A stretch of DNA of 41,283 bases from a virus. Below the pieces are notes generated by a model. It had not been told where the DNA came from, did not search any database, and saw nothing but the letters and a program-made list of their open reading frames with translations. A program made the translations under genes and the position numbers. The stretch covers positions 1-41,283 of IMG/VR virus record IMGVR_UViG_3300021178_000024; one strand, 5' to 3'. Shown piece by piece: positions 1 through 41,283 of this stretch. How positions within the stretch are numbered: position 1 is the first letter of the stretch; every line of letters starts with the position of its first letter.

Positions 1-2
1 CG

Positions 3-239
3 GGGGCGGTTGGGGGGGGGAGGAATGCGGCTGGGGGCACGGGTAGTGCGGGTGCACCAGGAAGCTATGGTGGTGGGACTGCGGGTGGCATCGCCCCCTT
101 GAGCGCCGGCACACCCACCGGAGTCCAGCCCACCCAGCACGTCAACCCCATCTCCTACCAAGCCCTTGGCCAATCTCCCACCTCCAACCCCATGCTCTCC
201 CTCGCCCTGCGAGAGATGCTAGGACAACAGAATGGCTGA
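3..239 (+). CDS. Putative virion/ejection protein, C-terminal part (gene split by contig ends)
   Basis: This is the 3' part of the gene that begins at 40166. Joined across the terminal overlap (40166-41283 then 149-239) it makes a single 402-residue protein. The part seen here is Gly/Ser/Pro-rich and ends with the residues LALREMLGQQNG. The stop TGA at 237-239 overlaps the ATG of the next gene at 232 by 8 bp, so the two are probably translationally coupled. I do not recognise a domain. The position after the tail nozzle and before the fibre suggests an internal virion or DNA-ejection protein. Codons before about base 24 lie in the unreliable first 22 bases. Confidence 0.75.
   Translation, partial: GAVGGGRNAAGGTGSAGAPGSYGGGTAGGIAPLSAGTPTGVQPTQHVNPISYQALGQSPTSNPMLSLALREMLGQQNG
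23..148. repeat. Terminal direct repeat, left copy (circular contig overlap)
   Basis: These 126 bases are identical to 41158-41283 at the other end. The 22 bases before them resemble, but do not match, the sequence preceding the right copy; they form a G-rich run that looks like a noisy contig end. Joining base 41283 to base 149 keeps one reading frame open, so the repeat is most simply the overlap of a circularly assembled genome. A short packaged terminal repeat is the alternative. Confidence 0.9.
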
Positions 240-1620
240 TCTTTTCGCTGCCCAGAATATTCCCACAAATCAACAACAGGTGACGCAGCTTCCTGCGGAT
301 GTGCAGTTTGGCCTCGACCAAGCCGCGCTCCAACGGGCGCTCGCGCAAGCACTGCTCCAACGTGGTATGCAGGTGCCTGAAGGCCAGACGATCCAGACAG
401 GCGGTGGCGCACCAAACCACTACGTCAAACCATCGGCCTTTCAATACCTCGCCAGTCTGGCCAACACAGCAGCCGGCGCAAGCGGTCTTGGTGCATCAAA
501 CGCCAACCTGCGCGATATCATGCAGAAATATCAGGGTCAACAGAATGCAGCCCAGAGCGCGGCGGCGCAAACGCTTGGTGGAGGCCCAGCCCCCCAAAAT
601 GCCTCAATGCTTCAAGGCCAGCCCACCGGCCAAGCCCCACAAAGCCCAATTCCTACCGGTTTAACGAGTGATCAAGCTCTTGCCTCCTATAAGCAGATGA
701 AGGCGAGTGGTATTCCCGCGACGATGGCAGAGGCGGACAAACTCCTCCCGTTAATTGGTGAACTACGCAACCGAGAAACGGCAAACGCTGCGGAGAACGC
801 ACGCTCCGTCTATGGAGAGGGCGCCAAGGTTGCAACACCTGCTGGTCTCGTGGCGAACGCCAACAATACCGGGCTCGCTGGTGGCAATCTACAAGCGCCC
901 GGCGAATCCCAAACTCGTATGCAAAACGGTGTCCTCGAACGCCTGAACCCCCGCACAAATGTTTGGGAGCCCGTGGCCGAAAACCCGCTCTCCACCATGA
1001 TGACCCGCAAAGTCCAGGAAACCCAAATGGGCATCATTCAAGACCGTTTGAAGGCGGCTGAGAGTGGGCAAGGCGACGCGATCAGCGCTGGCAACCTCGC
1101 CGCCACCGGTAAGGCCCTCCAGGAAATCATTCCCAAAGCGCAGTTGGGGCCACAAGCCCTTCAGCGAGCTGAACTCCAACGTTGGGGCGCTTTACTCGGC
1201 TTCCCATTGCCCCAAGGTACCACATACACCCAACTCGCCCACCAACTCTCTTTGAGCTTCATCGGCATGGCGAAGGGAACAGCTGGGTTCCAAGGACGCC
1301 TCTCGACGCAGGAAGCCAATTGGCTGCGGGAGGCCAATGCCTCGAATCTCGATGTGACCAATCCTGCTTTCATGCAGATTGCGCACAACGCAGAGATCTA
1401 CGGAAACACTCAAGTTGCCACCCACAATAAGCGGATGCAGAACTTTGAGGGGCATGCTCGCGCGCAAGGTCTGTCGGGAACTTTCACCCCTTACAGCGTA
1501 ACACCCGATATGATCGCTCCAATTGGTACGGGAGAAAGTTTCCTCCCCCAACCAACTGTTGCTCCCACTTCTAAGCCGAACGCGGTTGACATGCGCGGTC
1601 AAATCGCCATTCCGAAGTAG
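232..1620 (+). CDS. Putative internal virion/ejection protein, Gln/Ala-rich (462 aa)
   Basis: The protein has 462 residues. It starts at an ATG that overlaps the previous gene by 8 bp and stops 3 bp before the next gene, so it belongs to a tightly packed tail block. The first 170 residues are rich in Gln, Ala, Gly and Pro and look disordered. From about residue 235 to 400 the composition is more ordinary and probably helical. There is no signal peptide or obvious catalytic motif. Short-tailed phages usually carry two to four such proteins between the tail nozzle and the fibre; they are packaged in the capsid and ejected ahead of the DNA. That role is inferred from position and composition only. 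Confidence 0.7.
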   Translation: MADLFAAQNIPTNQQQVTQLPADVQFGLDQAALQRALAQALLQRGMQVPEGQTIQTGGGAPNHYVKPSAFQYLASLANTAAGASGLGASNANLRDIMQKYQGQQNAAQSAAAQTLGGGPAPQNASMLQGQPTGQAPQSPIPTGLTSDQALASYKQMKASGIPATMAEADKLLPLIGELRNRETANAAENARSVYGEGAKVATPAGLVANANNTGLAGGNLQAPGESQTRMQNGVLERLNPRTNVWEPVAENPLSTMMTRKVQETQMGIIQDRLKAAESGQGDAISAGNLAATGKALQEIIPKAQLGPQALQRAELQRWGALLGFPLPQGTTYTQLAHQLSLSFIGMAKGTAGFQGRLSTQEANWLREANASNLDVTNPAFMQIAHNAEIYGNTQVATHNKRMQNFEGHARAQGLSGTFTPYSVTPDMIAPIGTGESFLPQPTVAPTSKPNAVDMRGQIAIPK

Positions 1621-1623
1621 CTC

Positions 1624-2796
1624 ATGCCAACGATCACCCTCAACGGCAAAGACTACCTCGTCGATGAGGGCGTCACGCCTCAAATGCTTCAAGCACATTT
1701 GGGCAGCCCGTCCGTTATCGCTAGGGATGTAGGCAAACAATTCGCAACCGGCGTCCCGATGGGTGCAGCAAACCTCGCCGATCTTCAATTACCCAATACT
1801 CCCCAGCCTCCAGCCCAAGGGATGCTCGACACCGCAACCAACTGGTTGCGTTCCCAGATCGACTCCTCACCGCTCACGACTGCTGGTAAGTATGCGCGAT
1901 CGGCAGGTGAGGGTGTTGGGGGAACGGCACTTACTGGAGGTCTTGGACCTGCCGCGCTTGTCACAGGTGCCGTGAGCGGTTTAACAGGTGAGGCGGGTCA
2001 ACAAGTCGGCCAGCATATGGACCAGGGTTCTAACAACAACTTCTGGGCTCGGGTTGGCCGCATTGCAGGGAGCTTGGCTCCGGGTGTTGGTCTCGCAGGA
2101 CTGAAAGCCGTCGTGAACCCGGGCGGTAAAGTCTCCGCAACAGCGCGTGAAGCTCTCTCCCGCACGGAAGAGCAGCTTGCCAACCAGCGCATCCCACAAC
2201 CTACCCCCGAAGCTGTCGAACAGGCTGCCCAGACTAGTGCAGTCCCAACTCTTGGCTGGCAACCCTTTCCACCCACTACCGCCATTTACAAGCAAGGTGT
2301 ATCGGCTGCATCCGCTCCAGGCGCCACAAAAATCCAAGACGTGATCCGCAACCAGCAAGGTCCCGCACTAGACCTGGCTACCGCGCTCCAACAGCACGTA
2401 GGAGTGCCAATGTCCGTTACAGGTCCCCGCGCCGCTGCTACGCAGCTCCTGCAAAATCTCGCCCCTAGCAGCAAGCTTCAGGATTTAGATCTGATAGCGC
2501 GGGGACCGGCTGGCGCGCAGGAGACAAGTCATATCGCCGCCGCAGCCGAAGGGCTTGGCCTACCGATCGGTCATATGTTCCCAATGGGAGCAGAGGGGCG
2601 TGGTTGGCGGGAGTTCATCTACGGTGGGCCATCAGCCAAGATCCAAAATTCCATCTACAGCGCCCCGACGATCGAAGAGTTGCGGAAAGCTGCGCAGATC
2701 AATCCCCGCCTCGATGCCCTGACGCAACTCTTCCGCGCCTACACCCAACCATATGCCCAAGGGCAGAGTATTCCACCGAAGGAATCCGGAGACTAG
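1624..2796 (+). CDS. Putative internal virion/ejection protein with glycine-zipper segment (390 aa)
   Basis: The protein has 390 residues with ATG at 1624. The first 30 residues resemble a small beta-hairpin module (TITLNGKDYLVDEG). Around residues 90-130 there is a long Gly/Ala/Val stretch with small residues at regular spacing, the kind of glycine zipper that can insert in or cross a membrane. The remainder is Gln/Ala/Pro-rich. Together with the two genes before it, this fits a DNA-ejection protein that helps form a conduit through the cell envelope. I recognise no enzyme motif (no lytic transglycosylase Glu box), so the assignment rests on gene order and composition. Confidence 0.65.
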   Translation: MPTITLNGKDYLVDEGVTPQMLQAHLGSPSVIARDVGKQFATGVPMGAANLADLQLPNTPQPPAQGMLDTATNWLRSQIDSSPLTTAGKYARSAGEGVGGTALTGGLGPAALVTGAVSGLTGEAGQQVGQHMDQGSNNNFWARVGRIAGSLAPGVGLAGLKAVVNPGGKVSATAREALSRTEEQLANQRIPQPTPEAVEQAAQTSAVPTLGWQPFPPTTAIYKQGVSAASAPGATKIQDVIRNQQGPALDLATALQQHVGVPMSVTGPRAAATQLLQNLAPSSKLQDLDLIARGPAGAQETSHIAAAAEGLGLPIGHMFPMGAEGRGWREFIYGGPSAKIQNSIYSAPTIEELRKAAQINPRLDALTQLFRAYTQPYAQGQSIPPKESGD

Positions 2797-2798
2797 AT

Positions 2799-4166
2799 AT
2801 GTCATTCAACGGGAGTGGGACCTTTGTTCTTAATGTGGGCGCGTATCCCTATCAGCCCAACACCTTGATCGTCTCCGCGAACGTCAACGCGCTGCTCAAC
2901 GACATCGCCAATGGCCTGTCGCTGACCGTGACCCGAGATGGCCAGATGAGCATGACCGGCCCGCTGCACATGGCCAATCAGCTCATCGATGGGATCAAAA
3001 ATCTCCAGTTCGGCACCACGACCAGCAGTCCCAGCGGCACGATGGATGGACTCTTCCTGACCGCTGCCCATACTATCGGCCTTGCGGTCAACGGGTCGGT
3101 GGTGCAAAGCTGGACGGCGACGGGGACGACCTTTAGTGGGGGAGCCATCACCGCCCCGGCCTTCATCCCGAACGGCTCGACGGTGCCGGTGAATGGGATC
3201 TACTTGCCCGCGGCAAACACCCTCGGATTCGCCACCAACACGACGGAGTGGGGGTCGGTCAATTCGACGGGGAATTGGGTCATCCTTGCTGCATCGAGTG
3301 GGAGCACTTTCACACTGCCTGCTGGGGCAGTGAACCCGGTTTCGCTGAATTTCGGTGCAGCCGGGACCGGGTTCTACGCGCCGGCCACCAATCAGCTCGC
3401 TCTCGCAATCAGCGGGACTCAATCTATTCTCGTTACCGGGTCGGGCGTAACAATCAACGCCCCAGCTAGTGCCGGAACCGCACTGTCCGTCAGCGGCATT
3501 TCCGGCTCAACCGGAATGTCGGTAACAGCAACGGGTGCTGTTTACACTGCTACTTTTGAGCAGGCTTCTACCGCTGATTCACAAGTCCGAATCAATTCCC
3601 CTACTGGATTTTCCCCCGTTCTTGACCTTTCTATCAATGCGGCCGTTAAGGCATACGTTGGTGTGTCTGGATCCGCCGGTGCCTATATGGCCGGTGATTC
3701 AACTGGCGATATGTTCATCCGGTGCGATTCAGGCATCATCGGGTTGAGCTTGACGGGCGCTGCTGCTGGATTCAAGTTGAGTGGGAATAGCGTCTCCTCG
3801 GTTAATCTTGACGCGGCCGGGACGTATTACGAAGTGGGAATGAGGGATGCACCGCCAAATCCTCAAAGTGGGAACTACACCCTCGCCCTGACCGATCGTG
3901 GCAAAGCCATCACGCAGGCTTCGGGTAGCGCGTGGACACTCACTATCCCCACCCATGCGAGCGTTGCATTTCCCCAAGGGGCACTCATCTCCGTGGTGAT
4001 TTCAAATGGCGGAGGCAACATTACGATCTCCCCGGCGGGCGGCGTGACACTTGCGTGGGCGGGCACTGCCAGCACCGGTGCGCGCGTCCTGCACTCCATT
4101 GGCCAGTGCACTCTCTATCAGATCGTAAACGACAACTGGGTCGTGGCTGGTTCGAATCTGACCTAG
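2799..4166 (+). CDS. Tail fibre / receptor-binding protein (455 aa)
   Basis: The start is the ATG at 2799, two bases after the previous stop, with a GGAG-type ribosome site in the end of the preceding gene. A longer frame extends upstream but only overlaps the previous gene. Residues 1-70 (FNGSGTFVLN, ANVNALLNDIANGLS, GQMSMTGPLHM) look like the virion-attachment part of tail fibres that carry repeated placeholder motifs. The middle is Ser/Thr/Gly-rich beta-repeat. The last 110 residues (TLALTDRGKAIT onward, ending NDNWVVAGSNLT) form a compact beta domain of the type found at fibre tips. Its place before the adhesin-like gene and the lysis genes fits a receptor-binding role. Confidence 0.8.
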   Translation: MSFNGSGTFVLNVGAYPYQPNTLIVSANVNALLNDIANGLSLTVTRDGQMSMTGPLHMANQLIDGIKNLQFGTTTSSPSGTMDGLFLTAAHTIGLAVNGSVVQSWTATGTTFSGGAITAPAFIPNGSTVPVNGIYLPAANTLGFATNTTEWGSVNSTGNWVILAASSGSTFTLPAGAVNPVSLNFGAAGTGFYAPATNQLALAISGTQSILVTGSGVTINAPASAGTALSVSGISGSTGMSVTATGAVYTATFEQASTADSQVRINSPTGFSPVLDLSINAAVKAYVGVSGSAGAYMAGDSTGDMFIRCDSGIIGLSLTGAAAGFKLSGNSVSSVNLDAAGTYYEVGMRDAPPNPQSGNYTLALTDRGKAITQASGSAWTLTIPTHASVAFPQGALISVVISNGGGNITISPAGGVTLAWAGTASTGARVLHSIGQCTLYQIVNDNWVVAGSNLT

Positions 4167-4179
4167 GCGGGCGGAGCAA

Positions 4180-5007
4180 ATGGCTGGCGGTCAGCAGGCG
4201 ATGATGGGAAGTAGTGGGTCGGTGATTGTCTCACTGACGATCTCCGCAAGCACCACCACTCCCTACAACATCTTCACCGCTGCTGGCAGTCCGACAGCGG
4301 TGGCTTTCGTCACGTTGACTGTCAACAGCGGAGTGACCCAAGGGTCGAACAGCACTGGTACCGCAGCGGTGGACACCGGCACGGGCTGGACGACTGGCAG
4401 CACAATCCAGATTACCGGCGCGGGGAATATCTTCGGAGCGGGTGGCGCGGGCGGCAATGGTGCGAACGCCAGCACCGGAGCGGCCAACAACGGCGGCAAT
4501 GGTGGTGCTGGCGGAAACGCGGTCAACGAGCAGATCGATGTGGACTATACCGGCTTCACCGGGATCATCGGTGGCGGTGGCGGAGGCGGCGCGGGCGGGG
4601 GTGGATTCACCGGCACCAACGCACCGGGCTCGGGCGGTGGCGGTGGTGGGGCTGGCGCAGGCACAGGCGGGACTGCGGGCACCCACACCGGCACCGGTGC
4701 TGATGGCACGGCCGGAACCACTCCATCGGCCACGTCTTCGACCGGCGGCACGGGTGGCAACAATGGGAATGGGACCGGGACTGCGGGCACTGGTGGTACT
4801 GCGGGCAATGCGGGCGGCGCAGCGGGCGGCTCGGGAGGCACGGGTGGTGCGGGCGGTGGCGGAGGTGGCCTTGGCGGCGCAGGTGGCGCTGGCGCCGGTG
4901 CAAACGGCTCCGCGGGCTCCACGGGCGCCGCCGGCAAAGCCATCAACCTGAACGGTCACGCCGCCAACAATCACGGCAGCGCCACCATCTATGGAGCGAT
5001 TTCTTAA
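4180..5007 (+). CDS. Glycine-rich tail tip / adhesin-like protein (275 aa)
   Basis: The ATG at 4180 follows a GGCGGAG ribosome site. Residues 1-85 are beta-rich with Thr/Val alternation and end in STIQITGAGNIFGAGGAGG, a phrase typical of glycine-rich phage tail-tip domains. Residues 85-245 are more than half glycine, arranged as long poly-Gly runs broken by Ala/Thr/Asn turns. The tail end has the residues HAANNHGSATIYGAIS. Glycine-rich domains of this kind in T-even-like adhesins fold as packed polyglycine II helices with distal loops that contact the receptor. Whether the same fold applies here is inference. It follows the fibre gene by 13 bp and probably caps it. Poly-Gly coding makes the antisense frames open, but those are shadows. 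Confidence 0.7.
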   Translation: MAGGQQAMMGSSGSVIVSLTISASTTTPYNIFTAAGSPTAVAFVTLTVNSGVTQGSNSTGTAAVDTGTGWTTGSTIQITGAGNIFGAGGAGGNGANASTGAANNGGNGGAGGNAVNEQIDVDYTGFTGIIGGGGGGGAGGGGFTGTNAPGSGGGGGGAGAGTGGTAGTHTGTGADGTAGTTPSATSSTGGTGGNNGNGTGTAGTGGTAGNAGGAAGGSGGTGGAGGGGGGLGGAGGAGAGANGSAGSTGAAGKAINLNGHAANNHGSATIYGAIS

Positions 5008-5033
5008 GCCCCGTGAAGTGGGCACTTGCAAAC

Positions 5034-5062
5034 TTGACTCCCTCCCCCCTTCCAGCTACGCT
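5034..5062 (+). promoter_or_regulatory. Candidate sigma70-type promoter before the lysis cassette
   Basis: TTGACT at 5034-5039 is followed after 17 bp by TACGCT at 5057-5062. The -35 box matches consensus at five of six positions, the -10 box at only three. It sits in the 83-bp gap between the adhesin gene and the first lysis-cassette gene. Weak evidence, by eye only. Confidence 0.3.
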
Positions 5063-5090
5063 GCCCCATGCAACCCTCCGGAGATACGCG

Positions 5091-5291
5091 ATGGATCTAA
5101 CAAACCTGTCCCCTGCCGTGATCGATGAAATGGTCCGAGCACTCCAGTTCAAGATCCTCGCGGGGATCAATCCCCACGTCGCGCAGTCGGCGCTCACGGA
5201 CCTGTTGCAATCCGCAAAGACCACTCCGCAATCCGTCGCCACCACCCCACTGCAGCCCAACCCACCGGAGTCGCCGGGGCTGACAACGTGA
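5091..5291 (+). CDS. Small hypothetical protein, first gene of lysis cassette (66 aa)
   Basis: The ATG at 5091 is preceded by CCGGAG at a good distance. An upstream in-frame ATG at 5013 has no ribosome site and would add a low-complexity leader, so 5091 is preferred. The protein begins MDLTNLSPAVIDEMVRAL, is helical for about 45 residues and ends in a Pro/Thr-rich tail. No membrane segment is visible. Its TGA overlaps the GTG start of the next gene (GTGA). I do not recognise the family. Confidence 0.6.
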   Translation: MDLTNLSPAVIDEMVRALQFKILAGINPHVAQSALTDLLQSAKTTPQSVATTPLQPNPPESPGLTT

Positions 5292-5485
5292 TTGATCCGG
5301 TGGACTACGGCAAGCTTGTTGAGAAGGTTGATCGGCTTGAGCTGGACATGGCCAAGGCGAACGCCAAACTCGATGCCGTCCTCGATAAGATCAACCAAGT
5401 GCGCGGCGCGAAGTGGGCATTCGGCGTCATCGCCGCAGTCCTGGCCTCCAGCATCACCCATGCCGTCCACAAATGGCTTCCCTGA
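5288..5485 (+). CDS. XhlA-like / holin-like membrane protein (65 aa)
   Basis: A GTG start overlaps the preceding stop. Residues 5-40 form a charged heptad-like helix (KLVEKVDRLELDMAKANAKL), residues 42-60 one hydrophobic segment (WAFGVIAAVLASSITHAV), and the end is HKWLP. A coiled coil followed by one C-terminal membrane helix is the layout of XhlA-type proteins, which work with holins in several phages. The gene lies in the lysis cassette and overlaps the next gene by 13 bp. Family membership is judged from layout, not from a search. Confidence 0.6.
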   Translation: MIDPVDYGKLVEKVDRLELDMAKANAKLDAVLDKINQVRGAKWAFGVIAAVLASSITHAVHKWLP

Positions 5486-5895
5486 TTGCCCAGCGGGTTG
5501 AGGTCGGGCCGCGTGGCTCCTTCGCGGAGATCTTCAACGACGATGGGCATATGATGTGGACGGGGGAGCATTGCTACCAGAATGCAGCAGGCCTCTGGCT
5601 CCCTAAAGTGGCCGCGGGAGTGTGGGAGTGCAAGCGCGGCATCCACACCATCCCCACCGGCGAGAAGTTCGACACCTTCGAGGTGCAGAACGTCCCCGGC
5701 CACACTGGAATCCTCTTCTGCCACCCCGGCAACCTGCCCCAAGTGGACTCCGACGGCTGCTTTCTGTGCGGCCTGTCCCTTGGCTGGCTCAAATCCGCCC
5801 GCGCCATCATCATGTCCCGCAACGCCTTCGCCCTGTTCACCCGATGGTGCACTGGCCTGGACTCCTTCACCCTGACGATCGCTGACCCGATATGA
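5473..5895 (+). CDS. DUF5675-like protein, candidate lysis enzyme (140 aa)
   Basis: I start the gene at ATG 5473, which reads MASLIAQRVEVGPRG; the earlier in-frame ATG at 5413 would overlap the previous gene by more than 70 bp. The protein resembles the DUF5675 family: an entry strand region, IPTGEKFDTFEV near residue 60, then ILFCHPGN (residues 80-87) and VDSDGCFLCG (91-100). The ordered His84, Asp92/Ser93 and Gly95-Cys96 are reminiscent of the His and Ser-x-Gly-Cys elements of L,D-transpeptidase-type enzymes, but that link is inference. It sits among a coiled-coil membrane protein, a holin-like protein and spanins. No lysozyme, amidase or transglycosylase gene is visible elsewhere, so it is the leading candidate for the endolysin role. 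Confidence 0.6.
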   Translation: MASLIAQRVEVGPRGSFAEIFNDDGHMMWTGEHCYQNAAGLWLPKVAAGVWECKRGIHTIPTGEKFDTFEVQNVPGHTGILFCHPGNLPQVDSDGCFLCGLSLGWLKSARAIIMSRNAFALFTRWCTGLDSFTLTIADPI

Positions 5896-6134
5896 ACTGG
5901 ACTCCCCTTGTCAACGCCTTTCGTGACCCCAATGGAGACTTCAACGTGGCGGAGGGGATTGCTGCGCTGGGTGCTCTTTCCAATATTGGTGTGCCTCTAC
6001 ATAACTACATTGCTCACGGCGTTGCTCCTGATCTTATTGCTAGCGGCACTGCTCTTGGTCTTATCATTACAGCCGTCGCTGCCGCTCGAAGATTCGATCC
6101 CGTGCGAGATCGGGACCGAGGAGACCACCAGTGA
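5892..6134 (+). CDS. Holin-like small membrane protein (80 aa)
   Basis: The start overlaps the previous stop as ATGA. After a short polar start (MNWTPLVNAFRDPNGDFN) there are two hydrophobic stretches, about residues 18-40 and 44-67, followed by a highly charged tail (RRFDPVRDRDRGDHQ). Two membrane helices and a charged C terminus are usual for class II holins. The neighbours (DUF5675-like protein before, spanins after) support a holin or holin partner. The sequence itself carries no diagnostic motif. Confidence 0.55.
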   Translation: MNWTPLVNAFRDPNGDFNVAEGIAALGALSNIGVPLHNYIAHGVAPDLIASGTALGLIITAVAAARRFDPVRDRDRGDHQ

Positions 6135-6640
6135 TGAGTTATCTCTATGGCGGGGTTGGGTTGCTCGTGCTGTTACTCGCTGGTTGGGGGTACGTTGAGC
6201 ATACGCAGATCCTCACCCTGCGCCTGACCATCAGCCAGTATCAAACGGCGACCGCACAGGCCGAAGTCAAGGCCAAAGAGACCGCCGACCGCAATAAGCA
6301 AACCGCTCAGGAGATTTCCGATGCCAATGATGCTCAAGTCAAGTCGATGGCTGATGCCATTACTACTCTGCTCATGCGCAAGCCAAGCCCCAATCGCTCC
6401 GCCAGTGTGCCCGCCCCCGCCACCAGCGCCCCAATCGCTGATGCAGGAGCCCTCGGACAGCCAGGTGGAGGCAATCCTGCAAGCGCTGACTGTCCGGCTG
6501 TGCCAGACCGATCCGACACAGCCGCGGTGCTCGGCACAGCCATCCTCGGATGGGAGCAGGTGAGGTCATGGAGACAGTGGCAAAGACAGGTAAGCCAGTC
6601 CCCGCCGACAAACCCATCCCCTACGATCTCGTCCGAATAG
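6131..6640 (+). CDS. Rz-like inner-membrane spanin (i-spanin)
   Basis: The start is GTG 6131 or the ATG three bases later; both overlap the previous stop. One N-terminal membrane helix (YLYGGVGLLVLLLAGWGYV) is followed by a charged, Gln/Ala/Lys-rich helix to about residue 75, then a Pro/Ala/Ser-rich tail. This is the architecture of Rz: anchored in the inner membrane with a periplasmic coiled coil that pairs with Rz1 to fuse the two membranes at lysis. A complete lipoprotein gene (6321-6563) is nested inside it in another frame, as in the classic Rz/Rz1 arrangement. Confidence 0.8.
   Translation: MMSYLYGGVGLLVLLLAGWGYVEHTQILTLRLTISQYQTATAQAEVKAKETADRNKQTAQEISDANDAQVKSMADAITTLLMRKPSPNRSASVPAPATSAPIADAGALGQPGGGNPASADCPAVPDRSDTAAVLGTAILGWEQVRSWRQWQRQVSQSPPTNPSPTISSE
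6321..6563 (+). CDS. Rz1-like outer-membrane lipoprotein spanin (o-spanin), nested
   Basis: This 80-residue frame lies entirely within the Rz-like gene and has its own AGGAG site 6 bp before the ATG at 6321 (ATGs at 6327 and 6330 are alternatives). The N terminus is a short signal peptide (SSRWLMPLLLCSC) with a lipobox ending LCSC. The next 20 residues are very Pro-rich (APPVCPPPPPAP), the hallmark of Rz1. The mature part carries further Cys residues near VRLCQTDPTQPRC. The overlap, lipobox and Pro-rich linker together make the call firm even though the protein is small. Confidence 0.8.
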   Translation: MPMMLKSSRWLMPLLLCSCASQAPIAPPVCPPPPPAPQSLMQEPSDSQVEAILQALTVRLCQTDPTQPRCSAQPSSDGSR

Positions 6641-6900
6641 TCTGGTTGGACGCGTCAGGGGACACAGGTTTCAAGCCCGTGTCCGAGATCAAGGAGGAGC
6701 GCACCAAGGTCACGACGGTGGGCTTTCTCATCCACAAGACCCGCGACCACTACCTCACTGGGGGGAGTGTGTTCCGGGAGACGGATGGGGAGTACTACTT
6801 CGGCGATCGCAACCACATCCCCCGCGCAATGGTGAAGGAGTTGACCGTGATAGCAGCCAAACCCTCCCGCAAGCAGCAGGCTCCCAATGCCAGCTCGTAG
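6568..6900 (+). CDS. Hypothetical protein (110 aa)
   Basis: I choose ATG 6568, which follows AGGTGAGG; the in-frame ATG at 6550 is an alternative. The gene overlaps the end of the Rz-like gene and its own 3' end overlaps the metallophosphoesterase start by 14 bp. The protein (YDLVRIVWLDASGD, then KVTTVGFLIHKTRDHYLTGG, then YFGDRNHIPRAMVKEL) looks like a compact alpha/beta fold with a Lys/Arg-rich tail. I do not recognise the family. Close coupling to the phosphoesterase may mean a shared task. Confidence 0.65.
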   Translation: METVAKTGKPVPADKPIPYDLVRIVWLDASGDTGFKPVSEIKEERTKVTTVGFLIHKTRDHYLTGGSVFRETDGEYYFGDRNHIPRAMVKELTVIAAKPSRKQQAPNASS

Positions 6901-7855
6901 AACAATCACCGATGCCCAGATCCGCCACGCGGCCCAGCTCTACAGGGAGTTCGGCCCCAAGCATACGGCGCGGGAGTTGGGACTGCCGGAGTACAAGGTT
7001 GAGTATCTAGTCAGGAAAGCGATCCATGCGGGCTATCTTGCCGATCGCGCGACGCCCATCTTCGAGAGCGGGATGCGCCGTACCCAATCCATCGAGGGCC
7101 GCATCCAGAAGCACCTGACCGATGGCTACATCCTGATAGGCTCCGACTGCCACTACTTCCCCGGCGTGGTCTCCGCCGCCCACCGCGCCTTCGTCAAGAT
7201 GTGCCGGGAGATCCGCCCGGCCATGGTGGTGCTGAATGGGGATGTGTTCGATGGCTCGACCATCAGCCGGCACCCACGGATCGGCTGGGATAGCAAGCCG
7301 ACGGTGGCCGAAGAGCTGCGCGTAGTGGATGAACGCACGGGGGAGATCGAAGAGGCCGCCGGGACGAGGGAGCTCTATTGGCTGTTGGGGAATCACGACG
7401 CCCGCTATGAGACCTTCCTCGCCGCCCACGCACCCGAGTTCCAGAACGTGGATGGTTTCACGCTCAAGAGTCACTTCCCGGCCTGGAAACCTGGCTGGTC
7501 CCTCTTCATCAACGACGACTGCGTCATCAAGCACCGGTTCAAGGGTGGGATTCATGCGACCCACACTAACACGCTCTGGGCGGGCCGTACCACCATTACT
7601 GGCCACTTGCACAGCCAGCGGGTCACTCCTCTGTCCGACTACAACGGGACGCGGTGGGGGGTGGACTGCGGGACGATGGCGGCGCCCTATGGGCCGCAGT
7701 TTCAGGACTACACGGAGGATAATCCTAAGAATTGGCGGTCGGGGTTCGTCCTCGCGCGCTACTGGAGGGGCAGACTGCTGGAGCCCCAGACGGTGACCGT
7801 GCTGGACGAAGAGGCCGGACTGGTGCGGCTCGGCACAGAGGTCTTTGAGGTATGA
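6887..7855 (+). CDS. Metallophosphoesterase with N-terminal HTH (322 aa)
   Basis: Residues 5-50 look like a helix-turn-helix (TDAQIRHAAQLYREFG, HTARELGLPEYKVEYLV). From residue 80 the calcineurin-like metallophosphoesterase motifs follow in order: SDCHY (86-90), NGDVFDG (117-123), GNHDAR (168-173), GGIHATHT (220-227) and TGHLHSQR (238-245). These supply the Asp, His and Asn ligands of a two-metal centre. The substrate may be a phosphodiester or nucleic acid; the DNA-binding-type N terminus favours a nuclease. Similar genes occur near the end of late operons in several short-tailed phages. Its stop overlaps a small membrane protein gene (ATGA). Confidence 0.8.
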   Translation: MPARRTITDAQIRHAAQLYREFGPKHTARELGLPEYKVEYLVRKAIHAGYLADRATPIFESGMRRTQSIEGRIQKHLTDGYILIGSDCHYFPGVVSAAHRAFVKMCREIRPAMVVLNGDVFDGSTISRHPRIGWDSKPTVAEELRVVDERTGEIEEAAGTRELYWLLGNHDARYETFLAAHAPEFQNVDGFTLKSHFPAWKPGWSLFINDDCVIKHRFKGGIHATHTNTLWAGRTTITGHLHSQRVTPLSDYNGTRWGVDCGTMAAPYGPQFQDYTEDNPKNWRSGFVLARYWRGRLLEPQTVTVLDEEAGLVRLGTEVFEV

Positions 7856-8025
7856 GCAGCAACGACCCCGCCGTCGCCCTCCTGTGCCTCACCCTCCTGT
7901 TCGGCTGCGTGGTCTGCTTAATGATGTCGGCAGTCTACCTCGTCCTCGCCTGGCACGAGGAGAGCCGCCGCAAGCCGCCTAGAAAGCCGCCTTCTTCTCC
8001 GCCCCCGCCCGCACCATCGGATTAG
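7852..8025 (+). CDS. Small single-pass membrane protein (57 aa), end of rightward run
   Basis: The ATG overlaps the phosphoesterase stop as ATGA. The protein has one long hydrophobic segment (VALLCLTLLFGCVVCLMMSA, then VYLVLA), followed by HEESRRKPPRK and a Pro-rich tail. Its last 47 bp lie opposite the 3' end of the leftward gene 7979-9181, so the two transcription units collide tail-to-tail here. No function can be assigned. Confidence 0.6.
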   Translation: MSSNDPAVALLCLTLLFGCVVCLMMSAVYLVLAWHEESRRKPPRKPPSSPPPPAPSD

Positions 8026-9181
8026 CCGGGTCGGTGCGGTAGTCCACCCAGAAGTGCCCTGACGCTGCCCCCATCGCAATGATATCCTCGACCTCGGACT
8101 TGCGGGGGAAGTAGCGCTTGGCCCAGGCGTACAGCTCGGCGTAGGGGATGGCCCCCCGCTTGACCACCATCTGGGACAGGCGCTCGCTCTGAAGCGCCTC
8201 CGCGCTCATCCCAATCTTCTCGAAGACGAGCTGCATGTCGGCCTCCAGATCGCTCAGCATGCTCACCGCGGTCTCCAGATCGTCCCGGGAGATCACCAAC
8301 TCATCCGTGTGGCTCGCCGCCAGGATCATGGCGACCTTGTGCGCCAAGGTCTGCTTGCGGGCGATGTAGCCTCCGAAGCGACTGGAGTCCATCAGCAGCG
8401 CTTCTTGCCGGTAGTGGCGCTCATACCAAGCCGATCCCCACTCTTTGGCCTCGGGGGTGAGTGAGTACTCACCAACTATGGACTCACTGATGTGGGTCAG
8501 GTCAGCAATCAGGTCCTCCCGCAATCCCTCGAACCCCGTCTGGGCCTCCGGATAGGCCACGTACCGCTCCTTCTCCGCGATGTAGACGAACAGGCAGCGG
8601 GAGGCGAACCCGCCCCCGATCATGTACTCCGGGAAGTTAGCCGCGATCCACTCCGGGTTCGTCGCCGCCAGCACATTGATCCACGGATTGACCACCTCAT
8701 CAGTGCCGCTGTTCTTGGTGACCTTGGTAAACGGCTTCCCATCCCAGAGGTGGACGAGCATGTCAATCATCTGGCGGTCGCGTGGATCGATCAGGTTGCC
8801 GAACTCGCTGGAGTGGATGGTGACCGGGCTCATGGTCAGCAGCTCCCCATTGTGGAGGAAGGTCTCCCGCGCCTCGGCGAAGTAGGTCACCAGAGCCTGC
8901 CACGTCACGACCGCGGGGCCGAAGCGGATCTTGGGAACAGCACGCAGGAGTTGCATCGCCACATCCGTCGTGGTGCTCTTGGCCACCACCCCCGGCTTCG
9001 CCACGAAGACGATGTAGAGGTTGGGATACCAGTCGTAGCCGGGGAAGTGCATCCACACCTTGCGACGCAGGGCGCCCGCGATGGCAGAGCAGGCACACCA
9101 GAAGCGCATCCGGGTTGGGGCTTCCCCGAAACTGGAGTAGTCCACATAGGACTTCACCCAGTCATCCAGCCTCCTAGGCAC
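7979..9181 (-). CDS. DUF3987-like P-loop ATPase / helicase-like replication protein (400 aa)
   Basis: The protein has a degenerate P-loop near residue 62 (AKPGVVAKSTT), an acidic strand element (IHSSEFGNLID) and the phrase HLWDGKPFTKVTKNSGTDEV followed by NPWINVLAATNPEWI and GGGFASRCLFVY. These match the layout of DUF3987-type ATPases found in phage and integrative-element replication modules. Residues 280-400 are helical and may be a winged-helix end. It overlaps the polymerase gene by 8 bp and is the last gene of the leftward run. A role as replicative helicase or primase-helicase partner is inferred; no separate primase is visible. Confidence 0.65.
   Translation of the reverse strand: MPRRLDDWVKSYVDYSSFGEAPTRMRFWCACSAIAGALRRKVWMHFPGYDWYPNLYIVFVAKPGVVAKSTTTDVAMQLLRAVPKIRFGPAVVTWQALVTYFAEARETFLHNGELLTMSPVTIHSSEFGNLIDPRDRQMIDMLVHLWDGKPFTKVTKNSGTDEVVNPWINVLAATNPEWIAANFPEYMIGGGFASRCLFVYIAEKERYVAYPEAQTGFEGLREDLIADLTHISESIVGEYSLTPEAKEWGSAWYERHYRQEALLMDSSRFGGYIARKQTLAHKVAMILAASHTDELVISRDDLETAVSMLSDLEADMQLVFEKIGMSAEALQSERLSQMVVKRGAIPYAELYAWAKRYFPRKSEVEDIIAMGAASGHFWVDYRTDPANPMVRAGAEKKAAF
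8461..8472. repeat. 12-bp palindrome GTGAGTACTCAC (operator-like motif copy)
   Basis: A perfect palindrome inside the DUF3987-like gene, the same family as the copies in the control region (consensus GTGAGYRCTCAC). Confidence 0.4.
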
Positions 9182-11612
9182 AATCCCCCCAACTCTTCTC
9201 CGACACCTTAACCCCCACCGGAATTCTCAAAGGCTCAGGATACGGGATTGGGGTGCTCGCCCCAATTTCTCCAAGTCTTCGACGGTAGGTGGGGGCGTCG
9301 GCGATTGGATATTGGCCGACGAGGGAGTCGTGGACTTGGAGGAGGATCTGGACGGCGGGGAGTTCGACGGCGATCCTGTCCCAGATGTGGTTGATGAGCA
9401 AGCCGATTGTTGACTGGGGGATCCAGGCAGCAGCTCGATTGTAGATGTTCCCCTCCATCCGCTCAAAAAAGTACCGGCGATATCCGAAAGCATTTCGGAC
9501 TGTTCGGGTGGAGTTAAGGTCGGACTTGAGACGAGACTGCCATGTGGGGATTGCTGGAAATCGAGCAAAGTACCAAGCTTGAATGCGTTCAACCTCTTTA
9601 ACACCCAACCCAAGTCGTTTGGCAAGTCCACTTGGAGTTCCAAGGTAATTCGTAGCGTGGGCGAAGGATTTGAAGGTGCGGTAGCGGGGGTGGTCTCGGG
9701 TAATGGTTGGGTCATTGTAGAACTCCTTGGCAATCTCCACATAGGGATTTAGGTCGGCGGCCAGCATGGCCTTCAGCTCGGGCTCATCTGCCTCCCACAC
9801 CACCACCCTCAAGTCCGCGCTCGACAGGTCCATGTCGAACATCTCCATGCCCTCTTCGGGTAGGAAGAGCTTGCGGATGTTGGGCAGGACTAGGGGAATG
9901 CCCTCGCCCTTCCTCTCCCCACCTTCGGGCACGTTCTGGAGGTTCATCCCCGAACCGAACGCGTTCTGGCTGGAGGAGAGGCGGAAGGTATCGGTCCCAC
10001 CGACATTGTAGCTGCACCGAATGCGGCCGTCGAGATCGAGCTTGCTCTCCACGAAGGTGCTCTTGAAGACGCCCAGGGAGCGGATCTCCAGGATGCGCTG
10101 CACCAGCGGGCGGACAAGGGGAGTGCGGGCAGCGAGCTGCTTAAGCGCCTCCTCGTTGGTACTGACCTTTGACCCCTCCTTCGTGCGGATTTTGATCTGG
10201 GGGAGGCGGAAGTCCTTGTAGAAGAGGGTCTTAAGCTGCTTGTGGGAGCGGATGTTCAAGGGATGGCCGAGGATACTCTCCATCCACTCCTCGCGCTGCT
10301 TGATCTCCGCGCGCAGCTCGACGGCCAGTCCCCGCTTGGTCGCCGCGTCGGTCCGCACTCCCCGGATCATGGTGTCGAGGGTGTGCCACCACATTTGGTG
10401 CTGGAAGACACATTGGTCCTCCAACCCTTCCTGCTTAACGAGCCGCGTTAAATGCTGCGCGATCTCCCAGGTAGCTACGCAATCTCGACAGTTATAGTTC
10501 CATCGTCCCAAGTCGTCTTCTCGCTCGTCGGCTTCTTTGGACTCTTGCTTCCAGAACGAGTGATACTCACAGTAGAGACTTGAGAGGGTAGCGAGATCCT
10601 TGTCAGTTCCCGGCCACAGTACATGATGACCAAGCATTGTGTCGAAGGCCAGTCGAGGCTTGAAGCCCCATTGGCGCCAGATGTACTGGATGTCATAGCT
10701 AAAGTTCTGTCCGGTGATGCGAGCGTTGGGGTGGGTGAGAAGTTCCCTAAGTGCCCGAACAATAGCTTGTTCCTCCAATTCGGTCCAATAGTTAGAGCGG
10801 GCACGGGACCAGAAGGGGATGCAAAGAGCAGCGGTTGCGGACCAGCCAATCCCAATGCAGTCAATTTGGCCGCGGCGGGTTTCGATGTCAATGGAGAGAA
10901 GCCGGGGTCGTTGTTCAATCTCCATTCTAAGTATTTTGAGTTGCACATGGACTTGTTCCAGAGTGGGATTGGTGGTGAAGTTGAAGGTCGGCTTGCAGAT
11001 GCCGTTCGCTAAGGCGTCACACCCACGTGCAAGGTCGCGCGCAACGTATGGCCGCCAGCTCCACTGATGGAGTATAGCCGCAGGGTGATAGGTAGGCAGG
11101 ATTGATCCAAATGGAGATTCAAACAGCGAACCTCGCCAGTTGGAGATGCCGAGTCGGCCGGTGACCACCCAAAGAGCCAGACCTCCGAGGGCGATGATAA
11201 GCGCAGGCTGAACCTGGGCAAGTTCGGCTTGAAGGCGATCGAGGGAATCGGCGACGGTGGGGTGGAATCCCAGTTGTGCTCCTCCACCAAGGGAGGCGAC
11301 CCACTGCCAACCCGCGGGAAGCTTCTTTTTGAAGCTGACGAGCGTGTTGAGCTTGTTTTGCGCGGGGCGCGTTTTGAGGACATTGGTGATGTAGCAGTCC
11401 TTCCGCGCGATGCCCGCTTCCCGGAGGAGCTTGGTGAGTTCGGCACCCGCGGCGCCGACGAATGGCCGGCCTTGGACTTCTTCATTCGCTCCAGGCGCCT
11501 CCCCCAGCACTAGAATCCGGGCCGGGATCGGTCCCTCCCCCAGCACCTCCATCCTGGGCGGAGTGCTCGGCGATGAGGAATTCTGTCCGGGCAGCTCGTT
11601 CGATTCGCTCAT
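9174..11612 (-). CDS. Uracil-DNA-glycosylase-like / family A DNA polymerase fusion (812 aa)
   Basis: Residues 30-200 form a family 4-type uracil-DNA glycosylase-like domain: GEAPGANEE (37-45), TNVLKTRP (76-83), ALGGLAL (141-147) and YHPAAIL (175-181). Residues 238-390 are a DnaQ-type 3'-5' exonuclease: DIET (242-245), NFSYD (303-307), NCRDC (374-378). Residues 405-812 are a PolA-type polymerase: motif A DLSSADLR (595-602), motif B RTFKSFAHATNYLG (645-658), motif C QVHDSL (759-764). It is the phage replicative polymerase. Such a fusion is known from phage SPO1. The glycosylase part lacks the Cys ligands usual for an iron-sulphur cluster (KTRP in place of KCRP). The ATG at 11612 and an internal ATG at 11552 are both possible starts; neither has a strong ribosome site. 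Confidence 0.9.
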   Translation of the reverse strand: MSESNELPGQNSSSPSTPPRMEVLGEGPIPARILVLGEAPGANEEVQGRPFVGAAGAELTKLLREAGIARKDCYITNVLKTRPAQNKLNTLVSFKKKLPAGWQWVASLGGGAQLGFHPTVADSLDRLQAELAQVQPALIIALGGLALWVVTGRLGISNWRGSLFESPFGSILPTYHPAAILHQWSWRPYVARDLARGCDALANGICKPTFNFTTNPTLEQVHVQLKILRMEIEQRPRLLSIDIETRRGQIDCIGIGWSATAALCIPFWSRARSNYWTELEEQAIVRALRELLTHPNARITGQNFSYDIQYIWRQWGFKPRLAFDTMLGHHVLWPGTDKDLATLSSLYCEYHSFWKQESKEADEREDDLGRWNYNCRDCVATWEIAQHLTRLVKQEGLEDQCVFQHQMWWHTLDTMIRGVRTDAATKRGLAVELRAEIKQREEWMESILGHPLNIRSHKQLKTLFYKDFRLPQIKIRTKEGSKVSTNEEALKQLAARTPLVRPLVQRILEIRSLGVFKSTFVESKLDLDGRIRCSYNVGGTDTFRLSSSQNAFGSGMNLQNVPEGGERKGEGIPLVLPNIRKLFLPEEGMEMFDMDLSSADLRVVVWEADEPELKAMLAADLNPYVEIAKEFYNDPTITRDHPRYRTFKSFAHATNYLGTPSGLAKRLGLGVKEVERIQAWYFARFPAIPTWQSRLKSDLNSTRTVRNAFGYRRYFFERMEGNIYNRAAAWIPQSTIGLLINHIWDRIAVELPAVQILLQVHDSLVGQYPIADAPTYRRRLGEIGASTPIPYPEPLRIPVGVKVSEKSWGDCA

Positions 11613-11823
11613 AGATGCATTCGATCAGGGAGAGGGAGGAGGTGGCAGCGCCGAGGGTGTCACTGCGCCGCATGGTGCGTTGGTAGCTGCCTGGGCCTTG
11701 GCGCCAGAGCAGATCCACGAGTTGCTGGATGGATTCGGAGTCCATCGGGTCGGGGACGTAGGCGCGTAGGTGGCGCTGGAAGACCTCCGCGTAGCGCATC
11801 CACTCGGGATGGGTGAGGTTCAT
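11482..11823 (-). CDS. Hypothetical protein upstream of polymerase (113 aa)
   Basis: The preferred start is ATG 11823, overlapping the preceding stop (ATGA) with AAGGAA upstream; a longer frame reaches 12111 but only shadows the zinc-ribbon gene. The protein is helical and polar (WMRYAEVFQRHLRAYVPDPM, SIQQLVDLLWRQGPGSYQR) with a Gly/Ala-rich tail. Its last 130 bp overlap the 5' end of the polymerase gene in another frame, which is long for this genome and leaves the true polymerase start open. Function unknown. Confidence 0.6.
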   Translation of the reverse strand: MNLTHPEWMRYAEVFQRHLRAYVPDPMDSESIQQLVDLLWRQGPGSYQRTMRRSDTLGAATSSLSLIECIYERIERAARTEFLIAEHSAQDGGAGGGTDPGPDSSAGGGAWSE

Positions 11824-12131
11824 GGGGATGGTTCCTTGGTGTAGGGAGACCACAGGCCGCAGTCTTCGGCGTGCGGGCGGGATTTGCACATGGGGCAGAG
11901 GGAGGGGGCGGCGGGACCGCGCTTGCCGGAGCAGCAGGTGCGGAGCCAGCCCTTTTGGAGATCGTAGCGCCACTTCGAGCCGCCGCAGGCGGGGCAGGCA
12001 TCCTTGTCGGGCATGGTCACGGAGGAGCCGCAGACACACATAAATCCTGCGCGAAATTGTTCCAAGTCCTCTGGCTTGAGGCGGATGTGGGCTCCCCGCC
12101 CGCACGCGCAATTACGCTCCATCTCAATCAT
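11820..12131 (-). CDS. Multi-zinc-ribbon protein (103 aa)
   Basis: The protein carries a series of paired cysteines: CACG near residue 8, CVCG near 32, CPACG near 46, CC near 66 and CPMC near 79, the layout of two or more zinc ribbons. ATG 12131 follows GGAG. Both ends overlap neighbours by 4 bp (ATGA). Small zinc-ribbon proteins in phage replication runs may bind nucleic acid or act as transcription or replication cofactors; nothing more specific is visible. Confidence 0.65.
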   Translation of the reverse strand: MIEMERNCACGRGAHIRLKPEDLEQFRAGFMCVCGSSVTMPDKDACPACGGSKWRYDLQKGWLRTCCSGKRGPAAPSLCPMCKSRPHAEDCGLWSPYTKEPSP

Positions 12132-12430
12132 CTCGGCTCCGTTCGGCGAATTTGCTCAAGCACCTTCTTGGCCTGCTCGACACTGGTCCAGCGGATTTTG
12201 TACTTCAACAGCAGGCCGATGTCCTCGGGGGTGAACCCCATCGCCTTCATGGGGGTGGGGTGGTAGACGGGCACCCACCGGGCCTTGCTCTGCCACCACC
12301 GCTTTGGCAGGACCTTGAAGACTTGGCCCGGGCCGAGGCGAGGAGTGTGGGAGCGCCACCAGATGGGCCAGTGGTAGACCCAAGTGATGCCGAAGGCGTA
12401 GAGGGCGAGGAGGATCAGGTCACCGAGCAT
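12128..12430 (-). CDS. Small membrane-anchored hypothetical protein (100 aa)
   Basis: ATG 12430 follows GGGAG. Residues 2-20 form one hydrophobic helix (LGDLILLALYAFGITWVY), followed by a Trp/Arg-rich linker (WPIWWRSH) and a soluble part (EDIGLLLKYKIRWTSVEQAK) that could be a small helical domain. No family recognised. Confidence 0.6.
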   Translation of the reverse strand: MLGDLILLALYAFGITWVYHWPIWWRSHTPRLGPGQVFKVLPKRWWQSKARWVPVYHPTPMKAMGFTPEDIGLLLKYKIRWTSVEQAKKVLEQIRRTEPR

Positions 12431-12623
12431 CAGTGTGCTCCCTAACCACTCGATCCCAAATGGAGTCGAGCATGCACAGCTCTGCGGGGGCGACGGAGCG
12501 GCCCGACTCCAGCGCCCGCTGCATCAGGTGGACGAACGTGCGCTCATCATGCGCGAGGTGGGCTCGGTGGGCGAGGATTTCCTCGATCGCGCGAGTGGCA
12601 TCGGCCCGTTCTTCGGTGGTCAT
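12420..12623 (-). CDS. Small hypothetical protein (67 aa)
   Basis: ATG 12623 has CAGGAG upstream. The protein is entirely helical and charged (TEERADATRAIEEILAHRAH, FVHLMQRALESGR, LDSIWDRVVREH). It overlaps the next gene by 11 bp. No function can be given. The 64 bp upstream, to 12688, contain no gene. Confidence 0.55.
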   Translation of the reverse strand: MTTEERADATRAIEEILAHRAHLAHDERTFVHLMQRALESGRSVAPAELCMLDSIWDRVVREHTDAR

Positions 12624-12687
12624 CTAGGCTCCTGGTGAAAAGGGTGGGATTCGGGTACAGGCTCCCACCGGGCCTGAGTTCGGCTGG

Positions 12688-12906
12688 CTACTCCCCGGCA
12701 ATGGGGGCACTGTCTCCCATTGTCTCCACCGGCACTCCCAGTCCCACCAGCCGCGCGATATCTCGCTGGCTAGCGATGTGGACGGTGCCGTAAGCTTCGA
12801 CGATGTGGCGGGCCGCTGCGGCTTTGGAGACCGCCTCGACCAAATGCTCCACCACCTCCTCCCCATTGCGATACATCTCGACGTGGTAGATGCGCTGGGT
12901 GGGCAT
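12688..12906 (-). CDS. Small hypothetical protein (72 aa)
   Basis: I start at ATG 12906, just after the stop of the membrane micropeptide gene; an in-frame ATG at 12963 would overlap that gene. The protein (PTQRIYHVEMYRNGEEVVEH, VSKAAAARHIVEAYGTVHIA, SQRDIARLVGLGVPVE) looks like a compact alpha/beta fold of a type often seen in phages, with no known function. Confidence 0.6.
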   Translation of the reverse strand: MPTQRIYHVEMYRNGEEVVEHLVEAVSKAAAARHIVEAYGTVHIASQRDIARLVGLGVPVETMGDSAPIAGE

Positions 12907-12910
12907 GGGT

Positions 12911-13051
12911 TCACCAAACTTTCTGGACGAAGTGCCAAACGATGTAGGCAACGCAGGCTGCAAACGCCATGCTGCCCAAAGAGGCTACAACATAGAGCAT
13001 CCGCATCCACCAAGGCACCATCCGGAAGACTTCCTTCATCATGGAATCCAT
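12911..13051 (-). CDS. Membrane micropeptide (46 aa)
   Basis: ATG 13051 to TGA 12911. After MDSMMKEVFRMVPWWMRM comes one membrane helix (LYVVASLGSMAFAACVAYIV) and a short tail WHFVQKVW. It fills the gap between the SSB-candidate gene and the gene at 12688-12906 almost exactly, which supports it being real. Role unknown. Confidence 0.5.
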   Translation of the reverse strand: MDSMMKEVFRMVPWWMRMLYVVASLGSMAFAACVAYIVWHFVQKVW

Positions 13052-13054
13052 CGG

Positions 13055-13474
13055 CTACCCCTTCCGGAAATGGGTGATCTGCTCCTGGGTCTTACCGTTG
13101 TTGTCCAGACGGTGGCCCAGGGTGACGATCACATGGTGACCCTCGGGATCACTCCATTGGAATTTACTGCCGGGAGTGTTCTTCCCAATCGCCGTGCGCA
13201 GCTCCCCCAGCACGATGTTCTTGTTAGGATCGGAGTGCAGCGCGGTACCGGACTCGTTCAAGCGGGGGAACAGGCTGATGCGCTTGCGGTCGCCGTCGTC
13301 GAAGTGGAGGTTCAGCTCATAGCGGACCCAAGGCCCGTTGGAGTTCTCCCCACCACCGGCGATCTCGGCTCCCATGATCTGGGCACCGTAGTCCCCCACC
13401 GGCTTGGCACTGTACTGGTCGGGCGTTGCGTCGTGGAGCGCTGCTGCTTTGAATGCTTCAAGGTCGAACGTCAT
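13055..13474 (-). CDS. Possible single-strand DNA-binding protein (139 aa)
   Basis: The protein opens MTFDLEAFKAAAL and continues with a beta-rich body (YGAQIMGAEIAGGG, WVRYELNLHFDDGDRKRISL, NIVLGELRTAIG, HVIVTLGHRLDNNG). The start follows GGAG. It lies 15 bp downstream of the Sak4-type ATPase gene. Sak4 annealases commonly have an SSB or DUF669-like partner next to them, so an OB-fold ssDNA-binding role is likely by context. The sequence alone is not decisive and there is no acidic SSB-type tail. Confidence 0.5.
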   Translation of the reverse strand: MTFDLEAFKAAALHDATPDQYSAKPVGDYGAQIMGAEIAGGGENSNGPWVRYELNLHFDDGDRKRISLFPRLNESGTALHSDPNKNIVLGELRTAIGKNTPGSKFQWSDPEGHHVIVTLGHRLDNNGKTQEQITHFRKG

Positions 13475-13489
13475 CTCATAGACTCCTGG

Positions 13490-14296
13490 TTAAATTGCTT
13501 CAATCAGACCACCGGCTTTCTTCCACGCCTCGATGAGCGGGCCGAAAGCCGGGGATTGGTTGGCCGCGTAGGAGAGGTAGCGTTTCTTGGAGAGCGCCCC
13601 ATCTGCCACATTCGTCCAATCAAACTTGTTGCCGGCGCGCTGCGCGAGAATCACCTCGTCGAAGCTGCGGCCGATGACCCCAGCGAGTGCTTTGCCGGGG
13701 AGTGCGGGGGTGATGCGCATGCCCCCGTTGAGCGGGTCGATCTCCTTTTCCGCGTGTGCGATCACGAGTACGTGGCAGCGCAGGCCACACAGGATGGCTA
13801 GGAGGTTTTTGAGCTGCGTCTGGGCGATCATGTAGTCGGGTTTGTCGAGGAGCGCGCGGCGGCCGCTGGTGTTCTGCCAGATGGCATCAGTCAGGCCCGT
13901 CATGGAGTCCACCACGAAGCAGATCCCCGTCCCCCAGTCGTCGATGTTACCCCAGTCCCGCCCATTCTGGTCAACAAACTTCTCCATCGTCTTGCCGATT
14001 AGGTCAAGGGGACTGTTGACGAAACGGTCTTTGTCCCGCTCACGACCCAGCTCGGCTTGATCCTTCGTCCCGATCGCCTCCACCTGCTTGCGGAAGTCCT
14101 CCAGGGAGCCCTTGATGGGCTTCACGTAGACCCAGCTCACCTTCTCCTTGAGGGCTTCCCCCAGCACTCCATACCCCTGCTCGGTGAAGATGCACAGGGG
14201 CTTGAGGCCGGCGGCGAGCAATGTCTCGATCGCGCGGGTCTTGCCCGTGCCGATGTCCCCGAAGAGGAGTGTTTTAGTGCCCAGCAGTGGCGACAT
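13490..14296 (-). CDS. Sak4-type RecA-like ATPase / recombinase (268 aa)
   Basis: A RecA-fold ATPase with Walker A GDIGTGKT (residues 13-20), Walker B ICFVVDSM (near 125) and a conserved strand VLVIAHAEKE (near 173). The AAA_24/Sak4 layout has the P-loop right at the N terminus, as here. Proteins of this family act as single-strand annealing recombinases. Its start lies inside the end of the YqaJ-type exonuclease gene (23-bp overlap) and it is followed by the SSB candidate, so the three form a recombination cassette. Confidence 0.75.
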   Translation of the reverse strand: MSPLLGTKTLLFGDIGTGKTRAIETLLAAGLKPLCIFTEQGYGVLGEALKEKVSWVYVKPIKGSLEDFRKQVEAIGTKDQAELGRERDKDRFVNSPLDLIGKTMEKFVDQNGRDWGNIDDWGTGICFVVDSMTGLTDAIWQNTSGRRALLDKPDYMIAQTQLKNLLAILCGLRCHVLVIAHAEKEIDPLNGGMRITPALPGKALAGVIGRSFDEVILAQRAGNKFDWTNVADGALSKKRYLSYAANQSPAFGPLIEAWKKAGGLIEAI

Positions 14297-14957
14297 TCGG
14301 TTTCCTTGTTTGGCCTAGGTGACTCAAGTGCTTGGTCAGGACGTCCACCTCTCGAAGGAACTCCTCCAACAGGCTGCGGTAGGTGCGCAGGTCCTGGGCC
14401 AACACTGAGCGCTCCGCCCGGTAAACGAAAAGCTGGAGGTCTTCGGGCAGCTCCTTGTTGAAGGAGATGAAGTCACAGAAATCGGCCTGCGTCACCAGCA
14501 TGTTGTGGAGGACCTGGCGGATGTAGTTCGGGGGGACGCGGTTGGCCTCCAAGTAGTCGATGTGGATGGCGGGCAGGGGACACTTGATCTCTACAAAGCC
14601 GTTCTCCCCCACGAAGCCATCCACTGAGCATCCGATGGGTAGCTCGCTCCAATAGGCGAACCCGGCTTGGCGAACGAGCGCGCTGGTCGCCTGCTCGTAG
14701 CGCTGCCTCGCTTCCCCCTCCAGCGCCCGCCCCCGCTCGATGTGGGAGTTGGTGAAGTCGGACAGGATCGGGCGGCCGGTCAGGCGCTCGCAGGCGAGTT
14801 GGTAGCGGTAATTGCGGCGGGTGACTGCCTCCCCACCCTTGCGACCCTCGGCCGTGACTGCGTCCGCCATGGAGCCGGTGACGCGGCCGGCGCGATCGGC
14901 GAACCAGCCCACGCTGCCCTGCTCATGCGGACTCAGGAGATATGGCAACGGGCTCAC
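14274..14957 (-). CDS. YqaJ-type PD-(D/E)XK exonuclease (227 aa)
   Basis: I use GTG 14957, which overlaps the previous stop (GTGA) and follows GAGG; a frame open to 15143 merely overlaps the upstream gene. Motifs in order: GSMADAVTAEG near residue 28, ERGRALEGEARQRYE near 77, SVDGFVGENGFVEIKCP near 113-129 (catalytic Asp, Glu-x-Lys), then YIRQVLHNMLVTQADFCDF. This is the YqaJ/lambda-exonuclease-like family, which degrades duplex ends to feed strand annealing. It pairs with the adjacent Sak4-type ATPase. Confidence 0.8.
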   Translation of the reverse strand: MSPLPYLLSPHEQGSVGWFADRAGRVTGSMADAVTAEGRKGGEAVTRRNYRYQLACERLTGRPILSDFTNSHIERGRALEGEARQRYEQATSALVRQAGFAYWSELPIGCSVDGFVGENGFVEIKCPLPAIHIDYLEANRVPPNYIRQVLHNMLVTQADFCDFISFNKELPEDLQLFVYRAERSVLAQDLRTYRSLLEEFLREVDVLTKHLSHLGQTRKPNVATAGH

Positions 14958-15190
14958 TGAAGCCTCGCCAGGGGGCGCAGGGAAGTGAATTCCCCACACC
15001 ACTGATCCGCACCCATCTCGGGGAACGGGCTTACCACCTGTGCTCCGCCCCGCCCGTTGGGGACGATCTGGGGTGGGGGCGGGAAGCGACGGCAAATGAA
15101 CACTCGTTGCTTGGTGCCTGAGGTCGCCTCCGCGTGGCGGCAATTGGAGCAGACATCAGTGCGCTGCGGGGGAGGTGGGATCTTTTTCAT
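14954..15190 (-). CDS. Small Cys-containing protein, possible zinc finger (78 aa)
   Basis: ATG 15190 follows GGAG. Cysteines occur as CSNC (residues 14-17), FICRRFP (near 33) and QWCGEF (near 65), a C-x2-C-xn-C-xn-C pattern seen in small phage zinc proteins of unknown role. It overlaps both neighbours, upstream in a different frame by 35 bp and downstream by 4 bp. Confidence 0.55.
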   Translation of the reverse strand: MKKIPPPPQRTDVCSNCRHAEATSGTKQRVFICRRFPPPPQIVPNGRGGAQVVSPFPEMGADQWCGEFTSLRPLARLQ

Positions 15191-15395
15191 CAGGTGTCTC
15201 CGGGGTGGGGGCGGCTTTGGCCTTCTTGGGCGTGCGAGCCTTATTGACCGCCATGAAGCTGTTGCGCGAGCCGCGTAGGGCGGCTAGGCGGGCGGCCAGC
15301 TCGGCATCGCTTAGTGGCTCCGGGGTGGGGGCGAGCGAGGCGATTCGGTCGGGCAGGGGTTCGGCCGGGAATGCCGGCCCTCCATCCTCGCGCAT
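15156..15395 (-). CDS. Small hypothetical protein, Pro/Ala/Lys-rich tail (79 aa)
   Basis: The opening MREDGGPAFPAEPLPDR contains GGPAFP, a phrase common near the start of small phage proteins of unknown function. Residues 28-50 are helical (LSDAELAARLAALRGSRNSF) and the C terminus is basic and Pro-rich. The ATG overlaps the previous TAA by one base. Confidence 0.55.
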   Translation of the reverse strand: MREDGGPAFPAEPLPDRIASLAPTPEPLSDAELAARLAALRGSRNSFMAVNKARTPKKAKAAPTPETPDEKDPTSPAAH

Positions 15396-15580
15396 TATCT
15401 GTCCTCTTTTTCAGCCTTTTGGTGGGCCTTTACGATGGTCTCAGCCAAGCTTTTCTCTCCATTCTCGGCGCAGATCAAAGCAAAATTTGCCCACCAAGCA
15501 TCGTGTTCCAACTTACGTAGCTGAGCTAATGCATCAGGCCCGGGTTGAAAAAGCCGTTGCCAAAATGACCGTAATTTCAT
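15395..15580 (-). CDS. Small hypothetical protein (61 aa)
   Basis: ATG 15580 follows GTGGAGGG. The protein is helical with a Trp-rich middle (MKLRSFWQRLFQPG, KLEHDAWWANFALICAENGE) and a Lys-rich end. A frame open further upstream shadows the signal-peptide gene. The ATG touches the last base of that gene's stop codon. Confidence 0.55.
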   Translation of the reverse strand: MKLRSFWQRLFQPGPDALAQLRKLEHDAWWANFALICAENGEKSLAETIVKAHQKAEKEDR

Positions 15581-15987
15581 TATCCCTCCACCTGCTTGCC
15601 CGTTGAGGGCACTCCCAGCTCCGGGGTCATCCTCTTGTCCACCGCCCCCGCCTTGACCTCGCACTGGTGCTCGATGTTGGCCGCGCTGGCCTCGATATCG
15701 ATCTCTTGTGTGCCGGATATTTCGAGCGCATAGGTCTGCTTGACGAAGTTCATCACCCGTTTGGTGTCCTCGGCATCCTTGATCGGGCAGTCGGCCGCCT
15801 GTTGGCACGCCGTGATCGCCTGCATAACGGCGGGGACGAGGTCGGTTGCGGAAATGCCGTGATTGCGCGCGCCCATGATGGAGGCAGCAATCTGCGTGTA
15901 CTGCGGACACTCCTCAAGGGTGACTTGGTGGGCGGGGGCAATGGCTGCTGCCCCCAGCATCGAGATTAACAGCAGCCATTGTCTCAT
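15580..15987 (-). CDS. Secreted/periplasmic protein with signal peptide (135 aa)
   Basis: ATG 15987 follows a strong AGGAG. Residues 1-20 are a Sec-type signal peptide (MRQWLLLISMLGAAAIAPAH). The mature part has four Cys in a spaced pattern (LEECPQY, ITACQQAADCPI, EHQCE), suggesting two disulphide bonds in the periplasm, and is otherwise helical. First-in-line neighbours upstream also carry signal peptides. Function unknown; modification of the host envelope or superinfection exclusion is a guess from context. Confidence 0.6.
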   Translation of the reverse strand: MRQWLLLISMLGAAAIAPAHQVTLEECPQYTQIAASIMGARNHGISATDLVPAVMQAITACQQAADCPIKDAEDTKRVMNFVKQTYALEISGTQEIDIEASAANIEHQCEVKAGAVDKRMTPELGVPSTGKQVEG

Positions 15988-15991
15988 CGAA

Positions 15992-16537
15992 TTACTCCTC
16001 GCGAACCGTTGAGGGTGCGGGCGCGGGCATCGGCTCCAGTGTGTACTGGATTCCCAACACGGCTGCGTGCCAGCCCGGGTCAAGCCACTCGGCCAAGGAG
16101 ATTCGGTGGCCAGTGACCGAAATCACGTGTGAGCCGGCGGCGAGGCTGCCGGGCAGCGTCCACGTATGGGCAGCAGCGCCCGTTGCACCTGCCGAGGGCG
16201 GATTCATGGGCACCCCATCTACTTCGGCGCTGTCGATGATGGTGTAGTAGTAGACATGGATGGCGCCGCCACGTCCTCCGCCAACATGAAGACTGCCATC
16301 CATGACCGTGACCGCTTGGCTGGAGGTGTAGGCCAGAACCCCGTTGCTTTCCGTCCAGTTGCCCAGCAGAAAGGTGACGGTATCGCTGAAGGGGGAGTCG
16401 GTGGGGCCGGCGCTCAAGAAGTTGCAGTTGGTGAGGGTGCCTTGTTGTGCTGCCGGGCACTGGCCGATGTTGTAGTCGGTGGCGTGGGCGACGGTGGAGA
16501 GGAGGCCGAGGATTAGTGCTGTGAGGAGGGTTTTCAT
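15992..16537 (-). CDS. Secreted beta-rich protein with signal peptide (181 aa)
   Basis: ATG 16537 follows AAGGA. Residues 1-19 are a signal peptide (MKTLLTALILGLLSTVAHA). The mature protein has one early Cys pair (GQCPAAQQGTLTNC) and alternating hydrophobic strands (DTVTFLLGNWTESNGVLAY, GAIHVYYYTIID, AAAHTWTLPGSLAAGSHVIS), consistent with a beta sandwich. It is 10 bp from the next signal-peptide gene and 4 bp from the one after. A longer frame upstream is a shadow. Confidence 0.6.
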   Translation of the reverse strand: MKTLLTALILGLLSTVAHATDYNIGQCPAAQQGTLTNCNFLSAGPTDSPFSDTVTFLLGNWTESNGVLAYTSSQAVTVMDGSLHVGGGRGGAIHVYYYTIIDSAEVDGVPMNPPSAGATGAAAHTWTLPGSLAAGSHVISVTGHRISLAEWLDPGWHAAVLGIQYTLEPMPAPAPSTVREE

Positions 16538-16547
16538 GGTTGAGTCC

Positions 16548-17345
16548 TTATTGCCAGAAGTAGTGAAACGACATGTGAACCTTGGTTCCGTTAACAAAGT
16601 TGCTTGCTTGAGACCATTCGCTGGAGTTGTAGGAGAGCCAAGCGGTGACAGGGCTGCCTGCGCAAATGGTAATGACACCCGTAAAGGTATCAGTGTATCC
16701 AGTCCCACCCCCACCACAACTAGAATAAACAGGAGGAAGAGGTAATCCTTCTAAGGAAAAGTAACTGGAACCCGCGACCGTGGGAATAGTAATATCAGCT
16801 TGAGCAAAAACCATACTTCCAACAATTTGATATTCCGCATTCTGCACTGTGATGGTTTGCGATGTTGACCCCATTGTCGCTAAAGGGGTCCACTGTACAC
16901 CAAGGGGAGTAGAGATACCTGATGTGGTGGAGGTGATGGCCCCACTTGGAGGAGTGCTATACCCCCCAAAAATGTATGCATTTTCCAGTGCGGTCTTTCC
17001 ACCGTCGCACGAGGATACGCAGAACCCGCTTGGAGGAGTGGACAAAGAAGCCCCTAGTAATGTTGGTGCGGCATAAGAATGAAACCCTATTATGCCCGTT
17101 TGGCACCAATTTATTGAGTGTCCATTATTACCGTTGCCGGAGGCATTTGCGGCCGTGGTAAAACTCCTATTACAGACAACGTTGGCTGCTGTTTGGTAGT
17201 CGTCTGGGGAAGTTGAGCCTGTAACTGGGGCGCAATAGACTGGACCGCTCCCACCACCAATCGCGGTGGTGCAAACGTATGGTGCTAATTGAGCGTTTGC
17301 CCAGACGGGCAACATTAAAACCAAAACTGCAAAAAATCTTCTCAC
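16548..17345 (-). CDS. Secreted Cys-containing beta-rich protein with signal peptide (265 aa)
   Basis: The GTG start at 17345 is preceded by AGGAG. Residues 1-19 are a signal peptide (MRRFFAVLVLMLPVWANA). The mature part is Ser/Thr/Gly-rich with about eight Cys (YVCTTAIGG, VVCNRSF, NWCQTG, FCVSSCDGG, SSCGGG, ITICAG), likely disulphide-bonded outside the cytoplasm. The last 50 residues (TAWLSYNSSEWSQASNFVNG, VHMSFHYFWQ) look like a beta-sandwich edge. Base composition is visibly more AT-rich than in the flanking genes, which hints at separate origin. Function unknown. Confidence 0.6.
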   Translation of the reverse strand: MRRFFAVLVLMLPVWANAQLAPYVCTTAIGGGSGPVYCAPVTGSTSPDDYQTAANVVCNRSFTTAANASGNGNNGHSINWCQTGIIGFHSYAAPTLLGASLSTPPSGFCVSSCDGGKTALENAYIFGGYSTPPSGAITSTTSGISTPLGVQWTPLATMGSTSQTITVQNAEYQIVGSMVFAQADITIPTVAGSSYFSLEGLPLPPVYSSCGGGGTGYTDTFTGVITICAGSPVTAWLSYNSSEWSQASNFVNGTKVHMSFHYFWQ

Positions 17346-17346
17346 T

Positions 17347-17412
17347 TCATATCTCCTTTTTGGTTCCCCACCAACCGGGCGGGATGCGGTCGTCGTCGGA
17401 GTCGTGGATCAT
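17347..17412 (-). CDS. Possible micropeptide (21 aa)
   Basis: An ATG at 17412 overlaps the stop of the upstream gene (ATGA), and the frame (MIHDSDDDRIPPGWWGTKKE) ends in the ribosome site of the next gene. It may serve translational coupling only. Low confidence because of its length. Confidence 0.3.
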   Translation of the reverse strand: MIHDSDDDRIPPGWWGTKKEI

Positions 17413-17939
17413 TTGCCGCCCTCGTGCTCGGAGGCCAATTGCTTGAGCCGCTCCATTCTGTCGGCCGGCTCCGTGTTCCACAGATCCTCGTAGGCTTCCC
17501 TCAACGCCTCCCGCCTCGCATCCCTCACCAGCCGCTCGTGGATCTCGCGGGGGATGGCGTCCGGCGGCGCTTCGTACAGAGGGATCACGCACAGTCCGGA
17601 TTGCTGCCATTCCTCCGCAAGCTTTTTGCTCTGAGTGCAATCGTTCAGGAAGTCTTTCGCCACGTCGGCCATGAACGCTACGGGCTCGCCCTTCCCGGCT
17701 GGCGGTTGAGGGGCGGCGGCTTCGACAACCTTTTCAGCCAGCGCCGTAAGACGTTTGAATTCTTCCTCGCCATATCCGCTTTGGATGTAGATCCCATGAA
17801 CGAAAAACTGCACCCACCCTGCATCGGTTATGCTGACCAACGCCACCGCCTTCGCGTCCGGGGGCTGTGCGAGGGCGGCATCCCCGATAGCAGTCTTTAC
17901 AGCTTGCCTCAGGCCATAGTCCCGCGCGGATTCAGTCAT
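17409..17939 (-). CDS. Hypothetical phage protein with PVAF...PLYEAP motif (176 aa)
   Basis: Residues 1-80 look like a compact alpha/beta domain (ALVSITDAGWVQFFVHGIY). Residues 85-125 contain KGEPVAFMADVAKDF and then LCVIPLYEAPP, a pair of phrases repeated in many small phage proteins of unknown function. The C terminus is highly charged and helical (HERLVRDARREALREAYEDL). The ATG overlaps the previous micropeptide stop. Confidence 0.6.
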   Translation of the reverse strand: MTESARDYGLRQAVKTAIGDAALAQPPDAKAVALVSITDAGWVQFFVHGIYIQSGYGEEEFKRLTALAEKVVEAAAPQPPAGKGEPVAFMADVAKDFLNDCTQSKKLAEEWQQSGLCVIPLYEAPPDAIPREIHERLVRDARREALREAYEDLWNTEPADRMERLKQLASEHEGGK

Positions 17940-18016
17940 AGCTCAATAATTCCGTAGTGGCAGGCCACGACACCGACCACAAACCCAACTCCCACCCCAA
18001 TCACGAATATCAACAT
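17936..18016 (-). CDS. Membrane micropeptide (26 aa)
   Basis: ATG 18016 has a very strong GGGAGGGAG ribosome site. The peptide is a single Gly/Val-rich membrane helix (MLIFVIGVGVGFVVGVVACH) ending YGIIEL. Both ends overlap neighbours by a few bases. The ribosome site and packing support it. Confidence 0.45.
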   Translation of the reverse strand: MLIFVIGVGVGFVVGVVACHYGIIEL

Positions 18017-18240
18017 TTCTCCCTCCCCACCACCGGTGCCTCAAGCACCTTCTCAATCTGCCCCTTCAACTCTCGGAGCACCCATCGCAGCGCCCTCTCC
18101 CCACCCCGATCCCGGCTGTACCCCGCTGCCCATCGCGTCAGCGATTCCACACTCACCCCGCTCTCCCTAGCCAGCGCACTGAGCACCACGACATCCGATT
18201 GGAGAAGCTTCTGCAAGGGGTCTGAGTGTACCCTTCCCAT
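18010..18240 (-). CDS. Small HTH-like protein (76 aa)
   Basis: I start at ATG 18240; the frame remains open to 18372 inside the next gene. Residues 10-40 read like a helix-turn-helix (LLQSDVVVLSALARESGVSV, ESLTRWAAG), and the rest is a basic helix. A DNA-binding or regulatory role is possible. The start lacks a clear ribosome site; a copy of the GTGAG...CAC motif (18247-18258, two mismatches) lies immediately upstream. Confidence 0.5.
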   Translation of the reverse strand: MGRVHSDPLQKLLQSDVVVLSALARESGVSVESLTRWAAGYSRDRGGERALRWVLRELKGQIEKVLEAPVVGREKC

Positions 18241-18259
18241 CCGTGAGTGAGCAACCACT

Positions 18260-18859
18260 TCAGAACCTCCACCGCACGCTGACGTTGAAGACGCTCCAGC
18301 CCAGACCCTGGTACTGGGTCTGGGTCGGTCCGAGGCTAACGTTCTGGGCGCGCACGAGGCGCCAGTTGGCAAGCAGGTCGGCGTGGGGGCTCAGTCGGAT
18401 ACCGAGGCCCGCCAACGGGCTGAAGAGAATCTGGGTATTACCCACCATCAGGGGATGGGGCGGGCCGCCGGCTGTCCAATCGGGCACGGACATGTGGAAT
18501 TCGGACTTCACTGCCCCGGCGCCGAGCTGGGCGAAGACCGGGCCGAGATGGGGCTCCCAAGCTGCCCAGATGCCTAGCGGTTGCTCGCTGCCGTTCCAGT
18601 GGGAGTAGGGGACGCGACCGCTGCTGCAAGCGGGTTCGTTGGCGCCGCAGGCGAGTGCGTGGCTGGTGGCACGGCCCATCCGCTCGGCAGTCAAGCTCCA
18701 CTGGCTTCCCACCAGCGCGAATCCGTAGCTGGGGCCATCGAGCGAGCTGAAGGAGTGGGGCTGGTCAGCCTGCCACCAGGTGCCGTTGGGGGGAGTGCTC
18801 TCGTGGCTGGTGCCGAGGAGAGCGGCGAATTGGAGTGCGGCAAGGGCGGCGGTGCTCAC
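18260..18859 (-). CDS. Outer-membrane beta-barrel-like protein with signal peptide (199 aa)
   Basis: The GTG at 18859 overlaps the previous stop (GTGA) and follows AGGTGG. Residues 1-20 form a signal-like segment (MSTAALAALQFAALLGTSHE). The mature part starts with TWWQADQPHSFSSLDGPSYG and has alternating amphipathic strands (GFALVGSQWSLTAER, LGPVFAQLGAGAVKSEFHMS, LLANWRLVRAQNVSLG), ending in NVSVRWRF with a terminal Phe, the C-terminal signature of outer-membrane barrels. The size suits an eight-stranded barrel. Phage-coded barrels such as Lom change the host surface; a receptor-masking or exclusion role here is inference. A frame reaching 18955 is a shadow of the next gene. Confidence 0.6.
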   Translation of the reverse strand: MSTAALAALQFAALLGTSHESTPPNGTWWQADQPHSFSSLDGPSYGFALVGSQWSLTAERMGRATSHALACGANEPACSSGRVPYSHWNGSEQPLGIWAAWEPHLGPVFAQLGAGAVKSEFHMSVPDWTAGGPPHPLMVGNTQILFSPLAGLGIRLSPHADLLANWRLVRAQNVSLGPTQTQYQGLGWSVFNVSVRWRF

Positions 18860-19005
18860 AGGCCACCTGACAGGAAGAAGGAGAGCAGGATCGCCGTGCC
18901 GCACAGGAAGCCGAGCGCGAACCCGATGCCGGCCAGCAGCCAGCTCCAGGCCCATGCCTCGCGGGCCATTTCGGTGAAGGAGCGGAGGTCGGGAGTGGGA
19001 CTCAT
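18856..19005 (-). CDS. Small membrane protein (49 aa)
   Basis: ATG 19005 overlaps the previous stop and follows GGAG. After an amphipathic start (MSPTPDLRSFTEMAREAWAW) there is one long or two short membrane segments (LLAGIGFALGFLCG, TAILLSFFLSGGL). Its stop overlaps the barrel gene start, so the two are probably co-translated. Confidence 0.5.
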   Translation of the reverse strand: MSPTPDLRSFTEMAREAWAWSWLLAGIGFALGFLCGTAILLSFFLSGGL

Positions 19006-19199
19006 AGCTTGGGCTCCGTCAGACGGCCGGTTAGGAGGAAATTCGCGAATGCATCTCGCAAGGCGGGGAAGGAAACACTGAGCGGGACGCGCTGGGGGGC
19101 AGTCTTGTTTGCCCGACGATACGCACGGGCGAATGTGTCAACTTGGACATAGAGTTTGGACACCACCTCTTCAAAATTAGCCTCTTCAAGTGTTGTCAT
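19002..19199 (-). CDS. Small hypothetical protein (65 aa)
   Basis: ATG 19199 follows AGGAG and overlaps the previous stop. A short helical protein (TTLEEANFEEVVSKLYVQVD, TFARAYRRANK, FPALRDAFANFLLTGRL). No family recognised. Confidence 0.55.
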   Translation of the reverse strand: MTTLEEANFEEVVSKLYVQVDTFARAYRRANKTAPQRVPLSVSFPALRDAFANFLLTGRLTEPKL

Positions 19200-19450
19200 G
19201 AGTCCAACTCCTCTTCGAGTTTTTCGGTTAGGAGGGATTTTACCTCAGGGTCGAGCAGGTTGAGCATGCCGGTCCAGTCTTCCGTCGTGCCATCGGGTTG
19301 GAGGAAGGAGAGGGAGTACAGCTCGATCCCCGCGTCCTCGTCCAGCGTCGCAGCAGGGTAATAGGTGCCCTGGAATTCGAATTCATGCTGGCCGAAATCC
19401 CCGAGGCAGAGGGTGTGCGTGGTGGTAAAGGGTAGGGGAGTGTGGCTCAT
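19196..19450 (-). CDS. Small hypothetical protein (84 aa)
   Basis: ATG 19450 follows GGAGGA; the in-frame ATG at 19477 lacks this and overlaps the preceding gene. Beta strands (HTLCLGDFGQHEFEFQGTYY, GIELYSLSFLQPDG) followed by an acidic helix (LDPEVKSLLTEKLEEELDS). Unknown function. Confidence 0.55.
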   Translation of the reverse strand: MSHTPLPFTTTHTLCLGDFGQHEFEFQGTYYPAATLDEDAGIELYSLSFLQPDGTTEDWTGMLNLLDPEVKSLLTEKLEEELDS

Positions 19451-19620
19451 CTGGGTTCCTCCGAAGAGGCCATCCAACCCTCTACTTGCTCCGCAGCATA
19501 GGTAAGGGTCTCATAGAAAGTGCAGGCTCGAAAATCCTTTTCCTCGACTCCATGTGTATACGCGAAATCACAAAAGCTCGCCGCATTCTCTAAAATCTTT
19601 TGTAGTTCTGGCAGTGTCAT
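19447..19620 (-). CDS. Small hypothetical protein (57 aa)
   Basis: ATG 19620 overlaps the stop of the upstream gene, and the TGA overlaps the next ATG, so the frame fills the gap exactly. An acidic helical protein (MTLPELQKILENAASFCDFA, ACTFYETLTYAAEQVEGWMA). The double overlap supports it despite its size. Confidence 0.5.
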   Translation of the reverse strand: MTLPELQKILENAASFCDFAYTHGVEEKDFRACTFYETLTYAAEQVEGWMASSEEPR

Positions 19621-19919
19621 CTGGCCAACTCCCGGTTGCGCTTCTCCACCATGTGGTCGGGGAGTTGGATCGCGTCGAAGCGTCGCACGTCCTCGTTGGG
19701 TGGGAGGGGGTGGAGGAGAGAAGCCTCCACTCGGCGAGTAATCCTAGAAGTTTTTATACACAATAAAGGAGAAACTTCCCAAAGAGACATTGTCCTGAAA
19801 CCATTGAAGGTGGGTGCAACCAGTACACAAATCTTACCGGTATGGCAATCACAACATTCTGGGCCGTGTTGACCACCACCAAGGATGAGTGCTAACACCC
19901 CAGGCTTGAGCCCACTCAT
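19617..19919 (-). CDS. Small Cys-containing hypothetical protein (100 aa)
   Basis: ATG 19919 follows GGGAGGT. Residues 15-45 contain GGQHGPECCDCHTGKICVLV, a possible metal-binding Cys/His cluster; the rest is basic (RITRRVEASLLHPLPPN, MVEKRNRELAR). No family recognised. Confidence 0.55.
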   Translation of the reverse strand: MSGLKPGVLALILGGGQHGPECCDCHTGKICVLVAPTFNGFRTMSLWEVSPLLCIKTSRITRRVEASLLHPLPPNEDVRRFDAIQLPDHMVEKRNRELAR

Positions 19920-20125
19920 TTCCCACCTCCCGCCCCAATACCGCAAAATCCGGCGATCGTCGCCGCTTCGAGCACTGTCAGCGGGCGGTGGACGCCTTCC
20001 TGCACGGCCCTCTGGATGATGAGCATGGCATCGGCGTAGTCCTCCTGCTGCAACTGGCGCTCATCGATGCTGTCCCAGCTCTCTCCACCATTCCAATCAC
20101 TGGTAATTCCAAAATCTTTGGTCAT
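19916..20125 (-). CDS. Small hypothetical protein (69 aa)
   Basis: ATG 20125 follows GAGG; the in-frame ATG at 20158 lies in the previous gene. An acidic N terminus (MTKDFGITSDWNGGESWDSI) and a helical remainder (EDYADAMLIIQRAVQEGVHR) with a Gly-rich end. Confidence 0.5.
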   Translation of the reverse strand: MTKDFGITSDWNGGESWDSIDERQLQQEDYADAMLIIQRAVQEGVHRPLTVLEAATIAGFCGIGAGGGK

Positions 20126-20772
20126 GGGGATACCTCGCACAAGGGGAGCCATTGACAACCGGGGGCTTTCATGTCGATAAGGATTTTTACGACTTCATCG
20201 GCAAAAAAGATGAGTTCTTTTTCAGCCTCAGCGGCGGCGGCGGCGTAGGTGGCGGCGGCGGCGGCGTAGGCGGCGGCGTAGGTGGCGGCGGCGACGGCGG
20301 CGTAGATGGCGGTGGCGCGGGCGGCGCGGGCGGCGGCGGCGACGGCGGCGGAGGCGGCGGAGGCGGTGGCGCGGGCGGCGAGGGCAGTGGCAGTGTAGGG
20401 GGAGTAGGTGGCGGCGGCGGCGTTCTTAGAAGCCCTTGCAGCCATCGTATTTGCCAGCGGCACTAGTCTTTGCACAAAGTCCTTTTCATCTAATTTTCCC
20501 GCCGAATCAAGTTGGGCAACTGCGAGCTGCCTTAAACCTTTGCTCCTGCTCTGATCACTTACCCACCAAGCACTATCGTTAAGAGCAAGCTTCAATTGCC
20601 GCAACGACGGCGCAACACAAACCGGCGCATCCCCGTGGGGTAGCCCCATTGCGTAGCACACCGCCGCTTCGACGCACATTTGGCCGGGGATTGGTTTTCC
20701 TACCCCACACACCAATCCAGCATCGACAGTATCTAGCACCTTTTGGGCGATTTCCTTTGTGATTTCAATCAT
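20122..20772 (-). CDS. Hypothetical protein with long Ala-rich repeat tail (216 aa)
   Basis: ATG 20772 follows AGAGG. Residues 1-110 form an ordinary globular domain (VDAGLVCGVGKPIPGQMCVE, AAVCYAMGLPHGD, SLRQLKLALNDSAWWVSDQS). Residues 115-190 are about 70 per cent Ala with Arg/Thr/Tyr at intervals, coded by GCC/GCG triplet repeats, and probably form a long helix. The end (ELIFFADEVVKILIDMKAPG) is again ordinary. A neighbouring gene (21020-21778) has the same plan, so the two may be functionally linked. Role unknown. Confidence 0.6.
   Translation of the reverse strand: MIEITKEIAQKVLDTVDAGLVCGVGKPIPGQMCVEAAVCYAMGLPHGDAPVCVAPSLRQLKLALNDSAWWVSDQSRSKGLRQLAVAQLDSAGKLDEKDFVQRLVPLANTMAARASKNAAAATYSPYTATALAARATASAASAAVAAAARAARATAIYAAVAAATYAAAYAAAAATYAAAAAEAEKELIFFADEVVKILIDMKAPGCQWLPLCEVSP
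20228..20420. repeat. GGC-type triplet repeat tract (Ala-coding)
   Basis: An imperfect run of GGC/GGT/GCG triplets on the plus strand, coding the Ala-rich tail of the leftward gene 20122-20772. Because the unit is three bases, length changes would keep the frame. Confidence 0.7.
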
Positions 20773-20951
20773 GGTTGTCCTCTCAATAGGCAGATGGGGA
20801 GTGCTCTACCAAAAGACGCACCGGCGGGGATCAACTCAGGGGCATCAAGACAATAGCCGGTGTCAATGATGCCGGTGAAATAGGCCGCTGCGTCGGCAAG
20901 CTTCTCCGCTACGGTCAAGCGGCGATCGGTGTAGGGAGTGAAGGAGGTCAT
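20769..20951 (-). CDS. Small hypothetical protein (60 aa)
   Basis: ATG 20951 follows GGAG; an in-frame ATG at 20975 overlaps the micropeptide frame. Residues 9-30 form a helix (LTVAEKLADAAAYFTGIIDT). The stop overlaps the next ATG. No family recognised. Confidence 0.5.
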   Translation of the reverse strand: MTSFTPYTDRRLTVAEKLADAAAYFTGIIDTGYCLDAPELIPAGASFGRALPICLLRGQP

Positions 20952-20964
20952 CAGCGCGCTCCGT

Positions 20965-21018
20965 CTAGAGGTCAATCCAAAAATAGCCCAGCGCGAAGAG
21001 GAGGAGGATGAGAATCAT
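20965..21018 (-). CDS. Possible membrane micropeptide (17 aa)
   Basis: ATG 21018 is preceded by GGGAG at 7 bp. The frame codes MILILLLFALGYFWIDL, a minimal membrane helix, and ends just before the ribosome site of the next gene. Tentative because of its size. Confidence 0.35.
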   Translation of the reverse strand: MILILLLFALGYFWIDL

Positions 21019-21019
21019 A

Positions 21020-21778
<759 letters not shown>

Positions 21779-21814
21779 GTGGTGAGTCTCCAATAGTCCG
21801 TTGTCAGTCTGCAA

Positions 21815-22246
21815 TCACTCTTCCCCGCCACCCGACGGACGGTCGAGCGGTCCCCGGTAGCCCTCTAGACGCTTGCGAGCCTCCTCACTGATCGGCTCGA
21901 CGGCTTGTGGAATGCGCTTGCTGATGCTCTCCGCCATCTCCGCCACACGGCGCGCGGATGCGACCAGCTCGGCTTGCTGGACGGCTAGGGCGCTGGAGTT
22001 GAACTCCCTGAGCTGCTGGGTGGCTGCACTCACCGGGATGGCCTGCTGGGCCGCTTCCTGCCCATCCTCCACATCCGGAATGTAGGCAAACGTATCCCTG
22101 CGAGCAATCTTAGCGATGGTTTGGAGGCTCAGCTCCCAGTCGCGGGCCACCTGCCGACGGCTTGTGCCGGCCCGAAGAGCACGCCGGATCGCTTGGACAT
22201 CGGCGACGGTGAGCCCGGAATTGGGGGCGGCTCGGTCTCGTGTCAT
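21815..22246 (-). CDS. HTH DNA-binding protein (143 aa)
   Basis: Residues 12-50 are a recombinase/resolvase-type helix-turn-helix (LTVADVQAIRRALRAGTSRR, QVARDWELSLQTIAKIARRD), followed by a long helical region (LREFNSSALAVQQAELVASA, RRVAEMAESISKRI). No catalytic recombinase domain is present. It is the best candidate in the leftward run for a transcription regulator, and could bind the palindromes of the control region. That link is only inference. Confidence 0.65.
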   Translation of the reverse strand: MTRDRAAPNSGLTVADVQAIRRALRAGTSRRQVARDWELSLQTIAKIARRDTFAYIPDVEDGQEAAQQAIPVSAATQQLREFNSSALAVQQAELVASARRVAEMAESISKRIPQAVEPISEEARKRLEGYRGPLDRPSGGGEE

Positions 22247-22794
22247 GATGACTGCCCTTCATGCAACTTTTTGATTGCTTCCTCGCCAATCAGCAGCCGC
22301 AACTTTAACGCCACTTCCATGCACGCATGGTAAATCTTCTCGTCTTTGCGTGAGTCAGGATTAAACCCTAGACCATCTGCCCATTCCTCGAAATTTGCGT
22401 ACTCGATCACGTCAGCATCTAGAACTAGTGAGTACATCACATCACGCAGTGCCGGCGCAGGGATAGGTTTGTTAGCAATGATTCCGCCATACCGACCCGT
22501 TTCGCACGCGCGACGCACTATCACAACGTCATGGATACTTGGTCGCATCGACGGTTGATATCCTGGAATGTACGCAATCCCTTGCTGATAGTCAGTAGCT
22601 AGCGCGCCCGGTTGCACTTGGCCATCGATAGGTGAAAGCTTACCAATACCCACGACCCAGTTTAGCGACAACTCATGCAATCCAGGATTTGACTTCGCAT
22701 TGCGTGACAAACTGAACGGAACAAACGTCGCGCCGTAATGCAGTTGCAGCGTATCCAGGAATTCGTCAATCTTTGCGTTTTGTTCGGCCCTCAT
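22243..22794 (-). CDS. Conserved-type phage hypothetical protein (183 aa)
   Basis: ATG 22794 with GGGGA upstream; the stop overlaps the next ATG. The protein reads FVPFSLSRNAKSNPGLHELS, SLNWVVGIGKLSPI, then ALATDYQQGIAYIPGY and a helical end (DVMYSLVLDADVIEYANFEE, WADGLGFNPDSR). I recognise this as a type common in phages with no known function. Base composition is less GC-rich than in the replication genes. Confidence 0.65.
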   Translation of the reverse strand: MRAEQNAKIDEFLDTLQLHYGATFVPFSLSRNAKSNPGLHELSLNWVVGIGKLSPIDGQVQPGALATDYQQGIAYIPGYQPSMRPSIHDVVIVRRACETGRYGGIIANKPIPAPALRDVMYSLVLDADVIEYANFEEWADGLGFNPDSRKDEKIYHACMEVALKLRLLIGEEAIKKLHEGQSS

Positions 22795-22988
22795 TTGTTT
22801 CCCCTATAACGTGGTTTCGACATGCGAGTGGCTATCACTAAATCACAGTCATGATAGGGCGTTTCATGTTGGTCACTCACTTGCCGTATGTCAATCAACG
22901 TTACCTGACCCGCGAGAATGCCCGCAAACCGGCTTTTTAGCCACTCTGCGGCCCGTTCGCACGCGGCCGCGGGTGTCGGCACGTCCAA
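22791..22988 (-). CDS. Small hypothetical protein (65 aa), start uncertain
   Basis: The frame opens with TTG 22988 or GTG 22982. The protein (ACERAAEWLKSRFAGILAGQ, VTLIDIRQVSDQHETPYHDC) has a helix and strand pattern like a real small domain. A competing ATG frame (23040 to 22891) codes an Arg-rich 49-residue peptide over the same bases. I prefer this one on composition. Confidence 0.45.
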   Translation of the reverse strand: MDVPTPAAACERAAEWLKSRFAGILAGQVTLIDIRQVSDQHETPYHDCDLVIATRMSKPRYRGNK

Positions 22989-23041
22989 TACGCTTCACCA
23001 CCGACCCGCGCACCGCGTGATTGATCCGGAAATGTGGCATA

Positions 23042-23266
23042 TCAATCGCTCCACATTTCCCGCATTGCGGCAATTGCGGCCGCTTGCGTATCGTACGGGC
23101 CGAACGGGTCCGAGTCGGGCAAGCATCCCGGGAAGCAAAACCAGTAGTACCACCCCGGACCGTCGCAATCACTGTCCTGTTTCGCGTCGCCTTGGTACCA
23201 GACTTCCACGTCTGGCAGCGCGTAGGTTTCATTCTCGCGGGTCGGATCGCTATAGACACGCATCAT
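23042..23266 (-). CDS. Small hypothetical protein with YALPDVEV motif (74 aa)
   Basis: ATG 23266 (or 23263) follows GAGG. The protein contains YALPDVEVWYQGDAKQ and then an aromatic, Asp/Gly/Pro-rich part (GPGWYYWFCFPGCLPD) and a helical end. The YALPDVEV phrase is shared with the adjacent upstream gene, pointing to an internal duplication. Unknown function. Confidence 0.55.
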   Translation of the reverse strand: MMRVYSDPTRENETYALPDVEVWYQGDAKQDSDCDGPGWYYWFCFPGCLPDSDPFGPYDTQAAAIAAMREMWSD

Positions 23267-23400
23267 TGCACCTCGTTACGGTCGGCGCCGCGTTGCCAAT
23301 ACTCTACCGCTTCACGCGCGGTCATCTCGAAGACTTCCACATCAGGCAGCGCATACTTGTCAATGTGATAGATTACGGGTACCTTTTCACGCTTACTCAT
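23263..23400 (-). CDS. Small hypothetical protein with YALPDVEV motif (45 aa)
   Basis: ATG 23400 lies in the end of the upstream gene and the TGA overlaps the next start. It codes MSKREKVPVIYHIDKYALPD, then VEVFEMTAREAVEYWQRG. It shares YALPDVEV with the next gene and exactly fills the gap between two genes. Confidence 0.5.
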   Translation of the reverse strand: MSKREKVPVIYHIDKYALPDVEVFEMTAREAVEYWQRGADRNEVQ

Positions 23401-24058
23401 TTGATCCTCTTTTTGCGAGTGTGCGCAGCAATTCGGCCGCTTCCGCTAACGCACTAATAGTTGTGGGACAATTCTCGTTTGTTAATGCCCGGATCGTATC
23501 TAATTGCGAAGCAACCGCTAACGCTCGAAAACACGCGGCCTGATACGCAATCAATTCCATATATTCCGGCGCATCCATACATTCGCGCGCAAGGTCGTGC
23601 GTTACTGAGTTTAGATACTCATCGCCAGCGTTTGATTCGATTCCCCATAACTCACGATGTGCCCCGCTTGCCTCGTGAGTTACGACTATTCCCACATAAT
23701 GCCATTCGTCATTACACCATGCGCGCAAGTATTCAAAATCCGCTTGTACCGCTACCGCAGCTACTTGATGGGGAGTTAATCCATGTGATGCGGCACGTTC
23801 CCCCGGTCCCCAGTGATCACGCAATGCAATTGTGATAGCTGCCTGCCAGTCATACAGACACGCGCCGCTAACTCCTCGTTCTGATAAATAACGTTCACCT
23901 GGACGCTTAGGAATAGCGGGGTTGCGCGATATTTGCCGTACCGGCCCATGTCCGTCCGACATTTTCCACGGTACCAGCGACCCCTCGTTCGTAACAATTT
24001 CAACATTGAACATTACACCGTCAACGATCAATGTATCTTTGCTTTCAACGTTACTCAT
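23393..24058 (-). CDS. Conserved-type phage hypothetical protein (221 aa)
   Basis: ATG 24058 follows AAAGG; an in-frame ATG at 24085 lies in the preceding gene. Residues 5-60 are beta-rich (TLIVDGVMFNVEIVTNEGSL, DGHGPVRQISRN), then GACLYDWQAAITIALRDHWG and AVQADFEYLRAWCNDEWHYV, phrases seen in phage proteins of unknown function. The C-terminal third is helical. Lower GC content than the distal replication genes. Confidence 0.6.
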   Translation of the reverse strand: MSNVESKDTLIVDGVMFNVEIVTNEGSLVPWKMSDGHGPVRQISRNPAIPKRPGERYLSERGVSGACLYDWQAAITIALRDHWGPGERAASHGLTPHQVAAVAVQADFEYLRAWCNDEWHYVGIVVTHEASGAHRELWGIESNAGDEYLNSVTHDLARECMDAPEYMELIAYQAACFRALAVASQLDTIRALTNENCPTTISALAEAAELLRTLAKRGSNE

Positions 24059-24189
24059 TTGGATCGCCCTTTCAATCTTTTGCAATGTGCAATTTGATTA
24101 TCCCCACGGTTGACCGCGTGCCACGTTGCGCCGTCTTGATCCATGAACCACGCGGTGCCGCTGCTATTGCCTGTTGACTCACGTCCCAT
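24055..24189 (-). CDS. First gene of leftward run, small protein (44 aa)
   Basis: ATG 24189 to TGA 24055, overlapping the next ATG (ATGA). The peptide reads GTAWFMDQDGATWHAVNRGD, then NQIAHCKRLKGRSK, a small basic protein. It lies about 20 bp downstream of the predicted start of a good candidate promoter (24215-24242). Confidence 0.5.
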   Translation of the reverse strand: MGRESTGNSSGTAWFMDQDGATWHAVNRGDNQIAHCKRLKGRSK

Positions 24190-24214
24190 TCCCCATCATC
24201 ATGTCCACCCCTCT

Positions 24215-24242
24215 ATTATCGTCCCCTAGCCGAGAAGATCAA
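24215..24242 (-). promoter_or_regulatory. Candidate leftward promoter (early run)
   Basis: On the minus strand, TTGATC (24242-24237) and GATAAT (24220-24215) are separated by 16 bp. The boxes match consensus at four and five of six positions. Transcription would begin near 24208, about 20 bp before the first leftward start codon. An ACCGACCG-type element lies 8 bp upstream of the -35 box. Confidence 0.5.
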
Positions 24243-24249
24243 GCCCGAC

Positions 24250-24265
24250 CCGACGAACGGTCGGT
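24250..24265 (-). repeat. 16-bp element ACCGACCGTTCGTCGG, inverted copy
   Basis: Exact on the minus strand here and on the plus strand at 24647-24662, with a one-mismatch copy at 24689-24704. Each copy contains a CCGAC...GTCGG inverted repeat. A binding site for a phage regulator or replication protein is plausible. Confidence 0.5.
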
Positions 24266-24390
24266 TGGGGGAGCTGTTGTAGGGTCATCCGTTCGGCCTA
24301 GACCACTCAGCCTCCCCTCCTCCCCATCCATTCATCTCTGTACCCCCCGGGCATTTCCCGGGCTCGGGCTGGCGGCCTGAGAATGTAAGT

Positions 24391-24406
24391 GTTGTAAGAT
24401 TACAAC
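24391..24406. repeat. Palindrome GTTGTAA-GA-TTACAAC beside A-rich run
   Basis: Perfect 7-bp arms with a 2-bp centre, followed on the plus strand by eight A and TATCTATA. The A-run is on the wrong side for a leftward terminator and there is no gene to its left on the plus strand, so an operator or an unwinding site is more likely. Confidence 0.45.
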
Positions 24407-24450
24407 AAAAAAAATATCTATACCCTTACTATCTACGCGGCCGGCTTGCG

Positions 24451-24464
24451 CCGGCATATGCCGG
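24451..24464. repeat. 14-bp perfect palindrome CCGGCATATGCCGG
   Basis: Preceded by a related GCCGGC-TTGC-GCCGGC arrangement (24439-24455). It lies almost exactly midway between the two inverted copies of the ACCGACCG element. Confidence 0.45.
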
Positions 24465-24599
24465 TCCCCCATAGGGATGAATGGATGGGGAATACGCTAT
24501 TTTGGGGCGTAGCGACTAGTGGGAGTGGGGGATTGACATGGCGGGAATAGGGGAGGAGTGGGGCTCGCTTCCTTAGATTTACCTCTCAGCAGTCTAGAG

Positions 24600-24628
24600 A
24601 TCGTACTCTCTCCGGGGAGAGTGAGCAA
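24600..24628 (-). promoter_or_regulatory. Candidate second leftward promoter
   Basis: On the minus strand, TTGCTC (24628-24623) and TACGAT (24605-24600) are 17 bp apart; the spacer contains a near-palindrome (ACTCTC...GAGAGT, 24605-24622). A copy of the 12-bp motif (24621-24632) overlaps the -35 box. Confidence 0.3.
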
Positions 24629-24632
24629 TCAC
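24621..24632. repeat. 12-bp motif copy GTGAGCAATCAC
   Basis: One mismatch from GTGAGCACTCAC. Overlaps the -35 box of the candidate leftward promoter. Confidence 0.4.
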
Positions 24633-24646
24633 TACGCCGACCGGCC

Positions 24647-24704
24647 ACCGACCGTTCGTCGGGCCAAACCGACCGCTAGTCTGGCGAGACCGACCGTCCG
24701 TCGG
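24647..24704 (+). repeat. Two direct copies of the ACCGACCG-type element
   Basis: ACCGACCGTTCGTCGG at 24647-24662 and ACCGACCGTCCGTCGG at 24689-24704, 42 bp apart (four helical turns), with a partial copy ACCGACCGCTAG between them at 24668. Iteron-like spacing. Confidence 0.5.
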
Positions 24705-24721
24705 CCCGAGGAGAGGGAGAT

Positions 24722-24733
24722 GTGAGTGCTCAC
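24722..24733. repeat. 12-bp motif copy GTGAGTGCTCAC
   Basis: Arms GTGAG and CTCAC around TG. The exact reverse complement of the copy at 38822-38833. Confidence 0.45.
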
Positions 24734-24779
24734 TCCCACCAGAGGAGAGCGAAGACGCATTCCCGGTACGCGAAACCCC

Positions 24780-24795
24780 GGGGGGTGAGCCCCCC
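24780..24795. repeat. GC hairpin GGGGGG-TGAG-CCCCCC
   Basis: A perfect 6-bp G/C stem with a 4-base loop; no T-run on either side, so not an intrinsic terminator. Confidence 0.4.
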
Positions 24796-24815
24796 GCAGA
24801 CACCCCGGCCGGAGG

Positions 24816-24837
24816 ACAACGGCGCTAGCGCCGTTGT
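24816..24837. repeat. 22-bp perfect palindrome centred on GCTAGC
   Basis: The 11-bp arm ACAACGGCGCT is followed directly by its reverse complement AGCGCCGTTGT. It is the longest perfect palindrome I see in the window and lacks a T-run, so an operator or replication site is more likely than a terminator. Confidence 0.55.
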
Positions 24838-24910
24838 TGCGTCCGAGCGTCACTCCCACACCCCAACCCACCACCCTTTGTTGCGTGGATACAACACCAC
24901 CCCACCCTAG

Positions 24911-24955
24911 TGATATGTGGCATATCAGTGGGGAGTATCGTAGCTGGCCTACGAT
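24911..24955. repeat. Two adjacent operator-like inverted repeats
   Basis: TGATATG-TGG-CATATCA at 24911-24927 and ATCGTAG-CTGGC-CTACGAT at 24937-24955. Both have perfect 7-bp arms and short spacers, with centres 27 bp apart. Confidence 0.5.
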
Positions 24956-24962
24956 TGGGCCG

Positions 24963-24974
24963 GTGGGTGCTCAC
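24963..24974. repeat. 12-bp motif copy GTGGGTGCTCAC
   Basis: One mismatch from GTGAGTGCTCAC. Confidence 0.35.
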
Positions 24975-25038
24975 AAAGCCGGATAGTGAGTGGAATTCTA
25001 CCCATTTGGGCTTGGGGATATACTCATTCGGCGCCGGG

Positions 25039-25067
25039 TTGCGTGGAAAGCGACCCGGGGGTATGAT
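25039..25067 (+). promoter_or_regulatory. Candidate rightward (late) promoter
   Basis: TTGCGT at 25039-25044 and TATGAT at 25062-25067 with a 17-bp spacer; the -10 box matches at five of six positions. Transcription would start near 25074, inside the inverted repeat at 25068-25087, and about 30 bp before the first late gene. Confidence 0.45.
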
Positions 25068-25087
25068 CGGAGTGAGTCATCACTCCG
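25068..25087. promoter_or_regulatory. Operator-like inverted repeat CGGAGTGA-GTCA-TCACTCCG
   Basis: Perfect 8-bp arms with a 4-bp centre, placed directly after the -10 box of the late promoter. It contains a two-mismatch copy of the 12-bp motif (25072-25083). The position suits repression of late transcription or an RNA hairpin at the 5' end of the late message. Confidence 0.5.
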
Positions 25088-25102
25088 AGAGGTGGTCGCG
25101 TC

Positions 25103-25633
25103 GTGGCACAGGTTCAGCTCCAGAGGGTGAGGTATAACCATGATAAGGTTATTGATTTGGTGCTGAGCGATCCGTGGATCAGCCAACGGGAGATTGCGGG
25201 CCATTTCGGGATCACGGAGAGTTGGCTTTCGGTCTGCATGAACTCCGAGTCGTTCAAGGAAGCGCTGGCGGCCCGGAAAGAGGAGATTATTGATCCGATT
25301 CTAAAGGCCGGGATCGAGGACAGGCTTAAGAGTGTACTCCAGCTCAGCCTGGAGGTGTTGGACGAGAAGCTGAGGGACCAGAGGAATGGGAATCTTGCGG
25401 TGAGGGTTCTGGAGCATGGTTCGAGAGCGTTGGGATATGGGGCTCGTCCGGTGGGTCCTCCGGTGCAGGTCCAGACGTATGTTGCTGTGGTGCCTGCGAA
25501 GGCTCTTAATGCTCAGGCGTGGGTCGCGGATCACGCGCCAGGCGCACTCGAAGCCCCCGTCGAGGCTATCCAGATCACGCAGAGGGTAGAAGTGAACCCC
25601 GGGGGCCCCATTAATGAGGGACAGACACTTTGA
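25103..25633 (+). CDS. Putative terminase small subunit (176 aa)
   Basis: A GTG start with GAGGTGG upstream. Residues 12-50 contain a helix-turn-helix (DKVIDLVLSDPWISQREIAG, HFGITESWLSVCMNSESFKE), residues 55-110 a helical oligomerisation-like region, and the end is Pro/Val-rich. The size, the HTH and the position two genes before the large terminase fit the small subunit, which recognises phage DNA for packaging. The family itself is poorly conserved, so the name rests largely on context. Confidence 0.65.
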   Translation: MAQVQLQRVRYNHDKVIDLVLSDPWISQREIAGHFGITESWLSVCMNSESFKEALAARKEEIIDPILKAGIEDRLKSVLQLSLEVLDEKLRDQRNGNLAVRVLEHGSRALGYGARPVGPPVQVQTYVAVVPAKALNAQAWVADHAPGALEAPVEAIQITQRVEVNPGGPINEGQTL

Positions 25634-25767
25634 CCCTAGTCGAACAGCGCGCAGTGCTGTGGGCCTATCTCCTCCTGATGGTCGAGCAACAGGATATGCA
25701 CGGAATTCGCGATGCGTGTGTGGATATTGAGAAGTTGGATGCGAGGATAGAGGAGCAAAATGCCTGA
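25630..25767 (+). CDS. Small hypothetical protein (45 aa)
   Basis: A TTG start overlaps the previous stop (TTGA), and the TGA overlaps the next gene's ATG by 8 bp. The peptide (TLVEQRAVLWAYLLLMVEQQ, ACVDIEKLDARIEEQNA) is helical. The frame fills the gap exactly, which is the main support. Confidence 0.45.
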   Translation: MTLVEQRAVLWAYLLLMVEQQDMHGIRDACVDIEKLDARIEEQNA

Positions 25768-26014
25768 TCAGTCGTCGAGTGACCCCCAGATCCTCTCCAA
25801 GGTGCTCCGGACCAAGCTCGGGCTACCCTGGGAGCCGCGCTGGGACACTGCCCAGTTGCCTCCCGAGGCCGTGACCGCGGACCAGAACCTCTTCCGCGCC
25901 GGGGGTGGGTATGCGCCGCTGCCCCAAGCCAACATGGGCACCATGCAAGCGGCCCGCGACCTCGCCAATCCGCTCGTGCGCCAGCAGCTCGGCCTACCCC
26001 CGCGGATCATGTAG
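25760..26014 (+). CDS. Small hypothetical protein before large terminase (84 aa)
   Basis: ATG 25760 follows AGAGGAG. The protein (QILSKVLRTKLGLPWEPRWD, then NLFRAGGGYAPLPQANMGTM) is Pro/Gln-rich with little regular structure visible. Unknown; the position hints at packaging or head assembly. Confidence 0.6.
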   Translation: MPDQSSSDPQILSKVLRTKLGLPWEPRWDTAQLPPEAVTADQNLFRAGGGYAPLPQANMGTMQAARDLANPLVRQQLGLPPRIM

Positions 26015-26050
26015 ATTGTCAACCCAATTGTCAACCTAGTTGTCTAAATC
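26015..26050 (+). repeat. 12-bp tandem repeat at the large terminase start
   Basis: ATTGTCAACCCA, ATTGTCAACCTA and GTTGTCTAAATC follow one another (26015-26026, 26027-26038, 26039-26050). The third unit contains the TTG that opens the terminase frame. No Shine-Dalgarno sequence is present in this leader. Confidence 0.6.
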
Positions 26051-27536
26051 CCCTTTACAATCAATAATTTGGGCGCCCCAGGCTGGGCCTCAAACCGCCA
26101 TGATCGCCTGCCCCGTGTTCGAGGTGTTCTACGGTGGGGCGCGCGGTGGGGGAAAGACCGATGGCATGATCGGGGATTGGCTCGATCACTCCGCGGCGCA
26201 CGGTGAGCATGCGATCGGGGTGTTCTTCCGCCGTACCTACAAGCAGCTCGGCGAGGTGATCGCCCGCACGAAGCAACTCTTCCCCAAGATTGGTGCGAAG
26301 TGGAATGGGGAGAGGGACGAATGGACCATGCCGGGGGGCGCCCGCCTCCTCTTCCGCCACCTGGAGCGCGACGAAGATGCCGAAAACTACCAAGGTTGGA
26401 ACATTTCCCGCCTATACGTGGAAGAGGTTACGAATTTCCCCTCTGCGGCTCCAATCAACAAGCTGCGCGCAATTGTTCGAAGCACTGCTCCGGGAGTTCG
26501 GCCCGGAATGCGCCTCACAGGTAATCCTGGAGGTCCGGGTCACGCCTGGGTTAAGCGGCGCTATATCGACCCTGCGCCGGCAGGCTACGAGATCCTAGCG
26601 GAGGAGTTCCAGAATCCTTGGACGCGGGAAACGGTCAAGCTCGAGAGGGTCTTCATCCCCGCCAAACTCATCGACAACCGCCTGCTGATGGAGAACCAGC
26701 CGCTCTACGTGGCGCAGCTCCAGCAAGCCGGCTCCAAGCAGCTCGTCGATGCGTGGTTGCTGGGCAAGTGGGAGATGATCGCCGGGGCCTTCTTCACCGA
26801 GTTCGACCCCGTGCGCCACATCCTGCCGGCAAGCTTCCTCTCCAAAATCCCGAAGCACTCCCTAATGTTCCGCTCGTTCGACTGGGGCTTCGCCAAACCT
26901 TTCAGCGTGGGGTGGTATGTCGTCTCTGATGGATCTTTCGGACTGCCTGCCGGCGCACTTGTCCAGATTAGAGAGTGGTACGGGTGCACCGGAATCCCCA
27001 ATGAGGGTCTTCGCCTCGATGCACATGTTGTGGCTCGCGGGATCAAGGCGGCAGATCGTGAGTTGCTTGATGGACATGGACTTCGCCTTCGATATGGTGT
27101 GGCTGACCCCTCAATCTTCATCCGAGATGGCGGCCCTAGTATCGCGGAGGCAATGTATGGGCAGGGCGTGATGTGGAACCGGGCGGATAACAAGAGGGAG
27201 CCGGGGTGGCAGCAGATCCGTCGGCGGCTCAACGGGGATGCGGGCAAGCCCATGCTCTACTTTCTGGAGACCTGTGATGACACCATCCGCACTCTCCCAG
27301 TGCTCCAGCACGACTCCCGCGTCCTGCATAACGAGGATCTGGACTCCGAGGGGGAGGACCACGCGGCCGACAGCCTGAGATATGCGTGTATGAGCCGCCC
27401 CTGGGTCGTCGGGTTGGAGCAACCGGCCCGCCTGAACTTCCCCAAGCTCCCCCAGGAGATGACCTTCGCAGACCTACTTGCAGCCAACACCAAAAGGCGT
27501 ATGATGGGCGAAGTAAGCGCTAACTTGGAGCCTTGA
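26040..27536 (+). CDS. Terminase large subunit (TerL), DNA-packaging ATPase/nuclease
   Basis: Walker A GGARGGGKT is at residues 32-40, Walker B LYVEE near 125-129, and a coupling-type motif LTGNPGGPGH follows near 160. The C-terminal RNase H-like nuclease shows FDWGFAKPFSVGWY near 280, GVADPSIF near 353 and GEDHAADSLRYA near 437, supplying the acidic residues. It drives genome translocation into the prohead and cuts the concatemer. The TTG at 26040 keeps the conserved lead-in IIWAPQAGPQTAMIACPVFE; the first ATG (26100) would lose part of it. No ribosome site is visible for either. Confidence 0.92.
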   Translation: MSKSPLQSIIWAPQAGPQTAMIACPVFEVFYGGARGGGKTDGMIGDWLDHSAAHGEHAIGVFFRRTYKQLGEVIARTKQLFPKIGAKWNGERDEWTMPGGARLLFRHLERDEDAENYQGWNISRLYVEEVTNFPSAAPINKLRAIVRSTAPGVRPGMRLTGNPGGPGHAWVKRRYIDPAPAGYEILAEEFQNPWTRETVKLERVFIPAKLIDNRLLMENQPLYVAQLQQAGSKQLVDAWLLGKWEMIAGAFFTEFDPVRHILPASFLSKIPKHSLMFRSFDWGFAKPFSVGWYVVSDGSFGLPAGALVQIREWYGCTGIPNEGLRLDAHVVARGIKAADRELLDGHGLRLRYGVADPSIFIRDGGPSIAEAMYGQGVMWNRADNKREPGWQQIRRRLNGDAGKPMLYFLETCDDTIRTLPVLQHDSRVLHNEDLDSEGEDHAADSLRYACMSRPWVVGLEQPARLNFPKLPQEMTFADLLAANTKRRMMGEVSANLEP

Positions 27537-27540
27537 GCCC

Positions 27541-27852
27541 ATGTCTTTCAACAACGTCACCAATCCGGCCCCTTCTGAGTATACCCAGATCAGCGGTGCC
27601 ACAACCGTCACGATTGGCCCCACGGTGGCTACCTATGAAGGCTTTGCGGTGGTGACTGCCGGTACTGCAATCACAATCTATGACAATAGTGCGGCCTCAG
27701 GCACGTTATTGGTCAATGCAGCCCCCACTACCACCCTCGGCTACCAAGCTTTTTGTCCCACAGACGGCCTGCAAAGCAAATCAGGCTTTTTGACCGTTGT
27801 GACTACGGGGGCGGGGGTGGTGAATGTCTTCTATGCCCGTCAGATTCCCTAG
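27541..27852 (+). CDS. Small beta-rich structural-type protein (103 aa)
   Basis: ATG 27541 has GGAG at the end of the terminase gene. The protein is made of alternating Val/Thr strands (TVTIGPTVATYEGFAVVTAG, TAITIYDNSAASGTLLVN, SGFLTVVTTGAGVVNVFYAR), as in small decoration or fibre-like proteins. Unknown function; it lies in the packaging/head block. Confidence 0.6.
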   Translation: MSFNNVTNPAPSEYTQISGATTVTIGPTVATYEGFAVVTAGTAITIYDNSAASGTLLVNAAPTTTLGYQAFCPTDGLQSKSGFLTVVTTGAGVVNVFYARQIP

Positions 27853-27861
27853 GAGCCATCC

Positions 27862-28020
27862 ATGAGCACTCTCTTCTTCGGCTACGTCGTCCCCTATGGC
27901 TCGTTTGCCTTCCTCGGTGGCCTTGCCGGTTGGTACGGGCATATGCACTTTGGAGCTAAGGCCCAGGCGGTCGCCAACAGCGCCGCCGCGGTGGTGTCAG
28001 AAGTCAAGAAGGATATCTGA
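27862..28020 (+). CDS. Small membrane protein (52 aa)
   Basis: ATG 27862 follows AGGAG. One hydrophobic segment ([20 protein letters not shown], then WYGHMHF) is followed by an Ala/Val-rich charged helix ([20 protein letters not shown]). An unusual place for a membrane protein, between the terminase and portal. Role unknown. Confidence 0.5.
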
Positions 28021-28024
28021 CAAC

Positions 28025-28222
28025 ATGCCGCCCGTCTCCGAAGCCCAGCGCCGCGCCATGAGGGCCGCGGCGAGCGGCCACTCCACCCTTGGCATCCCGA
28101 AGAGCGTCGGGCAGGAGTTCTCCGAAGCCGACGAGGGCGGCAAGCTACCCAAACGCAAGCGCGAAGTCATGAAGGTTCGATCCGAAGGCCACCACGCCAC
28201 ATTCCGCAGGGGAAAGTCATGA
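28025..28222 (+). CDS. Small basic phage protein (65 aa)
   Basis: ATG 28025 is chosen because an earlier in-frame start overlaps the membrane protein. The sequence [20 protein letters not shown], then [20 protein letters not shown], is a type widespread in phage head regions without known function. The last 17 residues ([17 protein letters not shown]) are nearly repeated at the start of the next gene. Confidence 0.65.
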
Positions 28223-29007
28223 AAGTTACTCGGGAAGGTCACCACGCTTCGTTTCGCAAGGGTGTTCGGGGCACACTCGGCAAGCAGGAGTACGACTCCC
28301 ACGGCGGGGTCTCGGGCAAAGGGGTCGAGCGCCAGCACGAGGGGATGGTGCAGAGCGTGGAGTATGGTGGGCGCAACCCGACCTCCACCTCCCACAAAAT
28401 CCCCCAGCAAAGTGGCATGCAAGCCTCCCATCCCCACCACGGCCCCAGCGGCGCCACCATGCACGAGCGGGAGAAGCTGGGGGAGAAGGGCCGCAAGCAG
28501 ATCCACGAGGACCGCCACATGGCGCTGGCCAACACCGAGGACGGTGAACTGACGGCGAACGCCACCCGCGACCCCAACTTCTCCCAGCGCGAGCACCACA
28601 ACGGGAAGGCAGATCTGAAGGGCGCGATGGGCGATTCCGCCAGCTTCCACTACGAGGGCCACGAGGCCGGCTCGGAAGACCTGCGCGACAACCTCGGCTC
28701 TGAGCGCAAGCGCGGGTATGGCCAACCCCAAGCCGGCACCACCACCCTGCCGGGCCGCCCCGCCGGCAAGGAACACGTCCACGGCCTGGGCACCCAAGGC
28801 CCGAGCGGCTTGCCCGCCCACGAACACGGCGCCTCCGAGTACCACGCAGGCGCGCGCGGCACCGCTGGCGGCCACCCCACCACCGACCACCTCGAAGACG
28901 GCACCCGCGGCACTCACGGCCTCGCCTCCCACCAATTCGCCGCAGAGCACCGCGTCCCTCAAGAGGTCAAAGAAGCCCTCGCCCGCACGCTGGTCCGGCG
29001 CCGCTAG
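28219..29007 (+). CDS. His/Gly-rich hydrophilic protein (262 aa)
   Basis: ATG 28219 overlaps the previous stop (ATGA). The protein begins [20 protein letters not shown], a near copy of the end of the preceding gene, and is then very hydrophilic and rich in His, Gly, Glu and Lys (for example [20 protein letters not shown] and [17 protein letters not shown]), probably disordered. Frames on the other strand stay open because of its composition but are shadows. It may be a head-associated or DNA-binding structural protein; no domain is recognised. Confidence 0.6.
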
Positions 29008-29014
29008 GGGCGCC

Positions 29015-29683
29015 GTGCCGGCCTTCCAACTCCGCATCAATTTCCAAACGGGCTCGACGACGGTCCCGTTTGGGACGGTCATCGACCATTGGGTGCTCTC
29101 CCCCAGCAGCGGACCGGCCACCCTGCCTAGTGGCACCGTCGCCGCCACCCAGCAGTACGTGACCTACACCCGCACAAACACCTTCCCATTCGGCCCGCCG
29201 CCGCCCGGCGCCTACGTGGTGAGTGCGCAGGCGTACGACGCAAGCAACAACCTGATCGGCAGCCCGATCCCAGTAAGTTTTACGGTCCCCGACCCGATCG
29301 GCCTGGCCCCCACCACCATCCCCGTAACCGCGAAGATTGTGGGGGCGGCGGGTGCGAATTCATTCATCCTGCGCTTTGTGACCCAATCTCTGGGCAACGC
29401 GGGTCAAACCCTCGACCACACGGTCGTCACCCTGACCGGCCCGGTGAACACCTCCCAGAATCTACCCGCCGGCCAGCAGACCTTAACCTTCTCGGGCATG
29501 ATCAATGGGGATTACAGTTGTTCACTCCAGTCGGTGGACATCTTGGGCGCAAACATCGGCCCCCCGATGACCGGCCGCCTCTACTACTTTGACGACACCC
29601 AGGTGCCGATCGCGCCCCTCGTGGCCACCACCCCCGCAATCGCCCTGACCATCCCCTACACCAACGCCCAACCCGGACTATGA
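29015..29683 (+). CDS. Ig-like / beta-sandwich structural-type protein (222 aa)
   Basis: A GTG start 7 bp after the previous stop, with GGGG before it; longer in-frame starts only overlap the His-rich gene. Two beta-sandwich repeats seem present, about residues 5-95 (FQLRINFQTGSTTVPFGTVI, GAYVVSAQAYDASNNLIGSP) and 100-200 (TIPVTAKIVGAAGANSFILR, QTLTFSGMINGDYSCSLQSV). Such domains decorate phage heads and tails. The stop overlaps the portal ATG (ATGA). Confidence 0.6.
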   Translation: MPAFQLRINFQTGSTTVPFGTVIDHWVLSPSSGPATLPSGTVAATQQYVTYTRTNTFPFGPPPPGAYVVSAQAYDASNNLIGSPIPVSFTVPDPIGLAPTTIPVTAKIVGAAGANSFILRFVTQSLGNAGQTLDHTVVTLTGPVNTSQNLPAGQQTLTFSGMINGDYSCSLQSVDILGANIGPPMTGRLYYFDDTQVPIAPLVATTPAIALTIPYTNAQPGL

Positions 29684-32016
29684 GCGATCTCAAGCAAGGA
29701 AGTCCGGAGTGGTGGTGTGCTCAAATCCAAGACCGCACCAAGTCCCTGCGCAAGCTCTGGCTCGATCGCGCGGACAAGATCGTCGCAAAGTATGAGATGG
29801 AGGACCGCTCAACCGAGAATGCAGTTTTCAATATCCTCTACTCCAACACCGAGACACTGCTGCCGGCGCTGTACAACAGCACTCCCCGGCCCGACGTCTC
29901 CCGCCGCTACACAATGGCGACGGCGGAGCGTCGGCTTGACTCCGCCGTGGGCCAAGTGGCCGAAAGGCTGCTCGAATACAGCGAAGACTCCTGCACCACC
30001 GACTATGAACCCTTCGATCAAGCCGTCCGCTCGGCTGTGTTGCACGCCCTTGTGCCTGGGATGGGGCAGATTCGGGTGCGAATGCTCCAGGAGGAGGGGC
30101 ACCAGGAGTTGGTCTATGACTCCCTCGCCTACGACCGCTTCCTATGGTCCTACGCGCGCAAGTGGTGTGATGTCCAGTGGGTGGCCTTCGGCTATGACCT
30201 CACCCAGGAAGGCTTCGAGAACCAATTTCCGGAATTCTGTAAGACTGCGGAGTACAAGAAATGGGCCATCGGCGGGTGGAAGGGACTGAAGGACAAATTC
30301 GACCAAGATCCGACCAATCTGCCCCGAAACTGGGAGACCGGCCAGCGCATGCAGCCCGCGCTGATCGTGTGGGAGGTGTGGGACCACGCTGAGCGCTGCA
30401 TTTACTTCATTTGTGACCAGTTCCGCAAGCGCTTCCTCAAGAAGGACGGCTACCCCTTCGAGATGACCTCGAAGTTCCCCTGCCCGAGCCCTCTCCAACT
30501 GGTCAAGCGGAACAACAATCTCACTCCCAAGGCCCCGTACGAGCTGTATGAGGACCAGGATAAGGAGCTGCAAGAGGTCTCGCGCCGTTTCCTGCGGGTG
30601 GTTAAGGCAATCCGCGCGCGCGGGGCCTACGACAGCCGCTTGACCGAGCTGGAGAAGATCTTCAGCCAGGATTCGGACAACGCGCTGGTGCCGATGGAGG
30701 GGGCGAGTTCGCTCGGGGATGGCGCCGACCTCTCCAAAGCGATCTGGATGGTCCCGATTGACACCCTCATCACCACAGCCACCAAGCTCGCCGAAGCCCG
30801 CGAGCAGATCAAGCAGACGATCTACGAGATCACCGGGATCGGGGACATCCTGCGTGGGCAGGGGGAGGCCGACGAGACGGCCGCGGGTGCGGCGATCAAG
30901 AACTCCTGGGGCACCCTGCGCCTAAAGCGCCTCCAAAACGATGTCAGTTACTTCTGCCGGGACCTCTTCCGTATCGGCTTCGAGTTCATGTCCAACCTCT
31001 ACACCCCCGCCACCGTCCAGGACATCACCAAGCTCGAATACCTCTTCGCTGCGGAGAAGAAGCAGTACCAAGTAGCCATGGGCCGCTTCCAGCAGCTCCA
31101 GCAGCAGGCCCAGATGGCCTACCAGCAAGCCGCCCAGCAGGCCCAGGCCCAAGGAGGCCAACCTCCTCCCCCGCCGCCTCAACAGCCTCCCCCTGTCCCA
31201 CCCGACAAGCTGCGGATGATGGACTTCCCCGTCTGGGAGGAAATCCTCCAGGTGATGCGCGATAAATTTGAGCGCACCTACCGGATCGACATCGAGACCA
31301 ACTCCACGATCGACCTAGAGGCCACCGAAGATAAGCAATCAATGTCGGAGTTCATGAACGCTTTCGGTCAGATGGCTGCCGGACTGCAAGCCATGGCCGA
31401 AGGTGGCCTGATTCCCTTCGACGTGACCAAGGAGATCATCGGAGAGTTGCTGCGCCGCTACCGCTTCGGCCGGCGGGTCGAGCAGATGCTTGAAATGGCC
31501 CAGCCGCCTCAAGGCAACCAAGGCGCGCAGCAGGCGGCCCAAGCCGCCCAGGCCGCCCAATTCCAAGCCCAACTCGCCGGTGCCAAGTCCGAGACCCAGG
31601 CCGTGCGCGAGCAGATGGAGCGGGAGCGTGCCCAGTTCGCCAAGGAGAAGGTCGAGTGGGCAGGCACGCTCAAGATGAAGGAGATTGCACTGACCTCCGC
31701 CAAGGGGGAGGCTTCCCTCGACAGCAAGATCGCGGACCACAACTTGGCGGCCAAGGATGCGGGCCACGCAGCGGAGAAGTTAGGACTCACTAACCAGATT
31801 GGAGGCGTCCAGCGCAACCTGGAGATGGAGCGCTTGAATGGGCAGCGGCAAGGGCTCAGCCACCAGCAGGAGTTGTTCGGTCGGGACCAGAAGCTTGGGA
31901 ATCTGGAGACCGAAGGCCTGCTGCGCGACCACGAGCACAAATCCCAGCTCGGGGCCAAGGATCAGGAGTTGGCCAGCCTGCGCGCCGCGGCCACTGTTGC
32001 CGGCAAGCCGGGTTGA
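29680..32016 (+). CDS. Portal protein (778 aa)
   Basis: A large protein of the size of short-tailed phage portals. It opens WWCAQIQDRTKSLRKLWLDR, followed by ENAVFNILYSNTETLLPALY and STPRPDVSRRY, phrases I associate with podovirus portals. Clip and wing-like regions follow (WSYARKWCDVQWVAFGYDLT, ITGIGDILRGQGEADETAAG). A Pro-rich hinge (PPPPPPQQPPPVPPDK) lies near residues 494-510. The last 170 residues are Gln/Ala/Lys-rich coiled coil, suiting a barrel or extended tail. It forms the dodecameric DNA channel at one capsid vertex and docks the terminase. Confidence 0.85.
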   Translation: MSDLKQGSPEWWCAQIQDRTKSLRKLWLDRADKIVAKYEMEDRSTENAVFNILYSNTETLLPALYNSTPRPDVSRRYTMATAERRLDSAVGQVAERLLEYSEDSCTTDYEPFDQAVRSAVLHALVPGMGQIRVRMLQEEGHQELVYDSLAYDRFLWSYARKWCDVQWVAFGYDLTQEGFENQFPEFCKTAEYKKWAIGGWKGLKDKFDQDPTNLPRNWETGQRMQPALIVWEVWDHAERCIYFICDQFRKRFLKKDGYPFEMTSKFPCPSPLQLVKRNNNLTPKAPYELYEDQDKELQEVSRRFLRVVKAIRARGAYDSRLTELEKIFSQDSDNALVPMEGASSLGDGADLSKAIWMVPIDTLITTATKLAEAREQIKQTIYEITGIGDILRGQGEADETAAGAAIKNSWGTLRLKRLQNDVSYFCRDLFRIGFEFMSNLYTPATVQDITKLEYLFAAEKKQYQVAMGRFQQLQQQAQMAYQQAAQQAQAQGGQPPPPPPQQPPPVPPDKLRMMDFPVWEEILQVMRDKFERTYRIDIETNSTIDLEATEDKQSMSEFMNAFGQMAAGLQAMAEGGLIPFDVTKEIIGELLRRYRFGRRVEQMLEMAQPPQGNQGAQQAAQAAQAAQFQAQLAGAKSETQAVREQMERERAQFAKEKVEWAGTLKMKEIALTSAKGEASLDSKIADHNLAAKDAGHAAEKLGLTNQIGGVQRNLEMERLNGQRQGLSHQQELFGRDQKLGNLETEGLLRDHEHKSQLGAKDQELASLRAAATVAGKPG

Positions 32017-32035
32017 GAGTATAGTAAGCACTCAC
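31997..32035 (+). promoter_or_regulatory. Candidate promoter with operator-like motif before the capsid genes
   Basis: TTGCCG (31997-32002) and TATAGT (32020-32025) are 17 bp apart; the -10 box matches at five of six positions. A copy of the 12-bp motif (GTAAGCACTCAC, 32024-32035, one mismatch) overlaps the -10 box and the expected start. The next start codon (32037) has no Shine-Dalgarno sequence, so a message from here would be almost leaderless. Confidence 0.45.
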
Positions 32036-32036
32036 T

Positions 32037-32393
32037 ATGCCAATTTACGTCTACCGCTGCCCCAACTGCGAACACGCGTTCGAGGTCTTCCGCTCGATTG
32101 ACGCGATGCAGCAGCACGAGGACTGCGAGCGTTGTGGGGGCTCGTCCTACAAGGTGCTCACCCCGCCAATGATCTCCATGGACAGCTACACCAGCTATTC
32201 CTGCCCAATCACCGGCAAGCAGATCGAGGGCCGCCGCGCCCACATCGAAAACCTGAAGCAACACGGCTGCCGCGTCTACGAGGCCGGCGAAACCCAAGAG
32301 TTTGTCAAGCGGCGCGCTGCGGAACAAGAGAAGGCCACCGATGCCATGCTCGACCGCATCCTGCCGAAATCCCTAGGAGACACCATTGGATAA
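32037..32393 (+). CDS. Zinc-ribbon (FmdB-like) protein (118 aa)
   Basis: The N terminus PIYVYRCPNCEHAFEVFRSI, followed by CERCGGSSYKVLTPP, is the C-x2-C...C-x2-C ribbon of the FmdB regulatory-protein family. The second half (SYSCPITGKQIEGRRAHIEN, then a charged helix) is not part of that family. It sits between portal and scaffold, where similar zinc ribbons occur in related phages. Role unknown; a nucleic-acid-binding or assembly-factor role is possible. Confidence 0.75.
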   Translation: MPIYVYRCPNCEHAFEVFRSIDAMQQHEDCERCGGSSYKVLTPPMISMDSYTSYSCPITGKQIEGRRAHIENLKQHGCRVYEAGETQEFVKRRAAEQEKATDAMLDRILPKSLGDTIG

Positions 32394-33303
32394 CGATCAG
32401 CCCAGCATTGAAGAGACGATGTCCGAGACTCTTGCCTCGATTGAGAGTGCGGAGAGTGGTGGGGGTGATTCCACGCCCGGTCAAAGAGACGCCCCTGGGG
32501 GCGCCCCCATTGCCGACCAAGGTGCCTCAGGCCAGCAGCCCCCTGCCCAAACCGCCGCCGAGGCATGGCGCGCCATGCCCAAGTCGTGGCGCAAGGAGAT
32601 GAGCGAGTACTGGGGCCGCCAAGACCCCCGCGTCCAGCAGTACATCCACGAACGCGAAGAGCAGGTCCAGCGCGGCATCTCCCAGTACAAATCCACGGCC
32701 GACCAGTGGGGCAACGTAATGAAGCCCTACGAGCGCTACGTCAAGCAATACAACCTGAACCCCCACGAGATCACCTCCAACCTGCTCGCCGCCCACACCA
32801 TCCTGAAGTTCGGCACCCCCGAGCAGAAGGCCCAGGTGGCCGCAATCATGGACCGGGACTACGGCCTGCGCCAGTTCTACGGCCAGAACGGTCAAGTTGC
32901 CGCCCCGGCCCACGAACAAATCCTCTCCCCCCTCCAAAACCGCCTCGCCCAAGTCGAGGCCCAGCTCCAGCAGCGTGCCCTCTCCGATGCTTCGAGCGAG
33001 GTGGAACGATTCATCGCCGACCCCGCCAACGAGTTCGCCAGCGATGCGGCCCCCCGCATGCTCGAACTGCTCGAAAGCGGCAAAGCAGCCTCCCTGCGGG
33101 AAGCCTACGACGTGGCAACTCGGACCGACCCTGCCCTCTTCGAGAAAATCATCGAAAAGAGGGTCCAAGCGGCGGCTCGACCCACGGGGCGCCCGCCCGT
33201 CAACGTTCGTCCCTCCGCCTCGCGAGCACCCTCGCCCCAAGGCGAACGCGGCACGATCGAAGACACCATGCGCGAGCAATTGCGCCAAATCAACTCTCGA
33301 TAG
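32386..33303 (+). CDS. Capsid scaffolding protein (305 aa)
   Basis: A TTG start at 32386 with AGGAG 7 bp before it; it overlaps the previous gene by 8 bp. An acidic disordered head (residues 1-55) is followed by TAAEAWRAMPKSWRKEMSEY and VQQYIHEREEQVQRGISQYK, phrases typical of podovirus scaffolds. The centre is helical and the C terminus short and basic (TIEDTMREQLRQINSR), the part that normally binds coat protein. It lies directly before the major capsid gene, the usual place. Confidence 0.8.
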   Translation: MDNDQPSIEETMSETLASIESAESGGGDSTPGQRDAPGGAPIADQGASGQQPPAQTAAEAWRAMPKSWRKEMSEYWGRQDPRVQQYIHEREEQVQRGISQYKSTADQWGNVMKPYERYVKQYNLNPHEITSNLLAAHTILKFGTPEQKAQVAAIMDRDYGLRQFYGQNGQVAAPAHEQILSPLQNRLAQVEAQLQQRALSDASSEVERFIADPANEFASDAAPRMLELLESGKAASLREAYDVATRTDPALFEKIIEKRVQAAARPTGRPPVNVRPSASRAPSPQGERGTIEDTMREQLRQINSR

Positions 33304-33312
33304 GAGCCAACA

Positions 33313-34281
33313 GTGGCATCCCCCAATGCAGTCTTCACGGAACTGGTCACGACCACGTTCCGCAAGCACTATGATGAGCTGAAGGACAACGTCACCCGGA
33401 ACAACGCCGCCCTGCGCAAATTCCGCAAGATGGGCAAGTTCCGTAAGGAAGACGGCGGTCTGAGCATCGCAATCCCGCTCGAATATGCAGAAAACGCGAC
33501 GTACCAGCGCTACAGCGGGTACGACGTGTTGAATGTGAGCCAGTCGGATGTGATGACGGCAGCCGAATACCAGTGGCGCCAAGTGGCGGTCAACGTAGTG
33601 GCCTCAGGCCGCGAACTTCGCATCAATTCGGGTTCGGAGCGCATCCTGAATCTGGCGAAGAGCCGGCTGAAGAACGCCATGAACACCTTCAACAACAACT
33701 TCTCGTTCGACATCTACTCGGACGGCTCTCTGAGCAACCAAATCAACGGTCTCCAGTCCATCATCCCCGATTCCGGCCTGAACACCATTGGCGGGATCAA
33801 TGGGAATACGTGGACCTTCTGGCGTCCGTGGGTCCAATCGGCCGCAGCCCCCCTCCAAGGTGGTTCAGCGGTGGTGGTCGGCCCGAGCACGATCGAAGGC
33901 CTGATGCTTGGCCTGTACCTGAACCTGATCCGCGGTGCAGATGAGCCCGACCTTGCGATCGCCTCCAACGACTACTTCCAGTACTTCGAACAATCCCAAA
34001 CCTCGATGAAGCGCTACACCGGCGAGGATGCGGACGCGGGATTCGTCTCGCTGAAGTACAAGAATATGGATGTGATCTTTGACGGCAACAGCGGCATCCC
34101 CGCTTCCCACCTCTACATGCTCAATACCGAGTACTTCGAGGTTGTGGAGCACAAGGACGCAGCGATGACGGTCAGTGAGGAAACCCGCCCCTACAACCAG
34201 GATGCCGTTGTGATCCCGGTTCTGTGGATGGGTAACCTCGTCTGCTCGAACCGCTTCCTCCAAGGTGTCGTCAAGAGCTAA
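33313..34281 (+). CDS. Major capsid protein (322 aa)
   Basis: A GTG start with AGGAG. The protein lies directly after the scaffold and reads TTTFRKHYDELKDNVTRNNA, ATYQRYSGYDVLNVSQSDVM, SFDIYSDGSLSNQINGLQSI, a pattern I associate with HK97-fold coat proteins of short-tailed phages. The final third (LYMLNTEYFEVVEHKDAAMT, VIPVLWMGNLVCSNRFLQGV) is the conserved P-domain and A-domain type end, a stretch on receptor-free inner coat. Length is usual for this group. It forms the icosahedral shell. Confidence 0.85.
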   Translation: MASPNAVFTELVTTTFRKHYDELKDNVTRNNAALRKFRKMGKFRKEDGGLSIAIPLEYAENATYQRYSGYDVLNVSQSDVMTAAEYQWRQVAVNVVASGRELRINSGSERILNLAKSRLKNAMNTFNNNFSFDIYSDGSLSNQINGLQSIIPDSGLNTIGGINGNTWTFWRPWVQSAAAPLQGGSAVVVGPSTIEGLMLGLYLNLIRGADEPDLAIASNDYFQYFEQSQTSMKRYTGEDADAGFVSLKYKNMDVIFDGNSGIPASHLYMLNTEYFEVVEHKDAAMTVSEETRPYNQDAVVIPVLWMGNLVCSNRFLQGVVKS

Positions 34282-34307
34282 CTCAACCCAACTCATAGGA
34301 GCCAATC

Positions 34308-35138
34308 ATGGCTGGTCGTAATGCATTCGCGGCGGGTGTAGGTACCTTCCCCGTCGATATCTGGGATGCGTGGTATGGGAAGTACAGTGCAGGACAGGCT
34401 GTACCCCCGACCGCGCTCGGCAACAACCTCACGCTCGGCATGCAGATCACCACGTTTGATGATTACTGGGGTCAGGGAGAGTTCATCCTCTGCCAGTTCC
34501 AGACGGCGTCAACCGCGCTGGTGACTGGCACGCTGGTCAAGTGGGATCAGAACTACATCGTCTCGGCGGTCCCCGCCACCGCGAACCTGGGCTACCCCGT
34601 GGGTTTCCTGTCCAGCAATTTCCCTTCGGACAGCACCCTAGGCGTCCTGACCGCCCCCTGGAACCAGATCCAAACCACCAACCAGCTCTACGGGTGGGTC
34701 CAGATCGCTGGCCTTGCCCCCGCGCTGAACAACGGCACGGCGGCAACCGGTAAGGCATTCATCAGCGCCACGGCTGGTCAGATCACCTCTACGGCTGCGG
34801 CCGGTCAGGAGGTTTTGAGCACCGAAATCGTGATCGCCACCGGTGGCACGTGGTCTCGCTACGGCAACACGACCTTTGTTGGCAACACCATCAATGGCCG
34901 CTCGGAACTGTTCCTGACCGAAAAAAATGCGCTCTTCTTCGGTCTGACGCTGGCCGGCACGGGCATCCCGTCCAACACCACTATCTCCGACATGCAGACC
35001 GGGCGCAATAACTCCGTTCTGATGAGCGCCGCTGCGACGGCCTCGGGTGCGGTGACTGTGACTCCTGCCTACACCGGCGGTGCGAACTACTGCATCGTCC
35101 GGTGTGAGCGCCCGAGCATGCAAGGGCAGATCACCTAG
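34308..35138 (+). CDS. Putative head decoration / structural protein (276 aa)
   Basis: ATG 34308 follows AGGAGCC, the same leader as the coat gene, which suggests strong translation. The protein is beta-rich and Thr/Ala/Gly-rich (LTLGMQITTFDDYWGQGEFI, QTASTALVTGTLVKWDQNYI, NNGTAATGKAFISATAGQIT), with an insertion-like region near NTTFVGNTINGRSE. Position after the coat gene suggests a capsid decoration protein. Confidence 0.65.
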   Translation: MAGRNAFAAGVGTFPVDIWDAWYGKYSAGQAVPPTALGNNLTLGMQITTFDDYWGQGEFILCQFQTASTALVTGTLVKWDQNYIVSAVPATANLGYPVGFLSSNFPSDSTLGVLTAPWNQIQTTNQLYGWVQIAGLAPALNNGTAATGKAFISATAGQITSTAAAGQEVLSTEIVIATGGTWSRYGNTTFVGNTINGRSELFLTEKNALFFGLTLAGTGIPSNTTISDMQTGRNNSVLMSAAATASGAVTVTPAYTGGANYCIVRCERPSMQGQIT

Positions 35139-35147
35139 GAGTCCACG

Positions 35148-35531
35148 ATGCCTCTGAGCAAACGCATGATGGCCGTCGGCTTGTCCGCGGAAGTGGCCAA
35201 AGCCACCAACGGCCAGTTTGTCAACCTGCCCGCAGGGGTGGGGACGACGCAGGCGGGTGCGACCGCGGTTTCGGGTGACGTGAATGTGATTGTCACTTCG
35301 AGCGCGGGCAACACTGCCTTCGTCCTCCCCAACGATGCGATCGCGAGCGACAACGTCGATATCATGGCGCTGACGACCATTTCGGCTTCCGCCCTGATCT
35401 TCCCCCCTCTGGGTGGGACGATCAACGGCGGTGGCACGAATGCGTCAATCACCATGGCAGCGGGAACGAGCGCCACGTTCTGGTGTACGGCCAACCTGAC
35501 GTGGATCACGAACCCGAAGACGCCTAGCTGA
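35148..35531 (+). CDS. Putative small head protein (127 aa)
   Basis: ATG 35148 follows AGGAGTCC. The first 20 residues (PLSKRMMAVGLSAEVAKATN) are helical and the rest is Thr/Ala/Val-rich beta (GDVNVIVTSSAGNTAFVLPN, ASITMAAGTSATFWCTANLT). Last gene before the terminator. Probably a decoration or head-completion protein; no family recognised. Confidence 0.6.
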   Translation: MPLSKRMMAVGLSAEVAKATNGQFVNLPAGVGTTQAGATAVSGDVNVIVTSSAGNTAFVLPNDAIASDNVDIMALTTISASALIFPPLGGTINGGGTNASITMAAGTSATFWCTANLTWITNPKTPS

Positions 35532-35564
35532 CCACCAAATTGCGTGGCCGTCTCCCCACGCATT

Positions 35565-35596
35565 CCCCCGGAGGGGCAACTCTCCGGGGGCTTTTT
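35565..35596 (+). terminator. Rho-independent terminator after the head genes
   Basis: CCCCCGGAG (35565-35573) pairs perfectly with CTCCGGGGG (35582-35590) across an 8-base loop and is followed by CTTTTT (35591-35596). It would end or reduce transcription between the head genes and the head-tail genes. Confidence 0.85.
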
Positions 35597-35615
35597 GGAG
35601 ACTGGAGATGAGACA

Positions 35616-35786
35616 ATGAACATGACCATACAAGATGTGCAGCAAATGGCACTAGCGATCGCCAAGGCCAATGGACATCCCGATCCTGAGCTGTATGCTC
35701 GGCTGGTAGTGGAAGCCTACGTACCCGCGGACCCGGCGATTTTCGCCCCCACGATGTTTGTGATGGGGGCAACCCATGGCGAGTGA
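35616..35786 (+). CDS. Small hypothetical protein (56 aa)
   Basis: ATG 35616 follows GGAGATGAG; an earlier in-frame ATG (35544) lies across the terminator. A mostly helical protein (TIQDVQQMALAIAKANGHPD, PELYARLVVEAYVPAD). It overlaps the next gene by 11 bp. Confidence 0.6.
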   Translation: MNMTIQDVQQMALAIAKANGHPDPELYARLVVEAYVPADPAIFAPTMFVMGATHGE

Positions 35787-36465
35787 TGAGCGCAAGCCCT
35801 ATATTAAATTCGAGACGGTGCCGGTTGAGGATCGGGCCGCGTCCCAAGCCGGCATCATGGCCTACCGGGATGTGGATTTCATCGTGATCATTCCGCACGG
35901 CTCGGAGGGTAAGACCGAGCTGCGCGAGATCTACCCCGACTGGCTGGCCAAGATGAAGCAACAGCTCGGGCCGGTGCGTGCGCCGGGGGCGGATGCGGGC
36001 ACTCCCTTTGTGATGGAGTCGCGCTTCCCCCGGGAGTGGCTTGACACGATCGAGAAGGGGTATGCCGCTTGGAAGAAGGGGGAGGAGTTGCCGGTTGAGG
36101 GCACGCCGCTCAAGCAGTGGGCCGTCCTGCCCCCCGCGATGCTCTCCAACTTGATCGCCAACCATGTCTACACGATCGAGCAATTAGCCAACGCGAGCGA
36201 CGAGGCTATCAACCCGGTGGGGATGGGGGCGCGCCTGTTCCGCAACCGCGCTCAGGACTGGCTCCGTCTAAACAAGGAAAGCGAGCAGAACAAGACCGCG
36301 CTGGAGGTCAACCGGCTGCGGGAGGACAAGGCTCGCATGGAAGGGCAGATCGCCGACATGCAGAACCAGATGGCCGCACTCATGGCCCGCATCCCGGCTG
36401 TCGAGCCCCAGAAGACGCTTGAGACTCACAACTCCACTCTCCACGTCAAGCAGAAAGCCGCCTAA
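35776..36465 (+). CDS. Hypothetical head-tail region protein with coiled coil (229 aa)
   Basis: Residues 1-70 are alpha/beta (YIKFETVPVEDRAASQAGIM, VDFIVIIPHGSEGKTELREI). Residues 115-155 contain QWAVLPPAMLSNLIANHVYT and IEQLANASDEAINPVGMGA, resembling a helix-hairpin-helix. Residues 160-210 are a coiled coil (EVNRLREDKARMEGQIADMQ). Its final base is shared with the next gene's ATG. Similar proteins sit between coat and adaptor genes in related phages; function not known to me. Confidence 0.6.
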   Translation: MASDERKPYIKFETVPVEDRAASQAGIMAYRDVDFIVIIPHGSEGKTELREIYPDWLAKMKQQLGPVRAPGADAGTPFVMESRFPREWLDTIEKGYAAWKKGEELPVEGTPLKQWAVLPPAMLSNLIANHVYTIEQLANASDEAINPVGMGARLFRNRAQDWLRLNKESEQNKTALEVNRLREDKARMEGQIADMQNQMAALMARIPAVEPQKTLETHNSTLHVKQKAA

Positions 36466-37196
36466 TGCTCTCCATCTTGGCCTGCGTCCAGGAAGCGTGC
36501 CGTCGGATCGCTCTGCCGGTACCTTCGGTCCTTGTGTCAAACACTGACCCGCAGGTCAATCAGCTTCAGGCTTTGACTAACGAGTTGATGCAGGAGACTA
36601 TCAAGCGGTACCGGTTCCAGGTTTGTGTACTCAATCCAAGCTGGACGAGTGTGGCCACCCAAGTCCAAGGCACCATTCAAGCACTGTGGGGGATTGAGCC
36701 CGAAAGCATCGTCAACGCCACGATGTGGGACTTCAGCCTGCGCCGTCCGATCTTCGGCCCGATGGACGACACCAACTACCAAATCATCCAAGCGCTGATC
36801 CCCTCAGGCCCGATCTTCCAGTATCGCATCCAGGACAACAACCTGTTGATCCTGCCCCCGCCACCCGCAGGCAACACCCATTCCGTCATCATTCGCTCGA
36901 AGAATTGGCTCGCGCTGAATGGCAATCCTGCGACGCTTGGCTACTATATCCAAAACGATGCCGACACTCCCCTGATCGATGACACGACCCTGATCATGGG
37001 CCTGAAGTATCGGTTCAAGAAGGAGAAGGGGCTACCGTACGCCGAGGATGAGCAGTCCTGGGAGAGCATGATCGAGAACATCGCCCTGCGCGATGGCTCC
37101 AAGAGCATCCTCTTCCTCGACAAGCCCTCGCAGGAATTGGTGCCGGGGATCTTCGTCCCCTCGGGCAACTGGCCTCTGTCCGGCGGGACCCTCTAA
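36465..37196 (+). CDS. Head-to-tail adaptor / tail tubular protein A-like (243 aa)
   Basis: The protein begins with a helical bundle (LACVQEACRRIALPVPSVLV, QLQALTNELMQETIKRYRFQ), followed by a beta part (IFGPMDDTNYQIIQALIPSG, VIIRSKNWLAL) and ends with helices (LIMGLKYRFKKEKGLPYAED, SWESMIENIALRDGSK). This is the layout of T7 gp11/P22 gp4-like adaptors that bind beneath the portal ring. The size and position before the nozzle gene agree. Confidence 0.8.
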   Translation: MLSILACVQEACRRIALPVPSVLVSNTDPQVNQLQALTNELMQETIKRYRFQVCVLNPSWTSVATQVQGTIQALWGIEPESIVNATMWDFSLRRPIFGPMDDTNYQIIQALIPSGPIFQYRIQDNNLLILPPPPAGNTHSVIIRSKNWLALNGNPATLGYYIQNDADTPLIDDTTLIMGLKYRFKKEKGLPYAEDEQSWESMIENIALRDGSKSILFLDKPSQELVPGIFVPSGNWPLSGGTL

Positions 37197-37208
37197 CGGG
37201 GCGCAGCC

Positions 37209-38780
37209 ATGCGCCAGTCCCTCGAAGACAAGAAAGTCCCCGAGCAGCAAAAGTCGCTCATCGTCACCATGCCACCCCCGGTTGGCGGCTGGAATGCGCG
37301 CGACGCACTACCCAACATGCCCGTCACGGACGCGGTCCAGCTCACCAACGAGGTGCCTTGGCCCAGCGATGTGCGCACGCGGCTGGGCTCAACCGACTGG
37401 AGCACCGGCTACCCCGCCCCCGTCAACACCCTCATGCCCTTCAACTCCTCGACCGCGGGGTCCAAGAGACTCTTCGCGGCGAGTGGGACAGCCATCTACG
37501 ATGCGACCTCCAGTGGAGCAGTTGGCGCCGCGGTGGTGTCGGGGCTGACCAACAGCCAATGGCAGTGGGTGAACTTTGCCACCAGCGCGGGCCAGTTCCT
37601 GTGCACGGTGAATGGGGCGGATAGCTACTACACCTATAACGGCTCGGCTTGGACCGCCACCGCCACCATGCCCATCACGGGCGGCGGCACGCTGAACATG
37701 AACACGGTGATTGGGATTGCCATCTACCAATCCACCCTCTACTTCATCCCGATCAACACCCTGGGTTTCTATTACCTGCCCGCCCAGCAGATAACGGGAA
37801 CCGTGACTTACTTTAACCTCGCCGCACTGTGCAAGAAGGGTGGGTATCTTGTCCAGATCGACACTTGGACAGTGGATGGTGGGGCGGGGCCGCAGGATTA
37901 CTTCGTTGCGCTGACCTCCGAGGGCGAGGTGGTGGTGTTTCAGGGATCGGCCTTCAGCATCCCGATCGGCACCGCTGGCTTCATGAACATGGTGGGGGTG
38001 TACTTCATCGCGCGGCCGCTTGGGCGGCGTTGCACCTTCAAGTACGGCGGAGACCTCCTGATCCTGACCGAGCGGGGCGTCTTCCCGATCTCCGTCGCGC
38101 TGGCCGCTGCGTCGATCGACAAGAGGGTGGCGATCACCGACAAGGTCGAGCCCGCCTTCGTGGCGAACGCTCAAGCCGCCTTCAGCAGCTTCGGCTGGCA
38201 GCTCGAAGCCCACACCCAAGGCCAGATCCTCATCGTCAACATCCCGACCACCCCGCAAGTCCAATTCGTGATGCAGTTTCAATCCCGCGGGTGGTGCAAC
38301 TTCACCGGCTGGAACGCCAATTGCTTCCTCTACTTCAACGGGGTGATGTATTACGGTGGGGCGACGGCGGTGACGGCCTGCTACACCGGCACAAGCGACA
38401 ACGGCAACGCGATCCAGACGGTGATCCTGCCCGCTTTCACCCAGCTCAAGATCCCCGGCCAGCAGAAGCACGTCAAGATGGTGCGGCCGTACTTCTCTGC
38501 GAACGGGAACTTCGCCTTCAGCGTGGGGGCAGCGGTGGACTACAACGTCCCCTACCCGCCCAACGCTCCCCAGGCCGTCACCACCACTCTCTCCCTCTGG
38601 GATGTGGCCCTTTGGGATGTAGGAGTGTGGGGCTCGCTGAACGCGCAGAGCAAGCCTTGGACCACCGTCCAGAGCTTCCCCTGCGTCGCCTTCACCCCCT
38701 TCTTCCAGATCAGTACCAACAGCGCCACGATCATGATCGAGGCATACGACGTGCTGTTTGCGCGGGGTGGGGTGCTGTGA
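37209..38780 (+). CDS. Tail nozzle / tail tubular protein B-like (523 aa)
   Basis: Near the N terminus, PPPVGGWNARDALPNMPVTD followed by AVQLTNEVPWPSDVRTRLGS matches the opening phrase of short-tail nozzle proteins. The rest is a long beta-rich body with repeats resembling propeller blades (FLCTVNGADSYYTYNGSAWT, GDLLILTERGVFPISVALAA, HVKMVRPYFSANGNFAFSVG). It would form the distal tube of the stubby tail. A 491-residue open frame on the opposite strand is a composition shadow. Confidence 0.75.
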   Translation: MRQSLEDKKVPEQQKSLIVTMPPPVGGWNARDALPNMPVTDAVQLTNEVPWPSDVRTRLGSTDWSTGYPAPVNTLMPFNSSTAGSKRLFAASGTAIYDATSSGAVGAAVVSGLTNSQWQWVNFATSAGQFLCTVNGADSYYTYNGSAWTATATMPITGGGTLNMNTVIGIAIYQSTLYFIPINTLGFYYLPAQQITGTVTYFNLAALCKKGGYLVQIDTWTVDGGAGPQDYFVALTSEGEVVVFQGSAFSIPIGTAGFMNMVGVYFIARPLGRRCTFKYGGDLLILTERGVFPISVALAAASIDKRVAITDKVEPAFVANAQAAFSSFGWQLEAHTQGQILIVNIPTTPQVQFVMQFQSRGWCNFTGWNANCFLYFNGVMYYGGATAVTACYTGTSDNGNAIQTVILPAFTQLKIPGQQKHVKMVRPYFSANGNFAFSVGAAVDYNVPYPPNAPQAVTTTLSLWDVALWDVGVWGSLNAQSKPWTTVQSFPCVAFTPFFQISTNSATIMIEAYDVLFARGGVL

Positions 38781-39220
38781 GGGTGCTGCTCGAGCCCCAG
38801 GAGAAGATCGGCGCCTGGGTGTGTGAGCACTCACATTCCCTCTGGAATGACAAAATGACCGCAATCGGGGTGATCACCGATCGTGATGAGCTGGTGGCGG
38901 GGGCGGTATTTGATGACTTCACCGGGCCTCGGGTGGCGCCGCACGTCGTCTGCCTGGATCCGACCGCCGCCCCACTGCTCGCCCGCCTGCTATGCCGCTA
39001 CGCTTTCCACCAACTCGGCGCCCGCGCCTTGACCCTGCGAGCCGAGACGGGTAATATCCCAGCAGTAAGTCTTCACTCACGTCTTGGCGCCGTTCCCGAG
39101 GGCAGGCTCATCGGCGCAGGACGATCCGGGGATGACATCCTCTTGTCGCGGCTGGATCGATCCAGCCCATTCGTTGCGAGGGTGTTACGTGAACAGCGGA
39201 ACGGCTCCGGGCGTACCTAA
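38777..39220 (+). CDS. GNAT-like acetyltransferase-type protein (147 aa)
   Basis: A GTG start at 38777 overlaps the nozzle stop (GTGA). Frame upstream of that is a shadow. The protein reads AIGVITDRDELVAGAVFDDF, then LLCRYAFHQLGARALTLRAE, TGNIPAVSLHSRLGAVPEGR. The last part resembles the conserved GNAT end in which residues N-x-P/A-A-x-x-L-x-x-x-L-G form the acetyl-CoA pocket helix. GNAT-like genes are known within podovirus tail or internal-protein blocks. Substrate unknown. Confidence 0.65.
   Translation: MRVLLEPQEKIGAWVCEHSHSLWNDKMTAIGVITDRDELVAGAVFDDFTGPRVAPHVVCLDPTAAPLLARLLCRYAFHQLGARALTLRAETGNIPAVSLHSRLGAVPEGRLIGAGRSGDDILLSRLDRSSPFVARVLREQRNGSGRT
38822..38833. repeat. 12-bp motif copy GTGAGCACTCAC
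   Basis: Inside the 5' part of the GNAT-like gene; exact reverse complement of the copy at 24722-24733. Confidence 0.35.
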
Positions 39221-40166
39221 CTACCAAGCGCTGATCCAACAGCAGCAGGGGATCAACACTGGCCAATTCCAGCAGCAGATCGGGGCTGGGCGGGTTGGGC
39301 AGACCACTCCCTACGCTTCGACGGGCTGGCAGCAGGACCCGACCACGGGGCAGTGGACGCAGAATACTGCTCTGAGCAGCGGGACGGCTGGGGTGGTCAA
39401 TCCGGCACTGGCCGGTGCGGGCGCTGCGGCATCATCCTTCAACCCCGCCAACAACCCGACCTACGGGGGGCCGCAGAACGCGGGCAATCTCTCCTTCAAC
39501 CCAGCCGGGGTGGCGCAGAACCTCTACCAGAGCCAGCTCGGACTGCTCGAACCGGGGATGCAGTCCCAGGCGAGCGCCCTCGATCAGAGCTTGAAGGCGC
39601 AGGGGTACGATGTCAATCAAGCTGGCGGGGCGCAGACGGCGGAGAACAATCTCGAGAACCAGCAGAATCTCGTGCGCGCCCAGACGGCGAACTGGGCCGC
39701 GGGTCAGGCGATCCCCCAAGGTGCCCAACAGCTCGCCGCCCAGGAGTCCATTCCCCTGACCCAACAACAAGTGGCCCAAGGTGCGTTCGGTGCGGGCTTG
39801 CAGCAGGCCCAGCTTCCGATCAGTGAGGCCACCGGGCTCACCAACATTGGCCTCGCCCCCGCCAACGCGCTGCCTGGGGGCACAGCGCCGACTCCTGGCC
39901 TGCCTCCCATCAACGCTCTCGACGCCGGGCAGCAACAGTATGCGAATCAGGTGGGGGGCTACAACGCGAACCTTGCCAGCAATGCGAACCAGTTGAGTGG
40001 ACTGCTTGGGCTGGGGGATGCGGGTCTCGGTGCCTATGCTGCCAACCCGACGGCCTTCAACAAACTCGCCAGCGGCATCGGCGGGGCGGTCGGCAACCTC
40101 GCCAGCGGCATCGGCGGGGCGGTCGGTAACGCAGGCAGTTGGCTCGGCGGACTGCTGGGATTCTGA
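39189..40166 (+). CDS. Putative internal virion/ejection protein, Gln/Gly/Ala-rich (325 aa)
   Basis: I choose GTG 39189 (MNSGTAPGVPNYQALIQQQQ), since the earlier in-frame ATG at 39084 overlaps the GNAT-like gene. The protein is Gln/Asn/Gly/Ala-rich with helical stretches (SQASALDQSLKAQGYDVNQA) and ends in a glycine-zipper-like repeat, in which the residues SGIGGAVGNLA recur. The C terminus could interact with membranes. It is the first of four similar-composition genes that run through the contig junction, probably the ejected core proteins. The stop overlaps the next ATG (TGATG). Confidence 0.65.
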   Translation: MNSGTAPGVPNYQALIQQQQGINTGQFQQQIGAGRVGQTTPYASTGWQQDPTTGQWTQNTALSSGTAGVVNPALAGAGAAASSFNPANNPTYGGPQNAGNLSFNPAGVAQNLYQSQLGLLEPGMQSQASALDQSLKAQGYDVNQAGGAQTAENNLENQQNLVRAQTANWAAGQAIPQGAQQLAAQESIPLTQQQVAQGAFGAGLQQAQLPISEATGLTNIGLAPANALPGGTAPTPGLPPINALDAGQQQYANQVGGYNANLASNANQLSGLLGLGDAGLGAYAANPTAFNKLASGIGGAVGNLASGIGGAVGNAGSWLGGLLGF

Positions 40167-41283
40167 TGGCCCTCGACCCCGCCACCCTCCAAGCCCTCTC
40201 CCGCGCCGTGGCGCAGCCGTCGGTTGCCAACCCCTATGCCAACGGGCTGAACGTGTCGGGCGCGGGCGGGACGGGGAATTGGGGGGTGAGCTACGACCCC
40301 ACCTTCGGCACCCTCGCAGCGAACACCGGGTTCGGTGAGGCCCCGATCTACACCCCCTCCCAGTTCAGCGCCCTGCTGGGTAAACTCCCCAGTAACGAGA
40401 CCTTCGGCAACGGGCCGAATCAAGCGTCGGTGACCGCCAACCCCGACGCGCCCAAGAGCAACGGCCCGGGCAGCCAAGCGCAATACGCGGCAAGCTTCGC
40501 GCCCTCTGCCGGGAGCCCTCTTGTGGTGAACACAGGAGGTGGGGGCGGGAGCAGCTTCCTGAATGCCCCCGGTGGGCAGACCATCCAGTACGGCCTCGAC
40601 CCCAAGACGGGGTATGAGGTGCCAATCAGCGCGCGGGGGTCGGCTCCAGGTACCTCCGACATCTGGGACTCGATCGTGCCAGCGGTTCTGGGCACCGCCG
40701 CGCTTGGTGGGGCGGGTGCGCTTGCCGCGGGCGCTGGCGCCGCTGGAGCGGGCGCTGCGGGGGCTGATGTGGCCTCCTCAATCGCCGACCCGACGCTGGG
40801 TTTCATCAGCGGGGCGGGTGCGCCGGGGGAGTTGGCCGGCGGGATTGATCTCGGAGCGGTGGCACCACTGGGCGCGGGTGGGGCGGCGGCGGGCGCTGGG
40901 GGAATGGTTCTGGATAACTCCGCGCTTATCAACGACATCGCCAACACGGCAGCGGGGAATGTTGCGCCGCAGTTGCAGGCCGATCTGAGTGCGGGCGCCG
41001 CGGCGGGGGATGCAGGCATCACGGCGGACATTGGTGGGGGCAGCGGGCTTGGGAGTGCCCTCCGAAGCCTCGCCTCCAACAAGAACCTCCTCGGCGCGCT
41101 TTCCAAGGTGATTGGTGGGTTGGCGGGTGGGGGGACGGCTACGATTGGTGGGGGGACGAATGCGGCTGGGGGCACGGGTAGTGCGGGTGCACCAGGAAGC
41201 TATGGTGGTGGGACTGCGGGTGGCATCGCCCCCTTGAGCGCCGGCACACCCACCGGAGTCCAGCCCACCCAGCACGTCAACCC
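40166..41283 (+). CDS. Putative virion/ejection protein, N-terminal part (gene split by contig ends)
   Basis: ATG 40166 overlaps the previous stop. The frame is open to the end of the contig and continues at base 149 to the stop at 239, giving 402 residues in total. Residues 1-165 are Pro/Ser/Gly-rich. Residues 170-265 hold long Ala/Gly hydrophobic runs (VLGTAALGGAGALAAGAGAA, DLGAVAPLGAGGAAAGAGGM), which could insert into a membrane. The end is Gly-rich. The DNA-ejection role is inferred from neighbours and composition. Confidence 0.7.
   Translation, partial: MALDPATLQALSRAVAQPSVANPYANGLNVSGAGGTGNWGVSYDPTFGTLAANTGFGEAPIYTPSQFSALLGKLPSNETFGNGPNQASVTANPDAPKSNGPGSQAQYAASFAPSAGSPLVVNTGGGGGSSFLNAPGGQTIQYGLDPKTGYEVPISARGSAPGTSDIWDSIVPAVLGTAALGGAGALAAGAGAAGAGAAGADVASSIADPTLGFISGAGAPGELAGGIDLGAVAPLGAGGAAAGAGGMVLDNSALINDIANTAAGNVAPQLQADLSAGAAAGDAGITADIGGGSGLGSALRSLASNKNLLGALSKVIGGLAGGGTATIGGGTNAAGGTGSAGAPGSYGGGTAGGIAPLSAGTPTGVQPTQHVN
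41158..41283. repeat. Terminal direct repeat, right copy
   Basis: Identical to 23-148. This copy and its left flank keep the reading frame of the split gene cleanly, so the right end is the better version of the junction sequence. Confidence 0.9.

Follow-up and report, generated by a model that had tools for sequence, protein, structure and literature searches.

Why does a tailed phage carry, beside the genes for replicating its DNA, a run of genes whose products appear to be destined for the host envelope? The question is posed by a window of 41,283 bases (the whole stretch of DNA analysed here), assigned to a tailed phage from its terminase, portal and major head genes. Terminase, portal and major head protein are encoded rightward, and the DNA polymerase, primase/helicase, Sak4-like protein and exonuclease leftward. 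An Rz-like spanin at 6131-6640 points to a Gram-negative host. The genes that concern us are listed below with their neighbours, and the position that they occupy is referred to as the slot; L010, used here for comparison, is a 24-kb viral contig recovered by a search with the Sak4 protein (77% identity).

13490..14296, minus strand: Sak4-like annealing ATPase, downstream flank (phrog_124, E=1e-15; 77% in L010)
14274..15143, minus strand: exonuclease, start uncertain, downstream flank of the slot (phrog_149, E=2e-30)
15580..15987, minus strand: P1, small predicted secreted helical Cys protein of 135 aa, 19-aa leader (phrog_2315, E=2.6e-6)
15992..16537, minus strand: P2, predicted secreted Cys-containing protein of 181 aa, 19-aa leader (leader score 5.95)
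16548..17345, minus strand: P3, predicted secreted Cys-rich protein of 265 aa, 18-aa leader (leader score 5.96)
17409..17939, minus strand: cytoplasmic protein that flanks the slot (phrog_28084, E=4e-7; L010 homologue, E=4e-4)
17936..18016, minus strand: membrane peptide of 26 aa, MLIFVIGVGVGFVVGVVACHYGIIEL (hydropathy 2.81; purine-rich upstream)
18010..18240, minus strand: small cytoplasmic protein, possibly DNA-binding (homologue at L010:990-1244, E=8e-10)
18260..18859, minus strand: P4, probable small outer-membrane beta-barrel of 199 aa (60% identical relatives; predicted model)
18856..19005, minus strand: single-span membrane peptide of 49 aa (hydropathy 2.18; kept in L010, E=5e-16)

The gene coordinates given in a sequence-only reading of this DNA were correct. 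That reading had also counted three predicted membrane peptides in the block; only two are present, at 18856-19005 (49 aa) and 17936-18016 (26 aa), and a search for a third found none.

Leaders of P1, P2 and P3

P3, P2 and P1 are consecutive, run leftward on the same strand, and are separated by gaps of 4-10 nt. Each begins with a canonical Sec leader: MRQWLLLISMLGAAAIAPA followed by HQ in P1, MKTLLTALILGLLSTVAHA followed by TD in P2, and VRRFFAVLVLMLPVWANA followed by QL in P3. The leaders have 1-2 basic residues, a hydrophobic core of 12-14 residues and a cleavage site of the A-x-A type, and Shine-Dalgarno sites precede all 3 genes (GGAG ahead of P3, AAGGA ahead of P2, GAGGAG ahead of P1). 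Graded with a simple scoring rule of our own, each leader reaches 5.9-6.0. By comparison, 11 of 177 annotated genes from three comparison phages score at least 4.5, a group that includes several plain membrane anchors, about 4 score at least 5.5, and no other gene in the window scores 4.0 or more. Against these background frequencies, 3 adjacent strong leaders are not a chance effect of composition. The proposal that three neighbouring genes carry Sec-type signal peptides is thus borne out by leader scores, ribosome-binding sites and spacing alike, and Sec export of P1-P3 is a well-supported prediction. The leaders of P1-P4 contain no lipobox.

Promoter and terminator signals inside the block do not rise above chance, which is consistent with a single operon. 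From gene position alone, expression of the block would be early.

The slot in related phages

Two relatives that carry such genes were compared, one syntenic (L010) and one more distant, a 71.8-kb phage. When the same block was sought in related phages, L010 proved to have 5 exported-type ORFs in the corresponding slot, upstream of the exonuclease and below homologues of the genes at 17409-17939, 18010-18240 and 18856-19005 (E 4e-4 to 5e-16). The slot is bounded upstream by the gene at 18010..18240. Only homologues of P1 and P3 are shared with the window, and both have diverged. The L010 slot holds a 255-aa protein with a P3-homologous C-terminal domain, 2 unrelated secreted proteins, a 57-aa lipobox (LAAC) protein at L010:3921-4094 and the P1 homologue, which is 29% identical to P1 (E=1e-6). 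The region shared with P3 is its C-terminal 96 aa, at 24% identity (E=4e-6). In place of P4 there is a different short ORF, L010:614-928, apparently rich in beta strands, for which hhalign detects no relation to P4.

The nearest relative found by terminase, ctMlz233, is 56% identical over the large terminase and collinear with the window over the virion and replication genes, and the block of exported genes is absent from it. Replacement in L010 and absence from ctMlz233 together indicate that the slot keeps the property of encoding exported proteins as its contents turn over. P4 relatives at 60% identity occur in 2 viral contigs close to each other. In the more distant 71.8-kb phage, a stretch of 4.1 kb holds such a P4 together with two P1-like secreted proteins, and a secreted 287-aa protein (295 aa from an upstream start) is encoded near P4.

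Base composition sets the P3 gene apart, with a GC of 0.49 and a GC3 of 0.45 against 0.61 for the window. Its L010 counterpart is similarly low (0.50), and third-position GC in the two P3 genes (0.45, and 0.46 in L010) compares with 0.70-0.87 in the other genes measured. That P3 is low in GC in the window as in L010 strengthens the impression that the cassette is exchangeable.

Annotation offers little on P2 and P3. P2 has no trustworthy match in Pfam, PHROG or NCBIfam; a hit to phrog_7114, labelled "minor tail protein", is below any sensible threshold (E 0.006) and was rejected. Matches of P3 to TAL effectors in the PDB are a repeat artefact, all lying over residues 88-123 with no single stretch that passes. 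Reading the C-terminal domain of P3 as a tail-fibre domain was dropped because no phage match appeared even at E 10. Using hhalign, we found no link to P3 from P2, from the two middle L010 proteins or from the 295-aa protein of L002.

The P1 family and the P4 barrel candidate

Direct scans found no relatives of P1, P2 or P3, and tblastn against phages found none for P1-P4. A profile match places residues 1-110 of P1 on positions 1-104 of the 109 in phrog_2315 (E=2.6e-6). Since leaders alone can give false matches, we rebuilt the family model from the mature parts of 10 cultured phrog_2315 members; P1 scores 19.2 bits against it, and 0 of 2,000 shuffles score as high. These sequence comparisons make P1 a diverged member of phrog_2315. 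The family is uncharacterised, and we traced it to cultured phages of Gram-negative hosts. Members were located with a probe sequence composed around a motif, which matched a protein in 60 phage records. Membership was then shown independently by hmmscan, which assigned all 10 fetched matches to phrog_2315 (E 1e-14 to 4e-35), and all 10 have a leader. The phages infect Vibrio, Pseudoalteromonas, Aeromonas, Acinetobacter, Stenotrophomonas, Xanthomonas, Pseudomonas and others. The literature searched contained no mention of the family. Its genes adjoin both early and late genes, and phrog_2315 therefore has no rule of early expression.

Two cysteines, C27 and C109, are invariant in 14 of 14 aligned sequences, one just past the cleavage site and the other near the end. 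The mature part of P1 has cysteines at 8, 42, 48 and 90, and P1 contains IMGARNHGI, a near match to the family motif IM..RQ.GV that has N in place of Q and I in place of V. Similar four-Cys spacing recurs in the L010 homologue (12/46/55/91) and in one protein of the 71.8-kb phage (8/41/50/87). The latter is missed by the mature-only model, which does recover its two-Cys neighbour (8.3 bits, 0 of 2,000 shuffles). The L010 homologue matches phrog_2315 weakly at full length (E=1.4e-3) and scores 3.1 bits against the mature-only model (16 of 2,000 shuffles as high); what ties it to phrog_2315 is thus the full-length match together with P1. A Pfam match of P1 to Xol-1 is below any sensible threshold. 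The AlphaFold2 model of P1 has 4 helices at low confidence (pLDDT 65), and a structure search with it returned no significant relative; like the other structure models used here, it rests on a shallow alignment from a limited set of loci.

P4 had been described as beta-barrel-like, and a tentative structure prediction and the C terminus support this. The AlphaFold2 model is of low confidence (pLDDT 48), with one of the 5 models clearly better, yet its top structural matches are all small outer-membrane barrels: NspA (Z 8.8), OmpA (8.8) and OmpW (8.6), each over residues 51-199, followed by OprF (7.8) and OmpX (6.7), with the avidins as next class at about 4. The C terminus of P4, ...FNVSVRWRF, ends in F after alternating hydrophobics, the terminal signature of outer-membrane proteins; the pattern is seen in ...GWSVFNVSVRWRF of P4 and in ...GWGVFSLSLRSEF of its relative. 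P4 matched no family and no PDB sequence. Its leader is short, lacks basic residues and scores 1.4, much like that of the 60% relative (1.65), which makes the export route the weakest link. On its predicted fold, P4 is probably a small outer-membrane beta-barrel, and an outer-membrane location would follow.

Possible roles and known counterparts

The suggestion that the block is aimed at the host envelope gains from the real leaders, the non-homologous exported proteins in the L010 slot, the leader-bearing P1 family and the barrel-like P4. None of the block's homologues is known as a cytoplasmic protein, so the refutation that such a homologue could have supplied did not occur. Export of the products to the envelope is well supported as a prediction from their sequences, and exported proteins in a slot that is swapped or lost are best read as accessory envelope effectors. 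This suggests that the block is a swappable toolkit for modifying the host surface.

Superinfection exclusion by small envelope proteins that phages make early is well documented (PMC7677548, PMC9586334; review PMC11436027), and for this reason we favour it here. By position and analogy, exclusion through interference with a receptor or with entry would be the most likely job of the block, with a probability of about 0.45. T4 exports a small helical protein, Spackle, which contains a Cys29-Cys81 bridge and inhibits the lysozyme in the tail of incoming T4 (PMC7677548, PMC7650644), T5 Llp is a small exported exclusion protein with a Cys11-Cys58 bridge (PMC9586334), and both are made early (PMC7677548, PMC9586334). 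P3-P2-P1, with P4 slightly upstream, would on this model form an accessory "envelope" cassette in the leftward replication operon, its products being made before or alongside the replication proteins. Sec would export them, and their site of action would be the periplasm and outer membrane of the Gram-negative host. P4 would become inserted into the outer membrane; P1, a small periplasmic protein stabilised by disulfides, would bind a component of the incoming phage or a host receptor from inside; and P2 and P3 could be variable partners or surface maskers.

Four other explanations have to be weighed. The surface of an infected cell or lysogen might be altered for adhesion, stress tolerance or nutrient uptake, a host benefit or general envelope conversion modelled on lambda Lom or the cyanophage outer-membrane-like proteins. 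Barrel-like P4 fits this, as cyanophage outer-membrane-like barrels come near the top of its matches in a viral structure library, none of them significant, and a phrog_2315 gene lies beside a cI-like repressor gene in H105/1. An integrase was not seen in the scanned subset of window genes, however, which leaves no sign of lysogeny there, and we regard envelope conversion as unlikely. Support of phage production or DNA entry by periplasmic or outer-membrane factors, such as proteins that inhibit envelope proteases or stress responses of the host, draws on the adjacent replication genes and the wide distribution of the P1 family. It is rather improbable, given that relatives have exchanged the set or lack it, so that it is not essential core equipment.

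P1 could also resemble T4 RI, serving in the periplasm as an antiholin or a regulator of lysis and acting with the other exported proteins at the end of infection, for it is small, helical, disulfide-capable and predicted to be periplasmic, as RI is. A comparison of profiles gives nothing for RI, however (a leaderless score of 9.6 over 3 columns only, on which P1 was rejected as RI), and the probable lysis cassette with the Rz-like spanin lies elsewhere, at 5413-6900, in the opposite direction, making lysis control quite improbable. That the ORFs are not expressed or their leaders non-functional is very improbable indeed, since long ORFs do arise by chance in GC-rich regions such as this one but the ribosome-binding sites and spacing are good, P1 belongs to a family, and P3 and P4 are conserved at the protein level in other phages.

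Identity of P1 with Spackle was likewise rejected. Full-length profiles give a probability of 50%, to which the signal peptides contribute most. Once the leaders are taken away, hhalign against 5 Spackle sequences gives 10.1 versus 15.9 for the best of 60 shuffled controls, so P1 is not filed as Spackle. The P1-family model scores 6.9 bits against Spackle, with 17 of 2,000 shuffles as high, which is not significant after the several proteins tried. No Spackle chain is among the matches listed for the P1 model (pLDDT 65), and Pfam finds no virion lysozyme domain in 10 structural or lysis-region proteins of the window. P1 may nevertheless act in a Spackle-like way despite the failed sequence match.

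Superinfection exclusion could also be extended to a locus reserved for "envelope effectors" and quickly exchanged, in which a barrel, a four-Cys periplasmic protein and secreted partners would jointly block phages at several steps; we consider this speculative and on balance doubtful. A swappable run of 3-5 exported proteins near replication genes would indicate that competition aimed at the envelope has a hotspot of its own. The slot also offers a first lead on phrog_2315, a family spread over phages of many Gram-negative genera, and is somewhere to look for further exclusion proteins.

The cassette is not categorically new, and single exported exclusion proteins are known from phages. Among phrog_2315 proteins, H105/1 gp13, FoX2 gp44 and phiPSA1 gp03 resemble P1 in the leader, the two invariant cysteines, the IM..R..G and V..TY motifs and the full-length profile match. 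Two extra cysteines and a longer middle set P1, its counterpart in L010 and one of the proteins from the 71.8-kb phage apart from the family, and P1 has a longer tail as well. T4 Spackle is like P1 in being small, exported and helical, with one Cys directly behind the leader and a second close to the C terminus, and its gene, sp, sits among replication genes. It differs in mature length (75 aa versus 116 in P1) and has no sequence relationship once leaders are removed. The T5 Llp/Cor lipoproteins block FhuA. They resemble this cassette as small envelope proteins made by a phage, and the L010 slot includes a lipobox protein (57 aa), whereas P1-P4 lack a lipobox. NspA, OmpA, OmpW, phage Lom and the cyanophage outer-membrane-like proteins share with P4 the predicted barrel and terminal F signature; P4 differs in its weak leader, low-confidence model and absence of a family or PDB sequence match. 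The proposed "envelope effector" locus, placed in a group of environmental phages, would have a counterpart in the anti-defence islands that other phages carry, with the difference that it is directed outward.

Base composition of the P3 gene

The gene encoding the exported-type protein P3 (window 16548-17345) and its homologue in the related viral contig L010 (2396-3163) both have a GC content of 0.49-0.50 and a GC3 of about 0.45, whereas GC3 is 0.7-0.87 in the other genes measured in the genomes of the window phage and L010. This difference therefore suggests that the P3 gene is foreign or under special constraint.

Other regions of the genome

Very long low-complexity alanine-rich stretches occur in the genes at window 20122-20772 and 21020-21814, and L010 likewise carries a gene with such very long stretches (1-286), upstream in the same operon in both phages. 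A family search with these genes returned no match. The lysis functions are probably encoded elsewhere:

Window 5413-6900: a likely lysis cassette with genes for a DUF5675 protein, an Rz-like spanin and one small protein

The product of window 37209-38780 matches phrog_5107, labeled "amidase," while its counterpart in the collinear relative ctMlz233 (2e-92) is annotated as "phage stabilization protein"; one of these labels is likely wrong.

Exported-type genes in other phages

Proteins of the phrog_2315 type, the family of P1, were found in 60 phage records from phages of 10 Gram-negative host genera, at varying genome positions and with no functional annotation. In the more distant 71.8-kb phage L002, a single stretch (4453-10070) encodes a relative of the barrel-like protein P4, a secreted Cys protein, and two P1-like secreted proteins, together with thymidylate synthase and a match to an ATP-dependent-protease family. 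L010 contains a further exported-type gene:

L010 3921-4094: 57-aa protein with lipobox LAAC

This protein had no match in a family search, and it is about the size of the T5 Llp/Cor exclusion lipoproteins.
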